Of a DNA stretch of 64,000 nt, positions 1 to 64,000 are shown one piece after another; the first letter of the stretch is position 1; each line of letters opens with the position of its first letter. The translations under genes were made by a program, and so were the position numbers. The stretch comes from a virus, in IMG/VR virus record IMGVR_UViG_3300025133_000030, positions 89,804 to 153,803 of that record; one strand, written 5' to 3'. The notes beneath the pieces were generated by a model. The model ran no database searches, was not told where the DNA came from, and saw nothing but the letters and a program-made list of their open reading frames with translations.

Positions 1-12
1 TAAGTTTGAAAG

Positions 13-786
13 TTATTCTGAATATTTTTTATTTAGCATCGTTTCATACCCCTCTTCGATGAAGGACATTGTTTCGTAATAATTTGAAATCAATGATACG
101 TGGTTGAATTTCTGAGCCGTCGCGTACAATATCCCAACGAGAGCCATTTTTTCGTTGAGCACTCCACTACCAGAACTGCCTCCAATTGCAGGGATTGTCG
201 TCATTGCATTCGGTCCACCGGGAATCATTCCACTGAACAGTCCCATTAGAATAGGAAAGGTTGGTGGGTGAAATATACCAACCGGAGCAGATAAGGAAAT
301 CACTTCTTCGCCAACTTTGGGAGGCCTTGAGGATATTTTCACTCCTTTGGTTTTGAGATTTGGTACATATAACATACAGAGGTCACGAGGGTCCATATCC
401 CCAGACGTCATAGAAATCACACTTCCAGTTTCAATTTCTCCTAAAATATTTTCAGCCTTTAATACTTTCTGAGCGCTTTCAATCGTCACAGCATATTTTC
501 TATTCATAGAGACATAACACATATGTCCAGCAGTTAATATCACAGACCCTCCTTTATGCATTCCTATTGAAATTCCACTCCCAACAGAGGTAAAGGTGCT
601 AATTTTACAGATGGTGTCTTTTTTACACTTATCTATTGAAAACATTCTGTGTATTTTTACGAAAGATTTGGTTGGTATTATTCTTTTTGTTTTTATTGGG
701 CTATTATTATGCTTGTTATTCTTTATTGTGCAACTTGATAAAGAAATACATGCAAAAAACAGCACAAAGATTAGTAATTTATTCAT
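13..786 (-). CDS. Trypsin-like serine protease, predicted lipoprotein
   Basis: The 257-residue product starts with a lipoprotein signal peptide: two lysines or asparagines, a hydrophobic stretch, then the lipobox L16-S17-S18-C19. It should therefore be exported and lipid-anchored in a Gram-negative envelope. A chymotrypsin-fold catalytic triad is visible: TAGH with His88, the DLCML motif with Asp135, and G-S-S-G-S with nucleophile Ser205. The start has a good ribosome site (AGGAG five bases upstream). It is the only gene on the minus strand in the window and is transcribed away from all others, as expected for an independently expressed moron-like gene. The substrate is unknown; degrading envelope or competing-phage proteins is inference. 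Family assignment is firm on the triad, but closer affiliation (S1 subfamily) is not resolved. Confidence 0.8.
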   Translation of the reverse strand: MNKLLIFVLFFACISLSSCTIKNNKHNNSPIKTKRIIPTKSFVKIHRMFSIDKCKKDTICKISTFTSVGSGISIGMHKGGSVILTAGHMCYVSMNRKYAVTIESAQKVLKAENILGEIETGSVISMTSGDMDPRDLCMLYVPNLKTKGVKISSRPPKVGEEVISLSAPVGIFHPPTFPILMGLFSGMIPGGPNAMTTIPAIGGSSGSGVLNEKMALVGILYATAQKFNHVSLISNYYETMSFIEEGYETMLNKKYSE

Positions 787-804
787 GGATGCTCCTATAT
801 AATA

Positions 805-834
805 ACTATAGGAATACAGTTGTTTTTTTGTAAA
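805..834 (-). promoter_or_regulatory. Candidate sigma70-type promoter for the lipoprotein protease
   Basis: Read on the minus strand, TTTACA (829-834) is followed after 18 bases by TATAGT (805-810). Each hexamer has five of six consensus matches. It lies just upstream of the AGGAG and ATG of the protease gene, giving a short leader. It suggests recognition by host RNA polymerase. The region is very AT-rich, so chance cannot be excluded. Confidence 0.45.
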
Positions 835-869
835 AAACTATTCTCAATCTGTATGATCAAGGAAAAGTA

Positions 870-1100
870 ATGAAGACTCTTATAACAATTTTTGTTTTCT
901 CTGCAGCAGGAAGCATAACAAACCAGACATCGAAACCAAACAATAACCCAGTCCAGATTGTTTCTCCAAGTGAAATTTCAATTCTAAAAAAGCAATTTTC
1001 ATTCGAAGGCCAACTAAAAGTGACTCCGCACAACGAAGGTCAAGTAAAACCCGGTTCACAGTTTTATAACGTACCTACTGAGTGGGTAAAAGTAAAGTAG
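870..1100 (+). CDS. Small protein with hydrophobic N-terminus, unknown function
   Basis: A 76-residue product with an N-terminal hydrophobic stretch (about residues 2-14) that could be a weak signal peptide, followed by a polar, Asn/Gln/Pro-rich tail. A purine-rich AAGGAAAAG lies just before the ATG. It is divergent from the protease gene and 34 bases upstream of the PhoH gene. I recognise no family. The cleavage site is not convincing, so export is uncertain. It is kept as a gene because of its ribosome site, its tight fit in the gene order and the absence of a competing reading frame. Confidence 0.55.
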   Translation: MKTLITIFVFSAAGSITNQTSKPNNNPVQIVSPSEISILKKQFSFEGQLKVTPHNEGQVKPGSQFYNVPTEWVKVK

Positions 1101-1134
1101 AAGCCTAGTTACTCTATAAGAAAGAGAGTTTAAC

Positions 1135-2457
1135 TTGGTTAAGAAAACATACGTCCTAGATACTAGCGTTTACCTCACAGATTCGAAATCCTTAGAATCT
1201 TATGGAAATAATGATATTGTTATTCCACTGAAGGTTTTAGACGAAATAGATAAACACAAAAAAAGACAAGACCCCGTAGGAACTCAAGCTAGAGCTACTA
1301 TAAGAAAGCTAGACGCCCTTCGCGAAAGAGGTAACTTATGCAAAGGTATGCGAATAGACAAAGGCAAGGGTATTCTTGTAGTTAAGAGTTATGATCCCTT
1401 TGTTATGCCAGATGATTTAGACCTAGAAGATCCAGATAATCAAATAATTGCCACTGCACTCACAGAGAGGAGTAAAAATCCAAAAAGAAAAGTAGTGGTG
1501 GTTTCAAGGGATATTAATATGAGAGTCAAGTGTGATTCTCTAGGGTTAATATCAGAAGATTATTCTCTAGAACATGTCATAGACGATGCTGGTGGGTTGT
1601 TTTCAGGGTATATAGAGCACCTAGTGGACGATCAGATTATAGAATCGTTCTATGTAGACGAGCCAACTTACTTAGATCGCGCCGAGATAGTTGTGCATCC
1701 AAACCAGTTTGTTATGTTGGTCTCCAACTCTAACGATAAAAAAACAGCCTTAGCTAGATTTATAAACTACGAAACGCCCCTTAGTAAGATTCCAAATTTC
1801 AAAAGAGGTATCTGGGGAGTTAAAGCAAGAAACAAAGAGCAGAGCTTCGCAATAGATCTATTGATGGATCCAGCCGTCCCAGTGGTCAGCCTAGTGGGAA
1901 AAGCCGGATCAGGTAAAACACTATTGGCTCTTGCTGCAGCCTTAGAACAAACATTTGGCTCAGACGGCAAAGCACGCACATATAACAAGATAGTAGTAAC
2001 GAAACCAGTCGAGCCGGTAGGTAAAGATATAGGCTTTTTACCCGGGTCTTTAGAAGAAAAAATGATGCCATGGCTAGCCCCGATACAAGATAACTTGCAA
2101 AATCTATTCGGAAATGATAGAATGACATTAGATCAACACGTTCACGAAGGAAGAATAGAAATTGAAGCAATGACTTATATAAGAGGGCGTTCTATTGCTA
2201 ACTCGATAATAATAATCGACGAAGTTCAGAATATGACACAACATGAGATAAAAACAGTCCTCACTAGAGTAGGGGAAGGTACTAAAATTATACTTACTGG
2301 AGATGTGGAACAGATAGACAACGTATATATAGATTCCACTAATAACGGGCTAGCATATGTCGTTGAAAAATTAAAATCTGAATCGATTTCTGGACATATT
2401 ACCCTGCAAAAAGGCGAACGCTCAAAAGTTGCTACAATTTCTGCAAAATTACTATAA
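1135..2457 (+). CDS. phoH: PhoH-family ATPase with N-terminal PIN domain
   Basis: 440 residues in two parts. Residues 1-140 form a PIN-type nuclease domain with acidic positions at D9 (LDTS), D36/E37 (LDEID), D99/D101 and D126 (SRD). Residues 225-440 form the PhoH ATPase, with Walker A G245-K-A-G-S-G-K-T252, the conserved FLPGSLEEK segment at 291-299 and Walker B IIIIDE at 348-353. PIN-PhoH proteins of this PhoH2/YlaK layout have been linked to RNA unwinding and cleavage; many phage PhoH proteins lack the PIN half. The start appears to be TTG with AGAAAGAGAG upstream. It heads a run of closely spaced genes. PhoH is common in marine phages, but its role in infection is not settled. Confidence 0.9.
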   Translation: MVKKTYVLDTSVYLTDSKSLESYGNNDIVIPLKVLDEIDKHKKRQDPVGTQARATIRKLDALRERGNLCKGMRIDKGKGILVVKSYDPFVMPDDLDLEDPDNQIIATALTERSKNPKRKVVVVSRDINMRVKCDSLGLISEDYSLEHVIDDAGGLFSGYIEHLVDDQIIESFYVDEPTYLDRAEIVVHPNQFVMLVSNSNDKKTALARFINYETPLSKIPNFKRGIWGVKARNKEQSFAIDLLMDPAVPVVSLVGKAGSGKTLLALAAALEQTFGSDGKARTYNKIVVTKPVEPVGKDIGFLPGSLEEKMMPWLAPIQDNLQNLFGNDRMTLDQHVHEGRIEIEAMTYIRGRSIANSIIIIDEVQNMTQHEIKTVLTRVGEGTKIILTGDVEQIDNVYIDSTNNGLAYVVEKLKSESISGHITLQKGERSKVATISAKLL

Positions 2458-2459
2458 AA

Positions 2460-3137
2460 ATGAAAGAATATATTAAAAAATCATCCCAAAAGAGGGTGGG
2501 TGAGTTTCCAATTGTGGGTTGGGGAATCAATTTGGTCGTTGCGGACCCCATCACAAATAACGTCTCGCCAACTTCAGTCATAGAAAGACTTAAAGCTAAG
2601 ATACCTCACAAATATATAGAAAACATCGATGCTATATACGTGGGAAAATTTAAACACCTAGAGAAAATGGACCACAACGCAAGCTATATGGATGGAGTAA
2701 TATATGTAACAAGCGAACAAGACTCAGAATATGATATGCTTGACGACATTGTTCACGAAATTGGCCACGCAGTCGAAGAGTTGTACGGTATGTCCATGTA
2801 TGCAGATAAGAAAATCGAAAGGGAATTTCTAGGTAAACGCCATCGATTATATGATTTGCTAGCTTCGGAAGGATATGACGTGGAACCTTATCAGGTAGAT
2901 TTTTTGTCTCCTGATTATAATCAAAGATTGGATTCTTTTTTTTATATGGAGGTTGGATATCCCTTTATGGAGATGTTGTCTTCTACTTTATTTTATAGTC
3001 CGTACGGCGCAACCAGCTTAAGAGAATACTTCGCAAACGGGTTTGAGTCTATTTATTTTTCAAACAACGGTAATCGACTAAAAAAAATAAGCCCCATATT
3101 GTATAATAAGATAAAATCAATAGAAGGGAATGAATAA
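2460..3137 (+). CDS. Zinc metallopeptidase (HEIGH zincin)
   Basis: 225 residues containing the zincin signature H99-E-I-G-H103 in the context IVHEIGHAVEE. The likely third zinc ligand is E189 in REYFANGFE; this spacing resembles the ATLF-like (anthrax-lethal-factor-like) zincins found in phages. No signal peptide or membrane segment is seen, so it would act in the cytoplasm or in the virion. The gene starts two bases after the PhoH stop with no clear Shine-Dalgarno, which suggests translational coupling, and its stop overlaps the next ATG (TAATG). The substrate is unknown; cleavage of host proteins or of virion precursors are both possible. The catalytic class is supported by motif, the function is not. 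Confidence 0.75.
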   Translation: MKEYIKKSSQKRVGEFPIVGWGINLVVADPITNNVSPTSVIERLKAKIPHKYIENIDAIYVGKFKHLEKMDHNASYMDGVIYVTSEQDSEYDMLDDIVHEIGHAVEELYGMSMYADKKIEREFLGKRHRLYDLLASEGYDVEPYQVDFLSPDYNQRLDSFFYMEVGYPFMEMLSSTLFYSPYGATSLREYFANGFESIYFSNNGNRLKKISPILYNKIKSIEGNE

Positions 3138-3502
3138 TGATTGAAATTAAGACAGAAAACAACTCTATCACTGTTAGTGTGGAATTGGAAAAGAGAACTT
3201 ATGCGAAAGATGAGATAACATCATTTTCTAATTCTCAAATTAGGAATATGTTGGTTGATTTGGGTCATAATTTGGATTTTTTTGAGATGACCAAGCAAGG
3301 ATATGTGTCAAATAGGACTGACAGGCAATTGTCCGATAGTTGGGTTTTTGTAAAGAAAAACTTGCAAACTTCTGATGTTTCTGATATAATAGAAACAAAG
3401 AAAGAAGTAAAAAATGTCAAACCAAAACCAAAACCAAAATCAAGGACTACTACAAATAGAAGAGCCTCGCGTACCCGAAAAACAAAAAAAACCACCGATT
3501 AA
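3137..3502 (+). CDS. Small protein with basic Lys/Pro/Thr tail, unknown
   Basis: 121 residues. The first ~75 residues look like a compact mixed fold; from about residue 90 the sequence is a low-complexity basic tail (KPKPKPKS, then RTTTNRRASRTRKTKK), typical of nucleic-acid-binding or histone-like tails. The start overlaps the stop of the metallopeptidase gene. The last 89 bases overlap the start of the nuclease gene in another frame, so the same DNA would encode the basic tail here and the Asn/Gln leader there. No family recognised. DNA or RNA binding is inferred from the tail only. Confidence 0.6.
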   Translation: MIEIKTENNSITVSVELEKRTYAKDEITSFSNSQIRNMLVDLGHNLDFFEMTKQGYVSNRTDRQLSDSWVFVKKNLQTSDVSDIIETKKEVKNVKPKPKPKSRTTTNRRASRTRKTKKTTD

Positions 3503-4274
3503 AGAGCATGTAAGTTTTTCTGAACTGAAGAACTGGATGACATGTTCATATTATCACAAAGTCGTATACATCGATGGAAATAAGTTTTTTATGGGTAACG
3601 AGTATACTGCTTTTGGTACAGCTCTACATTCCTTATGTGAAGCGTGGGTGGAAGATAGGTTAGATACGACGCCTGAGAAATTCTTTGTTAAAGAATTTGT
3701 AAAAGAGATTAAGGGTCTTCCTGATTCTCTAGAATTGAATAAAAAACTTTTGCTAGATATGAAAATACAAGGCGAAGTATTGGCTCCAATGACCATTCCA
3801 TATTTGAAAAATCACTTTGGTGAGTTTGAATTGGTATCCGTCGAAGAAAAACTCATGGAGCCAATCACGGAGTATAAAGCTTCAGATTATAAATTTAAAG
3901 GCTTCATCGACCTCGTAATAAAAGACGCCAAAGGGACATATCACATTATAGACTGGAAATCCTGCACATGGGGCTGGAACGCGAAGAAACGCTCTGATCC
4001 AGCAGTAACATACCAGTTAACGTATTACAAAAACTATTTTGCAAAAAAGCACAATATCGATCCATCAGATATAAAGACTCACTTTGCATTGTTGAAAAGA
4101 ACCCCAAAAAGTAACCAAGTAGAAATATTTGAAGTTACTTCCGGACCAGTAAGAACTAAAAATGCTGTTAAATTACTTAAAGATATGCTTTATAATGTAA
4201 CAGAAGGCATCGTTGTGAAGAATCGACTTTCTTGTGAACGATGCGATATATATAAAACTGAATATTGCATTTAA
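3414..4274 (+). CDS. PD-(D/E)XK nuclease with Cas4/AddB-like Fe-S cysteines
   Basis: 286 residues. RecB/Cas4-type nuclease motifs occur in the normal order: GTALH with His72, GFID with D166, the IIDWK core with D180 and K182, and Q201-xxx-Y205. Four cysteines are placed as in 4Fe-4S-containing Cas4 and AddB nucleases: C44 near the N-terminus, then C274-x2-C277-x7-C285 at the extreme C-terminus. The likely role is DNA end processing in phage recombination or replication, probably as a 5'-3' exonuclease. The start at 3414 gives an unusual Asn/Gln-rich leader and an 89-base overlap with the upstream gene. No cas1/cas2 or CRISPR array is nearby, so a CRISPR role is not supported. Confidence 0.85.
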   Translation: MSNQNQNQNQGLLQIEEPRVPEKQKKPPIKEHVSFSELKNWMTCSYYHKVVYIDGNKFFMGNEYTAFGTALHSLCEAWVEDRLDTTPEKFFVKEFVKEIKGLPDSLELNKKLLLDMKIQGEVLAPMTIPYLKNHFGEFELVSVEEKLMEPITEYKASDYKFKGFIDLVIKDAKGTYHIIDWKSCTWGWNAKKRSDPAVTYQLTYYKNYFAKKHNIDPSDIKTHFALLKRTPKSNQVEIFEVTSGPVRTKNAVKLLKDMLYNVTEGIVVKNRLSCERCDIYKTEYCI

Positions 4275-4286
4275 CAGGTATACAAC

Positions 4287-5549
4287 ATGTCTAAAACTAA
4301 AAAAACCGTGATTACGATAAGTGACCACCCGTTTTCACCTAGCGGAGTGGGAACGCAAACTAAGCACTTCATTGAATCTATGCTTGAAACTGGAGAATAC
4401 CGGTTTTTGAGTTTGGGTGGTGCCATCCGTCATAATGATTATACGCCATCGAAAACTGAGAAATGGGGGGAGGACTGGGTAGTAGTGCCCGTCGACGGAT
4501 ACGGAACAAAGGAATTCATAAGGCACTTGCTGGCAGCAGAGAAGCCAGATGCTTTGTGGATTATGACAGACCCTAGATTTTGGGGTTGGCTCTGGGCCAT
4601 GGACAATGAAATAAGAACAAACGTTCCAATTATATACTATCATGTTTGGGATAATTACCCATTTCCTACTTTCAATAAGAAATACTATGAATCCAATGAT
4701 TATATTGCAACAATATCTAAAGTAACTGACGACATTGTAGCGAATGTAGCACCTTCTGTAAAGAGGAAATATATCCCCCACTCAGTCGATTCTGATATTT
4801 TTTGCACCCTTTCAGAAAAGGAGACGAAAGAGTTTAGGAAAGTTTCTTTTGGCGATGAGAAAAAGAAATTCACAGTACTTTGGAATAACCGGAATGCAAG
4901 AAGAAAGCAGTCCGGATCTTTAATTTTCTGGTTTAAGGAATTCCTTGATATTGTTGGTCATGACAATGCTAGATTGATTATGCACACGGAGCCCAGTGAT
5001 CCCAACGGTCAGGATCTGATGGCTATCATGAAGAACTTAGACCTTTTAAATGGTCAAGTTATGCTTTCTACGGAAAAGATGCCCCAGCCATCGTTGGCCA
5101 GAATGTACAACATTGCTGATGTGACAATTAATGTCTCTGATGCAGAGGGTTTTGGTCTTGCAACTTTGGAATCACTATCTTGCGGCACTCCAATTATAGT
5201 GACAATGACAGGGGGCCTTCAGGAGCAGGTCACTGATGGTAAGAGCTGGTTTGGAATTGGCATTGAGCCCTCGTCTAAGGCTATTATCGGATCCCAAGAG
5301 GTTCCTTGGATATACGAAGATAGAATCAATAAGAAAGATGTTGTTGATTCGCTTGTTAAGATGTACAACATGACAGATAAGGAAAGGATTGAACTTGGGT
5401 CTAAGGGTCGTGAGCATGTTCTTAAGAACTATAATCCCGAAGTCTGCAAACAGAAGTGGATTGATTTAATGAACGAAGTAGCTGAAGATATGGGCTCTTG
5501 GGAGAATAGAAAAGGCTATGACAACTGGACAATGGAGAAAATAGCGTGA
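4287..5549 (+). CDS. GT4-type glycosyltransferase 1 (GT-B fold)
   Basis: 420 residues. The N-terminal half carries the acceptor-side Gly-rich loop (PFSPSGVGTQT, residues 15-25). The C-terminal half has the nucleotide-sugar side: NRNARRKQ around 201-208 and the EX7E motif E287-GFGLATL-E295, diagnostic of retaining GT4-type enzymes. It should transfer a sugar from an NDP-sugar donor to a glycan at the cytoplasmic face of the membrane. Donor and acceptor cannot be read from sequence. This is the first gene of the glycan island; an AGG lies before the ATG. Its TGA overlaps the GTG of the next glycosyltransferase, indicating coupled translation. Confidence 0.88.
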   Translation: MSKTKKTVITISDHPFSPSGVGTQTKHFIESMLETGEYRFLSLGGAIRHNDYTPSKTEKWGEDWVVVPVDGYGTKEFIRHLLAAEKPDALWIMTDPRFWGWLWAMDNEIRTNVPIIYYHVWDNYPFPTFNKKYYESNDYIATISKVTDDIVANVAPSVKRKYIPHSVDSDIFCTLSEKETKEFRKVSFGDEKKKFTVLWNNRNARRKQSGSLIFWFKEFLDIVGHDNARLIMHTEPSDPNGQDLMAIMKNLDLLNGQVMLSTEKMPQPSLARMYNIADVTINVSDAEGFGLATLESLSCGTPIIVTMTGGLQEQVTDGKSWFGIGIEPSSKAIIGSQEVPWIYEDRINKKDVVDSLVKMYNMTDKERIELGSKGREHVLKNYNPEVCKQKWIDLMNEVAEDMGSWENRKGYDNWTMEKIA

Positions 5550-6835
5550 TCAAGTTACTGGTAAGAGGACCGGCACTAAGCCGCTCAGGATATGGCGAGC
5601 AGACAAGGTTTGCAATGAAAGCCCTTCGAGAAGAAGAGCACAAGTATGATATATATCTGGAAAACGTTGGCTGGGGCCAAACCGGAGTCGTTGCTGAAGA
5701 CACAGATGAAAAGAGGTGGTTGGAGTCTTTAGTCGCCAAGACCGCAGCCTATAAACAGTCCGGCGGCAAGTACGATATTTCTTTACAAGTGACTATTCCA
5801 AACGAATGGGAAAAATTGGCCCCTATTAATGTTGGGTACACTGCTGGCATTGAGGTCGACCGAATATCACACGTGTGGATCGAGAAAGCAAAAATAATGG
5901 ATAGAATTATTGTAATTTCAAACCACGCAAAAGACACCTTTAATAGCACTAAATATGATATGCTTGACAACGATCGGAACCCGATCGGCACCTTAGAAAA
6001 TAAAACTAGAATAGATGTAGTAAACTACCCAGTAAGGACATGCTCCCCCGGTGCACCACTTGAGCTTGATTTGGAGCACGACACTAATTTTCTGGCTGTA
6101 GCACAATGGTGCCCTCGAAAGAATTTTGAAAACACTGTTCGCTGGTTTTTAGATGAGTTTAGGAACGACGAAGTTGGGCTTGTTCTAAAAACCAATATTA
6201 TGAACAATTGTAACATAGATAAAGAGCACACGAGAGATAGACTCAGAGCCTTACTCGATTCCTACAAAGATAGGAAGTGTTCGGTACACCTCATTCACGG
6301 AGATATGTCAGAACAGGAGATGGCCTCATTGTACACTCACCCTAAAATTTCAGCACTTATTACGCTAACTCATGGCGAAGGGTTTGGCCTGCCTATTTTT
6401 GAGGCAGTATGTAATGAGTTGCCAGTGATCGCACCAGACTGGAGCGGTCAAGTCGATTTCTTATATGGTGAAGTCAAAGAAAGAAAAAAGGTTCGGAAAA
6501 AGGTTGTTACAAAAAATAAGAAAAAGGCACTATTTCTTCCTGTCTCCTATAAGCTCGCCCCGGTCGCACCTGAGTCGGTTTGGGATGGGGTTATTGAAGC
6601 TGGTTCTCACTGGTGTTATGCAGATAAAACCTCTTATATGGGCTGCTTGCGAAAGTTTACAAAAAATAAAAAACTCTACCAATCATGGGCCAAGAAGTTG
6701 AAAGAATATGTATTTGAGCATTTCTCCGAAGAAAAGCTCAACACTATGATGAGGGAGTCAATTCTCCTCGACCACCCCGGCTTGGCGAATTACAATGAAA
6801 ATGTAGCAGATACAAGGATTCGGGTATTCAACTAA
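5546..6835 (+). CDS. GT4-type glycosyltransferase 2 (GT-B fold)
   Basis: 429 residues, starting with GTG overlapping the previous stop (GTGA), with GGAG upstream. The N-terminal loop GPALSRSGYGEQT (8-20) and the EX7E motif E278-GFGLPIF-E286 identify a retaining GT4-like enzyme, related to the preceding gene but divergent. A lysine-rich insertion (about 310-328, KERKKVRKK followed by KNKKK) lies after the donor site and may be a membrane- or acceptor-contacting loop. The following gene starts one base after this stop. Two similar transferases side by side suggest consecutive transfers during assembly of one oligosaccharide. Donor and linkage are unknown. Confidence 0.86.
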   Translation: MIKLLVRGPALSRSGYGEQTRFAMKALREEEHKYDIYLENVGWGQTGVVAEDTDEKRWLESLVAKTAAYKQSGGKYDISLQVTIPNEWEKLAPINVGYTAGIEVDRISHVWIEKAKIMDRIIVISNHAKDTFNSTKYDMLDNDRNPIGTLENKTRIDVVNYPVRTCSPGAPLELDLEHDTNFLAVAQWCPRKNFENTVRWFLDEFRNDEVGLVLKTNIMNNCNIDKEHTRDRLRALLDSYKDRKCSVHLIHGDMSEQEMASLYTHPKISALITLTHGEGFGLPIFEAVCNELPVIAPDWSGQVDFLYGEVKERKKVRKKVVTKNKKKALFLPVSYKLAPVAPESVWDGVIEAGSHWCYADKTSYMGCLRKFTKNKKLYQSWAKKLKEYVFEHFSEEKLNTMMRESILLDHPGLANYNENVADTRIRVFN

Positions 6836-8446
6836 ATGGATATTGTATTTGTTTCTGATTTTTTCTTAAGGCAGGTAACTGGTGGGGCCGAATTGGCCGA
6901 CGATTGTCTTATTAAGTATTTGGTAAATTTTAACAATAATGTTGAACTATGCTCAGCAAGAAACACCAAGTTTCTTTTCGAAACCATCAAATCAGAAAAA
7001 GAATACTATTATATAGTTTCTAATTTTACCAGCCTGTCGGAGGAGTCAAAACAGGCATTAATGACTCAGAAGTATTCTATATACGAACACGATCACAAAT
7101 ACCTACAAGAGCGAAACCCGTCCATATATAAAGATTTTCTGGCTCCTGAAAATCGAATAATAAATAGAAGGTTCTACAAGAACGCTCACCATGTGTTTTG
7201 TCAATCTAAGCTGCATGCCGAGGTTGTTGAAAAGAACTTAAAAATAGAAAATGTCGTAAATCTTGGATGCAGCATTTGGCACGAGCAGCACTTAAATTCA
7301 CTAAGAAACGCTATCGGCACAGAGAAGGTTGCCAAAGCTTGTATTCTTGATTCTGAAAATTCAATAAAAGGAAAAACACAAGCGATAGGTTATTGTAAAG
7401 ACAATAAAGTGGAGTATGATTTAATTGGCTCCAGCAATTTCGACGAGTTCGTCGGCCAAATGGCGAAGTACGAAAGTCTGGTGTTCTTCCCTCAAGTGTT
7501 GGAGAGTTTCTGTAGATTGGCTATAGAAGCTAGGATTTTAGGCTGCAAGCTTGTCACGAATGAATTACTGGGGTGCACTTCTGAAGAATGGTTTCCGGAA
7601 TATAAAGGCGAAGAGCTTCTTGATTTTATACAAAACAAACAGCTTGAAGTGGTATCTAGGTTTGTAGAATTAATCAAAAGTGATGTCGTCCGAAAATCCG
7701 AGGTCGCCGATTTGACAGTTGTGTTGAATTCTTACCGCAGGCCATATAATTTGAAAATGCAGATAGAAGCCATTAATAGACAAACAGTAAGACCTAAACA
7801 AATTTGGCTGTGGGTCAACGCCCATGAGGATAATGAGGGATTTGACTACAGTGAGTTAGGTGTAGATAGGATTTTCAACAACGACTATAATTGGAAGTTT
7901 TACGGTAGGTTTGCTGGAGCGTTGCTGGCAGATACTGAATATTTAGCAATTTTTGATGATGATACGATCCCCGGTGAGCGGTGGCTCGAAAACTGCTTAG
8001 AGACAATGGAAACTAATGAAGGTATTCTTGGTTCAGCCGGCATAATCCTCAACGACAAGTTCTATATTCAGCACGACCGCTGTGGTTGGCCCACACAAAA
8101 CAGTGAAATAACAAGAGTAGACTTGGTAGGCCACGCTTGGTTTTTCAAACGAGAGTGGCTGTCTCACTTGTGGAGAGAAAAACCAACAACTTGGGATAAC
8201 GGCGAAGATATCCAATTCTCTTATTTGGCTCAGAAATACGGAAATATCCAAACCTACTGCCCTCCACACCCACCAGAAGATAAAAGCCTTCATGGATCTG
8301 TTTTGGGCAACGAGTTGGGTATTGATATAAAAGCAACCTCAACTAACCAAGCGATATCACATCAGCGCTTTTTCAACGAAAGAGATATCTGTATTCAGAC
8401 AGCGATCAAAGGTGGTTGGAAAACTGTGAAAGCAATTAAAGCATGA
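6836..8446 (+). CDS. Two-domain glycosyltransferase (GT-B-like + GT2)
   Basis: 536 residues that appear to be two transferases in one chain. Residues 1-280 resemble a GT-B enzyme (N-terminal VFVSDFFLRQVTGGAE, a degenerate C-terminal half with QVLESFCRLAIEA in the place of an EX7E motif). From about residue 290 a GT2/GT-A domain begins (ADLTVVLNSYRRP), with the metal-binding D374-D375-D376 in AIFDDDTIPG and a later WDNGEDIQFSY segment corresponding to the catalytic-base region. It probably adds two sugars or one sugar with an auxiliary GT-B fold. The ATG directly abuts the previous stop. The GT2 call is firm; activity of the N-terminal part is less sure because its first catalytic glutamate is not obvious. 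Confidence 0.82.
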   Translation: MDIVFVSDFFLRQVTGGAELADDCLIKYLVNFNNNVELCSARNTKFLFETIKSEKEYYYIVSNFTSLSEESKQALMTQKYSIYEHDHKYLQERNPSIYKDFLAPENRIINRRFYKNAHHVFCQSKLHAEVVEKNLKIENVVNLGCSIWHEQHLNSLRNAIGTEKVAKACILDSENSIKGKTQAIGYCKDNKVEYDLIGSSNFDEFVGQMAKYESLVFFPQVLESFCRLAIEARILGCKLVTNELLGCTSEEWFPEYKGEELLDFIQNKQLEVVSRFVELIKSDVVRKSEVADLTVVLNSYRRPYNLKMQIEAINRQTVRPKQIWLWVNAHEDNEGFDYSELGVDRIFNNDYNWKFYGRFAGALLADTEYLAIFDDDTIPGERWLENCLETMETNEGILGSAGIILNDKFYIQHDRCGWPTQNSEITRVDLVGHAWFFKREWLSHLWREKPTTWDNGEDIQFSYLAQKYGNIQTYCPPHPPEDKSLHGSVLGNELGIDIKATSTNQAISHQRFFNERDICIQTAIKGGWKTVKAIKA

Positions 8447-8504
8447 CTTTTGATAATTTTAAAAACTTGCACAATGTTTTATTAATCAACAGGAATATAA
8501 AATA

Positions 8505-9494
8505 ATGATTTTATTAAGTTTCGGAACCCGCCCAGAATTTATCAAGATAAAACCGGTAATAGAAAATTTAGAGATACCATACAAATTGTTGTTTACAGGT
8601 CAACATGAAGACTTGCTAAGTAATATAGAGGAAGAAGTGATCAAGCTTACCATCGACTCAGGCCAAAACCGGCTTGACTCTATAGTCTGTTCTATCTTAA
8701 ACAAGGACGATATATTTGAAGGAGTAGATGCAGTAATGGTTCAAGGGGATACAACTTCCGCCTTTTCTGTTGCTCTCGCTGCTTATCATAGGGGAATTAA
8801 AATAATTCACCTTGAAGCTGGGTTGAGATCGTTCAATAACAAGCACCCATTCCCGGAGGAGTTCAATCGAAGATCAATATCGTGCATGACCGATATACAC
8901 CTGTGTCCGACTAAGCATTCTGCGAAAAACTTAAGAGCAGAAAGTATAGATGGAATCATATATAACGTCGGTAACACTGCCTTAGATAATATAAAAGATC
9001 TAAACAAAGTATACGGCCAGAAGATTCTAGTAACATTACATCGACGAGAGAACTTTCCGATAATAGAAGAGTGGTTTACTGAGATTAACCGATTAGCCGA
9101 AGAGCATCCTGAACTGGAATTCATCTTACCGATCCACCCAAACCCCTCTGTCAAGAGGCACGTTGGCCTATTGAAGAGCGTCAAGGTCGTAGAGCCAATG
9201 GCCCACAGGGAGTTTCTGGAGCTTTTGGCCTCGTGTAAATTCGTGATAACTGATAGTGGTGGCCTGCAGGAAGAAAGCTCGTTTCTCAGGAAAAAGTGCA
9301 TAGTGTGTAGAGAGACCACAGAACGTCCAGAGGGCGTACATAAGTTTGCTTGGTTAGCCAATCCTAAAAATCTTGAGAAGGTTTTCAACAGAGTCAATAG
9401 GGACTTTGTTCCTCATTCTGTCTGTCCGTATGGAAACGGAAGGTCTGGACCGAAGATAAACAAAGTTTTGAAAAAGGAATTAGGTTATGAGTAA
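8505..9494 (+). CDS. wecB: UDP-GlcNAc 2-epimerase (WecB/MnaA type)
   Basis: 329 residues with the full family pattern: FGTRPEFIK at the N-terminus, QGDTTSA, LEAGLRS, PEEFNR, GNTALDN, LHRREN, HPNP and DSGGLQEE. WecB interconverts UDP-GlcNAc and UDP-ManNAc in the cytoplasm, feeding ManNAc into surface glycans. It is about 40 residues shorter than typical bacterial enzymes (about 370), mostly through a compact C-terminus, but all conserved blocks are present. AGGAA precedes the ATG. The 58-base gap upstream is one of the few non-coding gaps in the island. It overlaps the next gene by 8 bases. A hydrolysing (NeuC-like) variant cannot be excluded. Confidence 0.9.
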   Translation: MILLSFGTRPEFIKIKPVIENLEIPYKLLFTGQHEDLLSNIEEEVIKLTIDSGQNRLDSIVCSILNKDDIFEGVDAVMVQGDTTSAFSVALAAYHRGIKIIHLEAGLRSFNNKHPFPEEFNRRSISCMTDIHLCPTKHSAKNLRAESIDGIIYNVGNTALDNIKDLNKVYGQKILVTLHRRENFPIIEEWFTEINRLAEEHPELEFILPIHPNPSVKRHVGLLKSVKVVEPMAHREFLELLASCKFVITDSGGLQEESSFLRKKCIVCRETTERPEGVHKFAWLANPKNLEKVFNRVNRDFVPHSVCPYGNGRSGPKINKVLKKELGYE

Positions 9495-10275
9495 GGATTT
9501 TACAGAAGAGTTCGACAAATTGTTGGATAAATTGAAGACTGGTGAAAATTTTGCATTTGTTAGATTCTCTGATGGGGAAATGTTTATAATGCAGAATAAG
9601 CAGGTCACTTTAGCGGAAAACCACTTTGTAACTGGCGACAGAAAAGGCGCAGGCAGATACCCTGCAGAGGAACAAAAGGAGTTTCTACCAGAAAAGCATC
9701 AATTTTATAGAGAAAAATTAATAGATGCTTTAAAATTCTCAAAAGAGAATTATTTGAAGGGAATCTGCTGTAGGCAGGACGTAGGCGAAGAGGCATTTCA
9801 ATGGCAAAAGGATCTCGCCGGCGGAAACGAGGAAAATTTAACTTTTGCAAACCTACTCATAAACAACAACTATAAAAGATTTGTTGAAGAGTTGGTTCCA
9901 CTTTTGAGAGACAGGAAAGTTTTATATGTCGCTAACGAGGCAGCTGACACTGATCGGTTACCATTTGAGGTGAAAGAGGTTTTCTCTATTGGTTCTAATT
10001 GTATGATAGATGACTATCATGTAGTAGAAGAGGTAAAGGAATATATCGAAAAGAACAATATCAAAGACCACGTTATATTGTGTTCCGCGGCCAGTCTCAG
10101 TAACTACATCATTCATGAGTGCTTCAAGGAGAACTCGGAAAACACCTTTCTAGATATAGGCAGTTGTTTAAATCCCTATCTTGGATTAGAGGGGTGGAAA
10201 TATACGAGAGGATACTTGACACACTACTGGTTAAATAGCGGAAGTCCATATGGAACACAAATCGATACATGGTAG
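9487..10275 (+). CDS. GT-D-fold glycosyltransferase (DUF1792-like)
   Basis: 262 residues. The N-terminal FAFVRFSDGE segment (23-31, with D29-G30-E31) matches the DGE motif of the GT-D fold family, where this acidic triad binds the metal and nucleotide sugar. Other segments look like a Rossmann-type sheet (KVLYVANEA, HVILCSAASLSNYII, TFLDIGSCLNPY). GT-D enzymes typically extend glycans on adhesins or capsules using UDP-sugars. The gene starts inside the end of wecB and its last 26 bases overlap the acetyltransferase gene. The family call rests on one motif plus length and context, so confidence is moderate. Confidence 0.65.
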   Translation: MSKDFTEEFDKLLDKLKTGENFAFVRFSDGEMFIMQNKQVTLAENHFVTGDRKGAGRYPAEEQKEFLPEKHQFYREKLIDALKFSKENYLKGICCRQDVGEEAFQWQKDLAGGNEENLTFANLLINNNYKRFVEELVPLLRDRKVLYVANEAADTDRLPFEVKEVFSIGSNCMIDDYHVVEEVKEYIEKNNIKDHVILCSAASLSNYIIHECFKENSENTFLDIGSCLNPYLGLEGWKYTRGYLTHYWLNSGSPYGTQIDTW

Positions 10276-10672
10276 TCGTCTAACTCTCGTACCAAACGAG
10301 GAAAAGTATTACTCATTCATACTAAATCTCAGGAACAACCCTGAAGTAAAACAGGGCTTTATAAATCAAGATCACATAGATATAGAATCTCATTTTACAT
10401 TTATGAAAAACTATGGTAGTATGTATTACATATGCTTGCTCGACGGAACACCTGCTGGGTTTGTCGGTCAAATAGATAAAGATATAAGAATCGCAACACA
10501 CCCGGATTTTCAAGGCCGAGGTGTAGCGAGATTTATGATTGTAGAACTTATGAAGCTCCATCCTGACTCTATTGCTAAAGTAAAAGTGAAAAACCAAGCT
10601 AGCTTAAGGTTGTTTGAATCTTGTGGGTTTAAAAAGAGATATTTTATATTAGAGAAAGACAATGCTTCATAA
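10250..10672 (+). CDS. GNAT-family N-acetyltransferase
   Basis: 140 residues, a minimal GNAT fold. Motif A, which binds the acetyl-CoA pyrophosphate, is visible as HPDFQ88-GRGVA93; the C-terminal KVKNQASLRLFESCGFKK is the usual motif B helix and strand (N-x-x-S-x-x-x-x-x-x-x-G-F). Given the neighbours (GT-D transferase and a DegT aminotransferase), it probably acetylates an amino sugar nucleotide, as in biosynthesis of 3- or 4-acetamido-deoxyhexoses. GGAAG lies before the ATG, which is 26 bases inside the previous gene; the stop lies inside the next one. The substrate is inferred from context. Confidence 0.85.
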   Translation: MEHKSIHGSRLTLVPNEEKYYSFILNLRNNPEVKQGFINQDHIDIESHFTFMKNYGSMYYICLLDGTPAGFVGQIDKDIRIATHPDFQGRGVARFMIVELMKLHPDSIAKVKVKNQASLRLFESCGFKKRYFILEKDNAS

Positions 10673-11282
10673 TCCGTACAAAATAGTCAAAATGTTTGAA
10701 GAGGAAGTAGCTCACTATACTGGTGCACCATATGCTGTCTCTGTTAATAGTTGCACCAACGCGCTGTTTTTGGCCTGTATGTACGAAGAAGTACAAGGAA
10801 AAGAAGTAACAATACCTCAAAGAACATACATCTCAGTTCCACAATCGATAATATTAGCTGGTGGTAATCTCTCTTTTGAAGATTCCGAATGGAGGGGCAT
10901 ATATCAACTGAAGCCGTTTCCCATTTTCGACGCGGCCAAAAGATTCACTTCTAACATGTATATTCCCGGCACTCACATGTGCTTATCCTTTCATATAAAA
11001 AAGCATTTAAAGATAGGCAAAGGTGGAATGATCTTGACAGATAATCCCGAGGCGGTAAAGTGGCTTAAGAAAGCACGATATGAGGGCCGTACAGAGGGTG
11101 TAAGGTACCAAGAGGATAATATTGATATGATGGGGTGGAATATGTATATGACTCCGATACAGGCCGCCCATGGGCTGTCCCTCATGCAAAACTATCCGCA
11201 AGATGTACCTGACATACTAGAAGAGCCGCCATATCCAGATCTAAAAAAATTCCAGCTATTTAAGGACGTACCAGTAAGATGA
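10662..11282 (+). CDS. Short DegT/DnrJ/StrS-type sugar aminotransferase
   Basis: 206 residues with the core features of PLP-dependent sugar aminotransferases: VSVNSCTNALFLA (phosphate-binding loop), PIFDAAKRF with D90 (pairs with the pyridine nitrogen) and SFHIKK with K114 as the Schiff-base lysine, followed by GKGGM. Typical family members are about 370 residues; this one ends soon after the segment MTPIQAAHGLSLMQ and lacks most of the C-terminal domain. The next gene overlaps its stop (ATGA), so the end is real rather than a sequencing artefact in the window. It may be a compact active form or a decayed enzyme. Paired with the preceding GNAT gene, it suggests synthesis of an acetamido-deoxy sugar. 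Confidence 0.72.
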   Translation: MLHNPYKIVKMFEEEVAHYTGAPYAVSVNSCTNALFLACMYEEVQGKEVTIPQRTYISVPQSIILAGGNLSFEDSEWRGIYQLKPFPIFDAAKRFTSNMYIPGTHMCLSFHIKKHLKIGKGGMILTDNPEAVKWLKKARYEGRTEGVRYQEDNIDMMGWNMYMTPIQAAHGLSLMQNYPQDVPDILEEPPYPDLKKFQLFKDVPVR

Positions 11283-11977
11283 GTAAATTAATATTTGATA
11301 TAGGATGTAATCTAGGAGAATTCTTCGAAGCGTGTGTTCGAAAGTTTGGCCGAGACAATAGGTTTGTGGTTGTTGATGCAAACAAACAAATACTAGACTA
11401 TTGGTCTGCCCCGGGCATCGATGTGGTCAAAGTTAACGCAGTCGTCGCCAATGAGAGCGAAAGATCTGTACCATTTTTTATATCAATGGAGGATGGCATA
11501 TCCACAGCATCAGAAGATTTCATGCGCAATTCAAGATTTGCAAAAGGAAGTAAAAATCTTCCATTTGTTTCCAGATGGTGTGACCCTGTTTACGTGCCAA
11601 CAATCACCATAGATAAACTAATAGAACTGCACGGCACCCCAGATATAATTAAGCTTGATATAGAAGGTTATGAACTTCAAGCCCTTCTTGGCCTCACTAA
11701 AAAAGTAAATATGATATGTTTTGAGTGGAGTGAGGAGTTCCTCCCTGATTTAAAAAAGTGTATAAAGCACTTATCATCACTTGGGTACGAGAAGTTTGGA
11801 ACAATAGGGTACTTCGACGAATTGCCAAATGATCTACCTTTGACGCACCATGACGCAGGAGATCCGTACTTGGTGGAGCCAGACAACTACGTATCAGCTG
11901 CAACATTGGTTGAATCTCTTGAATCCGTATGTAATATAGATAGGAGAGTAAATTACGGAATGTGTTTTTGTAAATGA
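11279..11977 (+). CDS. FkbM-family methyltransferase
   Basis: 232 residues. The SAM-binding motif FDIGCNLGEF (6-15) opens the Rossmann fold, an acidic residue after strand 2 (VVVDANK) would bind the ribose, and the family hallmark PDIIKLDIEGYELQAL occurs mid-protein, preceded by TITIDKLI. FkbM enzymes O-methylate sugars and other hydroxyl groups, and are frequent in capsule and O-antigen clusters. The start overlaps the upstream stop (ATGA) with AAGGAC upstream; the end overlaps the fucosyltransferase start in the same way. The acceptor is unknown, probably a sugar of the glycan made by this island. Confidence 0.87.
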   Translation: MSKLIFDIGCNLGEFFEACVRKFGRDNRFVVVDANKQILDYWSAPGIDVVKVNAVVANESERSVPFFISMEDGISTASEDFMRNSRFAKGSKNLPFVSRWCDPVYVPTITIDKLIELHGTPDIIKLDIEGYELQALLGLTKKVNMICFEWSEEFLPDLKKCIKHLSSLGYEKFGTIGYFDELPNDLPLTHHDAGDPYLVEPDNYVSAATLVESLESVCNIDRRVNYGMCFCK

Positions 11978-12861
11978 TTACTTTTTCTGAATTGGGAAGA
12001 TATGGGAGGCTGGGAAATCAGTTATTCCAATATGCTGCAGTAAGGTCCTTGTCTTTGCAGAATGGTTATGAGTTGAAGATACCAGACCCATCAATGATGC
12101 ACTGGCATGGCCAACCGTGTCTATTGGGAGAATTTTCCATACCATGCGGATTCTTAGAAAAGACAGACGTTTCAAAAATAAAATATTTTTACGATGAGTC
12201 AGATCATATGAAGTATGATTTTAACTTCTATAAAATCCCAGACGCTACCAACGTCCGAGGCTTCTTTCAAAGTATGAAATATTTTGTAAAAAACGAAGAT
12301 CAAATAAAAAAAGAATTAACCCCGAAAAAGAATCATCTTGATGCAGCAAAACAAAAATTAAAATCATACAAGGACAAATACCCAGATCACAAAATAGTAA
12401 GTGTTCATCTCCGCCGCGGCGATAACACCAACCACACAAACCCCAGCAAAGAACTGAACAACATGTATGGAACAAGCCAGATGGATGAAGACTCCTTTTA
12501 CGGCGCCTATTTGAAAAAAGCATTTTCTGTATTTGCAAATCAGAATGTTAAGTATCTGATATTCTCAGGAGGTTCACGAGCTGAAGGCAATGATAACTCC
12601 AGCGACCTAGAATGGTGCAAACAAAATATCACAGGTGAAAATATCTTGATAGCAGATCCTGCATCGACTATAGAAGATTTTAGTCTAATTACTTCATGTG
12701 ATCACAACATTATATCACCAATTAGTAGTTTTGGTTGGTGGGCCGCATATGTAAACAACAACGAAAACAAGATAGTGGTAGCGCCTGAGCGCTACCACCC
12801 AGACATTCCAAATTACACACACAGAGAGGGTTTCTACCCGGAAACTTGGAGATTATTGTAA
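11974..12861 (+). CDS. GT11 alpha-1,2-fucosyltransferase-like
   Basis: 295 residues, the usual length for bacterial GT11. Conserved blocks are GRLGNQLFQYA near the N-terminus, VSVHLRRGDN in the centre (the HxRRxD motif that binds GDP-fucose) and SSFGWWAAY near the C-terminus. It would transfer L-fucose from GDP-fucose to galactose or a similar residue. It fits with the GDP-fucose-synthase-like gene at 14,554. The coding sequence contains a perfect 10-base inverted repeat near its 3' end (12,775-12,798). Start overlaps the previous stop as ATGA. Alpha-1,2 linkage is a family property and is not proven here. Confidence 0.88.
   Translation: MITFSELGRYGRLGNQLFQYAAVRSLSLQNGYELKIPDPSMMHWHGQPCLLGEFSIPCGFLEKTDVSKIKYFYDESDHMKYDFNFYKIPDATNVRGFFQSMKYFVKNEDQIKKELTPKKNHLDAAKQKLKSYKDKYPDHKIVSVHLRRGDNTNHTNPSKELNNMYGTSQMDEDSFYGAYLKKAFSVFANQNVKYLIFSGGSRAEGNDNSSDLEWCKQNITGENILIADPASTIEDFSLITSCDHNIISPISSFGWWAAYVNNNENKIVVAPERYHPDIPNYTHREGFYPETWRLL
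12775..12798 (+). repeat. Perfect 10-bp inverted repeat with 4-base loop
   Basis: GTGGTAGCGC (12,775-12,784) and GCGCTACCAC (12,789-12,798) are exact reverse complements separated by CTGA. The element lies within the fucosyltransferase coding sequence, about 60 bases before its stop. It is much more GC-rich than its surroundings and would form a stable RNA hairpin. No T-run follows, so it is not a standard intrinsic terminator. Confidence 0.8.
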
Positions 12862-12862
12862 A

Positions 12863-14500
12863 ATGAGAGCAGCAGAAGTTAAAAAACCAGTAAGAATAGT
12901 CGGTTTTCATTCCGGCCATGATTGTGCATACTGTATATTGGAGGATGGAATTCCTATCATCCATGAAGAATATGAGAGAATCTCAAGAATAAAAGAAGGT
13001 AACGGCGACGCTTTAAAGCTATATTGGGAGAGACAAGAAGATCCTAAAGATATTCATTTTGCGCATGTAATGCACCAACCCGGTGGAGCAAAATCGATAT
13101 ATCCAGAATCATGGAACGCAATGAAGAAAATAGTTGAAACCAGCGGTGGTCTCTATTCTGAGCCGGGGCACCATCAAGCCCACGCTGCCAATGCGTTCTT
13201 TACTAGTGATTTTGACAAGTCTCTAATAATAACTTTTGATGCTGGAGGTTGGGATTATACCCACTACGTTTCTTCAAAACTCTACGGGGCAATTATGGAT
13301 GAGAAAAAGCCAGTAATCGTAACGACCTCAGCTTGGAGAGGGAAAGACAACATAATCTCACCAGTAATTTTGGAGCCGTGGACGGGTGTGAATATAGGGC
13401 ACCTGTGGCACGATATTTTAAATCCCGTGTTTGGATTGTCTAGCGGCTCCCCAAAGGGAAATCAGGCGGGCACGCTCATGGCCATGGCATCGGTTGGAGA
13501 CAAGTCCAAGTATCGCGATTTATTTAGGGACAATTTTCACCCAAATTATATATCGAATCATTTTGATTTCCTAAAGAAAGAACATGAGAATACAGAACAA
13601 GCCAAGTATGATATCGCAGCAGCGCTTCAAGATGTAACAGAAGAGGTAATAAAAACTTTTATATCTGATCATATCTCGCCTGAAGACAAAAATATTTGTT
13701 TGGCAGGTGGGGTTTCTCTGAATTCTGTAGCTATAGGTAAAATATATGAGTGGTTTCCCCAAATTGAAAACATTTTCGTCCCACCAGCGCCATATGACGC
13801 AGGTCTGGCCATCGGAGCAGCACAGTTTATGTACCATCAATTGATGGGATATCCTAGAATAAAGAATGGAGCTAACGCTTCTCCATATTTAGGGAAGACA
13901 TATAGCGAAAAAGATATATTGGAAGCGATAAATGACACGCAAGTAGAAATACAGAGCGTGGACTCCTCCGTAGACGACCTAGTAGAAAAACTTGCAGACG
14001 GGAAAATAGTATCAGTATTTGCCAGTGGATCTGAATCAGGACGCCGAGCATTGGGTAATAGAAGTATTCTAGCAGATCCAAGAAGACCAGACATGAAAGA
14101 TAAGATCAATGAAAAGGTTAAACACCGACAATGGTTCAGGCCATTTGCACCTAGCATTTTAGCTGAAGAGGTTAAGAATTGGTTTGTAAGAGACGTAGAT
14201 AGCCCTTACATGTCTGTCGTTATACCTTTCAAAGAAGACGTTGTAGACAAGGTACCTGCAGTTGTTCATTTGGATGGGACTGGACGCCTACAAACAGTCA
14301 CAGATAAAACTAATCCTTGGTATTATTCTTTCCTGAAAAAGTGGCACGGTCATTCTGGTGTGCCTATAATACTTAATACCAGTTTTAATGATAGGGAGCC
14401 AATTGTCGAAACTCCTCGTAACGCAATTGATTGTTTTCTCAAAACCAACATAGATTATCTATATTTTGTTGATTCTAAATTGATGATATCTAAAAAATAA
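12863..14500 (+). CDS. NodU/TobZ-type carbamoyltransferase
   Basis: 545 residues, the usual length for this family. The N-terminal Kae1-like part begins VGFHSGHDCAYCILEDG and carries the metal-binding GHHQAHAA segment; GSPKGNQAGTLMAMA and LAGGVSLNS follow. The C-terminal part has GRRALGNRSILADPR and the HLDGTGR...LNTSFNDREP segment. Such enzymes use carbamoyl phosphate and ATP to place a carbamoyl group on a sugar hydroxyl (NodU on Nod factors, TobZ on tobramycin). Here the target is probably a sugar of the island's glycan. It starts one base after the fucosyltransferase stop region and ends just before a promoter, so it may close the first transcription unit. Confidence 0.9.
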   Translation: MRAAEVKKPVRIVGFHSGHDCAYCILEDGIPIIHEEYERISRIKEGNGDALKLYWERQEDPKDIHFAHVMHQPGGAKSIYPESWNAMKKIVETSGGLYSEPGHHQAHAANAFFTSDFDKSLIITFDAGGWDYTHYVSSKLYGAIMDEKKPVIVTTSAWRGKDNIISPVILEPWTGVNIGHLWHDILNPVFGLSSGSPKGNQAGTLMAMASVGDKSKYRDLFRDNFHPNYISNHFDFLKKEHENTEQAKYDIAAALQDVTEEVIKTFISDHISPEDKNICLAGGVSLNSVAIGKIYEWFPQIENIFVPPAPYDAGLAIGAAQFMYHQLMGYPRIKNGANASPYLGKTYSEKDILEAINDTQVEIQSVDSSVDDLVEKLADGKIVSVFASGSESGRRALGNRSILADPRRPDMKDKINEKVKHRQWFRPFAPSILAEEVKNWFVRDVDSPYMSVVIPFKEDVVDKVPAVVHLDGTGRLQTVTDKTNPWYYSFLKKWHGHSGVPIILNTSFNDREPIVETPRNAIDCFLKTNIDYLYFVDSKLMISKK

Positions 14501-14501
14501 T

Positions 14502-14530
14502 TTGTATATCCGCGCAACTTGTGCTATAAT
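14502..14530 (+). promoter_or_regulatory. Sigma70-type extended -10 promoter
   Basis: TTGTAT (14,502-14,507) and TATAAT (14,525-14,530) are separated by exactly 17 bases, and TGC immediately before TATAAT gives an extended -10 element. The predicted start is about 14,537, 17 bases before the ATG at 14,554. It lies in the 53-base gap between the carbamoyltransferase and the GDP-fucose-synthase-like gene and would drive the nucleotide-sugar genes with the host sigma factor, early in infection. It is the best promoter match I found. Confidence 0.75.
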
Positions 14531-14553
14531 GATTTCAACAATGAGGTCTTAAC

Positions 14554-15509
14554 ATGAGTATATTTTGGAAAAATAAAAAAGTATTGGTAACTGGTGCCCA
14601 TGGCTTTGTGGGTAAGAATTTAGTCGAACTTTTACTAGAGAAGAAAAAAGCAGTCGATTTCGAGTTGCTTATGCCGACGCACGAAGAGTTAGATCTTACA
14701 AGAGAGATCGAGGTTAATTCTTATTTTGAATTAAATAAGCCAAACATTGTGTTGCACTTAGCAGGCAAGGTCGGAGGAATTGGAATAAACAAAGCCAAAC
14801 CTGCCGAGTTCTTTTATGATAACATCATGATGGGCACCTTGGTCATGGACCAGTCCTGTAAGCATGGTGTTGAGAAGGTGGTGGCTCTCGCCGCCGGATG
14901 TGGTTACCCAAAGATGCTAGAAGTGCCCTACACAGAAGAGGACTTTTGGCGCGATCTTCCTGATGAAAATTCAATTGGATACTCTATGGCCAAGAAGAAT
15001 TTAATCATACAGTCTTGGACGTATAGAGAGCAATACGGGTTCAATTCAGTTGTATTACTTCCCGCTAATTTATATGGCCCACATGATAATTTTAATTTGG
15101 AGACTTCTCATGTCGTCCCAGCATTAATTAGAAAGTTTGTTGAAGCAGAAGAATCCGGAAATGATGTTGTTAGTGTTTGGGGCACCGGAGAGGCTTCGAG
15201 GGAATTCTTGTATTCTAAAGATACTGCGCAAGCAATATTGGATATCGCTGAGCGGGTTCATGAATCTGGGCCATTTAATTTGGGCACCGGTACAGAGACG
15301 AGTATAAGAGATTTAGTACTCTCAATAAAGAAGGTTACTGGATATACGGGAAATATTGCTTGGGATTCGTCTAGGCCAGACGGCCAGCCCCGGAGATTTT
15401 ACGACATGTCTAAATTTAAAAAAGCCTTGGGGTACGTGCCAGACACTTCCGTAGAGGATGGCCTAACTAAGACCGTAAAGTGGTTTAAGGAAAATAGAGA
15501 TAAAATAAA

Positions 15510-15513
<4 letters not shown>
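14554..15513 (+). CDS. fcl: GDP-L-fucose synthase-like SDR
   Basis: 319 residues, extended short-chain dehydrogenase. NAD(P) loop TGAHGFVG (13-20), family blocks GKVGGIG, NLYGPHDNF and SHVVPALI, and the catalytic pair in GYSMAKK (Y-x3-K). These are typical of GDP-L-fucose synthase, which epimerises and reduces GDP-4-keto-6-deoxymannose. The canonical GSSCIYP segment, which holds the catalytic serine of E. coli Fcl, reads AAGCGYP here; the cysteine is kept but the serine position is changed, so this may belong to a variant subfamily with a different product. First gene after the 14.5-kb promoter. No GDP-mannose 4,6-dehydratase was found in the window to supply its substrate. Confidence 0.82.
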
Positions 15514-17752
<2,239 letters not shown>

Positions 17753-17775
<23 letters not shown>

Positions 17776-18112
17776 GCACGTAGATAAAGGGTGGGGCTAT
17801 GAAAAATGGATAGTAAACAAGCCAGAGTATTGCGGAAAGTTGTTGTTTTTTAGCGCTGGAAAAAAGTGTTCTTGGCATTTTCACAAACTTAAAGATGAAG
17901 TTTTTTATATACAATCTGGAAAGATTTTGGTAAAATATAGTGATCACGACGATATAAGCGAAGCCAAAGAGATAATACTAAATCCGGGAGACAATTTTCA
18001 TGTGTATGTTGGATTGAGACACCAAATGGTTGCGTTAGAAGATACAGAGTTGTTCGAGTTTTCAACACAACATTTTGACGCAGATAGTCACAGAATTCAA
18101 AAGGGGGACTAA
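17753..18112 (+). CDS. Cupin-domain sugar isomerase/epimerase-like protein
   Basis: 119 residues using ATG 17,753, which has AAGGGG seven bases upstream; a TTG 21 bases earlier is less likely. Cupin motif 1 gives metal ligands W-H42-F-H44 and E49, and motif 2 gives H90 in NPGD...HVYVGLRH. The N-terminal KGWGYEKWI segment and size resemble the mannose-6-phosphate isomerase type II-like cupins associated with nucleotide-sugar genes. It may isomerise a sugar phosphate or bind a nucleotide sugar. The gene overlaps the HAD end by 23 bases and is followed directly by a GTG-started unknown gene. Confidence 0.75.
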
Positions 18113-18514
18113 GTGAGAAAATACCTACCAACTCTATCAGAATTGATAGATAGATTATCAATAGCACAACTCAAGGAGGTGTTCATAATAGATCACAAGG
18201 ATGAATACTCCCAAGAGATATCAGACATTTGCCACGACATCGACCTGATATTATCAGACTCAGAGGAAGTCACAGCAGATACTATCCGTGCAATAGTGGT
18301 TTTGTCTCAAATGAACCTGCACATCTGGCATAATGAATCAAATTACAGAAAAGGCATCAAAGATGGCAACAACCTTGAACTAACTCACGGGTTAAATGGA
18401 ATTAGAAATACAGCTAAAAATAAAATTCAAGAAGTTGTCGGAGGGCGAAAAGATTACAAGATTGATTGTCTTGCAGCAGAATTCAAAGATTGGGAAATAA
18501 GTTGGAAAAAATAA
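18113..18514 (+). CDS. Conserved-looking small helical protein, unknown
   Basis: 133 residues, predicted mostly helical and soluble. The opening PTLSELIDRLSIAQLKEVF and the later MNLHIWHNESNYRKG are the most distinctive parts; the latter is reminiscent of DUF4254-type proteins found near heptose genes, but I cannot confirm this. GTG start directly after the cupin stop. Its position between cupin and heptose genes suggests it serves the same pathway. Its end overlaps the Mpo1-like gene. No catalytic motif seen. Confidence 0.6.
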   Translation: MRKYLPTLSELIDRLSIAQLKEVFIIDHKDEYSQEISDICHDIDLILSDSEEVTADTIRAIVVLSQMNLHIWHNESNYRKGIKDGNNLELTHGLNGIRNTAKNKIQEVVGGRKDYKIDCLAAEFKDWEISWKK

Positions 18515-18798
18515 CACTTAAGGAATATTATAAATATTATTTAACCCTTCACGATAATCATATGTGTCGAAGAATGCATTTTATAGGCCAACTTGCAACA
18601 ATAATTTATATAATAGTGGCGATCCCGCAGAGTTTATTTCTGTTGCTTTTAGCTCCTTTTGTAGTTTATCCATTTGCATGGTATGGCCACTTTCGTTATA
18701 TGGGCAATACTCCAGCAGCCTTCACCGACCCAATTAAGGCAAAAATCTGCGATTGGATTATGTTCAGAGACATTATAACAGGAAAGTTGTCAGTATAA
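18502..18798 (+). CDS. Mpo1-like / DUF962 membrane protein
   Basis: About 99 residues from TTG 18,502 (weak GGGAAA upstream); an earlier TTG at 18,466 would add 12 residues. The pattern is that of the Mpo1/DUF962 family: LHDNHMCRRMHFIG (conserved His residues), two hydrophobic membrane segments (IIYIIVAIPQSLFLLLLAPF), then YGHFRYMGNTPAAF with further His. Yeast Mpo1 is an Fe-dependent dioxygenase in alpha-oxidation of 2-hydroxy fatty acids; the bacterial short forms are uncharacterised. In this place it might modify a lipid carrier or lipid A-like acyl chain, which is inference. It is an unexpected gene for a phage. Confidence 0.75.
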   Translation: MEKITLKEYYKYYLTLHDNHMCRRMHFIGQLATIIYIIVAIPQSLFLLLLAPFVVYPFAWYGHFRYMGNTPAAFTDPIKAKICDWIMFRDIITGKLSV

Positions 18799-18799
18799 G

Positions 18800-19543
18800 A
18801 TGAGAGTATTGGTTATAGGCGATAGTTGTCTGGATGTATATAAATATGGAGAGTGCGATAGGTTATGTCCTGCTGCTCCTGTGCCTGTGTTTGTGCCTCT
18901 GAATGAGAAGAGGAATTACGGCATGGCAGGGAATGTCTACAATAACTTAGAATCCTTAGGAGTAGCGTGCGACTTGGTTACAAATCAAGAGCAAGTACTT
19001 AAAACCAGATTTGTCGATATATCATCAAACCACATGATAATGAGGATGGATCTAGGAGAGTCAGAAGTCAAACGAGTCTCAAATCTTCACAGGAGGTCGC
19101 TGAGTACCTTTGGTACAATAATAATATCAGATTATGATAAAGGTTTTTTAACCAGAGACGATATTAAGTTCATATGCGAAAATAACTCAAATGTTTTTAT
19201 TGATACAAAGAAGATATTAGGCAATTGGTGCAGGGATGCTAGGTTTATAAAAATAAACCACCACGAATATAAAAGATCTATTCATTTTATAGAGGAAAAT
19301 GATTGGGTACAAGAAAAGTTAATAATAACAAGAGGCTCTTCCGGTGCGGAACATAGGAATGAAACTTTTCCTGTAGAAAAGGTCGAAATTAAAGACCTTA
19401 CAGGAGCAGGAGACACTTTCCTAGCAGGGTTAGTCTGTCAATTTGTCAAAACAGAAGACATAAGTGGATCTATAATTTTTGCGAATGAGTGTGCAACAAA
19501 AGTAGTACAACAAAAGGGGGTTAACATATGTGGCGCAAAATAG
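18800..19543 (+). CDS. rfaE1: HldE-type heptose kinase domain (PfkB family), short
   Basis: 247 residues, PfkB/ribokinase fold. N-terminal [24 protein letters not shown] and [10 protein letters not shown] match D-glycero-beta-D-manno-heptose-7-phosphate kinase; the C-terminal anion hole and base are in DLTGAGDTF (G202-A-G-D205). It would make heptose 1,7-bisphosphate from heptose-7-phosphate and ATP. The HldE kinase domain normally has about 315 residues, so this copy is compact, with deletions in the central region. It overlaps the adenylyltransferase gene by 16 bases, so the two HldE functions are separate but coupled. Confidence 0.82.
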
Positions 19544-19932
19544 AAGAGAAGAATGTCTGGGTAAACGGATGTTTTGATGTTCTCCATCGCGGCCACATAG
19601 AAATGCTTAAATACGCGAAAAGTCTTGGAACTCATTTGACAGTCGGCATAGACTCTGATAATAGAGTTAAGTTAGCAAAAGGGCCCAACAGACCTTTTAA
19701 TACTGAAGAAGATAGAAAATATATGTTAGAATCTATAAGCTGCGTAAATAAAGTTGTCGTTTTTGACACCGATGAAGAACTTAAGGAAAATATAAGAGAG
19801 AGCAATTCTTCCCTTATGATCGTAGGTTCGGATTGGCAAGGAAAAAAAGTGATAGGCGAAGAACTAGTAGAAAGCGTTTCTTTTTTCGATAGAGTTGGAG
19901 ACTATTCCACTACAAAGATATTAGAATCATGA
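19528..19932 (+). CDS. rfaE2: HldE-type heptose-1-phosphate adenylyltransferase
   Basis: 134 residues, nucleotidyltransferase of the cytidylyltransferase-like fold. The signature [11 protein letters not shown] (13-23; H20-x2-H23) binds the nucleotide triphosphate; GIDSD and a later SST/STTK-like end (YSTTKI) match the ISTT-type motif. This corresponds to the C-terminal domain of HldE (RfaE domain II), forming ADP-heptose from heptose-1-phosphate. AAGGGGG seven bases before the ATG is one of the strongest ribosome sites in the island. Paired with the kinase just upstream. Glycerol-3-phosphate cytidylyltransferase activity is a less likely alternative. Confidence 0.87.
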
Positions 19933-20879
19933 AATTGATAGTAGTAACAGGTTGCTTAGGGTTTATTGGGTCTCAAATCACTAGAGATTGCTTATCTAGG
20001 GGTTGGCGAGTTTATGGCATAGATAAGTTAACATACGCTGCAAACACAACATTATTAGACGAATTTTCGGAAAATGAAAACTTTTCCTTTGAGTTGAAGG
20101 ATATTTGTGAATTAAAAAGCATACCAGATTGCGACTACGTGATCAATACCGCAGCAGAAACCCATGTAGGTAACAGTATTATTGATAGCACTGAGTTCAC
20201 AAAATCCAATGTAGAGGGAACCAGAAATATTCTAGATATAATAAGAGCAAAGCCAAGCAACATATCAGAAAAGCCAGTTTTGTTACATTTTAGCACTGAT
20301 GAGGTATACGGGGACATAACCTCAGGTGCTCACACCGAGAAAGATCTGTTAAATCCAAGTAATCCGTATTCTGCTTCAAAGGCTGCAGCAGATCTCATGA
20401 TAACTGCATGGTCAAGAACATATGGTTTAGATTATGTAATCGTCAGGCCCACAAATAATTATGGGAATTATCAATACCCTGAAAAATTGATCCCTCTATC
20501 TGTTAAACACCTGCAACGGGGGAAAAAAATACAACTTCACGAAGCAGGAGAGCCAGTAAGAAACTGGCTACATGTGGAAGACACGTCAGCAGCTATATTG
20601 CAAATAATAGATAGCAACCAGAGAAACCAAATATTTAATATCTCAGGCGGATTCGAGCAAAAAAATGCAGAAACTGTTAGAAAGATAATTAATTCCTTTT
20701 TTGAGAGTAAAGTCAAATGGAAGCGGTATGTCGACCTAGAGCACACTCGTTTGGGTCAAGACGTGAGGTACTCTTTAGACGATTCTAAAATAAGATCAAT
20801 TGGCTGGTCACCAGTTAAGAAATTCGACCAAGAAATAGTAAAAATAGTTAACTTTTACAAAGAAAATTTCAGATGGTAA
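19929..20879 (+). CDS. rmlB: dTDP-glucose 4,6-dehydratase-like SDR (RmlB type)
   Basis: 316 residues, extended SDR. NAD loop [27 protein letters not shown], the active-site STDEVYGD (Thr-Asp-Glu triad of 4,6-dehydratases), YSASKAA (Y-x3-K) and [18 protein letters not shown]. These are the hallmarks of RmlB, which converts dTDP-glucose to dTDP-4-keto-6-deoxyglucose. The [14 protein letters not shown] segment is close to the family GxGxxxRDWxxVxDH. Substrate could also be another NDP-hexose. It is the last gene of the glycan island; its ATG overlaps the previous TGA. Its product would suit the DegT aminotransferase and GNAT genes. Confidence 0.87.
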
Positions 20880-20898
20880 AACTAACAAAGGAGTTAAA

Positions 20899-21129
20899 AT
20901 GAAACTTTCAAATCAAGCAATAGGAGCACTTATGATGGCTCTTCAGAAGTGCATCATGGAACAGATCGACATCGTGGAAATCTTACAGGATTTTGAATTG
21001 GACACAAATGCAGATAACCAGATAGTGGTAAGTAATTCTCCACTTATCTCAGCACCAACAACCACAGATTTAAAAGAGCAAGCATCAGCGTTTGCCGATG
21101 AGACCAACAGTACTGTTGGTTCAGATTGA
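20899..21129 (+). CDS. Small conserved-type phage protein, unknown
   Basis: 76 residues. The N-terminal half (KLSNQAIGALMMALQKCIMEQIDIVEIL) is an amphipathic helix pair; the C-terminal half is Ser/Thr/Asn-rich and likely disordered. A strong AAAGGAG precedes the ATG, pointing to high expression. Its stop overlaps the next ATG (TGATG). The opening resembles small unassigned proteins I associate with T4-like marine phages, but no function is known to me. It begins the block that leads to the sigma factor gene. Confidence 0.6.
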   Translation: MKLSNQAIGALMMALQKCIMEQIDIVEILQDFELDTNADNQIVVSNSPLISAPTTTDLKEQASAFADETNSTVGSD

Positions 21130-21383
21130 TGCCGAAGTATTTCTATCGGTGTAGTTCATGTGAAAATGAATTAGAAGTTTACCACTCTATGAGTGAAAAG
21201 CTTAAAGATTGCAAGGAGTGTGAGACATCCGGGTCTCTAGTCCGTGTGCCATCGCTAGCTGGCACGACAAAGTTTGTAAAATCTTCACCCACCAAAGCCG
21301 GCGCAGTCGTACGCCAGTTTATAGAAGACGCTAAGGCAGACCTTAAATATCAAAAGAAAGAAGCAAAAAAGGAGGGCTTGTAA
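21129..21383 (+). CDS. FmdB-like zinc ribbon protein
   Basis: 84 residues from ATG 21,129, which overlaps the previous TGA. A zinc ribbon is formed by C8-x2-C11 and C28-x2-C31, in the FmdB-like context YFYRCSSCENELEVYHSM. The C-terminal part (residues 55-84) is a charged helix rich in Lys. Phage zinc ribbon proteins of this type are often near transcription or packaging genes; here the sigma factor gene lies two genes downstream. Regulatory DNA or RNA binding is plausible but unproven. Confidence 0.75.
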   Translation: MPKYFYRCSSCENELEVYHSMSEKLKDCKECETSGSLVRVPSLAGTTKFVKSSPTKAGAVVRQFIEDAKADLKYQKKEAKKEGL

Positions 21384-21700
21384 TGTTATACGTCATGTTG
21401 GGTATATCTTTGGTAGCTAATATTGGATTTATATTATATTTAAAGGTTGTATTACAGAAATTATACTTTGTGTCTGAAAATATATCAACCTTGTTATCGA
21501 TGGTATCACAATACGGCTCACACCTAGGTATAATTAGTGAATCTGAAATGTACTATGGAGACGAAAGTTTGCAGGCCCTTCAGGATCACACTAAGATGAT
21601 ATTAGAGGAAATTGAAGAGTACAAGGAAATATATTCTCTCTTTGACAGTGATATAGATATAGAAGCAGAACAGTCAGAACAGGAGAGTCCAGATGCCTAG
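21383..21700 (+). CDS. Small single-span membrane protein, unknown
   Basis: 105 residues. Residues 2-24 are a transmembrane helix (VMLGISLVANIGFILYLKVV), followed by a helical, increasingly acidic cytoplasmic tail (EEIEEYKEI, then DSDIDIEAEQSEQES). GGAGG lies before the ATG, which overlaps the preceding stop. The end overlaps the sigma factor start. No family recognised. It may be a membrane-associated accessory protein; a holin is possible by size but has no supporting context such as an adjacent soluble endolysin. Confidence 0.6.
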   Translation: MLYVMLGISLVANIGFILYLKVVLQKLYFVSENISTLLSMVSQYGSHLGIISESEMYYGDESLQALQDHTKMILEEIEEYKEIYSLFDSDIDIEAEQSEQESPDA

Positions 21701-22379
21701 AAAGAAAAAGAAGAATTATTATTTTACACAAGTCCACGAAGATGCAATAGCAGAGTATATCTTATCTGAGGATCACTCACACAGGTCAGACCTTTATGTA
21801 AAGGTAATTGGACCGGCTCTAAATGAAATGGTTGATAAAATAATTTATACTTACAAATTTACGACTCTTCCAAATATAGATTCACTAAGAGACGAATGCA
21901 AAGTGTGGTTAACAACGGTAATAGATAAGTATGATCCGAACAAGGGATCAAAAGCATTCTCCTATTTCAGCGTTATAACCAAGAATTGGTTTATTCATAA
22001 AGTTAAGAAAAATTCAAAAAAGACAAGAATCGAAGTAGGTTATGAAGATCTTCCAAAAGAATTAGAAATGATTCATATGTCGGCCCAAAACACCTATGTA
22101 CAAGACCGCGAAAAGTTAGAATTCATGAATCTACTGAAAAGAGAAATGGATTCGTGGGACACGGGCAAGCTTAAGGAAAACGAAAAAAAGGTATTAGAAG
22201 CTGTTAAAATACTCATGACTGACGCTGAGGATATCGAGATTTTCAACAAAAAGGCTATTTATTTATATATAAGAGAAATCACTGGATTAAAAACAAAACA
22301 AGTAGTCAACAACCTTAATAAGATGAGATCTCGATATAAGATTTTTGTCAGGCGTTGGCACGAGGGTAGCATTAGATGA
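21693..22379 (+). CDS. gp55: Late-transcription sigma factor, T4 gp55-like
   Basis: 228 residues. The segment from about residue 65 (RDECKVWLTTVIDKYDPNKGSKAFSYFSVITKNWF) is a sigma70 region 2-like core helix pair with the aromatic FSYFSVITKNWFIHKVKK that melts the -10 element. A basic N-terminus (PRKKKKNYYF) and a helical C-terminal part follow; region 4 is absent, as in T4 gp55. It would direct the host RNA polymerase to late promoters, working with a sliding clamp. GGAGAG precedes the ATG. It sits directly upstream of the tail gene block it is expected to control. Confidence 0.8.
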   Translation: MPRKKKKNYYFTQVHEDAIAEYILSEDHSHRSDLYVKVIGPALNEMVDKIIYTYKFTTLPNIDSLRDECKVWLTTVIDKYDPNKGSKAFSYFSVITKNWFIHKVKKNSKKTRIEVGYEDLPKELEMIHMSAQNTYVQDREKLEFMNLLKREMDSWDTGKLKENEKKVLEAVKILMTDAEDIEIFNKKAIYLYIREITGLKTKQVVNNLNKMRSRYKIFVRRWHEGSIR

Positions 22380-22666
22380 AGAGTTTCGATGAATTTGTGG
22401 AAGAGGCGTTGAGAAATATAAATGAAGACAGGGCTGCAGCCAAGAGTTTGCTAACAGATGTTATGCTTTATATTAAGAAATCTGACGATAGACAGAGAGA
22501 ATTTGGCCTCATCGCCGCAAAATACCTCGAAACCCTCCAGAGGTCAAATGAGCAAATGGTCAAATTGACTTCTATAATGCATCGTCGAGATGATACTTCT
22601 ACTGAATTATCCGAGGAGGATAAGCAGAATGTTTTTGATATTATAAACGAAGAGGAGAAATCTTAA
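22376..22666 (+). CDS. Small helical protein downstream of sigma factor, unknown
   Basis: 96 residues, acidic at both ends and wholly helical in appearance (SFDEFVEEALRNI at the start, EEDKQNVFDIINEEEK at the end). Start overlaps the sigma gene stop (ATGA), implying coupled translation and a shared role. By size, charge and position it could be a gp33-like late-transcription co-activator, but there is no sequence signature to prove this; a terminase small-subunit-like role is another option. GAGGAG in its 3' end serves as the ribosome site for the lysin gene. Confidence 0.55.
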   Translation: MKSFDEFVEEALRNINEDRAAAKSLLTDVMLYIKKSDDRQREFGLIAAKYLETLQRSNEQMVKLTSIMHRRDDTSTELSEEDKQNVFDIINEEEKS

Positions 22667-22667
22667 A

Positions 22668-24095
22668 GTGGTTAAGGTTTTGCCACAGGCATCTAGATTT
22701 TCGGGCACCAAGCGAAAAGATAATGCGATTCTCAAGAATGTTCAAACAGACCTTGCTAGAAAGCTAGCCGAGCAGGCTCTTTTAGAGCAAAGCTTTTATT
22801 CAAATAAATATTATTACGGGATCGTTGTCGCCCTTGAGCGAGTCAACCAGTCGACACCTAGGAACAAGACACCAGCAGACGAAGAAGCCTCAGCCGGCGG
22901 AGCTAATTTTGGTGATCTAACACCCATCGACGGTGGCGACCTAAATCATTACTCTGCAAGGATACATGTCCCTAGGGCATCCTCTGTTCCTTCTCCTAGG
23001 GCTGTTATTGAACTCGAAAAGGATCCAAAAAACAGAGACATGCATGATGCTCACATGTATCCGATAGCAAGAGGGCAAGTACCCGGAACTCTTAGTCCCG
23101 GAGACGTTGTAAAAGTCCGACTAGTTCCAGATACAGATGAATTTTTTATTATTGCTGCTTTTGAGTCTACTGGTTTGACTCCTTGTGATTTGTTAAGTGA
23201 AAATTTTGATGGAACCGAGCCGCACATCGATGCCGAAAGAGCTGAAAGCAGAGACGACACAGAACGAAAACAGGTTCCAGCGCCTGCAACATGCGACGAG
23301 CACGTAAAGGTGGGAGATGATGAAGGCACCGCCGCAAAAGTCTGGGATTTTCGGTCCCCAATCAAAGACACTACATGGGCAAATAATAAATCTAGATGCT
23401 TCTATTCATCTCGTGGAAAAGGTGTGACTCACTATGGTATAGACTTGGGGACTACGATGGGCGAAGAAGTCTTTGCATGCGGCTACGGGGAGATAAGGAC
23501 TGTACGCCCTTATCATGTATACCAATCAGCAGTTAAAGCAGTGTATGAGTACCTGAGAAGCAGAACAGATCTGAACCCCGATGGATTTATGCCGGCATTT
23601 AGTACCTTACTAGCTTCAGAGGGCTCGGACCCTGCCCGCGGCGCTATAACCAATAAAGTCTTTTCAGACTTCATCAAGAAACGTCTCTATCTTGAGTCCG
23701 AGCACGAGCAGATCCGGAGAAAAGTGAGTACTTATCGTGCCGGAACATTTCTTGAGATTAAACACATCGGTGCCCCTGCAAAGTTGGTTAGTCGTTATAT
23801 ACATGTAGCTCCCCTAGCCGGGTTAAGTGCCGGCGACATCGTCAAAGCCGGCGACCTAATCGGCCACGTTACAAAGACTGGAATTATCAACGGCCGTCCA
23901 CATGTTCATTTTGAGTTAGTAACCGACAATGATACTGTCTGGGCTCCATATGGCGTTCGACCCGGTCCGAAACAATCTGGATATAGGAAATTTGCCGTTA
24001 ACCCCGGAGCGCTGATTCCCGGCCTCGAAGCATGGATTCACAATTGCCCAGAAATGACCCCCCATGGCGGCGTCACTTGGACAAACTGCAATTAG
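22668..24095 (+). CDS. Tail-associated lysin with M23 endopeptidase domain
   Basis: 475 residues, GTG start with GAGGAG upstream. Residues 45-170 look like a beta-rich OB-type domain (YYGIVVALERV, ARIHVPRA, GDVVKVRLVPDTDEFFI), as in baseplate hub proteins. The C-terminal domain is an M23 (LytM/lysostaphin) metallopeptidase: zinc ligands H255 and D259 in HYGIDLG, and H412-V-H414 in PHVHFEL. About 70 extra residues, mostly helical, are inserted between the two motif halves compared with a minimal M23 domain. It should cut peptidoglycan cross-links during DNA entry. First gene of the tail block, in the place of the T4 gp5 lysozyme hub. Confidence 0.85.
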   Translation: MVKVLPQASRFSGTKRKDNAILKNVQTDLARKLAEQALLEQSFYSNKYYYGIVVALERVNQSTPRNKTPADEEASAGGANFGDLTPIDGGDLNHYSARIHVPRASSVPSPRAVIELEKDPKNRDMHDAHMYPIARGQVPGTLSPGDVVKVRLVPDTDEFFIIAAFESTGLTPCDLLSENFDGTEPHIDAERAESRDDTERKQVPAPATCDEHVKVGDDEGTAAKVWDFRSPIKDTTWANNKSRCFYSSRGKGVTHYGIDLGTTMGEEVFACGYGEIRTVRPYHVYQSAVKAVYEYLRSRTDLNPDGFMPAFSTLLASEGSDPARGAITNKVFSDFIKKRLYLESEHEQIRRKVSTYRAGTFLEIKHIGAPAKLVSRYIHVAPLAGLSAGDIVKAGDLIGHVTKTGIINGRPHVHFELVTDNDTVWAPYGVRPGPKQSGYRKFAVNPGALIPGLEAWIHNCPEMTPHGGVTWTNCN

Positions 24096-24110
24096 CATAA
24101 GGAAGGTACG

Positions 24111-25130
24111 ATGTCAGGAAAGAACTCTCTACAAACAAAACTACCGGTAGAATCTCGCGGCCGAAGACATAATAGTCAATATTTGACCCCGAAGCAAATA
24201 AGGCAAAACAAGGGAAAGCCCGAAGAAGAAGCAGGCCTTTTTTGCGACATCAATAATTTTGATCCTATACCGTTATATAGAAAGGCTCCGGGCGAGACCG
24301 TCGTCGGTTACGCAAATAACGCAATAATTGTAATAGGTCACGATCGACCTGCAGGTTTTGATAGCGGTTATGGCGGGAAGGGATTCAACGCGGCATCTGA
24401 CATCTTTTTATGTGCCGGCCTAAATGGTACTGACCCAAAGGCATATTTCGACGGATCTAAAGTGGAAGTGGATAGAAGCCCCCACAATGATTCCGCTTTC
24501 ATTCATATAAGTCAAATGAGCGACGTGGATGAAAATTTGGGCCTAGGAACGACGTTCTTGGGCACACCAGACGAATATATACATTCAGCAGGTAAATCCT
24601 CTATATCCCTCAAAGCTGATCATTTAAGGATTGTAGGGAGAGAGGGCGTCGTGATTATGGGCCGCGGCACAGATTCTAGAAACTCCCAAGGTGGGGGGAT
24701 AATTGGCATTCCCGGGGTTCACTTGGTCGGCAACTGGGAAAACGAGGCGATGATGGGACAACAAGAGCCGCTAGTCAAGGGAACTAAACTAGTACAGTTT
24801 TTGGAAGAGTTCATGAGCGAAATGCAAGAGTTTGTCGACACGTTTAACAAATTTCTCAATTTCCAGATGAAATTCAATGAGGCCATCGCGTCTCATAGTC
24901 ACATCGGGTTTATGGGTGTCAATGTGATGCCTTCGATAAAGTTGCAGCTTCAAGGTATAGAAACACAGTTTAAATCTTTTGACGTAGCTCTCGACACCCT
25001 GAAGGGCGACTATAGCTCGCAAGGTATGTCCTTTCAGTATCTCGGCGGCGCAGACCCTAAGACAGGAATTAAATCTGAACCCGGCCTTCTTTCTGATCAT
25101 ATTTTGAGTAAACATAATACAACAAATTAA
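24111..25130 (+). CDS. Baseplate/spike-like structural protein
   Basis: 339 residues. The central part contains short beta-strand repeats of spike type (SISLKADHLRIVGREGVVIMGRG, read in segments around residues 165-187) and Gly-rich turns. The segment from 225 to 300 is a helical region (EFMSEMQEFVDTFNKFL) with HSHIGF, a short His motif reminiscent of metal-binding tips of phage spikes. A strong AAGGAAGG lies before the ATG. Position between the M23 lysin and the giant virion protein suggests a baseplate hub or puncturing device part. Not assigned to a named T4 homologue. Confidence 0.6.
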   Translation: MSGKNSLQTKLPVESRGRRHNSQYLTPKQIRQNKGKPEEEAGLFCDINNFDPIPLYRKAPGETVVGYANNAIIVIGHDRPAGFDSGYGGKGFNAASDIFLCAGLNGTDPKAYFDGSKVEVDRSPHNDSAFIHISQMSDVDENLGLGTTFLGTPDEYIHSAGKSSISLKADHLRIVGREGVVIMGRGTDSRNSQGGGIIGIPGVHLVGNWENEAMMGQQEPLVKGTKLVQFLEEFMSEMQEFVDTFNKFLNFQMKFNEAIASHSHIGFMGVNVMPSIKLQLQGIETQFKSFDVALDTLKGDYSSQGMSFQYLGGADPKTGIKSEPGLLSDHILSKHNTTN

Positions 25131-25165
25131 TTAATTTTCTAATTAGGTACATAAAGGCTTAAAAT

Positions 25166-28100
25166 ATGGCAAGAATACCCGGAACAGCAGTAACCCAAAG
25201 ATCCCCCATGACCCAAGCTCAACGCGAGCTTGAGAATTCATACGACTGGAGAACTCTAGAAGAGCCCAAGTACGTCCCGAATGAGGCGGCATACGTCGTT
25301 AATATAAAGACTCCATACGCTTCATCTCGCGGCGGAGGTATCGGAGTTGATGAATCTCAATTAGCTGATATAAAAGCATGGGCCCGAACTCAGGCCATAA
25401 AGAAGATCTTCGACTTTTATGATAAAAAGTGTGTATTCTTGTCTGGTGGCAACCCGGAACCGCACGATTCTTGGAGACAGAGATATCCGGGACTGGGTGA
25501 GGGCATACACGAATCTTGGAGAAACTATCTAATAGAGAGTAATCCTCCAGCCAGTGGAGAGAGATCTGTTGACGGGTTCACGTGGAATTCTAGAGAATTA
25601 GCAGGGATTCTAGGAATTACCTTTGAAGAGATAACTATAGAAGATTATTATAATGAACCATCTTTCGGTGACCCAACTGATTGGTTCATTTCCAGTCGCC
25701 CCGGATCAACAATACAAGTTAAGGTGCTTTTTGCAGCAGACTATGTAGACGCAATTCCTCAAAATATAGAAGGGTACACTGGCTCTGGAGGCCTTTCTCG
25801 TAACGCCAAAAAAAGTCTCATAGCGAAAATGGCAACATACCCTCTCTTCGGGACACCAGAAGAGACAAGAAGAGGAAGAACAATAATAGATCCCGGCTCA
25901 GCCCGGGCAAGAGATTATTCAGACGTCAGAAGAAACGTAGGAACTCTAGATGCTGCGCTTTCAGGCGACGAAACCGCGAAAGACACTATTAGAAAATCAG
26001 CCCAGCGAGGGTTCGAGCAAAGCAGAACAAAGAGGGAGTTCGATTATTATAATAGAAAGTTCAAACTAAAGGGTCCGTATCGCCAAGACCAAGATCCCTT
26101 TAGTGCACCAGATAATCAATCGTTTACTAGCGCTATAGCATCGGCAAGAGACCAAGGCGCTTTGGTCGGGGCGAAAGTTTTAGCTAGAGAGTTAGCAGTA
26201 AACGAAGGAAAGAATTACTTAAAATCTTCAATGAAGCAAGGTGCCAATGCTGCCTATGACAAATCTGCAAGAAAAGCCGCCGTCGCCGCAGCAAAGTCCA
26301 ACAACAAGAAGGGTGAAGATTTAGCTAATATTGATAGTCCAGTCGTGACTAGGAGATATGAAACTAGAAACTTTTTGGAGAAAATTGAATTTGTAGCAAA
26401 GTCTCTAGAGGAATTTGACAAAGATGTTAAAAAATTCAGGGAGAGCGGTGGAGAAATTTACTTCTCGTTTCTTGCACCATTCGAAGGGGAAGCAGAGGAA
26501 ATAAAAAGACAACAAAAAGAAGCTCAAGAGAAAATTTATTCTGATAAGAGAAAAGGTGTTTACGGTACCGGCCCTGAGCGCCATGACAAGGCAGCACGAG
26601 CCGTCGAAAAGTCAGATGAAGAGGTAATCGCTCGTATCCATTCCCAGAGCATGCAGAAATTAAATCTAAAGAGGGAGGCAAATAGCCTAAGGCAAATAGC
26701 GAATAGCCTTGCAGGGTTTTTATCAGACAATACGGAAGTATACAAGAAGGATCACAAGGAAAGGTGGAAAGCTGGCTCTGGCATACCCATGTCGCCGTTT
26801 AATCAGGGTTTCGCAGGGCAAGGTCCATTTTTGGATATCAATTTCCACATATTAAACAAACAAACTGAACCACTGATTGACATTGATTTCCCGACAGGCA
26901 CTGCCCTGACCGCGGCTATGGATTATCATGGCCCCGGAAGACACAAGAAATTCCCAACAGCAGACGCTATAGACGAAGAATTGTCTCAATATATTGAGGA
27001 GGTGGGCATCAGTGGTCGACTCGCCAGTGTTACATATATCGACAAAGGATTTGTCGAGTATCCCTGCCTCTATAATGTCGGTGCATTCATGAAATCGGGA
27101 GGCTTCACTAACCCGGTATCTGTTGGGTATCTTTTCCAACTAGACACGATGTATGATGAGCTTATGGCACTAAACAGTTGCCGCGAGATTGGCGCTGGCA
27201 TACCATCATTTCCGTTCATATTTAGATTTACGTATCCGGGACTTCAAATAAAGCCAGCAAAACCAACGGCTAAAGCTAAATTTAAGCTAGGAAGCTCTGT
27301 AAAGACTGAAGCCGAAGGTATAAAAGAAGACGCAATATATAGCAGCAAGATGGCAAAACGCGATGCTGGCGGCGCTCTCAAGGGTGCTTCGAATTATGTA
27401 GCGCAAAAACTACCGTACGGCAACATATGCACGCTCAAGGAGCTTCATCAAAAATTCCTGAAAAAGTTCAGCCTTAGTAAAATCTTGTGTGATCTTTACG
27501 CCTGTTTTCAGCTTCCCGGAATTCCAGACATAAGCTTGTGGCAGCCGAAGTTCTCGATGCCCAAATTTAAGAAGTCTAAAACCGGCTGGCCAAAGATAAA
27601 TCTCAAAGACGCATTGAAAGAGATGATCGTGAGGTTTCTTTGCGGATTAATTACAGAATTGATAAATGCAGTCAATTCCCCTGATTGCGATGCTTGGAAG
27701 GAATTTGCAGGAGATCTTATTGGAGGCATAATAGAGGATATAAAGGCAGAATTGAATCAGGCACTCGAAAATATAGTTCCGGGCCTAGGTCAAGCAGCTT
27801 TCGGTCTACCGGAACTAGAAAGAGAAGATGCCTGCCCAGATCTTGGAGGTGTTACTCCGACACCCAATAGATTAGGTACGCAAAACCAACAGTTACTGTC
27901 TGCTTCGTCTGTGTCCGACTTGGTTGAAAAGCTTTCTCACGCTCTCCGTCCAAGTGAATTTTGCTCTCTCTTGGCTGGCGAGCCTGACGAAATGACGTTG
28001 CAAGTAGTAAACGTCATGATAGATTCTAGATATCCCGCGCTTAGAACTATTTTTACTACAAATGACATCATAATGAGTGTTTTTTCAGCCCTTGGATCAA

Positions 28101-31100
28101 CTATTATTGGACAAGATCTGTGTCAGTTGATGTTGGGTGCTGTATCAGGACCCAGCGGCCCAGATGCTCTGTGCGATGTGGACGCATTCAGACAAAGAGT
28201 TTTAGCAAACAGAGTTTCGAAAGATGAATTAGACGAACAGGTCGAAGCCGATAAGCGCCGGCGAAATAGGCTCTACAACAAACTCAAGAGACTAGCCGAT
28301 TCACAAAACATTTTATCTGGAGTCGTTCCAGACAACATCGTTGGTGGTACACCAGATTCTGACAACCCTGCTTTGGTGCCGTTGTATGTCCCGGGAAGTA
28401 GAGTCGACGCTGCTGCGGACATAGCAATAAGGACAGTCTTTAATGCAATAACAGCGCCCTATGACGTGGAAGTAAAATCATTCAAAAATCGGATGAGAGG
28501 CCCCGCGCTCGGGCAGGCATCTGCAGGCTCAGCTCCAAGCGAACCCCCAATTGATGCACTTAGATTCAGAGCTTTGATGGACAACCCAGATAGTGTTTTT
28601 TATAACCCGACTGGGATACAGCCAGATTGGTATACCGGGCAAAACTTGATGGACGATACAGAGTTGTTGTCTAGAATGTTCGAAGCATGGCAGAATTATA
28701 ACAAGACTCTGAATCCTGACCCACAAGGGGAGACGGAAGCTGTATTTGCTGAGAAACTCATCATGCTGTTGAGAGATTTTAAGTCAATAGAGCGAGTACA
28801 AACAGAAGATAGGGTCGCCAAATTCAAACTACTTGTAGAACCAGATGAGTCTCCGGATGATGATATGGGTGTTGAAATAGAATATTCTCACAAGCCTAGT
28901 ACTTTTTGTATAACAGACACATACAATTTGAAAGACACTTATTCTGTTTCTATATCTGGCGAAGGCATGCAGCATGAAATATCATTCGATGGCAGCTCAG
29001 AAGTTGATATTGAAGGAGAGGCCATAAGGGAACAGATTTCCGACTACGATATTAAAGAATTTAGAAGAGAAGATGGACTACCCATACAGCAGCAAATATA
29101 TGCATTCTTCGCCGCCGATATTTGGTCCGAATATTTCGGCCATGGATTCAAGTTCAATAATCATAATTCTGGCTACGGTTCTCCATTTTTCTCATACATG
29201 GCCAGCAACCAATTTTACACTGTAATAGAATCAATTTTGCAGACAATAGCAAAAAGGATAGCAGAGTCAGATTTGATAACCAAGGACGAGTTTGGTCGAT
29301 ACGGCCTTGAAAATATTGATCTGAATCCTGTGTTTGATAGCGACGGTTGTCGCCTAGATGGTTTAATTTCCATAAACTCGGCGATCCAATCAGTTAAACA
29401 GCACTTTTATGGCTTAATGGGGCAAGAAGATCAAGATTATGACCCCGGTCCATTACCGCTGTCTATGGCCTCCAAGGGTGTCACATCCATTCTTGTTAGG
29501 TTGATGATTGTTCAAGTTGTCTTAGAGGGTATTGTATCCTTTAAAGAATTTGGAATAAACACATTATATGAAGATGAGATGTTAGTCCACTATATGATGA
29601 AACGCTTCGACACAATGCTGCAAAACTTCGATTCGCCAGCAGACTATACAGGTAATGGCGACTACAGCAATTTCTTTAAGATGTTTCAGCTTCTTTTAAT
29701 TTTTTCTGAGAGGGAGCAAGTCACAACAGACGAAGTGAGCAATCTGTCTGCAGCATTGGTGACCTTATCTGCCCCTTCAACCACCATGGATGAGGAGGAA
29801 TTCGAAGCTCGACATCCTGATCTTTTTAGCGAGATTGAATACCAAGCAGCACTAAAGAAATCTATAATCTCTAACAGTATGCTTGTGGCTGACTCCGTAA
29901 GGACAATAATAGGTGCAGCCACTAGAGACATCTTTCTGGCATATGCCAACAACTTAGACGTCATGGACGTTGCAGCAAGCCGTCATAAAATTGACGGCTG
30001 GGAAGATATATATGGCACCGCCGACACCGGAGGCCGCTTGGGTCATTCATCCCTCGCCGAACTCGAATATAACGACGAATTAAGACACGAAGACGGGTTT
30101 AGACGACATATCGAGCAGGTAATAGGGCCCTTTCCTTACAACCCAGAAGAGAAGAATAGGTTTTATAATCCGGACGGAACGCTAAAGGCAGGCATGGAAT
30201 CTTTCACCGATGGAGGATTCGTGCTGGAAAAATTCATAAAGATCCAAGAAGTAAATTGGAACGACGAAGTATTCAGAGGGTACTCCAATGGAGTCTTGAA
30301 CGCTAGAGATGAGCAAAGAGTTCTAGTTCGACATCCTGAAATCACAGAAGCTCCAGCAGGAAACTTAATCCCCGTTGAGAGCTTCAAGGAATGGGTATTT
30401 GAGATGGTCGGCAGACCACCAACACAAAGAGGGGATGAAGATTGGTTCGGAGCCTATTTCGACTGCTCTAACACATTTTATGGTACAGCGACAGCATGTG
30501 AGGAGAGACTTTCAGATGAAGATGGATACGGACCAAACGATGTCGGATACGATGAAACAAAAGATCTCTATGGATTAACCCCAGCATATCTTCCAAATGG
30601 ACACCATGACTTTGGCGACGACGGTAATGGCCATTACCACGAAAAAACAGATCAAAACGGAGGATCAGATAGTAATATTTTATTTACAACTGGAAAATTG
30701 CCTATACACACAGGGGACACTTGGGGCCCAGACAATGGAATTTCCATAAGAGGTTACGCTACACCACAAGGCCGCTCAGCAACTGACACCGGCCCGAACG
30801 CCATCGACAAGCAGATAGAAAGATATCTTCTGGATCCTGCAAGTTCCCAGAACCCATGGGTACCGCTTAGGTTTGAAAAAATAAGGTTCATGTACACAGA
30901 GGATCAACGAACGTCGGATAAAAATCCATTCTTAAGAACGAAGCTGGATACATTCAGAAGAAGATCTCCATCACTTTCTCCATCTCGATATATCGAGGAT
31001 TTCACCAATGACGGCTTATTGGGCATGTCAACAACTGAGACTGATAATTCTATTGAGCCAAAACATAATGACACTTGTGGCACAAAATATGTAATATATT

Positions 31101-34100
31101 TCGTTGATGCAAATGCTTTATTTGCGGATTTTCCTAGAGATTCTTGGAGAAGAAACCCCGCAACCGGAAGATATGAATTAATAGACCAAGCGTCAGCTGC
31201 GACTTTACCGAAATCACTACAAAGCTTGAACCCAATCGCACCACCAAAGTCACTAATGGCAAACAAGCTTCAAGGTGCTATGGATTATGAAAATTACACC
31301 GACAAGAATAAAGTAAGGCTGACTGTAGTCGATAAAGAGACTTGGACAAGTTTACATAAAATCTGGGCCGGTACAACAAGTCAGAAGCTATCAAGCGGAG
31401 CAACAGTCGAAGACCTAATAACTAGAAGTAGGAATGTGCAGGTATCACGTGATGACGTGGCATCTATAGCTGCAATCAAAGAAAGGGAAGTGTTTTGGGA
31501 AACAACATATAAGACGTGCTTATATAGTACTCCCGAGGAAGAGCACCTACACAAGGGTATAGCAAAATCGATTGGCCAAGACGTAACTGGAAAATCGACC
31601 GTAGATGAAAAAGGCAACATGACGGGTAATAGATTTTCGATATCTGGCCGGCAAATAACTGTGAGAGCAGTTCCTCCTGAAAAAGGCGGCTCATATGCAG
31701 AGCAGCAAGCATACACATACGTATCCAGAGGGCGATACCTAGGCAAAGCCCCAGAAAGAACCGAAACATTCGGTGAAGCAGCAGAAAACTGGTGGGATGA
31801 ATATGGAGATTATGTAACAGCAGTCGGCGCGGGAATAGCAATCGGCGCTTTGGCCGCGGCCACCGGTGGCGCAGGCCTAGGTGCACTAGCTGCAGGTGTT
31901 GGCGGTGCCGGCGGTGCCGGCGGAGGTGCATTAGCTGGCGCAGCAGCAGTTGCTGGTGCCGGTGCCGTCGCTGGTGCTGCCGTCGGCGCTGCCGGCGGCG
32001 CTGTTGCGGCCGGGGTAATGGCTATTGAAGATGCTTTAGAGACCGAAGCAGGAATAACATCTACCGTCAACACTTTGCGAAGCGATGCAATTGCAAGAAG
32101 ACAAGAAGGTTTTCTAAAAGAAGAGAAAAATGCCACGTCTGTATTCCAAGGAAATGGAATCCAAATGGGCGATCTTGTAACTGTTTGGGCCGACGTCGAC
32201 TGGCGCGATTATCTATCGACGCAGGATTCTGGCCGAAGTCGCTTTGGTTGGTTTACTGACAACTGTTATCGTTATGGGTTCGATCGACAAATAGAAGCCA
32301 ACGACCCTACTATCGAAGGGCCATGGAGTCGGAGAAACGATACCAGTTTGCCGTATTGGTATGACCGAGCAGGGGGGTGGTTTTTTACATGCGGTACCGC
32401 AGTTAATTACGCAGTCGAGCCATATTGGACCAGTGATCCGGGCGCCCGTCACCCTGCAGATTTCCAGTCTAATTCCGACTCTCCGTTGAACGTGGCAACT
32501 AATATGTCTGCAGACTTGCCGAATAACCTTGCACTTCGTGATTACTTGGAATCAAATAAAGCCATCGAGCGCCATATGGGGTTAGATTTTGAGTCTGGAT
32601 TGAGCGTCGACGGCAACGCTCATCACACAATGTTTAAGAACTGGCCAGTCTACTCTACTGGTCGACCCGGATATCAATATGTTGGGTGGTTGAGTAGTGA
32701 TATTAGAGTAAATGGCAACACGACCATCACAAATCCCGAGGACCCAATTCTTACAACAGAGATGGAAACCACACCAGCAGAAGACTCAGTGACAACGCTT
32801 AGTTCAATTATTTCAGGAAAATCCACATATATTCACTCAAGTGGGAAATCAATTAGAGACAATAACTTGTCCGCCGGATTTATAAACCTAAATGAATCTT
32901 TGCTTACTGCAGCTGACTATAACAATTGGGCCGACGTAGTTCGGCAAGGCGGAGACCCAACACTAGTTCACACATTAGAGCAGAGCAAAATTGCACTCGA
33001 AAACGAATTGGCAGCACTGCCGGCAATTACTTTAAGGGCAAATAGTCCTGAACTATTAGAGAGGAGGGAGATAGAACAACGCATCAACGACCAGATAGCA
33101 TTTATCGAATCTGTACTAGATCCAATCGGATCCTTTGGCGATATCGGAGCGTACGAGTTTCTGTCTGCAATCCACGGCCGCACCAAATGGTACGGGTCCA
33201 TGCCGGTAAGATTATCGGAAAGGTCAGAATTTCTAGCCTTGGGTATTGATGCGAACGGGGTATATCTTGATCAAAACAACGACAGCAGTAAATTCAACCC
33301 AGACGAAGAAAGACTTTCTTTTGCTTCAACGCGTGGCATGTACACAAAAAGGGAAGCAAATCCATACTTCTGGATGCCCAGTTCCATGTTCTTTTTAGGT
33401 GGACTAGGAAACCAAGGATATAGAGTAGAGAACACCTCTGAGTTCGGAGCAGAATGGCAAGCCGGCGGCGGTGCACGAGACCAGCCTTCTAATGCAGAAG
33501 CTGAAAACCCAGCTTTATGTAGAGAATATTATATACCATCTCCATTTGGCATACACCCTAACTTGGGTTATGATACTCGTGGCACTGGCGGCGTACGCTC
33601 CGGTGATCCGGTTTCATGGAATAGGCTCGGTTATAAAGACAAAATGAGCCTGCATGATATCTACCAGTCCGATTTCCCGGGATCTGACGCGAGTCTTCAC
33701 AACGCCGGCTTCACCTACGCCCGGGATTCGAAAGCGCCGGCATACTACTGCGAGCCGGGACACACTTTAGGCATGGATTTCCCCGGAGAAAAAGATCCAG
33801 ATGAGTTAGGTCAGAATGTTATTAGGGACTTGATGACTTATGGTATTTATAACGACGATAGTAACTTTGATGATATTATAAACTCAATCGCCAACGGTAC
33901 CGGAGAAATATCGTACAGAGACTGGTGGTTCACCAGCGGTAGATTTGCCCATGAACACGATACGCAAGATTACCCCTTGCCGAGAATCACCCGAGAGGAA
34001 GGCGAATCCGATGATGAATTCGAACGAAGAAAAACCTCAGAGCAAACTGCATGGAGATCCGCCCGAAACGCCGACATTAAAAAATGGTTCAGTTCTGGCG

Positions 34101-36676
34101 GCCGCAATAAGCGCAACGCCAAGAGTCACAGTAACATCAATAGGGGAAATTCATCGCAAGATACATTAGACATTACTGATCACCACCTATTAAGGGCTTT
34201 CAGTTACGTTAGAACAGTAGGAGCAAAACGTTACTTGTTTCAATTGGAGATACTTTATCGTGCCACCTCAACAAACACGACAAGGACGGGAGACAGGATC
34301 TACTTATCTCCAACAAATTTGAGGTCGTACCAAGCCGATCGTAGTAAGATCTTGGGCAGGGATTATTTTTATGAACCATCCGGCCACAACAAAAGACGAC
34401 ACTCGGATTCTCCAAACCAAGCAAGGTATAATACAAATTATTATAGGCTTTTCTCCACCACTCAAGGCCGCGACCACAATAGCGATTATAATTATAAGGT
34501 CGAATCTGTTCTGCGAGCATATGATTTGTCTGCCATCATGTCCGAACATGGAACCTATCGTGAGACTGCCGGCATGCCGACAGGCTTCCCGGACCTACCC
34601 CCAGACGAGCTAGAAAGAATAGAACTAGCTTTGGAAACTCTGGCACAAGACTATCTAACGGACTTGAAAGAAAATAAGCCTATCTCTGTACCTTATGAAG
34701 CTCCCGGAGGAAAAACGAAATATATGATCCGTGATGCTAAATCATATTTAAGAGACGGCGAGGGCTGGGCATATGATCCTTCCCAATTTGCTCTTAAAAA
34801 GTGGTGGACGGGACGAAGAAAAGCCCGCGGCGACAAAATCGAAGCTGCATCTGTGGATACTTGGTACGACATCGCACTTCGAATAAACCTTCCGGGTAAG
34901 ACATATGTTATGAAGAGGGTATTTCTGGCGAACAATACTGCGAAAATTAATACTACTGATGTTTACAACGTTGACTTGATGACCGGCATTGATTTACCGG
35001 GCGACATAGATGAGATATTAGAGTCAACAGAACTTAACTTCGCGATTACCCCCGAGAAGAGACTAAGACTTAAAGCTCACGAAATTGAAAACTGCTACAA
35101 TTTTGTCCGCGGAATCCGACAACCAGCCTCTTTTATCAATTGGATTGAGAGCTATCGAGAATGGGCAGAAGACGGACAAGCTATATTGGAAGAGTTAAAT
35201 GGCCAATTGAATAAGTGTAATATGGAATTTGGAATGAGATTGACTTACGTCAACGCTCTAGATGATGAATTTTCAAACAGTGAAGTCTCAGAGACCAACG
35301 AGAGATTTCATAATGTGGAGTTTCCTACGGAGGCGCCAGATGTAGTGGAGGAGCCCGAAAGCCCATTTTCGTCGATCCCAAGTACTTCAACTATCCAGAG
35401 AACGAGGATGCCTCCTAGAACGAGTCCCGACCCAGAAGCGCTACTTACGGAGTTGGACCCTAACATAGAGCCAGTGGGATTTGGAAGAGGTCGAGATGAT
35501 AGGGTATATTCTCAAAAGAAGTTTAGAACGACAGAGAATTTTTATGCTCCACCTAATACTCGGGACGAAGAAATGTTGCGACACAAATATATATATTCTA
35601 TGCCAATCATAGAAAAGACGGTACCGTTTAAGTTATCTAACATATTGACAATAGAGAGACAGGACTTTTCAGAGGTTGCTATGGATGCACTTCGCGCCGC
35701 CGACAACGCAGCTATCCCACTAACAGGAGAAGTCCGAGATCAGCTCAACGAAATGGCCAACACCGCTGATGATCCGAGTTCTGCCGCGGGATCTTATGGA
35801 AATGAAGCTATTTATGACGCCCCACAACCTATAGGGGCCCCTGAGAGAGAATCGGGGCATTCTCCAGAAGACCCAACGTTTATAAATGTAGTTCAATATA
35901 CAGAAGGATTGTCACCAGAAGAGTTCCTCGCAGGCCAATTCGCGACTATAGACACAGGAAATCTCGATGTGCAGGGATATTTAAAAAACAAAATAATAAG
36001 CTCAGATGAATTTAATATTTTCTTTAAATATTTATTTCCGATAAAGAGGTTTTCGTCTGTGATGGCAATTTACAACGTCCACGCCACTTCAGCAAATTAT
36101 GATTTAGACAAGATGTTTGATCGTACCAGAGGCCTCACAATGTTAATAGCAAAAAATATGATGGTCTCAGACTGGAGAGGAATTCAGGTTGATGCAAATC
36201 CTATCCCAGAGGGATTTGACATGAGTCAATATTCGATAAGTCCAGATGATCCAAGTCTTGGTGAGATAATTACAGACTCTCTAATTAGAATGACAAGGGG
36301 TTTAGCATATATGACATCCCCCGGTTATCGAGCAATGTATAAACCGTTAAATGATTGTAACTTGACTTCAGGATTGACGTGGGGTTCTTTTCAGGGTCGA
36401 CCTGAAAGAAGGACAGGCAGAAACGACTTCAGGCCATGGGATATGTATCCGCCAATCCCCCTACTTGCAGGGCAGCATGGCTTGTACGAGTGGCCAAATG
36501 CACCGTTTATGGGTGCATATCTTAATCCGCTGGTAACGGTGGCTCTTTCGCTTCCTCACTTGGAAGGAGAGTCGTCAGATGCAGTATGTAACCAGTATCG
36601 TTTTGAACCTAGAAGACAGGTGAACTGTTTAGAGAAAGGAATAAGAAATCCACTAGAAATAAAAAAGAATGATTAA
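25166..36676 (+). CDS. Giant virion structural protein (3,836 aa)
   Basis: One unbroken 11.5-kb reading frame. Residues about 260-560 are charged and helical; 750-890 hold hydrophobic helices (LCGLITELINAV, DLIGGIIEDI, NIVPGLGQAAFG) with several cysteines; the long middle is aromatic- and Asp/Asn-rich like beta-structured virion proteins. Residues about 2215-2289 are almost entirely Gly, Ala and Val, with glycine-zipper spacing, and could span or disturb a membrane. It sits between the spike-like gene and gp25, where baseplate hub genes usually lie. It lacks the regular helical pattern of a tape measure. Role: probably a large baseplate or tail-tip component (inference). AAAGG precedes the ATG. 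Confidence 0.8.
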   Translation: MARIPGTAVTQRSPMTQAQRELENSYDWRTLEEPKYVPNEAAYVVNIKTPYASSRGGGIGVDESQLADIKAWARTQAIKKIFDFYDKKCVFLSGGNPEPHDSWRQRYPGLGEGIHESWRNYLIESNPPASGERSVDGFTWNSRELAGILGITFEEITIEDYYNEPSFGDPTDWFISSRPGSTIQVKVLFAADYVDAIPQNIEGYTGSGGLSRNAKKSLIAKMATYPLFGTPEETRRGRTIIDPGSARARDYSDVRRNVGTLDAALSGDETAKDTIRKSAQRGFEQSRTKREFDYYNRKFKLKGPYRQDQDPFSAPDNQSFTSAIASARDQGALVGAKVLARELAVNEGKNYLKSSMKQGANAAYDKSARKAAVAAAKSNNKKGEDLANIDSPVVTRRYETRNFLEKIEFVAKSLEEFDKDVKKFRESGGEIYFSFLAPFEGEAEEIKRQQKEAQEKIYSDKRKGVYGTGPERHDKAARAVEKSDEEVIARIHSQSMQKLNLKREANSLRQIANSLAGFLSDNTEVYKKDHKERWKAGSGIPMSPFNQGFAGQGPFLDINFHILNKQTEPLIDIDFPTGTALTAAMDYHGPGRHKKFPTADAIDEELSQYIEEVGISGRLASVTYIDKGFVEYPCLYNVGAFMKSGGFTNPVSVGYLFQLDTMYDELMALNSCREIGAGIPSFPFIFRFTYPGLQIKPAKPTAKAKFKLGSSVKTEAEGIKEDAIYSSKMAKRDAGGALKGASNYVAQKLPYGNICTLKELHQKFLKKFSLSKILCDLYACFQLPGIPDISLWQPKFSMPKFKKSKTGWPKINLKDALKEMIVRFLCGLITELINAVNSPDCDAWKEFAGDLIGGIIEDIKAELNQALENIVPGLGQAAFGLPELEREDACPDLGGVTPTPNRLGTQNQQLLSASSVSDLVEKLSHALRPSEFCSLLAGEPDEMTLQVVNVMIDSRYPALRTIFTTNDIIMSVFSALGSTIIGQDLCQLMLGAVSGPSGPDALCDVDAFRQRVLANRVSKDELDEQVEADKRRRNRLYNKLKRLADSQNILSGVVPDNIVGGTPDSDNPALVPLYVPGSRVDAAADIAIRTVFNAITAPYDVEVKSFKNRMRGPALGQASAGSAPSEPPIDALRFRALMDNPDSVFYNPTGIQPDWYTGQNLMDDTELLSRMFEAWQNYNKTLNPDPQGETEAVFAEKLIMLLRDFKSIERVQTEDRVAKFKLLVEPDESPDDDMGVEIEYSHKPSTFCITDTYNLKDTYSVSISGEGMQHEISFDGSSEVDIEGEAIREQISDYDIKEFRREDGLPIQQQIYAFFAADIWSEYFGHGFKFNNHNSGYGSPFFSYMASNQFYTVIESILQTIAKRIAESDLITKDEFGRYGLENIDLNPVFDSDGCRLDGLISINSAIQSVKQHFYGLMGQEDQDYDPGPLPLSMASKGVTSILVRLMIVQVVLEGIVSFKEFGINTLYEDEMLVHYMMKRFDTMLQNFDSPADYTGNGDYSNFFKMFQLLLIFSEREQVTTDEVSNLSAALVTLSAPSTTMDEEEFEARHPDLFSEIEYQAALKKSIISNSMLVADSVRTIIGAATRDIFLAYANNLDVMDVAASRHKIDGWEDIYGTADTGGRLGHSSLAELEYNDELRHEDGFRRHIEQVIGPFPYNPEEKNRFYNPDGTLKAGMESFTDGGFVLEKFIKIQEVNWNDEVFRGYSNGVLNARDEQRVLVRHPEITEAPAGNLIPVESFKEWVFEMVGRPPTQRGDEDWFGAYFDCSNTFYGTATACEERLSDEDGYGPNDVGYDETKDLYGLTPAYLPNGHHDFGDDGNGHYHEKTDQNGGSDSNILFTTGKLPIHTGDTWGPDNGISIRGYATPQGRSATDTGPNAIDKQIERYLLDPASSQNPWVPLRFEKIRFMYTEDQRTSDKNPFLRTKLDTFRRRSPSLSPSRYIEDFTNDGLLGMSTTETDNSIEPKHNDTCGTKYVIYFVDANALFADFPRDSWRRNPATGRYELIDQASAATLPKSLQSLNPIAPPKSLMANKLQGAMDYENYTDKNKVRLTVVDKETWTSLHKIWAGTTSQKLSSGATVEDLITRSRNVQVSRDDVASIAAIKEREVFWETTYKTCLYSTPEEEHLHKGIAKSIGQDVTGKSTVDEKGNMTGNRFSISGRQITVRAVPPEKGGSYAEQQAYTYVSRGRYLGKAPERTETFGEAAENWWDEYGDYVTAVGAGIAIGALAAATGGAGLGALAAGVGGAGGAGGGALAGAAAVAGAGAVAGAAVGAAGGAVAAGVMAIEDALETEAGITSTVNTLRSDAIARRQEGFLKEEKNATSVFQGNGIQMGDLVTVWADVDWRDYLSTQDSGRSRFGWFTDNCYRYGFDRQIEANDPTIEGPWSRRNDTSLPYWYDRAGGWFFTCGTAVNYAVEPYWTSDPGARHPADFQSNSDSPLNVATNMSADLPNNLALRDYLESNKAIERHMGLDFESGLSVDGNAHHTMFKNWPVYSTGRPGYQYVGWLSSDIRVNGNTTITNPEDPILTTEMETTPAEDSVTTLSSIISGKSTYIHSSGKSIRDNNLSAGFINLNESLLTAADYNNWADVVRQGGDPTLVHTLEQSKIALENELAALPAITLRANSPELLERREIEQRINDQIAFIESVLDPIGSFGDIGAYEFLSAIHGRTKWYGSMPVRLSERSEFLALGIDANGVYLDQNNDSSKFNPDEERLSFASTRGMYTKREANPYFWMPSSMFFLGGLGNQGYRVENTSEFGAEWQAGGGARDQPSNAEAENPALCREYYIPSPFGIHPNLGYDTRGTGGVRSGDPVSWNRLGYKDKMSLHDIYQSDFPGSDASLHNAGFTYARDSKAPAYYCEPGHTLGMDFPGEKDPDELGQNVIRDLMTYGIYNDDSNFDDIINSIANGTGEISYRDWWFTSGRFAHEHDTQDYPLPRITREEGESDDEFERRKTSEQTAWRSARNADIKKWFSSGGRNKRNAKSHSNINRGNSSQDTLDITDHHLLRAFSYVRTVGAKRYLFQLEILYRATSTNTTRTGDRIYLSPTNLRSYQADRSKILGRDYFYEPSGHNKRRHSDSPNQARYNTNYYRLFSTTQGRDHNSDYNYKVESVLRAYDLSAIMSEHGTYRETAGMPTGFPDLPPDELERIELALETLAQDYLTDLKENKPISVPYEAPGGKTKYMIRDAKSYLRDGEGWAYDPSQFALKKWWTGRRKARGDKIEAASVDTWYDIALRINLPGKTYVMKRVFLANNTAKINTTDVYNVDLMTGIDLPGDIDEILESTELNFAITPEKRLRLKAHEIENCYNFVRGIRQPASFINWIESYREWAEDGQAILEELNGQLNKCNMEFGMRLTYVNALDDEFSNSEVSETNERFHNVEFPTEAPDVVEEPESPFSSIPSTSTIQRTRMPPRTSPDPEALLTELDPNIEPVGFGRGRDDRVYSQKKFRTTENFYAPPNTRDEEMLRHKYIYSMPIIEKTVPFKLSNILTIERQDFSEVAMDALRAADNAAIPLTGEVRDQLNEMANTADDPSSAAGSYGNEAIYDAPQPIGAPERESGHSPEDPTFINVVQYTEGLSPEEFLAGQFATIDTGNLDVQGYLKNKIISSDEFNIFFKYLFPIKRFSSVMAIYNVHATSANYDLDKMFDRTRGLTMLIAKNMMVSDWRGIQVDANPIPEGFDMSQYSISPDDPSLGEIITDSLIRMTRGLAYMTSPGYRAMYKPLNDCNLTSGLTWGSFQGRPERRTGRNDFRPWDMYPPIPLLAGQHGLYEWPNAPFMGAYLNPLVTVALSLPHLEGESSDAVCNQYRFEPRRQVNCLEKGIRNPLEIKKND
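31813..32032 (+). repeat. Gly/Ala-coding low-complexity tract inside giant gene
   Basis: A GC-rich stretch of GCN/GGN codons, including tandem GGCGGTGCC units around 31,900-31,925, in an otherwise AT-rich genome. It encodes about 70 residues with motifs such as GAGLGALAAG and AGAAVGAAGGAVAAG. It explains the long open frames on the opposite strand here, which are shadows. Confidence 0.8.
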
Positions 36677-36690
36677 TTAGGAGAAACAAG

Positions 36691-37107
36691 ATGGCATCAG
36701 GAATAGGACCAAAATTACCACTTTTACCAGATGACGTCGACGGCGCATATGCCTTGACAAAAGATCTTAAGGACACAATAAAGCAGAATTTTAGAAACTT
36801 GATGTTGACAATTCCCGGCGAAAGGATAATGCTTCCTGACTTTGGTGTTGGCATAGCTCGATATCTGTTTGAAAATCAGACGAACTCAAGAATGTTGCTG
36901 TCATCAATAACGTCTAGAGTACAGGATCAAACAAAAAGGCATATGCCCTTTATAACTATAAACTCTGTAAATATGAATACGGCTGAAAACGACCCAACGA
37001 TGTCTCCGCATACAATGATACTTTATGTGGAATATTTTATAACTCCTCTTAATCAAGGGGATTCTTTGGAAATAGGTGTCGATTTAACCGGCGAAGTGAT
37101 TTTATAA
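36691..37107 (+). CDS. gp25: Baseplate wedge protein, gp25/GpW-like
   Basis: 138 residues, the normal size. The family core is clear: DLKDTIKQNFRNLMLTIPGERIMLPDFGVGI, read as TIPGER...PDFGVG, around residues 24-56, then a helical segment and a C-terminal beta pair (MILYVEYFITPL). gp25 is an essential wedge component of contractile tails and is shared by myophages and type VI secretion (TssE). AGGAGA precedes the ATG. Immediately followed by the gp6-like gene, the order seen in T4-like genomes. This is one of the firmest markers for a contractile-tailed phage. Confidence 0.92.
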   Translation: MASGIGPKLPLLPDDVDGAYALTKDLKDTIKQNFRNLMLTIPGERIMLPDFGVGIARYLFENQTNSRMLLSSITSRVQDQTKRHMPFITINSVNMNTAENDPTMSPHTMILYVEYFITPLNQGDSLEIGVDLTGEVIL

Positions 37108-37154
37108 TTCTCCAATATTTATTCTTTTTCCTACTTATATAGAGGACATAAATT

Positions 37155-38954
37155 ATGAGCAACTCCCGTAAGAACAATCTTTCGATAGATTACACCAGTC
37201 GCGACTTCGAATCAATACGAGAAGATCTTATTGATTATGTAAAAAGATATTATCCAAATACTCACAAAGACTTCAACGAAGCTAGTTTTGGAGCTATGAT
37301 GATAGACACCGTTGCATATGTAGGTGATATGCTGTCATATTATCTCGACTACAGTCTCAACGAGACCTTTCTGACAACCGCGTCAGAGAGAAAAAATGTC
37401 CTAAAGATAGGTCGCCAGCTTGGGTATACATCCCCTGCAGTTGCGTCTTCTGTCGGAGACGTATTTCTTTTCATAAATGTCCCTGCTAAATCTGATGGGT
37501 CGCTAGATTTATCGTATGCTCCTGTTTTGCGAGCGGGAAGTACGTTTGCAACAACCAATAGGAGCGTGTTTACTTTAATATCGGATGTTGATTTTTCAAG
37601 TGCACTCAATACTGTTGTCGTCGCAACCGTTGACGATACGTCTGGCATTCCCCTTAATTATGCAATTCGGGCCCCCGGTAGAGTGGTGTCAGGCGAACGA
37701 AAGCAAGAGACGTACACAGTAGGGTCAGTTGTTGATTTTCTTCGCTTAGAGATCGAAGATTCAAACGTGACAGACGTTATTTCAGTAGTAGATGAGGATG
37801 GCCATGAATACTATGAAGTGGAAGCACTGTCCCAAAACGTAGTGTACAAAGAAGTTACCAACAGGGGTGAGTTCAAAGAGATGGTGCCCTCGATCATTAG
37901 GCCTATTTCTGCACCTCGCCGTTATATCATAGAAAACGCCGGAGGCAGCACTTTTGTGCAGTTCGGCAAAGGTTCGGAAGAAGAACAAACAGCACAAGAT
38001 ATAGTGGATCCCTCAAACGTAGTTCTGGATATATATGGAAAGAATTATATAACAGACTTCTCTTTTGATCCGTCTAAGCTCCAGAGAACTGATAAAATGG
38101 GAATATCGCCATCAAACACTAAGATCTTTGTCACATACAGGACTAACAGCAATGGCAATTCGAATTGTGCCACTGGGGCGCTCAACGCCGTTTTAAGACC
38201 AATATTTAAGTTTGACAACAGGAATTCGTTGACTAGTGCAAATATCTCTTCTACAGCCGGCTCCCTAGAGGTAACAAACCCACAACCAATAGTTGGAGAT
38301 GTTACGACTCCAAACGCGGAGGAGTTGAGGCAGAGGATAATTGGCGTCCATGCAGCGCAAAATAGAGCAGTAACAAAGCAAGATTACATATCTTTAGCCT
38401 ATGCGATGCCTAGTAAGTTCGGCGCAATCAGACGATGTACTGTTCTGCGAGACGCAGATTCTGCAAAAAACAACTTAAATATGTATGTTTTAGCAGAAGA
38501 TACCTCCGGCGCTCTCATTGGAGCAAACAGCGCACTAAAAGATAATCTAAGAGTGTGGATAAACGGGTATAAAATGATATCTGATTCTCTAGACATTATG
38601 GATGCAAGAATAGTAAATTTAGGAATTAGATATTCTATAGTTTCGGATTCTAGCAGAGATTCAAATAAAATCTTAATTGATGCAAACGATGCACTACGAA
38701 ATGAGTTCGCATCCAAGATGGACATAGGCGAGCCATTTTATATTACAAAGATTTTCAAAACTCTTAGTAAGGTCGACGGAGTACTTGATGTTGAAAACGT
38801 AGAGGTAGTAACCAAATCAGGAATAGGATACTCAGACAACTATTTTAACATAAAGAAAAACACAACTCCAGATGGGAGAGTCATAGTTCCTAGGGAGGAT
38901 ATGATTTTCGAAATAAGAGATTTATTCACAGACATTGAAGGTTCTATACGATAA
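37155..38954 (+). CDS. gp6: Baseplate wedge protein, gp6/Baseplate_J-like
   Basis: 599 residues. The opening LSIDYTSRDFESIREDLIDYVK and following FGAMMIDTVAYVGDMLSYYLDYSLNE (read in parts, residues 8-75) match the N-terminus of T4 gp6-type wedge proteins; the centre has NAEELRQRI and AVTKQDYISLA, the Baseplate_J core. gp6 forms the inner ring of the baseplate with gp25 and gp53. The 47-base leader contains AGAGGA before the ATG. The stop overlaps the next gene start. Length is close to T4 gp6 (660). Confidence 0.9.
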   Translation: MSNSRKNNLSIDYTSRDFESIREDLIDYVKRYYPNTHKDFNEASFGAMMIDTVAYVGDMLSYYLDYSLNETFLTTASERKNVLKIGRQLGYTSPAVASSVGDVFLFINVPAKSDGSLDLSYAPVLRAGSTFATTNRSVFTLISDVDFSSALNTVVVATVDDTSGIPLNYAIRAPGRVVSGERKQETYTVGSVVDFLRLEIEDSNVTDVISVVDEDGHEYYEVEALSQNVVYKEVTNRGEFKEMVPSIIRPISAPRRYIIENAGGSTFVQFGKGSEEEQTAQDIVDPSNVVLDIYGKNYITDFSFDPSKLQRTDKMGISPSNTKIFVTYRTNSNGNSNCATGALNAVLRPIFKFDNRNSLTSANISSTAGSLEVTNPQPIVGDVTTPNAEELRQRIIGVHAAQNRAVTKQDYISLAYAMPSKFGAIRRCTVLRDADSAKNNLNMYVLAEDTSGALIGANSALKDNLRVWINGYKMISDSLDIMDARIVNLGIRYSIVSDSSRDSNKILIDANDALRNEFASKMDIGEPFYITKIFKTLSKVDGVLDVENVEVVTKSGIGYSDNYFNIKKNTTPDGRVIVPREDMIFEIRDLFTDIEGSIR

Positions 38955-41248
38955 TGGCTATTCTTAGGTTTACTGCAAGTGCAGACAGCACCATAACAGA
39001 TTCATACAAGCCCGGTCTCACCATACGCGGTACCGGCTCGAACACTGGTGCAGCAGACACAGCTGAGGTTTTTTCAATATACGGTCAAACCAGCGGCTCT
39101 TCTGGTATCGGCACTTCAGTAGAGAGGTCCCGTGCACTATTTACATTCCCTGTTAACGATATTATAGCAAAAAGAACAGCAGGAACCTTGCCTGCTAGTG
39201 GTAGTGTTAATTTTTACTTGAAGCTGAGTAATGCGGTCCATGGAAACTCGCTACCAAAAGACTATGTCTTGGCGATATTGCCAGTATCTAGAAGCTGGAA
39301 TGAAGGAAGGGGTCTAGATCTGGATGAATACTCAAACTTAGGTGTAGTTAATTGGGAGTACGCAAGCACCGATGAGATTTTTGCTAGTGCTTCATTAACA
39401 TTTGGGGACGTAAGTATTTCCAACGGTGCCAAACTATACTTAACGGGATCTAGTGTTGACAGTCCGCACACATTTACAATTAACACTGGAATAGGCACGT
39501 CCACAAAAACTGATATAGCTTTGAACGGTTCCATCAACACAACTGCAAAACTAGCAACAGAACTATCCCGCTCAGTGGAGCTAGCCCGACTGGATGCGAC
39601 TATTGCATTAGATATTCAGCCATCTATTAATTCATCAAATAGCTCAAGGGTAGATTTAGTACAGAAAGTCGGCGGCTTTGCTGGAAATACAACAGTTCAA
39701 GGTACTGTAGTCGATGATACCGTAAGTGTGACAACGGTACAATTTACCGGCGGAGATGACAATACTCCGTGGAATGCTGAGGGCGGAGATTTCAAGACTC
39801 AAATGCCTGCAGTAATATACACACAACAGCTTGACGGCGGAGAAGAGGATGTTTCAATAGATATATCTGAAATGGTGGAGCAATGGATCATAGGATCAGG
39901 TCCATCTGCAGCAGGTTCTCTTAAGTTTAATGACGCGTCTATCGCGGACGGGACAACGCTGATATTGACGGGTTCTAATCCCCTGACTCCATTAACTCTA
40001 ACTTTCGATACTTCCACAGCGACATCTACAGCTACAGTCATCGGCGGCAACGGCGCTTCAAGTGCATCTACCGTCGCGACAAGGGTTCAGGAAGCCATCG
40101 CTGCAGCTAAAGCTGCGGGAACCACTGTTAATATCACAGCAACAGTCAACGGTTCTGACAACACAAAAGTAGATTTAGTTCAAGACGGAGCCGGCTCCGT
40201 GGGGAACACAATAATACAGGGAACATTGGTTGACGACACCACCAGTGTAACAACTACACAATTCCGTGGCGGCGGATTAGCAAATTATGGTCTTGTAATG
40301 AAAATGTCGGGGTCTTTTGAAGATGGCACAAGGACACAATCTTATTACACGAAGAAATTTTTTACTAGAAAGAGTCAATACTTTTATAAGAGGCCGTCGA
40401 TTGAAGCAAGGTGGGATTCTTCTACGGGTGACGACAGAAGTTACTTTTATACTAGCAGTTCGCTAGCCCCCGCTGCAGACAATTTAAACAACGTTTACCT
40501 TTACAATCATGTAAGGGGTCAACTGACCGACATACCAAACTTAGGCGCTGATAACAAAGTGTTCGTGAGTTTATTTACTTCATCTGCCGGCTCTATCGCC
40601 ACCGGCGGCCACGCTGTGCACCTCCCTGTAGGTGGCGGAGTTCAAAAGGCTCTTGGCCAACTGGTGACAGGATCTAGGGTTTCTACTGGTATTTATAGTG
40701 CTAGTTTTGCCTACACTGGCTCTAGTAGATTATACGATGTTTGGCGCACCGGCTCTGCAGCTCAAGTAAATGCCGGAACAGCCGGCTTTAGCGCTGTTTT
40801 TCACACAGGGACCATTGAACCAAAGCAGTTTGGTGCAGGAAATGTAAATTCATCGAATTATGAAAGCCCATATGTAACAGCTGTTCCCGGCTTTAGGCCA
40901 TCATACACCAACATGGGCACAGAAAGATTCAGAGTCACAGCTAGAAAGCGCTTTTGGAATCCCAATATTTACTCTGTGGCCAATCAGGCTACATCAGAAG
41001 AGATAGAAATAGTTAGAAATGGGTTTTATAAGATCTATAGAGTTTCTGATGATTATGTTGTTGTGCCCTATGGCACCGGCAGTATCAACCACACAAAGCT
41101 TTCATATGATCGAGACGGCAATTATTTTGATCTAGACATGTCTTTGTTTGAGCAGGATTTTGCATATGCAGTCAAGTTTGTATATTATGTAAATGGCAAC
41201 TATCACGAACAGCCAGAGGTCTTTAAATTTAGAGTTGAGGCAGTATGA
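38954..41248 (+). CDS. Fibre-like virion protein with duplicated domain
   Basis: 764 residues. The N-terminal 140 residues (RFTASADSTITDSYKP, later SRSWNEGRGLDLDEYSNLG) resemble DNRLRE-type beta-sandwich domains of secreted and virion proteins. A domain of about 110 residues then occurs twice, at about 153-266 and 326-441, each ending VDLVQ...GNT-QGT-VDDT-SVTT-QF-GG. The C-terminal 120 residues form a beta-rich cap (FRVTARKRFWNPN onwards). TAATG links it to gp6 and its stop overlaps the giant LamG gene. Probably a baseplate-attached fibre or adhesin. Related modules occur in two other proteins of this block. Confidence 0.72.
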   Translation: MAILRFTASADSTITDSYKPGLTIRGTGSNTGAADTAEVFSIYGQTSGSSGIGTSVERSRALFTFPVNDIIAKRTAGTLPASGSVNFYLKLSNAVHGNSLPKDYVLAILPVSRSWNEGRGLDLDEYSNLGVVNWEYASTDEIFASASLTFGDVSISNGAKLYLTGSSVDSPHTFTINTGIGTSTKTDIALNGSINTTAKLATELSRSVELARLDATIALDIQPSINSSNSSRVDLVQKVGGFAGNTTVQGTVVDDTVSVTTVQFTGGDDNTPWNAEGGDFKTQMPAVIYTQQLDGGEEDVSIDISEMVEQWIIGSGPSAAGSLKFNDASIADGTTLILTGSNPLTPLTLTFDTSTATSTATVIGGNGASSASTVATRVQEAIAAAKAAGTTVNITATVNGSDNTKVDLVQDGAGSVGNTIIQGTLVDDTTSVTTTQFRGGGLANYGLVMKMSGSFEDGTRTQSYYTKKFFTRKSQYFYKRPSIEARWDSSTGDDRSYFYTSSSLAPAADNLNNVYLYNHVRGQLTDIPNLGADNKVFVSLFTSSAGSIATGGHAVHLPVGGGVQKALGQLVTGSRVSTGIYSASFAYTGSSRLYDVWRTGSAAQVNAGTAGFSAVFHTGTIEPKQFGAGNVNSSNYESPYVTAVPGFRPSYTNMGTERFRVTARKRFWNPNIYSVANQATSEEIEIVRNGFYKIYRVSDDYVVVPYGTGSINHTKLSYDRDGNYFDLDMSLFEQDFAYAVKFVYYVNGNYHEQPEVFKFRVEAV

Positions 41249-44200
41249 GCATTAAAAAGCATTTTGAAGAAGGCGCTCACTTGGTGAAGCCTTTCAAAAC
41301 TATCAAAGAGCTGACAGAAGGAGAAGTAGAATCTCCAGATTTCCTTAGAAATGTCGCAGACTCTCACAGAAGATTCCGCGCACCTCTAGATTATAGCACT
41401 GCGTCTAATTTTGTTAAGTTCGGAATGGCCGAAGATTATTATGTTGACTCAATCAAGAGAATATATAACACCTTTCCTTATGATGGTTCGCTGGCTGAAA
41501 AGCAACAATGGGAAAACGACTCGTCAGGCCTTGATCTATATCTATTAGAAAATGGATACCCACGCTCAACAGGTTATGCTATATTTAACCCTGCCAGTGC
41601 ATGGGTAGCTGCAGGTGGATCCCCTTTTGATAACAACTATGGTAAGCCAGCCACTATGGAGTATATATCTATAAAAGGTGGACCCAATTCAGACCCTGAT
41701 GAATCTAGCATAAGAAAGGTTTTTCCTGATTCTCAATTTTCAGGCTCAGCCAATTTATATAATACTGCCAGCTTTAGGGAGTCTAATCTAAAGATAGACG
41801 GCGCTCAAGGTAATACAGTTGAATTTTGGATGAACAAGTCTGCGATCTTAAATGACGACACGAAAACAAAAAGAGAAGTTATCTTTGACCTTCACAACGG
41901 CCAAGCTCAAAATAGCGCAAACTATGGACGGTTGAGGATTGAATTAAACGGCGCAGCCGTCGCTTCTCCTTTTTTGGTGACATATTTATCCGGAGCAATA
42001 AGCTCAAACGCAAATAACGATGTTGGGACAACTGTTGTTCCCAACCGCTTCGCGAATCAGGTGATTGGCTCCGGAATAACACCCGCTACGGTAGCTGACG
42101 GAAACTGGCATCATTATGCTTTTACTTTTGCCAATAGTGGAACAGCTGTCGAGAGCAAGTTGTACATAGATGGTCAACTAAACCACACATTGACGCTTGC
42201 TGATGAGTCTGTGGGCGAGGTTAGGTACGCACTACAAGGAACCATCGGAGCCTTGGCTACAATTCCTTACGAGGCAGCCAACGGCGCGATCGTGGCCACC
42301 ACCGGTTGGGGTAAACTGTCTGGATCTCTTGACGATTTTAGATTTTGGAAAACCAAGAGAACTTCAAAAGAAATTGGAAGAAACTGGTATTTCCCAGTTG
42401 GAGGCGGAACAAACACAGACACTTCAAACACAAAGTTGGGTGTATACTTCAAGTTCAACGAAGGCATCACAGCAGATGCTTCTACTGATTCAACTGTTTT
42501 GGACTATTCTGGTCGAATCTCCAACGGAACTTGGACAGGGTATTCTTCCAACTCACGAAACACTGGCTCAGCCTTTTTATCATCTAGTTATGGGTTTGCT
42601 GAGTTTGAAGATCCTATAGTTCATGCGTCGCACCCTAGTGTAACCAATTTCTTAAATGCATACACGGTAGAAGGTCAGGCTTACGACAGCACAAACAATT
42701 CTGCAATTTTTCATTCTTTGCCGCACTGGATTACAGAAGCTGACGAAAGAACAGGGAATACTCATCTTAGAAAGTTGACACAGATTATATCAAGCTATTT
42801 TGATACAGCTTTCGCCCAAATTGAACAACTAGGCAAAGTCAAAGATAAAGAATATGTAACAGGCTCCTTCGAAAAGCCCATAGCGATAATGGATGAGGTA
42901 CTCAGATCAACAGGGTTAGTCGTACCAGAGTTGTTTGTCGACGCTGAAATTATTGAATCTATAACAAACAGAGACGAAGGTAGACTCTATGAAACCGAAC
43001 TTAATGAAGTTAAGAATCTGATATACAAGAATATCTACAACAACATAAACTATATTTACAAATCAAAAGGTGCAGAAAAGTCTGCTCGAAACTTGATTCG
43101 ATGCTTTGGTGTAGATAGTGAACTTGTTGAGATTAATTTCTATTCTGATAACCACGATTTTGTGTTTGAGGACGACATAGAAGAGGTCTCCCTTAGGAAG
43201 AAATATATAGATTTTCACCATACAGCATCACATGGCGGCACAATATATAATTTTACAGAGACGAAAAACACGAATTTCGCGGGCTTTGTGTCTGGCACCA
43301 TCGCCGAAGTCGGAAACGGTGGACTTGCAACAACGACAGAAGCAGAGTTTATATTCCCGAGAGAATTCGCAGACCACGGTCAAGAAGAGACTCTCCGAGG
43401 CGTCAACACTCTCTTGTCCTCTTCTCTGTTTGGTTGCCATACTCCAGTTACAACTACTGGCAAGTGGGCAGCAGCAGCCTCCGATGCTTCCAATTTCCAA
43501 GTGCTGTGTGTGAGAGAATCTTTAACAGGGCCAAATAGCAGAAATGCAAAATTCATGCTAGTTTGTGATCACGGACAAGAAGGTGGCCCTCGATATATCG
43601 GTGCAGGCGGCGATAAGACTGGAGCGGTTCAAACTGGAGAACTTACAAGTTCTTACTATCAAGATGTTTTTGACAATCAAAAGTGGAATTTTGCAGTAAG
43701 AATAAAGCCACTAGTATTTCCTATGGCGAACATGCTCGGTTCAGTTTCTGCTGCTCCCGATTATATTGTAGAATTTGTCGGAATGAATTGCGATGCAGGC
43801 TACATAACAGAGCAGTTTACACTGACGGCTTCAGTGGGGAAAGTAAAAGCCAAAAGCCTAATATCGTCAGCTAAAGGCTTTTATCTTGGAGCACATAGGG
43901 ATGACTTCAGTGGCACCCTGTTAACTGGTTCAGATTGCCGCGCTGGAGGCCTAAGACATTGGTTATCATATCTCGATAACGATGAAATAAAGGCCCATGC
44001 GATATCACCCGACAATGTCGGTGTAAGTATGCCCGGAAAGAACTACTTCTCCTTCGAGGGCCACGGAGCTGCTGTATCGAACAAGGGCAATGTTGAGGTG
44101 CCAAAGATAGACACTCTGGTGTTGAATTGGGACTTTAATGATGTAACCGGTTCCGCGACAGATGGAACTTTCGCAGTTAGGGATATTTCAAGAAGCGGTT

Positions 44201-47200
44201 CGACCAACGGCCTGTTCTCAATTGATAGCAAGTACGCCAGACTAGAGAACATATTAAGAAAAAATCATGCTGCACGAGGCCTCGGTTTTCCAGCAAGTGA
44301 TACTAAAAATATCGCAGATGTAAATTATGTGTACTCTGCTAGAAAAAAACTGCCAGAAAGTATTGCCGGCGCGGACATGACAAAAGTATTAACAGATGAA
44401 GAAAGGCTATTCAGAAGAGATTTTAAGCCAAAGAAATATTATGCATATGTTGAAAAGAGTATGTACAACTCAATTTCTAAAGAGATGCTCAAGATGTTCT
44501 CTTCCATCAAGGACTTCAATAATCTTGTTGGGTCACCAGTAAACAGATACAGGCAAAGCTACAAAGCGTTAAACAAATTAAGACAACTATTCTTTGATAG
44601 GGTCGACAACACACCAAGTATAGAGAAGTATTTAAATTTCTATAAGTGGATAGACTCATCGATCACTATAATGGTCAGTCAGCTGCTACCAGCCTCTCTT
44701 GCTAGCTCTGAGGAATTAAGGGACGTCATTGAGAGTCACGTACTTGAGAGAAATAAGTATCGCTCTAAGTTCCCAACTGTCATAAGAGAAAATGCAGAGT
44801 TTGAAACAACGGTAAGAAACGCCGGCGATGCCCCAGAGTGGGGAATAGGCACTCCACAGTTACCCGGATCTGCACCAGATCAAAGCAAAAAGGCCGAATG
44901 GTGGAAGACTCGTGCTGAACGTGATCGATCTCACGGCGGCCCAGATAGCTCCAATTCTGTAAATTTGGGTAGCGGAAACAGCGCAGTTGATTCCAATCGC
45001 GAATCCATTAGGAGAATCGCCGCGAGAAAGATAAAGGGCTTAGGGTATCTTAAGAAATCAACACCAAGTCCCGGTCGCCTCTATATTAATAAAGAAGAGC
45101 TGTATACAGGAGGCTCAAACAGTCATATAAACAGAAAGCCAGATTTCCACAGGCCATTCACAAAAGCTACAGCTCAAAACGATGGCCAATTAACCGCGAC
45201 GACCTCTATATCTTCATCTTTTATTAACAATGACCCAAGAACAGGCAAGGAAAAGATAAATCATACAATAGAGTTAAATGCCGCAGCCGAAAAACAGATA
45301 CCAAATGATAGAGGCTATTCTGAAGATATGCCTAGCGGCGAAAAATATGTTCCATTTTCATTCTACAGTTCCTCACTAGACAATGTAAATTATCTAAGCT
45401 CAGTGCATCTTTTCCAGCCAGCTTCGGATATTACAAACATCCATATGGACCACTACGGTCCAGACTATCAGATACCCATGCAGGGCCCGTTCACTGAAAC
45501 TCACGTTGGCGGAAACCAACACAGGCATATCCCGATTAATACAACTTCTGGATCTACATCAGCAGAAATAGGCAAAGCACCCTTCGTAGCACTAGACCAC
45601 GCAACGAGCCGGCCAGAAGCATATAAGTTGATGTTTACTTCGAATGGCTTCAAGTTAAAAGCACCAGATATTCCTGCAACTCTTTTTAGAGACGAGACAG
45701 CCAAGAGGCCAGTTAACATAAGGAATATAAAAACAAGTTCGTCCGGCAACCACAACACTGCTGGCAACTACGAAAAAGATTACCAGATAATATCCACGAA
45801 TGGGAGAGACACTAATAATAGATATTTCACTCGGGCTCAGTCTGATGCAAGCTTGGTTTTTGATTTGGATTCATCAAATATAATACAAAACCTTAATGAT
45901 TCTCCAATCTTTTTGACCATGCATGATCATGCAAAGATTCGCTGGGATAATTTGCAGACGGATCACGTCTTTGTAACTAGGTTTTCTCCCTTGGGCGCCC
46001 CAGAAACATCTGGAGATGCTCTCGGAGGTTATGGGTTAGACCATAGGAGTTCTCAATATTCTATATATAGTTCAATAAACTATAGGAATGAATTAGCGAG
46101 AAGTCTTGTAAACAACAAATCACAAGATCATGTTAATCAATTTGGTTTTGATTCTTGCGTTGTTTCTTCAATTGAGGGCTCGATGGTAAATGACGTTGAC
46201 GGTATCCTCGATGGCATCGATTATCAAGATGATTTCACCCTTGCAGAACAACCTCTTCGAGGTTACTCTTGGGCCCCGAATTATTTACAAAATGTTGGTG
46301 ATTGCATATCCACAACTACGGTGAGAGGGTTTTATTACGAACCTCTGACTGTCGGCTACAAGAGATTGGAAGATGGTTCTTTTTCTAGCGCCGGCGTAGA
46401 CAAGGTTCTCAGAGGAAATCAAGCCGCACCGATACATAAAACTAACAGAAATGCTGAATATTACTATGATTTAAGCGAAGCTAAAACGAAAAAGAAGTAT
46501 GATAACTTCTTTGTACAGCATCAGATACCAAGAAGCGACTTGCAATATTCTTGGATAACTGGCTCCGCCGCCACCGGGTTTACCCGGACCGCATATTACT
46601 TTGGCTTCACTAGGGACTGGAAAACAGACCGCGATACTATAAAATGGCTCCCCAAAGCTGAAGAATTTGGAAATATAGTTCTATCAACCACTCCAAATTA
46701 CGGTCTCGCAGTGTTGGGCAGCACATACGAAGCCAACGCTTATTATGTTGATTTTACGGGCCTGAACACCGTTATCGTAGATAGGCCCGATACCGTTAGT
46801 ACATCAACGTCCTCCGGCGCTAATACTTTGAGTTCAGGCATTGCAGCTGTTGCTTCATATAGTTGGATTTCATCTTATTATCGCGATTACGAGACATTTT
46901 ACAATCCAGATATTTGGGGTTATGGTACCAATACAAGTATCTATGCAGATTCAAACACCATCGGGGTTACTGCCACTGGAAAGACCCTTAACGCAATTCT
47001 CTTGAATCGCAACGGGCCGTATGGGTACCCAACATGGAAACAGATCAGAACTGGTGAGACTTCTTTAATAGCTAGAAATATGAAAAAGGACAACAGAATT
47101 TCTGTCGCCTCAATTAGGACAGAGAGCGTTGTAGGTTCGCAATCCGACAAAAAAGAAATAGTCACATTCGAGAATTTCTTCGAGGCACCGTTATCCATCT

Positions 47201-50200
47201 CTAGGCCAACCATGTTATCTGAAACAATCGCACCCGGAACAGATCAAGAGAGGGTGTCTTATAGTCTCATAACTTATCCAAATAACGTTGATATGTTTTC
47301 GGCAACCTCTCTCACAAACAAAGCATTTGTTGCAAGAAAAGACCATCGGTTCCCTCTTGAGTCATACGAGACAGCCTCATACGTCGAGCCCATATACCCT
47401 GCATCAGGAAATATGTTTTTCCAAAAGGTTAGAGAAAGAAACAATTTTGTTATTGATTACTGGCATAGCGATAGGCTCATTAGGTCCGCATCCTACGATT
47501 CAGAAAATTCTTATGGAAACCCCATCCCAGCTCAGAGTATTTGGTCTCTGGATGGTCAACTGGGCGAAACTGGAGCAAGCACTGAGGGCCTGAGGCTAGT
47601 CACTCATATGAACACTGGCCAAAATGGAGAAGGGGAACTTCTGAATGATTATGTGACATGGCACAATGGTGGATATCAAGAAGTAACACACAGCATTATA
47701 GCAACGACGTTGAATCCGCGCCTTGGTGCGTTGTATACCAGAAGAGCCCCGCGTTATTATTTAAGGTATGATAGCAAGGACGATCTTGTCCTTGCGTGGC
47801 ACCATGCTTCTGGTGCACCAATATATGAGGTAACAGGGGCAGGGGAACACAATGTAATATATGACACTTATTATCAGTATTCAGAAGAACTCCGCGCCGC
47901 AGGAAAGGATCATTCCATAGTTCCGGAGTTTAGAATATCCGATCACATGCACTTTTATACAGAAGAAGCAGGTATGGACTTTTCCAGTCAATATTTAACA
48001 GGAGCCCTGTCTTTGACAGGTTCAGATATAAGCGATAGTTCGCAAGCATCTTTTTATAAGACCTACACCAATACGGACTTTATGAAGTTATTTTCTTATA
48101 TCAAGGACCCGGCCGCCGATTCACGAGAATCGAACGTCAATTCTATCACCCTGACTTGTAGGGCTCTTAAGAAGTTTATCCCGTACAAGGGCCTTCAGCC
48201 CTCTGAACGAACTTTGCAATTAGCGACAATGTTTTCTCAGTCATACTACAGAGGGGGAGTTCTTTCTAACGAGGGTTCGAACGTTCAGGCTGAGAGAGGT
48301 GCAAATCATATAAGGCCAATCAACTCAATATTTTTCGCCCCGGGGATAATGTATAATACAATAAAATCTGGCATAGCAGTAGATTACCCAGTCATGACCG
48401 CGTCATTTAATATGTCTCACGTGACAGGCACGACCCAGATCATGCAAATAGGAAAAGAGGAACAGCTCCGCCGCGGCGTCGAACCTGCTGATGCCGAACA
48501 TTTCGACCGGTATGATCACGATACATTTATGAGGATGACTCAAGCAAATCATATTGACACATCTCCTCATCCAAGAAGAGCGATAAGTTCTTCCGCCGGC
48601 AGCAACGATTCTAGATTTGACTTCAGGGTTCCCTTTGAAGCGCTAATAGAACCAGAAAGGTATTTGCCTAAAACTTTCACAGTTGTCGATGCAGAGGGGT
48701 GGCACCCAAGTGCTTCTTTGAATGTGACAAGTACGTTCATGCCAGTCGAACAAAGGCAATATAAATTAGCTGTGAACAACTTTTTGGCAGAAACTGTCTC
48801 CTTTTTCTTAAGAGATGGCAAATTGACATCAATGAGGTCACTGCCAGAAAGCAGTTTCCAACTAACTGAAACAGATTCTATAAAAGAACAATACAAGATG
48901 AGGGTTTATTTGTCAAAAGATGAATCATCAATTAACACCCTGTTTCCCGAGTTGGCGTCTGGATCGTGGGGTCAAATAACAGGCTCATCTCTTGAGGGGT
49001 CATCATCTTTTTTCATGTATGAAAGGCCTTCTGCTTTCGGTCCTCCGGTACACTCTGTGGAGGCGGTTTATGGATCTGTACAGTCAGCAAAACACCCTAG
49101 ATTTGGCACAGGGTTCAGACCATATACGCCACCATATTATGATGGTCATGCTTATGCAGAAATTACTTTTACGCCCCCCGTGGGAACGTCGGCACCATAT
49201 AAACTTAGTGATATTAAAAATGCGGAGAACACTACGGTCACATACCATAGAGACCCCGGAGCGGTTCGCATTTACGACGACATGATAAATTCAAGTAGCT
49301 ATGAATATCGCGCCCTAGACTACACTTCAGGGTCGTCAGACATTTACGTGGAGACGCCTGCCAACGGAGTTGCGTCATATTCTGATAACTGTATAAACCA
49401 TAGAAGTGCAATGCAGTTAAATTCTTCACTCAATTTATTCTCGGAGGTATTGATTCCGTCTATCATCGAAGACTCTTCGGGTAAAGTCAAAGAAGTTAGA
49501 AAAGGAAAAAATAACGAAGAAAAGGCTTGGGTTATACAAACTAAATTTGAAACTCCTATCATGGATTTTTCACCTGTTTCGGCGTCACTCCAGTTCATCA
49601 GCGACTCAGGTCCAATTCAGCATACCGGAGAGAGTGTACTAACACACAAGGACCCCGTGGTGACAACTAGAGGAATGTGGCACCAGCACGCTTCAGCTTC
49701 ACTCGACTCTGATGTTGGAGTTAAGTTGTTTATTGATGACTCTTTTATAGAGTCGTCTGACATTGCTGCTTCCGCAATAATGAGAATGCCTCTTCCGACT
49801 AGCATTGTTCAGCAAGATTTCCTAATAATTACGGACTCATCAGGAAATAGAGTTCACTTTGTGTTTGTAAAATCTGGAGTCATTCCAGCGGACAACGTCG
49901 CGACCGCATTGTATTATGTGGACATTAAGACCACCACCGAGTTATACGACACTAGAAATGCTCTCGTGAATAAAATTAATTCGACAACAGGTAATCATGG
50001 ATACACAGCCGAATTTTTTGATGTTGACGCCTTTATGATCTTTCACAGAGAAAAGGGGAAGGTAGGCAATAACACTGGCCTACCGGTAAAAACAAGAAGA
50101 AGTCAGTTTGGTTCTGAAACAAATCCGCTCGGCCGCTCCGGAGTCCGCGGAGCACATACTGTTGGGAAAGAATACGCATTTATGGGTAAAAATACCGTCA

Positions 50201-51297
50201 CTTATGCTAGAGGTTTTATACAAGGAAATCAATCATCTGGCTTGACTGATCCTGCATCTAATGCAATAGTCTCTTTTGGGTCGGTACAAAACGTCTTTGC
50301 AGACGAGATTGGTGTCGATCACACGAGAACGTGGGCAGCTTTTGGTGACGAACCACGAGACGGGGCTAGGTTTGGTATGAGCAATCCAACTGGATCTCTG
50401 GCTAAGTTGGTGGGATTTGAGACAGGTAAAACTAAAGAATCACAAGTCGGGCAGCTCGCCACCAGCAAAACTGTTTACGAGGCTGTTGTTGCAATACCTT
50501 TTGTTGACTCAACAACGATGCACAAGTACACCAAAAATAAATTGAAGCCTCCCGGCAGTAAATTTACTTTCTTTAAGATACACGAAGATAGAGAAGAGGC
50601 GATGAAAGTCATGTCTAAAATTCGTTCAGGATCAACAGACGACTTAGATCCAGCGATCGTGAACATGGTAGAAAAAATGTCTAAGTATGTATTTCCTCCG
50701 ACTGTTGACTTTATTAATAATGAAAATATTGAGCCATTTTACATGTTCATGTTCGAGTTTTCTCATAAATTTGACAGGCAAGACCTCGCTGACATGTGGC
50801 AAAATGTGTTGCCTTCTGGTATCGGCGCAGATAAGATAGAGAAAGTTTCAAACTCTCTAACAATAAGGGGCATACCGAATATTTTAAATGCCGGCGACCA
50901 ACTGCAGTGGATGGTTTTCAAAGTTAAGCAAAAGGCAGAAAAGTCATACCACAGCATACTTGATAAATCAACAGGTCAAGAATTCTCCGTAAAATCATCA
51001 GAAGGGCACACTAGTTTGGAAAGATCTTTCCAGAGGACAAATAAAAGAGAGCCTGCATATTCATTCAATTGGCCATATGATTTCTTTTCAATAGTGGAAC
51101 TAATTAAGATAGAGGAAACTGTGGAGTTTAATGGTAGGCCTGAGGCCGAAGAGGTTCTTGACGGTAAGCAGCTCGAAGATGGTGTTTTTCTTAACGAAAA
51201 GATTATCAGATCTCGTCAAACTCGAAGTGAAAAAAGTAAAAAAGCGGAAAGTAAAATAAACCCGTATAAACAAGTGTTCGACAAAAAAGACAAGTAA
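41245..51297 (+). CDS. Giant LamG-domain tail adhesin (3,350 aa)
   Basis: A 10-kb open frame. Residues about 165-378 form a concanavalin A/LamG jelly-roll: NTVEFWMN, the diagnostic DGNWHHYAFTF, SKLYIDGQL and GSLDDFRFWKTKR. A second, more divergent jelly-roll-like region covers about 690-915 (QKWNFAVRIKP, RHWLSYLDNDEIKAHA). Residues about 2852-2947 carry the same GNN-type module found in the upstream fibre gene. The last 40 residues are Lys-rich. LamG domains usually bind carbohydrates, so it is a good receptor-binding candidate. ATG overlaps the previous stop. Assignment of a structural role is firm by context; exact location on the tail is inferred. Confidence 0.8.
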   Translation: MSIKKHFEEGAHLVKPFKTIKELTEGEVESPDFLRNVADSHRRFRAPLDYSTASNFVKFGMAEDYYVDSIKRIYNTFPYDGSLAEKQQWENDSSGLDLYLLENGYPRSTGYAIFNPASAWVAAGGSPFDNNYGKPATMEYISIKGGPNSDPDESSIRKVFPDSQFSGSANLYNTASFRESNLKIDGAQGNTVEFWMNKSAILNDDTKTKREVIFDLHNGQAQNSANYGRLRIELNGAAVASPFLVTYLSGAISSNANNDVGTTVVPNRFANQVIGSGITPATVADGNWHHYAFTFANSGTAVESKLYIDGQLNHTLTLADESVGEVRYALQGTIGALATIPYEAANGAIVATTGWGKLSGSLDDFRFWKTKRTSKEIGRNWYFPVGGGTNTDTSNTKLGVYFKFNEGITADASTDSTVLDYSGRISNGTWTGYSSNSRNTGSAFLSSSYGFAEFEDPIVHASHPSVTNFLNAYTVEGQAYDSTNNSAIFHSLPHWITEADERTGNTHLRKLTQIISSYFDTAFAQIEQLGKVKDKEYVTGSFEKPIAIMDEVLRSTGLVVPELFVDAEIIESITNRDEGRLYETELNEVKNLIYKNIYNNINYIYKSKGAEKSARNLIRCFGVDSELVEINFYSDNHDFVFEDDIEEVSLRKKYIDFHHTASHGGTIYNFTETKNTNFAGFVSGTIAEVGNGGLATTTEAEFIFPREFADHGQEETLRGVNTLLSSSLFGCHTPVTTTGKWAAAASDASNFQVLCVRESLTGPNSRNAKFMLVCDHGQEGGPRYIGAGGDKTGAVQTGELTSSYYQDVFDNQKWNFAVRIKPLVFPMANMLGSVSAAPDYIVEFVGMNCDAGYITEQFTLTASVGKVKAKSLISSAKGFYLGAHRDDFSGTLLTGSDCRAGGLRHWLSYLDNDEIKAHAISPDNVGVSMPGKNYFSFEGHGAAVSNKGNVEVPKIDTLVLNWDFNDVTGSATDGTFAVRDISRSGSTNGLFSIDSKYARLENILRKNHAARGLGFPASDTKNIADVNYVYSARKKLPESIAGADMTKVLTDEERLFRRDFKPKKYYAYVEKSMYNSISKEMLKMFSSIKDFNNLVGSPVNRYRQSYKALNKLRQLFFDRVDNTPSIEKYLNFYKWIDSSITIMVSQLLPASLASSEELRDVIESHVLERNKYRSKFPTVIRENAEFETTVRNAGDAPEWGIGTPQLPGSAPDQSKKAEWWKTRAERDRSHGGPDSSNSVNLGSGNSAVDSNRESIRRIAARKIKGLGYLKKSTPSPGRLYINKEELYTGGSNSHINRKPDFHRPFTKATAQNDGQLTATTSISSSFINNDPRTGKEKINHTIELNAAAEKQIPNDRGYSEDMPSGEKYVPFSFYSSSLDNVNYLSSVHLFQPASDITNIHMDHYGPDYQIPMQGPFTETHVGGNQHRHIPINTTSGSTSAEIGKAPFVALDHATSRPEAYKLMFTSNGFKLKAPDIPATLFRDETAKRPVNIRNIKTSSSGNHNTAGNYEKDYQIISTNGRDTNNRYFTRAQSDASLVFDLDSSNIIQNLNDSPIFLTMHDHAKIRWDNLQTDHVFVTRFSPLGAPETSGDALGGYGLDHRSSQYSIYSSINYRNELARSLVNNKSQDHVNQFGFDSCVVSSIEGSMVNDVDGILDGIDYQDDFTLAEQPLRGYSWAPNYLQNVGDCISTTTVRGFYYEPLTVGYKRLEDGSFSSAGVDKVLRGNQAAPIHKTNRNAEYYYDLSEAKTKKKYDNFFVQHQIPRSDLQYSWITGSAATGFTRTAYYFGFTRDWKTDRDTIKWLPKAEEFGNIVLSTTPNYGLAVLGSTYEANAYYVDFTGLNTVIVDRPDTVSTSTSSGANTLSSGIAAVASYSWISSYYRDYETFYNPDIWGYGTNTSIYADSNTIGVTATGKTLNAILLNRNGPYGYPTWKQIRTGETSLIARNMKKDNRISVASIRTESVVGSQSDKKEIVTFENFFEAPLSISRPTMLSETIAPGTDQERVSYSLITYPNNVDMFSATSLTNKAFVARKDHRFPLESYETASYVEPIYPASGNMFFQKVRERNNFVIDYWHSDRLIRSASYDSENSYGNPIPAQSIWSLDGQLGETGASTEGLRLVTHMNTGQNGEGELLNDYVTWHNGGYQEVTHSIIATTLNPRLGALYTRRAPRYYLRYDSKDDLVLAWHHASGAPIYEVTGAGEHNVIYDTYYQYSEELRAAGKDHSIVPEFRISDHMHFYTEEAGMDFSSQYLTGALSLTGSDISDSSQASFYKTYTNTDFMKLFSYIKDPAADSRESNVNSITLTCRALKKFIPYKGLQPSERTLQLATMFSQSYYRGGVLSNEGSNVQAERGANHIRPINSIFFAPGIMYNTIKSGIAVDYPVMTASFNMSHVTGTTQIMQIGKEEQLRRGVEPADAEHFDRYDHDTFMRMTQANHIDTSPHPRRAISSSAGSNDSRFDFRVPFEALIEPERYLPKTFTVVDAEGWHPSASLNVTSTFMPVEQRQYKLAVNNFLAETVSFFLRDGKLTSMRSLPESSFQLTETDSIKEQYKMRVYLSKDESSINTLFPELASGSWGQITGSSLEGSSSFFMYERPSAFGPPVHSVEAVYGSVQSAKHPRFGTGFRPYTPPYYDGHAYAEITFTPPVGTSAPYKLSDIKNAENTTVTYHRDPGAVRIYDDMINSSSYEYRALDYTSGSSDIYVETPANGVASYSDNCINHRSAMQLNSSLNLFSEVLIPSIIEDSSGKVKEVRKGKNNEEKAWVIQTKFETPIMDFSPVSASLQFISDSGPIQHTGESVLTHKDPVVTTRGMWHQHASASLDSDVGVKLFIDDSFIESSDIAASAIMRMPLPTSIVQQDFLIITDSSGNRVHFVFVKSGVIPADNVATALYYVDIKTTTELYDTRNALVNKINSTTGNHGYTAEFFDVDAFMIFHREKGKVGNNTGLPVKTRRSQFGSETNPLGRSGVRGAHTVGKEYAFMGKNTVTYARGFIQGNQSSGLTDPASNAIVSFGSVQNVFADEIGVDHTRTWAAFGDEPRDGARFGMSNPTGSLAKLVGFETGKTKESQVGQLATSKTVYEAVVAIPFVDSTTMHKYTKNKLKPPGSKFTFFKIHEDREEAMKVMSKIRSGSTDDLDPAIVNMVEKMSKYVFPPTVDFINNENIEPFYMFMFEFSHKFDRQDLADMWQNVLPSGIGADKIEKVSNSLTIRGIPNILNAGDQLQWMVFKVKQKAEKSYHSILDKSTGQEFSVKSSEGHTSLERSFQRTNKREPAYSFNWPYDFFSIVELIKIEETVEFNGRPEAEEVLDGKQLEDGVFLNEKIIRSRQTRSEKSKKAESKINPYKQVFDKKDK

Positions 51298-51300
51298 GAT

Positions 51301-52416
51301 ATGAGTTTTTTTAACAAAAAAGAAGAAGTAATAGATTTTGAACTAACCCAACACGGCAAAAGGCTTTTGTCGATAGGGAAGTTGAATCCTGTGTTCTATT
51401 CTTTTTATGATGACGATATTATTTATGATGTGACTCATGTTTCAACGGGTTCGCACCCGACGCCGCCTAGGAATAAATATCTGGAAAACCAAAAAGATAT
51501 AAACAATAGAGTCTTCGATTCAATTCGAACAAAAGTGCAATATAATTTTGCGGGGGTAGAAACAAACCACAACGTAAACCCGTTCCCAATGTTGGACCCG
51601 TATTCCAATCAGGCAACTTTGGGAAACATAATGTTATATGACATGTCGGATCCTGCAGTTTCTTCCCCTCAGCCATTTATGGTCCATCAGGATAAATTTG
51701 AAAGAAATTATGCGCTAGGTATGCCAATCGGAAACTCTAGTCCTGCTCATAAGTTTGCTCCATCTTGGGATATACAAATAATAAATGGACAAATGATAGA
51801 CTCATCGAGAACTTTGAATGAATATATGCATGCCGAGACCGGCAAAGATATAGGTAATAAATTTAGAATACCACAACTTAATATAACCATGTCCTTCGAT
51901 TTGACGATTCACAACATGAGCGTAGATGACCCTATGATATTGGAAGACCTAGCAGAAGAAAAGGGGAATTTAGTTCAAACATCTCATGTATTCGATGACG
52001 GTAGTTTTCTAAAGGTTGAAGGTCCGCCGTTGATGTTAAAGGTCGAGGAGCACAACGTTTCTTTGATGGAGGAACAGTTTGATATCGAAATATTTGAAAT
52101 CATAGAAGGACAGCTACCCGAAAGCGATAATATAGTTCCAGTAGATTTGATACCACTTTTAGCTAGGACGAGCAGAGTTGACCCAGCAAGCAACACTGTC
52201 AGTCACTATTTTGAGGTGCTGGCCGACGATCAATTAGATGTGGATTCGCTGCCAATTTTTTCTCAAACGCATCTTAGTTCAGCGCAGCTTAGGTCCGCGT
52301 TCGAGTCTAGGGTCAACCCATACACTCAGATCCAGTCAACAGGGAATATTAGAGAGAACTCATCTCTGGAAGATATATATAGAAATCCGTCCGAAGAAGT
52401 GGAGGATTGTGATTAA
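51301..52416 (+). CDS. Virion structural protein with 'LT..G' N-terminal module
   Basis: 371 residues. The N-terminus (VIDFELTQHGKRLLSIGKL, then FYSFYDDDIIYD) has the pattern D-x2-LT-x2-GK/R-x2-L ... F-x-DD/DE-I-x-Y, which is also present at the start of the gene at 58,719. The rest is mixed beta structure and an acidic C-terminal tail (NPSEEVEDCD). Located between the LamG adhesin and two large tail proteins, and overlapping the next gene (TAATG). I cannot name a homologue; a tail or neck-associated role is inferred from context. Confidence 0.65.
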   Translation: MSFFNKKEEVIDFELTQHGKRLLSIGKLNPVFYSFYDDDIIYDVTHVSTGSHPTPPRNKYLENQKDINNRVFDSIRTKVQYNFAGVETNHNVNPFPMLDPYSNQATLGNIMLYDMSDPAVSSPQPFMVHQDKFERNYALGMPIGNSSPAHKFAPSWDIQIINGQMIDSSRTLNEYMHAETGKDIGNKFRIPQLNITMSFDLTIHNMSVDDPMILEDLAEEKGNLVQTSHVFDDGSFLKVEGPPLMLKVEEHNVSLMEEQFDIEIFEIIEGQLPESDNIVPVDLIPLLARTSRVDPASNTVSHYFEVLADDQLDVDSLPIFSQTHLSSAQLRSAFESRVNPYTQIQSTGNIRENSSLEDIYRNPSEEVEDCD

Positions 52417-55400
52417 TGCTAGTCAATTCAGATAATATTTCATCTTTATCTTCTAGGGCTTTTATAAAGCAAATCTCTGTTGATCTGCAGTCATCTGGTG
52501 AGCTTGCCAGCCTTCGAAGCAGAGATCCTCACATCTTAACAAGCGATTCGGCAAAATCATCCTCGCAGACCGGCCTGAGTGTATCTCTCGATTTGGTGAT
52601 CAAGGCCAGTCGTCAATTGGCAAATCACCTAGTTTCACCAAACAAGATGATGGAATCATATTTAAGAAATTTAAAAATTCGAGTCCTTAAGGTAGATAGC
52701 GATGCATCAAAAAAGATGATAGTATCACGTCTTACGCAAATTGGGGCATCTTCACCAGAAACCCTAAAAAAACTAAAGATAGAACACAGAGACGTAAGGT
52801 TATATGATCTTTTGCCTATGGACGGTGTGTCTCGACTTAAAAAGATAACGTCAGATACCTTCGGGCCGACCGATGTGGAGATGTACAATCTCACAACTAG
52901 GGTTACTTTTGATATGGGAAGCACAAATCCCTCTCACTTGTCTTTTATTGCATTCACATGTTCTGAAAAAAGTAAAACAGTGTCTCCCTATTCTTGTGAC
53001 ACTGTTTTTGTGGACAGTACGATACCCTCTGAAACATACATAATGTTAGACTCCAATAATGCAATATGGCTTGATAGGGCTACTAGGTGTAGAAACAACA
53101 AGTATGTTAAATGGTCAAGAGGTAGGTATAATCAGTTTCTAAACGCGTTGGCAAGCTTGATCACATCGCCACCAGTCAAAAAGAGAACCTCATTGTATAC
53201 ATCGTATCGAATGGAGCTTCTTCCTTTGATGCAGGGCACCACCGAACCACTTCTGGCCATTAGTAAAATGCTCACCAAATGGAAAGAGAGGAATCCATCA
53301 ACTTCCGCGGGCGATTTATATAACAGATCAAAAGATTTGTATAACTCCTTTATTAGTTCTGAGTCAACGCTGATCCGAAGAAGAATAGCGGTGACAAAGA
53401 TAAAAGATTTTAGACCTATTCGCACACTTATAAAAAAGTCAAAAAGAATGGAGTATAACAATTCAATATCAACTCCCGTCACTCCGTTTCAGACATCTTA
53501 TGACTTTGGGATAGAAAAGTTTGTAGCAGATAAGAAGGTTAGAAATTCTAATTTTTCTGAATTGTTTTTATCAACGGAGATGACAGGGGATGTCAATGGT
53601 TTTTTCGCAATGGATTATATGGCTATGCTAAAATCAGAAATAAGCTTCATCAGAAGGTACCAAAAGTTATCCAGCGTGATACTGGATTTTTGCCCGTTAT
53701 TGGCCATGACCATAGTTCGCCGCCGAGTGGAGGATAATGCAACTGGTATTATGGGCCTAGGTCGAAAATCTCACAGACTAATGAAGCAGGGCATATCAAA
53801 AGAGGAAACCATAGTGGGGTTTTATGGTCCCTCTGGAACTTCTGCTAAAATAGAGGGATCCAACCCAAGAGGCTCATTGAAAGAGGAGCAGCTCTCAGTT
53901 GCAGGTCAAAATAATGATATAAGATATTTCACTTTCAAAGATAGGGATATTGCTAGAATTGCAAACGGAAGCTACCAATATGGAGTAGAGTTTGTTTTTG
54001 CAGACAATACAGTTGGCATACCACGCTCACATATATCCAAAATAAAATCAATAAAATCAACTTTACAAGAGTACCAAGCCCAGTGTTCTTCCGTCAGTAA
54101 CCACGATATCTCTACTGGTAGGATAACTTCGGCCATCGCGCCGAAGTCCAAGGAGTTAAAAGAGTTGATCAATGGATATATTTCGACAATGGAGTACTTA
54201 AATCTTGTGTCGCCTAATTCTGTTTCTGCGAAAGGGATATATAACCTCATCGCTCCAAGGATTGGGACTTTGTCCGGGATTGCTTTGTTCTTGGAGGCAG
54301 TAGATGGTTTGGCTTCTATGCTTCAAGATTCTATAGGATCGAAAGAGAGTGCATCTAGTTCCACCCGGGACGCAACAGCTAACTTCTATTCTTCAGCTGC
54401 TAGAACCAGAAATAACAAGCTTATAAAAATAAAGAAATTTTTTAACACAACGGTAAACGCAAGCGAAACAATGATGCCACATTACGAATATATGCCGACA
54501 ATCTCAGAGGGTTCTAATATGCCATCTATATCAGTATCGGCATTTTCAAGCACTTACGCGTTATCACGAGTTCCTGCTGCGGTGTGTAGCATGGGAGAGA
54601 AAACGCTAATTGGTTCTGAAGTTCGTTTTGTTGGTTCTTCGACCGATGCCGAAAAGAGAGAATCAGAAGAAGCTGAACTTAGAAATCTCGGTCTCTCTAT
54701 TATAAACCACTCGTTCTTCAAGAGCATGACCGCAGGTAAAAATGGTTTGATGTACAATTCCCTCAATCTAAAGGAGAAGGCATCATTGAATTTGGAACAT
54801 CTTAATGCAAACAATTCATACACCTACTTCGATACAAAGACTTCAAAAGAAGCAGCAGAAATGTCTAACGAAGAAAAAGCTAGCTACGACACATCGATCA
54901 GGCATTATTTCGGCTTAGGAGATTCAGCTGTGCACAAAGTGGACACAGAAAGAGAAAACCATCCAGAAGCTGCAATTATCGGCCAAACAAATCTTTTTGA
55001 ACAACCTTCAGAAGTTTTCGTTGGTGGGGAAATAACCTCTCAACTCTTAATGGCTTATAGATCACAAGCTAGGGGCGTAGAGACTTTTAGTGGTTTTGTA
55101 ACAGACCCCAAAGGGAAGCCGTTACTTAAGAAGGCTATTTTTGCGCCTCTTGGTAAAATCTCGGACTCCAATACTAGAATGTTTTGCAGAATAGCGCCGC
55201 CTCAAATATCTTCAACGCGACCAGATTTCGCTACAAAGAGGTTAACTCTACCTGTACATAAAGAATATTTTATGATAAACCCAGACAATTCTTCACCAAT
55301 GGTTGCTAGGTTTTCTCAAGAGATGAGAGATTATTTTAAAGATGAGTCTAGATTAGCAACAGTTAATGAACAAGAATATATATCAGTAGGATCAATTCAA

Positions 55401-55445
55401 ACAATGAACTATTCTTTTACGAATAGTACGAAGGCAGGATACTGA
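52416..55445 (+). CDS. Large virion structural protein (1,009 aa), unknown
   Basis: 1,009 residues, Ser-rich, with no signal peptide and no recognised domain. Regions alternate between helices (about 540-700, KELKELINGYISTMEYLN) and beta segments. The ATG overlaps the preceding stop and the next gene starts one base after this stop, so it is co-translated with tail genes. The likely role is a structural tail or baseplate component. No catalytic motif seen. Function cannot be stated further. Confidence 0.65.
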   Translation: MLVNSDNISSLSSRAFIKQISVDLQSSGELASLRSRDPHILTSDSAKSSSQTGLSVSLDLVIKASRQLANHLVSPNKMMESYLRNLKIRVLKVDSDASKKMIVSRLTQIGASSPETLKKLKIEHRDVRLYDLLPMDGVSRLKKITSDTFGPTDVEMYNLTTRVTFDMGSTNPSHLSFIAFTCSEKSKTVSPYSCDTVFVDSTIPSETYIMLDSNNAIWLDRATRCRNNKYVKWSRGRYNQFLNALASLITSPPVKKRTSLYTSYRMELLPLMQGTTEPLLAISKMLTKWKERNPSTSAGDLYNRSKDLYNSFISSESTLIRRRIAVTKIKDFRPIRTLIKKSKRMEYNNSISTPVTPFQTSYDFGIEKFVADKKVRNSNFSELFLSTEMTGDVNGFFAMDYMAMLKSEISFIRRYQKLSSVILDFCPLLAMTIVRRRVEDNATGIMGLGRKSHRLMKQGISKEETIVGFYGPSGTSAKIEGSNPRGSLKEEQLSVAGQNNDIRYFTFKDRDIARIANGSYQYGVEFVFADNTVGIPRSHISKIKSIKSTLQEYQAQCSSVSNHDISTGRITSAIAPKSKELKELINGYISTMEYLNLVSPNSVSAKGIYNLIAPRIGTLSGIALFLEAVDGLASMLQDSIGSKESASSSTRDATANFYSSAARTRNNKLIKIKKFFNTTVNASETMMPHYEYMPTISEGSNMPSISVSAFSSTYALSRVPAAVCSMGEKTLIGSEVRFVGSSTDAEKRESEEAELRNLGLSIINHSFFKSMTAGKNGLMYNSLNLKEKASLNLEHLNANNSYTYFDTKTSKEAAEMSNEEKASYDTSIRHYFGLGDSAVHKVDTERENHPEAAIIGQTNLFEQPSEVFVGGEITSQLLMAYRSQARGVETFSGFVTDPKGKPLLKKAIFAPLGKISDSNTRMFCRIAPPQISSTRPDFATKRLTLPVHKEYFMINPDNSSPMVARFSQEMRDYFKDESRLATVNEQEYISVGSIQTMNYSFTNSTKAGY

Positions 55446-55446
55446 A

Positions 55447-58400
55447 ATGGCAGACAGATATCTACCACGCGCGCTGGGATCAAACACATTGATCAATGTC
55501 CTGCGACAAGGACCAACAGCAACAGCTTTAAGAACAGGTACTGGTTTGAGACTGGAACAAGGGATAGATGCATCGGCGTTCCAAGCAAGCTTGAGGACTC
55601 CACCAAGAGCAGAAGAGCCATGTGTCGACCCAATCACTGAGGAGTTCGACGAACGCGAAGAGTCCCAAGAAGAAGAGGTGTTGGAAATTCACGAAGAGCA
55701 AATAGATCCCATCTCCGACGCCGACACGGCAGCCTCAAGGATCCTTCGAATTGTCTCATCATCTAGGACAAGAGTTGCCCCAAATCAATCATTCGACGCT
55801 AGTGCTGACCCAATCATGTTAGGAAGTAATTGCATGTTTTACGTCTTTCCGGAGGTGGAAAACTCCTTAACAGACGTTGAGGGCGCTCTCTTATATGGTC
55901 AGTCGATAAGTTATAAAAGCCCTTCAGTTCGTCGAGACATGCATGTAACGTTCAAGAACCCGTTCGACCAGCGGTATTCCAGCTATCGCGCTAAACTGAG
56001 TATTCTTGCAGATGCTCAAGAATCCATTAGTAGAGATGTTCTGACGCTTCATGACCATAAAAGAACTCTAGAAGGGCTACCTTCTTATATGAATGGCCCT
56101 CATTTTGGGCCCAACCGCGACCGGGTACAAGTATTCGGCAATGGAACTGGGCAGGCTGAGTTTCACGTATTGAAGATGAATCTTAGCGACGAATCCAGTA
56201 TGATCATCTCCAATCCCTTCACCCTCGCGTCGAGGGAAAATTGGAAAGAATACAAGAGGGAGTTGCTTTCTAGGCTCTTTGGAAATGATAGTGTGAGTAG
56301 AATATATAGCTACACTAATACATCTTTTGAGACACCAATAAGTCATGCCAATAGGAGGTTCGTCGAAGAAAGCAACCCTAAGATAGCCAAATATCAGGCA
56401 GCATACAACTTCTATAATGCATCATACGAGCCTACAATATCCGGTCCAAGTAGAGGTATACCACACCACTTGCTGCCCAGTATTTATATGTTTGCAACAG
56501 AACTTTTCTCAGCCGGCTCCGGTGCAGCCAATCATCGCACCGGTGACGGAGATCTGCTATCAGAAGATCAAATACCGCTTGGTGTTAAGAGATTTATAAG
56601 GCTTGGAGATTTCACGACCAAGGCGCGAATACCAAATATATTTCGCGACATCGAATCCGGCGGCGATAACCCTAAAAAAATAGGTGAGTCTTCAGAGGGT
56701 CAATATTATCAAAGTTGGGCAAACACAATTATGTCGTTAGGTTCGGATGAATACTCAGGACTAGTCGAGTCTTATAACACTTATAAAAACTTGATTTATG
56801 TATCATCAGATAAAGACAAGGGGATGAAAACAAAGATAAACAATATTTCCAGATTCGTCCCGATGTATACAGAAGTAAGATTTGATGATAAGGCAAAGGC
56901 CTCTTCGATGGCTAGTGTTATGTCAAATATGACCCACGAAAATGTCGCCGCTTGTGACGCACTATTCGCATCCGACGTTGTAAGTGCTCTTTCTCGCAAT
57001 AGCGGTAGAGAGAATTTTATCGAATCCTTTTCCGTTGAGATAGAAAGGGAAGAAGAAAAAAGATCCGAATCTAAAGTTCAAAATATCTGGAGAAATTATT
57101 ATGACCTAGAGCGTTGGTTTGAACACTACAGCAAATACGATGGCGATGGCAATGACCCGTACGCACAGGCTTCAACATGGGCGGACCGCGATGAGTCGTA
57201 TATCGTAGGCGAATCGTTGGCGATACGAGCGGTCACAAGAGAATCCGTAGACGGCCGAGCCGCGGCGTCTAACTTCTTGCACGATGGAGTTCTAGCATCT
57301 GAAGAAGCGGCACTCAACCTGAAGCGCGAACATGGCTTATCATACATAGATATGTGCAACGGGAAAAGAACCCACTCAGAAGTGTTGATGTACCGGATAG
57401 ATAAACATGTTGTTATGAGAACTGGTGAGCCGGAACCTGAACCTGTACAAAGTTTCTATATCACTCCCGGCGCTGAGCCAGACGACGGAACCGGCGTAAG
57501 CGGCGTAAGCGGAATAAACAGAGAGATAAGGTATTTAGACTCTCAGGTTAAGTTTGGAGAAAGGTATATATACAAGATCTTTGCACATTTGTTGGTGGTT
57601 GGCATGGACTACATGTATTTCGACCACACACACATGCCAGAGGATCTCTTTACTGTCCATCCCGGAAACAGAGATGAGTACATTTTAGCAGTGACATACC
57701 CAACGTTGAATGTGTATGAGGTGCCGTACTTTAACTCACACGAGTCCATACCAGAAGATAGAGTTCTTGTCACTTCTATTATGGACAACCCGCCGCCCTC
57801 ACCTCAAGTTGAGGTAGTTCCATATGTTAATATAGACAACAAGATCGGTATAAGACTTGAAGGCTCTATAGACGATTATGTTGCATCTCCAATAATGTTG
57901 AGAGATGGAGACGAAGAAGCATACCAGAGAATTTCCGAGTTTCAGAGAGATTTTCTTGATTCGATCGAAAGGAATACTATTACTTCACCGGGAACTGAGG
58001 CAATACGTTTCCGCGCTGATGACGTTGTTTCTGGGTTTGAGATTTTTAGGACAACCACTCCCCCTCGATCGTGGCAACACTTTAGGGGCAAACTGTTGAC
58101 AACCGTCTCTACCGGTGGTATGTCTAATTCCTTCTTTTATTCTGACGACGTCACCCCTAACACGGATTATTATTACACGTTTAGATCAACAGACATTCAC
58201 GGAAACACATCGAACCCTTCTCCGATATATAAAGTTAGAATGGTTAACGATGCTGGTTTAATCTATCCGATAATAGATACAGTAGCGTTGTCAGATCAAG
58301 TAACGGAAAAGGAAGAATCATACTCATCGAGCATGAAGAAGTACCTTAGTATAGCGCCTGTCGCTCAGCAGATGGTTCTAGACATGCAAGAAACTCAAAT

Positions 58401-58632
58401 GCTACGAACAGCTCAAGCCGAACAAGGCGATGGCGGAGAAGCTCTCAATTATGTGAATGTTAAAGAAAATGGCCAAACCACAGTGATTCTCCCTGCAGAT
58501 CAAAAGTATAGAATTGGGACAACGGGCCCCGAAGGAAAGAAGTTCAAAATAAGATTGACCTCTAAGTCTTCTGGCAAGAAACTTGATTTAAATGTGTTTT
58601 TGAAAATTAAACAGGAAACAGAACAACAATAG
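55447..58632 (+). CDS. Large virion protein with C-terminal FN3-like domain
   Basis: 1,061 residues. Residues about 55-95 are strongly acidic (EEFDEREESQEEEVLEI). Residues about 860-930 look like a fibronectin type III domain (GFEIFRTTTPP, FFYSDDVTPNTDYYYTFRSTD, NTSNPSPIYKVR). A helical linker and a basic beta hairpin (KKFKIRLTSKSSGKKLDLN) finish the protein. FN3 domains are common on phage tail and baseplate proteins and help attach to carbohydrate surfaces. It ends the long coupled series that began at 38,954; an 86-base gap with repeated motifs follows. Confidence 0.7.
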   Translation: MADRYLPRALGSNTLINVLRQGPTATALRTGTGLRLEQGIDASAFQASLRTPPRAEEPCVDPITEEFDEREESQEEEVLEIHEEQIDPISDADTAASRILRIVSSSRTRVAPNQSFDASADPIMLGSNCMFYVFPEVENSLTDVEGALLYGQSISYKSPSVRRDMHVTFKNPFDQRYSSYRAKLSILADAQESISRDVLTLHDHKRTLEGLPSYMNGPHFGPNRDRVQVFGNGTGQAEFHVLKMNLSDESSMIISNPFTLASRENWKEYKRELLSRLFGNDSVSRIYSYTNTSFETPISHANRRFVEESNPKIAKYQAAYNFYNASYEPTISGPSRGIPHHLLPSIYMFATELFSAGSGAANHRTGDGDLLSEDQIPLGVKRFIRLGDFTTKARIPNIFRDIESGGDNPKKIGESSEGQYYQSWANTIMSLGSDEYSGLVESYNTYKNLIYVSSDKDKGMKTKINNISRFVPMYTEVRFDDKAKASSMASVMSNMTHENVAACDALFASDVVSALSRNSGRENFIESFSVEIEREEEKRSESKVQNIWRNYYDLERWFEHYSKYDGDGNDPYAQASTWADRDESYIVGESLAIRAVTRESVDGRAAASNFLHDGVLASEEAALNLKREHGLSYIDMCNGKRTHSEVLMYRIDKHVVMRTGEPEPEPVQSFYITPGAEPDDGTGVSGVSGINREIRYLDSQVKFGERYIYKIFAHLLVVGMDYMYFDHTHMPEDLFTVHPGNRDEYILAVTYPTLNVYEVPYFNSHESIPEDRVLVTSIMDNPPPSPQVEVVPYVNIDNKIGIRLEGSIDDYVASPIMLRDGDEEAYQRISEFQRDFLDSIERNTITSPGTEAIRFRADDVVSGFEIFRTTTPPRSWQHFRGKLLTTVSTGGMSNSFFYSDDVTPNTDYYYTFRSTDIHGNTSNPSPIYKVRMVNDAGLIYPIIDTVALSDQVTEKEESYSSSMKKYLSIAPVAQQMVLDMQETQMLRTAQAEQGDGGEALNYVNVKENGQTTVILPADQKYRIGTTGPEGKKFKIRLTSKSSGKKLDLNVFLKIKQETEQQ

Positions 58633-58647
58633 TTTGAAAAAGAATAC

Positions 58648-58689
58648 GGCGTAAAATATTTTAAAACTAGAACAATTTGGCGTAAAATA
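58648..58689 (+). promoter_or_regulatory. Direct repeat GGCGTAAAATA in leader of 58,719 gene
   Basis: GGCGTAAAATA occurs exactly at 58,648-58,658 and 58,679-58,689, 31 bases apart, in the 86-base gap between the FN3 protein and the next virion gene. The spacing is about three helical turns. It could be a late promoter element used with the gp55-like sigma factor, or a regulator site. No strong -35 box is seen. A consensus cannot be built from one gap. Confidence 0.4.
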
Positions 58690-58718
58690 CTAATTAAAAA
58701 AAGAGGAGTTTATTATAA

Positions 58719-59702
58719 ATGGCGTTTTTAGATAACTCGGGAGACATAATACTTGACGCAGTTCTTACTGACGCGGGTAGAAAAAGGCTAGCCAGAGCCG
58801 ATGGATCCTTTAGAATAGAGAAGTTTGCCTTCGGAGACGAAGAGATAAATTATGGCTTATACAACAAAGATCATGCTAATGGCAGCGCGTATTTCGATTT
58901 GGAGATTCTTCAAACACCAGTCTTGGAGGCTTTCACAAATAACACCTCTCTAATGAAAAGTAAATTGATCTCGATTCCTAGAACTGATCTCTTGTATCTT
59001 CCAGTTTTGAAATTGAATGAGGTTGCCCCGGGTCTCCAGAAAGAGACAGAACGCTTCACGGACAGTGATGATGTTAATAAGGGATACTTCTTGGTAGCAG
59101 TCGACAGGTCTACAGAAACGGCGATTACTGATCAATATGGAGCAAGCAACGGCAAGATACCCAATTTCTTTCATGGTGGCAGCAATAAAGTAACGAACCA
59201 CAGGATAAGAATAGATCAAGGCCTTGATACTACAGAAATCTCTCCTAGTTTTAGACTGGATCCACAACTTTATGAGGGGCAATATATTGTTGAAATGGAT
59301 GATAGATTAGGATCTCTTTCTACTTCAGATAGAAGAATCGCGAACGCTTCTTATGTCGATGACGACAATATTGCAAGCTACTTTGTAGCGGATCGCGGCT
59401 TTGTCACGATGAATACCAAAACTGGTAAAAAGGGTGATAACCCAGATGAGCAAGGCTTGGATGGTACGGACGAAGTCATCGAAGGGCCTCGCGGAACTTT
59501 TCTTGAAATGGCTATTCGAGCAAGCGTAGAATTGCAGTCAAGTACTTTCTTGTTTACGAAAATGGGCACAACCGTTGCAGCTAGCACTGCTGGTGCAGCA
59601 ATAACAGCTGCGCATTATTTCATAGACTCCACAATTCGCGTCACGGGAGCCAATACTGGCTATAGCATTGACGTCCCAGTTAGATACATCAAAAAGGCGT
59701 AA
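58719..59702 (+). CDS. Virion structural protein, 'LT..G' N-terminal module
   Basis: 327 residues with AGAGGAG before the ATG. The N-terminus DAVLTDAGRKRLARADGSF followed by FAFGDEEINYGLYN resembles that of the 51,301 gene and of structural proteins seen in T4-like marine phages. The middle is beta-rich; the C-terminal 60 residues form a compact domain (VAASTAGAAITAAHYF, DVPVRYIKK). Preceded by an 86-base non-coding gap with a direct repeat, implying separate transcription. It might be a tail tube or fibre connector; I cannot decide. Confidence 0.65.
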   Translation: MAFLDNSGDIILDAVLTDAGRKRLARADGSFRIEKFAFGDEEINYGLYNKDHANGSAYFDLEILQTPVLEAFTNNTSLMKSKLISIPRTDLLYLPVLKLNEVAPGLQKETERFTDSDDVNKGYFLVAVDRSTETAITDQYGASNGKIPNFFHGGSNKVTNHRIRIDQGLDTTEISPSFRLDPQLYEGQYIVEMDDRLGSLSTSDRRIANASYVDDDNIASYFVADRGFVTMNTKTGKKGDNPDEQGLDGTDEVIEGPRGTFLEMAIRASVELQSSTFLFTKMGTTVAASTAGAAITAAHYFIDSTIRVTGANTGYSIDVPVRYIKKA

Positions 59703-59712
59703 GGTATAAATA

Positions 59713-61047
59713 ATGGCAACTTCTTTTAAGACTTTTTTAAACAGCGACATAACAACAACAAGAACCCTCTTACACGAAGCCGTGCCTATTACCGGAGCGG
59801 TTCTCTCTGGGACCTATGAGCACCACAACGGCAATGGCGTCCCTGCAGGTTCCGGTGGCACCGGAACAGATAAAACTCAAGTAAATCAGAAGACTTATGC
59901 CCATGGTATGTTTTCTTCTATTTATGACTATCCCTACTTAAGTTCTTCTGCTAATCATATTATAGACGTCACGGCTGGATTTTCAAACGCTTCCGGTTTT
60001 AGCGGTAGTACCCGAGGCGACTCTGGCGTAGCCACTGTCCAAAACGCAAAAAAAATAAATATATATAATCAAATGGCTCAAATGCTAGCTGGCTACGACG
60101 AAAGTGGAGCTATTAGGGATTTTGATATAGATGGAAATCATTCATCAACTGTTGGAAAAATGAAAGAAGTTTACTTTATAAACTTTTCTAGGCTGTTGAC
60201 AAAGGATGAAATCAAGAAGGGTTCATTTAATTTAACTTTAGCGGTTTCGGGTGGTTTCACAGAGAAACCTAGGACCTCTGCTCAACACACTGAGCACGCA
60301 AAGCTTGTCAAGCTAACGGACGCCTCTGGGTCTAACGGGTTTAAAACAAACTCTCCCGCTGGAGAGTATGGTATTCTTTTCGCCACTGGATCAGCAAACG
60401 CCGCCGCAGCACAGGTTGTTGGCCAACAAGTTGACGGTGTTGGAGATCTCCATTCAGATCCCATTTCGCAAAAAACCATGGCCGCCGGAGGAACCTCTAA
60501 TGCGAAGCCCGCGGGCCTGATTTTCTATCAAGCCGGCATTGCAGTCGTCACAGCATCTATTTTCAACACTGCATCGGTAACTAATGGGGCATACACAAAC
60601 AACGAGGGCATGGGCCTCCTCGAACCCGCTAACGTCTGGAAAGGCACCGGTGTGGACGGCGCTTTGGTTGGAACACAAGTTATTCAGATGGATGGCGATG
60701 GTCACGGTGTAGATAATCGTTTCTCTTACGGTACAATAGCGCAAAACGCGGAATCACTGATGCATAGGATCACTGACATCAGCTTTAACAACACAACAGA
60801 GCTTAACTCTACTGTATATTTCTGTCGCGCAAACCACAACGAGTTCAACTACTCTTCAAATCCGACATATCTAGCTGACAGCAAGATGGTCGTAAAGAAC
60901 AGCACACTAGACTCACCAGTGACTTACTTGACAACTGTAGGCATGTATTCTGCCAACAATGAACTTCTTGCTGTTGCTAAGTTGAGCGAGCCTATCAAGA
61001 AGGATCCAACAAACGAAGTAACCTTGAGGGTGAGGCTAGACTACTAA
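59713..61047 (+). CDS. Virion structural protein, shares C-terminal module with next gene
   Basis: 444 residues, Gly/Ser/Asn-rich beta-type composition. The C-terminal 95 residues (FCRANHNEFNYSSNPTYL, TTVGMYSANNELLAVAKLSEPIKK, VTLRVRLDY) align by eye with the C-terminus of the next gene product, and a further shared segment precedes it (GLIFYQAGIAVVTAS). It starts ten bases after the previous stop, with TATAAATA between stop and ATG. The NEFNYSSNP motif is one I associate with T4-like marine phage structural proteins. Role in tail or capsid surface is unknown. Confidence 0.65.
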   Translation: MATSFKTFLNSDITTTRTLLHEAVPITGAVLSGTYEHHNGNGVPAGSGGTGTDKTQVNQKTYAHGMFSSIYDYPYLSSSANHIIDVTAGFSNASGFSGSTRGDSGVATVQNAKKINIYNQMAQMLAGYDESGAIRDFDIDGNHSSTVGKMKEVYFINFSRLLTKDEIKKGSFNLTLAVSGGFTEKPRTSAQHTEHAKLVKLTDASGSNGFKTNSPAGEYGILFATGSANAAAAQVVGQQVDGVGDLHSDPISQKTMAAGGTSNAKPAGLIFYQAGIAVVTASIFNTASVTNGAYTNNEGMGLLEPANVWKGTGVDGALVGTQVIQMDGDGHGVDNRFSYGTIAQNAESLMHRITDISFNNTTELNSTVYFCRANHNEFNYSSNPTYLADSKMVVKNSTLDSPVTYLTTVGMYSANNELLAVAKLSEPIKKDPTNEVTLRVRLDY

Positions 61048-61058
61048 GGAGTACTAGC

Positions 61059-62807
61059 ATGGCACTACACAGGTTCGGCCCAGACGACATATTCAGAAAC
61101 ACAATACGAACTTACCCTGAGCAGGTTTTGTACGTCTATAAGGGCGTAACATATCGAGAAGGGGAGGTGAATTTAACTGGATCCGACAACATGGGCGCAT
61201 CAATTGCGACTGGCTTTATGCACAAACCTTCGGGCTCAGTCAGTCTATATGAGTTGAACATCGACCGCGCTCCACCTACTCATGCCGCAACCGCTCTGCT
61301 GCAGTTTACCGATAAACCACTCGACGGTCAGCAGATCACCATAATTTCTTCCGATGGAACGTCGCTGGCATATATGGCCAAAAACGCTGGCGAGGTTCTT
61401 GGTGATCGATCTTTTGACAATTCAGGGACAGTAAAAGCCGCAGCTCAATCCCTCAGGAATTGTATTGAACACGCTAGTGGTCATAACGGAAAAATTTTAG
61501 TGTCGGAGATACAACCACACGAACCCGATGATTATATAATAGTTTTAACTCAGCAAGTTCCCGGGTCAGATGGCAATAAGAATATTGTACACAATCTTGC
61601 AAATGTAAACGTAAAATCTGTAGCCTTCTTATCTGACTCAACTTTGGCGAATGTAGCCAGCTTCTCTAAGGGTAGCGACCCGGCCGAAACAAATTTGATA
61701 TACCCCTTTATAGAGGCCCCTCAACCCGGCCAGACCCGCCCAATATTCAAGACAGTGTCTAGGTCTGGAGGTGATACGAGCGATGGATATATTGGCTCAT
61801 ACCCACTTACTGCAAGTATAACAAGACAATACTACACAGATGATCGATCCACAAGAGAGAAATCAATAAGAAGGCGAGTAAACTCTTTGTGTGTGGCGTT
61901 GGATTCTTATAGTGTTTTTAGTCCGCATTTTGCGCACAATAGCGGATCTGCAGATGTCAAGTGGGACAAGAGCGTTCAAGAAATGTCTCTAATCAGTATA
62001 CCTTCTATATTTTATGGATCGTCAATAAGGAGAGGAAGTGTTAACCTAGACTTTATAATCGACGGTGTCACAGTTGCTCGACTTAACGACGAGAAAGAAA
62101 ACGGAGAATTAATACAAGTTTCTGGATCCAATGAGACCGGCTCTGTCGGCGGTGTGGTTTTGTACAATCATGGCTTTTTGATGTTGACAGGTAGTTGGGA
62201 TGTGTACGCCGCGAACGAAGGCGAGACGTATACTCTTGCAGATACTGACCTGAACGGTGCCCTAAATTCCGTGACCCCAGCATGGAAATACTTCGGAGCT
62301 GGATTGACTGAGGTTAACTTAGAGAGGAAAACTAAGAAAACAGGCCAAATAATTGATGGAGCAGACGAGGTGATTGAAGTCCCCACCGCCCCCAGAGAAC
62401 AAGAGATAGACGTGACTAGGCTTTCTTATTCTGGCTTGTCGGATGTATCGTTTAAAATATCCTTTCAAGGTACTCAAGAAATCAATACTATTACGATGTT
62501 GTCGCATGCCAAGCGAGGCAAAGTCAACCACTCAAATAACTCAACGTTCTTGCAATCTGGATCCTTCATGGATAACCCTCCGATTGCTGGATCCACTGCT
62601 TATATTGAATTTCCCGAAATGGTAATCAAAAACACTGTTTCTTCTTCATATGTCGACCCCACTGGGTCGTTCGAAAAACAGACTTTCATATCAAAGGTCG
62701 GAATTTTTGACAAAGACAAGAATCTTCTTGGCATAGCAAAAATGGCAACACCAGTTAAGAAAACTCAAAACAGGAATTTAACATTTAAGATCAAGATGGA
62801 TGTTTAA
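61059..62807 (+). CDS. Virion structural protein with repeat module and shared C-terminus
   Basis: 582 residues. Residues about 84-180 carry a module resembling the duplicated domain of the 38,954 fibre gene (ITIISSDGTSLAYMA, IIVLTQQVPGSDGNKNIV). The C-terminal part (KVNHSNNSTFLQSGS, ISKVGIFDKDKNLLGIAKMATPVKK, LTFKIKMDV) is homologous by eye with the 59,713 gene. GGAG precedes the ATG. Together the two genes look like an ancient tandem duplication with insertion of an extra module. Structural role inferred from location and composition. Confidence 0.65.
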   Translation: MALHRFGPDDIFRNTIRTYPEQVLYVYKGVTYREGEVNLTGSDNMGASIATGFMHKPSGSVSLYELNIDRAPPTHAATALLQFTDKPLDGQQITIISSDGTSLAYMAKNAGEVLGDRSFDNSGTVKAAAQSLRNCIEHASGHNGKILVSEIQPHEPDDYIIVLTQQVPGSDGNKNIVHNLANVNVKSVAFLSDSTLANVASFSKGSDPAETNLIYPFIEAPQPGQTRPIFKTVSRSGGDTSDGYIGSYPLTASITRQYYTDDRSTREKSIRRRVNSLCVALDSYSVFSPHFAHNSGSADVKWDKSVQEMSLISIPSIFYGSSIRRGSVNLDFIIDGVTVARLNDEKENGELIQVSGSNETGSVGGVVLYNHGFLMLTGSWDVYAANEGETYTLADTDLNGALNSVTPAWKYFGAGLTEVNLERKTKKTGQIIDGADEVIEVPTAPREQEIDVTRLSYSGLSDVSFKISFQGTQEINTITMLSHAKRGKVNHSNNSTFLQSGSFMDNPPIAGSTAYIEFPEMVIKNTVSSSYVDPTGSFEKQTFISKVGIFDKDKNLLGIAKMATPVKKTQNRNLTFKIKMDV

Positions 62808-63430
62808 TGAAATTAGCTAAGAAGTATGAGTTGATGATTTTGAGACTATCTCTTCTTGAAAAAGAATACGGCTACGAAAAGGAAGCTTCAGACAAGGCTC
62901 AGGACGAGTTTCAAAAACACTTTCAATCAAAAATATCTAACATGACGACAGAAGAAAAGGAAGCGCTGGGGGTCCAAGAGCACAATGGAGTTTATAGGCA
63001 AAAACCAAAAGCCTCCAAGCAGCAACCAAAGACAGAACAGGAAAACGAACAAGTCCAGTCTGCAGCCAAAGAGAGGCCTGCAGTAGTCAAGAAAGTGTTC
63101 AAAGACATAGCCAAGAAAACTCACCCAGATATATTATCTGGAGATGATGTTAAAGCCGATAGAAAAAAAGAGTTATTCCGACAAGCACAAGCCGCCGCCG
63201 AAGAATCTAATATAGGCAAACTACACGAAATAGCTGTTGAGTTAGGTGTAGAATTACCAGATCCAGATGAGAAAACAATTGATCTTTTGCAGAAGTCTAT
63301 CTCTACCACAAATAAGAAAATAAAAGAATTAAAGAAAACTTTTATTTGGTTGTGGTATAATAGTCCAAACAAAGATCAAATAATGGAACGATTCATTGAA
63401 AGGCTTAAAAATGCTAACTCTCGGACTTGA
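62807..63430 (+). CDS. J-domain-like protein (HPD motif)
   Basis: 207 residues. A Gln/Lys/Glu-rich N-terminal half is followed by VFKDIAKKTHPD with H106-P107-D108, the signature that lets J-domains stimulate Hsp70/DnaK ATPase; the following helix (ELFRQAQAAAEESNIGKLHEIA) fits J-domain helix III. The C-terminus is a charged coiled-coil-like stretch. It could recruit host DnaK for virion assembly or for replication. Start overlaps the previous stop (TAATG) and its end overlaps the RuvC-like gene by 20 bases. Confidence 0.72.
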   Translation: MKLAKKYELMILRLSLLEKEYGYEKEASDKAQDEFQKHFQSKISNMTTEEKEALGVQEHNGVYRQKPKASKQQPKTEQENEQVQSAAKERPAVVKKVFKDIAKKTHPDILSGDDVKADRKKELFRQAQAAAEESNIGKLHEIAVELGVELPDPDEKTIDLLQKSISTTNKKIKELKKTFIWLWYNSPNKDQIMERFIERLKNANSRT

Positions 63431-63944
63431 TATATCCACTAGTATAACAGGAGCAACCATATTAGATCCTGAAGGTAATATACTATTAACAGAGTCTTGG
63501 GATACAAGAAACAAGAATAAATTTCCCGATTTGTTCGGAAAAGCAGATTTTATCAGAAGTCGAATATTTGCCCTGTCACACAATTACTGTATAAAGAATG
63601 TTTTCATAGAACAGTCGTTACAATCGTTCAGATCTGGATTTTCTTCTGCTCAGACACTATCGACCCTATCTAGGTTTAACGGGATAGTGTCTTGGATTTG
63701 CTATAAAACACTCGGTCTCACTCCGGAATATGTAGCCGCCACTACAGCTAGAAAGCTGTGTGGAATAAAAGTCCCAAGGGGAACGAAAGCAAAAGAACAC
63801 GTTCTTCAGTTTGTACTTGACAATGTGCCCAACTTTGAGATACAATATACAAAGAATGGCAATCCGAAACCCGGTGCATACGACCGGTCAGATAGTTGGG
63901 TGATTGCCAAAGCGGGCCTGACCTTATGCAATCAAAAAAAATAA
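63411..63944 (+). CDS. RuvC-like Holliday junction resolvase
   Basis: 177 residues from ATG 63,411, which has GAAAGG upstream; an earlier TTG would add five residues. RNase H-fold acidic residues are in place: D7 in LGLDISTS, E67 in VFIEQS, and D158/D161 in YDRSDSWVIAKAG. This matches phage RuvC-like endonucleases, which resolve branched DNA before packaging. Short length (RuvC is about 170) is normal. Its end overlaps the next gene. With the PD-(D/E)XK nuclease this is the second DNA processing gene in the window. Confidence 0.85.
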   Translation: MLTLGLDISTSITGATILDPEGNILLTESWDTRNKNKFPDLFGKADFIRSRIFALSHNYCIKNVFIEQSLQSFRSGFSSAQTLSTLSRFNGIVSWICYKTLGLTPEYVAATTARKLCGIKVPRGTKAKEHVLQFVLDNVPNFEIQYTKNGNPKPGAYDRSDSWVIAKAGLTLCNQKK

Positions 63945-64000
63945 AGATCCTTAGAGATTCTCTGGGATCCTTTTACAAATCGACTTCTGAGCTTTTGTTT
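63926..64000 (+). CDS. 5' end of next gene, possibly a DNA primase
   Basis: ATG at 63,926 opens a frame of 25 codons that runs off the window: MQSKKIKILRDSLGSF, then YKSTSELLF. It overlaps the resolvase end by 19 bases, as is usual here. The sequence resembles the lead-in to CHC2-type zinc finger of phage primases, which typically follows just after such a segment, but the fragment is too short to confirm. Partial at the window edge. Confidence 0.45.
   Translation, partial: MQSKKIKILRDSLGSFYKSTSELLF

Follow-up and report, generated by a model that had tools for sequence, protein, structure and literature searches.

Two overlapping genes of a virus resemble the kinase and nucleotidyltransferase domains of HldE, and the question raised by this locus is whether the pair merely serves the late steps of ADP-heptose synthesis in the host or belongs to a pathway of the virus itself. 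The window, i.e., the whole stretch of 64,000 nucleotides analysed here, was taken from a linear and possibly incomplete IMG/VR virus record of 153,803 bases, in which it spans bases 89804-153803. Within one dense run of plus-strand genes (about 14554 to 20879), the kinase ORF (18800-19543, 247 aa) and the nucleotidyltransferase ORF (19528-19932, 134 aa) overlap by 16 nt, and a strong ribosome-binding-like sequence, AAAAGGGGG, is located upstream of the ATG of the second gene. The sequence-only reading had described these ORFs as HldE present in two overlapping genes, and this description holds, with the two HldE domains as the best families of the respective proteins. Split HldA and HldC genes are ordinary in bacteria such as Burkholderia, and the kinase and nucleotidyltransferase genes are split in all phage relatives seen in our analysis. 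We propose that two further enzymes complete the pair to a phage-specific cassette of four, which would supply the surrounding surface-glycan island with a nucleotide-activated heptose or heptose-like sugar. To this reading we would assign a probability of roughly 60%; the functions of all cassette proteins are predictions from sequences and structural models.

Judged by sequence, predicted fold, and catalytic residues, the kinase is a relative of HldA, namely a compact PfkB-type sugar-1-kinase of the PHROG 8133/T4-GC 305 type. Its best NCBIfam family was TIGR02198 (rfaE_dom_I) with 130 bits, which is far under the equivalog cut-off of 345, and the next unrelated family reached 42 bits; in PHROGs, the protein was assigned to phrog_8133 (1.8e-83). 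When PDB chains were searched with the kinase profile, HldA (4e84) came first with 97 bits, followed by a chain with 45 bits. Also, the seven best PDB matches of the AlphaFold2 model (pLDDT 95, pTM 0.92) were all HldA of B. cenocepacia (4e84/4e8y; E from 3e-19 to 8e-18), the next entry being at 5e-14. A lack of kinase residues in a structural model had been named beforehand as an argument against the HldE assignment, but the residues are present and the predicted fold is closest to HldA. Indeed, K106, R108, R118, D120, SDY, N195, E198, and GAGD of E. coli HldE are all retained, the last as the catalytic GAGD205 of the window kinase. Of the residues that do not vary among cellular HldE kinases, nearly all are kept, including RxxPxxPVP, and the catalytic residues are intact in about 140 distinct phage kinases.

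The kinase had been estimated from the start to be about 70 residues short, and it is indeed 60-80 residues shorter than the kinase domains of cellular HldA/HldE. This compact length is a trait of the family: the kinase ORFs of 159 phage relatives are 239-296 aa long, whereas those of 48 cellular relatives have 308 aa or more. Truncation or frameshift was ruled out as the cause, since the reduced length is common to all phage relatives. Two parts of E. coli HldE have no counterpart in the aligned kinase, namely roughly one alpha-beta unit that follows the GGAAN helix and a segment that precedes the ATP site. The GGAAN signature itself reads GMAGN in the window, and Met replaces the second Gly in 142 of 142 aligned phage kinases; the sugar substrate may hence differ from that of HldA. 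In a phylogenetic tree, furthermore, a branch with an SH-aLRT of 94 separates the phage kinases from the cellular ones, and they are not grouped within cellular HldA/HldE. A profile search of genome contigs gave no close cellular source for the kinase: among the matches listed were only ordinary full-length kinases, which were 23-30% identical to the compact one where matched over most of their length.

Among curated families, the nucleotidyltransferase (T4-GC 304 type; phrog_7878 in PHROGs) is nearest to HldC by sequence. Its best NCBIfam family was TIGR02199 (rfaE_dom_II) with 111 bits against a cut-off of 181.5, and the second-best model, representing the next unrelated family, was that of glycerol-3-phosphate cytidylyltransferase with 76 bits; a protein of the same fold in phage L021 reached 171 bits to TIGR02199. 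When the window protein alone was compared with the PDB, ECT, HldC, and TagD scored almost equally (69.6, 68.7, and 65.4 bits, respectively). The HxGH motif is present as HRGH, and Asn of TNG (VNG) and Lys of KG (AKG) are kept. In HldC, substrate roles of the motifs NSD, ExTP, and KGG have been predicted by docking (PMC7993394); the window protein has DSD, no ExTP, and VGS at the corresponding sites. The Phe (hydrophobic) that stacks on adenine five residues before STT is replaced by Arg (RVGDYSTT). The protein has Asp, Val, Trp, and Arg at the NSD, KGG, Tyr, and Phe positions of HldC, and it departs from HldC in four of the six motifs compared. These replacements extend over 108 distinct phage proteins, of which 103 have Asp for Asn, 100 Val/Ile/Asp/Leu for Lys, 96 Trp for Tyr, and 98 Arg for Phe; the 52 cellular relatives have Asn in 50, Lys in 49, and Tyr in 48 cases, and the Phe position is hydrophobic in most of them.

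The Arg thus acquired at the Phe position deserves attention. In TagD, Arg113 of RTEGISTT is essential, and the RTxGISTT motif has been termed unique to cytidylyltransferases (PMC8262930). The window protein keeps R and STT of this motif and not T, G, and I, and the Arg, together with Trp of the TagD motif GDDW, is found in about 90% of the phage nucleotidyltransferases. An ADP-linked product is doubtful because the substrate and adenine motifs of HldC are mostly replaced and the cytidylyltransferase Arg is present. The use of ATP is hence not to be assumed, and CTP is plausible from the motifs. In the phylogeny suggested along with the sequence-only reading, the phage nucleotidyltransferases of the Arg type are placed beside, not within, cellular HldC, while those of phages L021, L051, L075, L079, and L088, which have full or near-full HldC motifs, are placed with cellular HldC. 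TagD and ECT fall outside the group of phage proteins and HldC, the basal branches being weak with only three reference sequences.

No GmhA, GmhB, or HldD had been recognised in the sequence-only reading. For two of these enzymes our searches agree, as GmhA was not found in the whole 153.8-kb record (linear and possibly incomplete) and the HldD model gave only generic SDR matches in the same record (91 bits at best, where the cut-off is 274.6). What had been overlooked, however, are an EcbF-type HAD phosphatase and an isomerase-like cupin close to the pair. The HAD protein (17443-17775, plus strand, 110 aa from a GTG start, with an ATG at 17449; T4-GC 306) belongs by similarity to the EcbF/BcbF capsule phosphatase subfamily and apparently not to that of GmhB: TIGR01689 is matched by 22 of 22 family members, PDB 9iqw is hit at 3e-21, and the catalytic set (DxDGT, T, K, and DD) is conserved. 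In six loci (L043, L049, L069, L083, L085, and L235), the HAD is joined to an HldC-fold nucleotidyltransferase in one ORF of about 243-272 aa, which suggests physical coupling of the two steps. In a Prochlorococcus genome, the HAD of the heptose cluster is GmhB-like and the EcbF-type HAD is found beside a NeuB-like gene; the EcbF type is therefore not tied to heptose. With regard to annotation, proteins of this family are registered as “phosphoheptose isomerase” in PHROG 1238 and GenBank, but identity with GmhA is ruled out by the HAD motifs and the EcbF/BcbF similarity; judged by sequence, this label of the phrog_1238/T4-GC 306 HADs in PHROGs, GenBank, and cyanophage records is a misannotation.

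The cupin (17753-18112, plus strand, 119 aa from the ATG; T4-GC 307) is probably a sugar or sugar-phosphate ketol-isomerase, as judged from sequence and predicted fold. Its metal-ligand pattern (HxH, E, and H) is invariant among family members, the Lyx_isomer model is matched by 13 of 22 members, and the neighbours in sequence include D-lyxose, L-ribose, and mannose-6-phosphate isomerases and WbuC. The fold matches of the predicted model (pLDDT 96) include the cupin of CapF, D-lyxose isomerases, KdgF, phosphomannose isomerase, and oxalate decarboxylase. For the most part, then, the relatives by sequence and by fold are sugar isomerases, but since CapF, KdgF, and oxalate decarboxylase are among these matches, an isomerase is one of several options. 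In databases, this cupin is labelled as “cysteine dioxygenase.” When the cassette was sought in bacteria by way of the cupin, 940 genomes sampled from three phyla yielded good cupin matches in only 11. In six cellular contexts of cupin relatives, where domain names were read from the sequence by eye, an HAD phosphatase and an NTP-transferase-like gene adjoin the cupin in three, and an NTP-transferase-like gene alone in two more (these five being L304-L308). The compact kinase and its nucleotidyltransferase partner were not found in these six contexts, apart from one borderline nucleotidyltransferase/kinase-like ORF in L306.

The window thus holds the nucleotidyltransferase, kinase, HAD, and cupin of the cyanophage T4-GC 304-307 families within a few kb, and the same content recurs elsewhere. 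In nine annotated cyanophage genomes (P-TIM68, S-SM2, P-SSM2, S-SSM7, S-CAM3, S-CAM1, Sf-CH8, S-T4, and Sf-FS3), all four genes were present in 9/9 with varying order, and the cupin was the best conserved of the four proteins with 60-69% identity. Independently, we took the best 80 matches of each search in viral loci, near-duplicates included. Among the loci picked by the nucleotidyltransferase alone, the kinase was within 2 kb in 70/80, the HAD and the cupin were within 4 kb in 64/80 and 67/80, respectively, and all four genes were found in 60/80. Among those picked by kinase similarity, all four were found in 33/80, where some contigs are short and others have no partners within 10 kb. Gene order and spacing are shuffled between loci, but the gene content persists. 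Furthermore, the median dN/dS, calculated from 32-45 independent pairs per gene, was 0.106 for the kinase, 0.104 for the transferase, 0.123 for the HAD, and 0.097 for the cupin, with no pair exceeding 0.34. All four genes are under purifying selection, and medians of about 0.10-0.12 indicate that they are working genes.

The accompanying genes differ between loci. Of the 108 loci that could be scored, 54 have an HldD homologue alongside the cassette; such homologues score 198-210 bits to TIGR02197, with the next unrelated family at about 53. The window has instead a NAD(P)-dependent SDR epimerase/dehydratase (16514-17446, plus strand; PF01370) in place of the HldD-like gene. This SDR type occurs in 10 other loci of the 108 and together with the HldD-like gene in 0/108, a mutual exclusion uncorrected for relatedness. 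A constant neighbour in this sub-type (10/10 loci) is a dTDP-glucose 4,6-dehydratase-like SDR, represented in the window at 19929-20879 (plus strand; TIGR01181, 303 bits with a cut-off of 365), and a GDP-L-fucose-synthase-like SDR (14554-15513, plus strand; NF047922, 279 bits with a cut-off of 500) and an SDR epimerase (15510-16517, plus strand; PF01370) are also members. The sub-type further contains a conserved 133-aa protein with no assigned function (18113-18514, plus strand). Its identity reaches 87% in related viral loci whose adjacent kinase has only about 50%, and it had no match among cultured phage records. Recurrent in the same sub-type is an Mpo1-like membrane protein (18466-18798, plus strand; PF06127, 6e-24), embedded here in a cluster of sugar-nucleotide genes. 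A Nol-like carbamoyltransferase (phrog_1601) is located at 12863-14500 of the window, and the same neighbour is seen in P-SSM2, S-SSM7, S-CAM1, S-CAM3, and Sf-FS3. GmhA-like SIS proteins are present in four loci and stand there together with the cupin, which is therefore no simple replacement of GmhA in these loci.

Compared with the ADP-heptose pathway, which consists of GmhA, HldE (or HldA and HldC), GmhB, and HldD, the cassette would follow the same step logic with different parts, and the order proposed here rests on this analogy. The cupin would isomerise a ketose phosphate, e.g., sedoheptulose-7-phosphate, to an aldose phosphate in the step of GmhA, and the compact kinase, with the fold and residues of HldA, would phosphorylate C1 of a sugar that we take by analogy. 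The other phosphate would be taken off by the EcbF-type HAD in the step of GmhB, the family being clear and the substrate presumed, and the HldC-fold nucleotidyltransferase would then add a nucleotide, probably from CTP to judge from its motifs, to the sugar-1-phosphate. The HldD-like epimerase, or another SDR as in the window, might finally tailor the product, and glycosyltransferases of the island would putatively put the sugar on a host surface glycan or a virion protein. Since an isomerase, a C1 kinase, a phosphatase, a nucleotidyltransferase, and an epimerase repeat the logic of ADP-heptose synthesis, we propose an activated heptose or heptose-like sugar as the product, made largely by the cassette itself and mostly without GmhA and GmhB of the host. 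The nucleotide would be CTP, which the motifs favour, or ATP, and the product is quite possibly CDP-linked. A firm assignment to heptose is weakened by the Gly-Gly to Gly-Met change in the kinase, the lack of HldD in the window, and the report that cyanobacterial LPS contains no heptose (PMC4390846), which may not apply to the host of the window phage. On the other side counts the single-cell genome of Prochlorococcus AG-355-I04, in which GmhB-like HAD, HldC-, HldD-, GmhA-, and HldA-like genes form a compact cluster (7500-10948).

It is still to be weighed whether the split HldE provides only the late steps, with GmhA, GmhB, and HldD supplied by the host, and thereby raises the supply of ADP-heptose, as the sequence-only reading had it. 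In support of this idea, the curated models matched best are those of the two HldE domains, the kinase is HldA-like and the transferase nearest to HldC, split HldA/HldC forms exist in bacteria, and no GmhA was found in the record. The reliance on the host for the rest of the pathway is, however, not supported, given the constant phosphatase and isomerase-like cupin and the homologues of HldD (often) and GmhA (occasionally) that are added in relatives; the “ADP” part is made doubtful by the replaced substrate and adenine-stacking residues. The known cyanobacterial hosts of the relatives, furthermore, are those with LPS reported as heptose-free, notwithstanding the full heptose gene set in the one Prochlorococcus genome. 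We therefore consider this explanation unlikely. If the motifs of the transferase are instead given the greatest weight, the cassette could make a CDP-linked polyol or another non-heptose sugar (TagD/EcbF-like, e.g., of the CDP-glycerol type), with the HldA-like kinase shifted to a different sugar. The phage transferase shares with TagD and ECT the HxGH motif as well as the Arg and the STT of RTxGISTT, and it has the Trp of the GDDW motif known from TagD; the second-best model, the nearly equal PDB scores of the window protein alone, the capsule type of the HAD, and the Met in all phage kinases point in the same direction. Nonetheless, the transferase is closer to HldC by curated models (111 vs 76 bits) and lies outside the TagD/ECT branch, though weakly so, while nearly all HldE-specific residues including RxxPxxPVP are kept in the kinase, and the cassette of relatives comes with homologues of HldD and GmhA. 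A non-heptose product is accordingly quite improbable in our estimation.

The cassette might even be non-functional cargo derived from hosts. Sullivan et al. (2010) found that T4-GCs 304, 305, 307, and 308 co-occur in three cyanophages and suggested a functional linkage, but left open whether these genes are functional or “stuffer DNA” (PMC3037559), and they do sit in variable islands. The strong purifying selection and the recurrent four-gene content argue that the cassette is functional rather than filler, and with the intact catalytic residues of the kinases, the cargo explanation is already contradicted for the family and hardly tenable. Returning to the proposed route to an activated heptose or heptose-like sugar, its most specific version would be a virus-borne CDP-heptose(-like) pathway, in which an HldA-type kinase and an HldC-type transferase re-tuned to CTP would work with a cupin isomerase and an EcbF-type phosphatase in the places of GmhA and GmhB; this version is tentative, and we lean against rather than toward it. 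To our knowledge, no CDP-heptose pathway of such build has been described. The two established heptose routes give ADP- and GDP-heptose (PMC4691232).

The “LPS” genes of T4-GC 304-308 in the cyanophages P-SSM2, S-SM2, and S-SSM7 (PMC3037559) comprise the same four families in a cluster, often beside the Nol-like carbamoyltransferase, but these phages carry the HldD-like epimerase (T4-GC 308), whereas the window has another SDR, the 133-aa protein, and the Mpo1-like gene. The lineage is also different: by its baseplate protein, which is nearest to those of Microcystis phage Mel-JY01 (33%) and Flavobacterium phage immuto (31%), the window phage is not close to Kyanoviridae, and no photosystem reaction-centre gene was found in its record. 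Next to the baseplate genes, two ORFs stand out by their very large size (3836 aa at 25166-36676 and 3350 aa at 41245-51297 of the window), and both are probably structural. Elsewhere, the record contains a GroEL-like chaperonin (bases 36751-38322; phrog_5725) and a 332-aa PurA/PurZ-like adenylosuccinate synthase (bases 78354-79352; 260-281 bits to PurA models and 140 bits to PurZ) alongside phage ThyX and an IMP dehydrogenase/GMP reductase-like protein. Auxiliary genes of the rfaE type have likewise been reported from pelagimyophages, and LPS-related ones from cyanomyophages, with glycosyltransferases and often in a hypervariable tail-fibre region (PMC7029224); in the passages considered, rfaE alone is named, and the partner genes and the motif change are features added here. 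While the co-occurrence in cyanophages has been known since 2010, the wide recurrence together with the HAD, the result on selection, the pathway reading, the corrected labels, and the motif switch are added by this study.

Genes of the cassette type have a wide distribution among marine phages. The labels given to them, at times wrong, are “LPS,” “ADP-heptose synthase,” “phosphoheptose isomerase,” and “cysteine dioxygenase.” The analysis of their motifs narrows the candidates to a short list of substrates and nucleotides that is open to direct assay. If the product is a new nucleotide-sugar, phages would reshape the surface glycans of their hosts, or decorate themselves, with a chemistry of their own.
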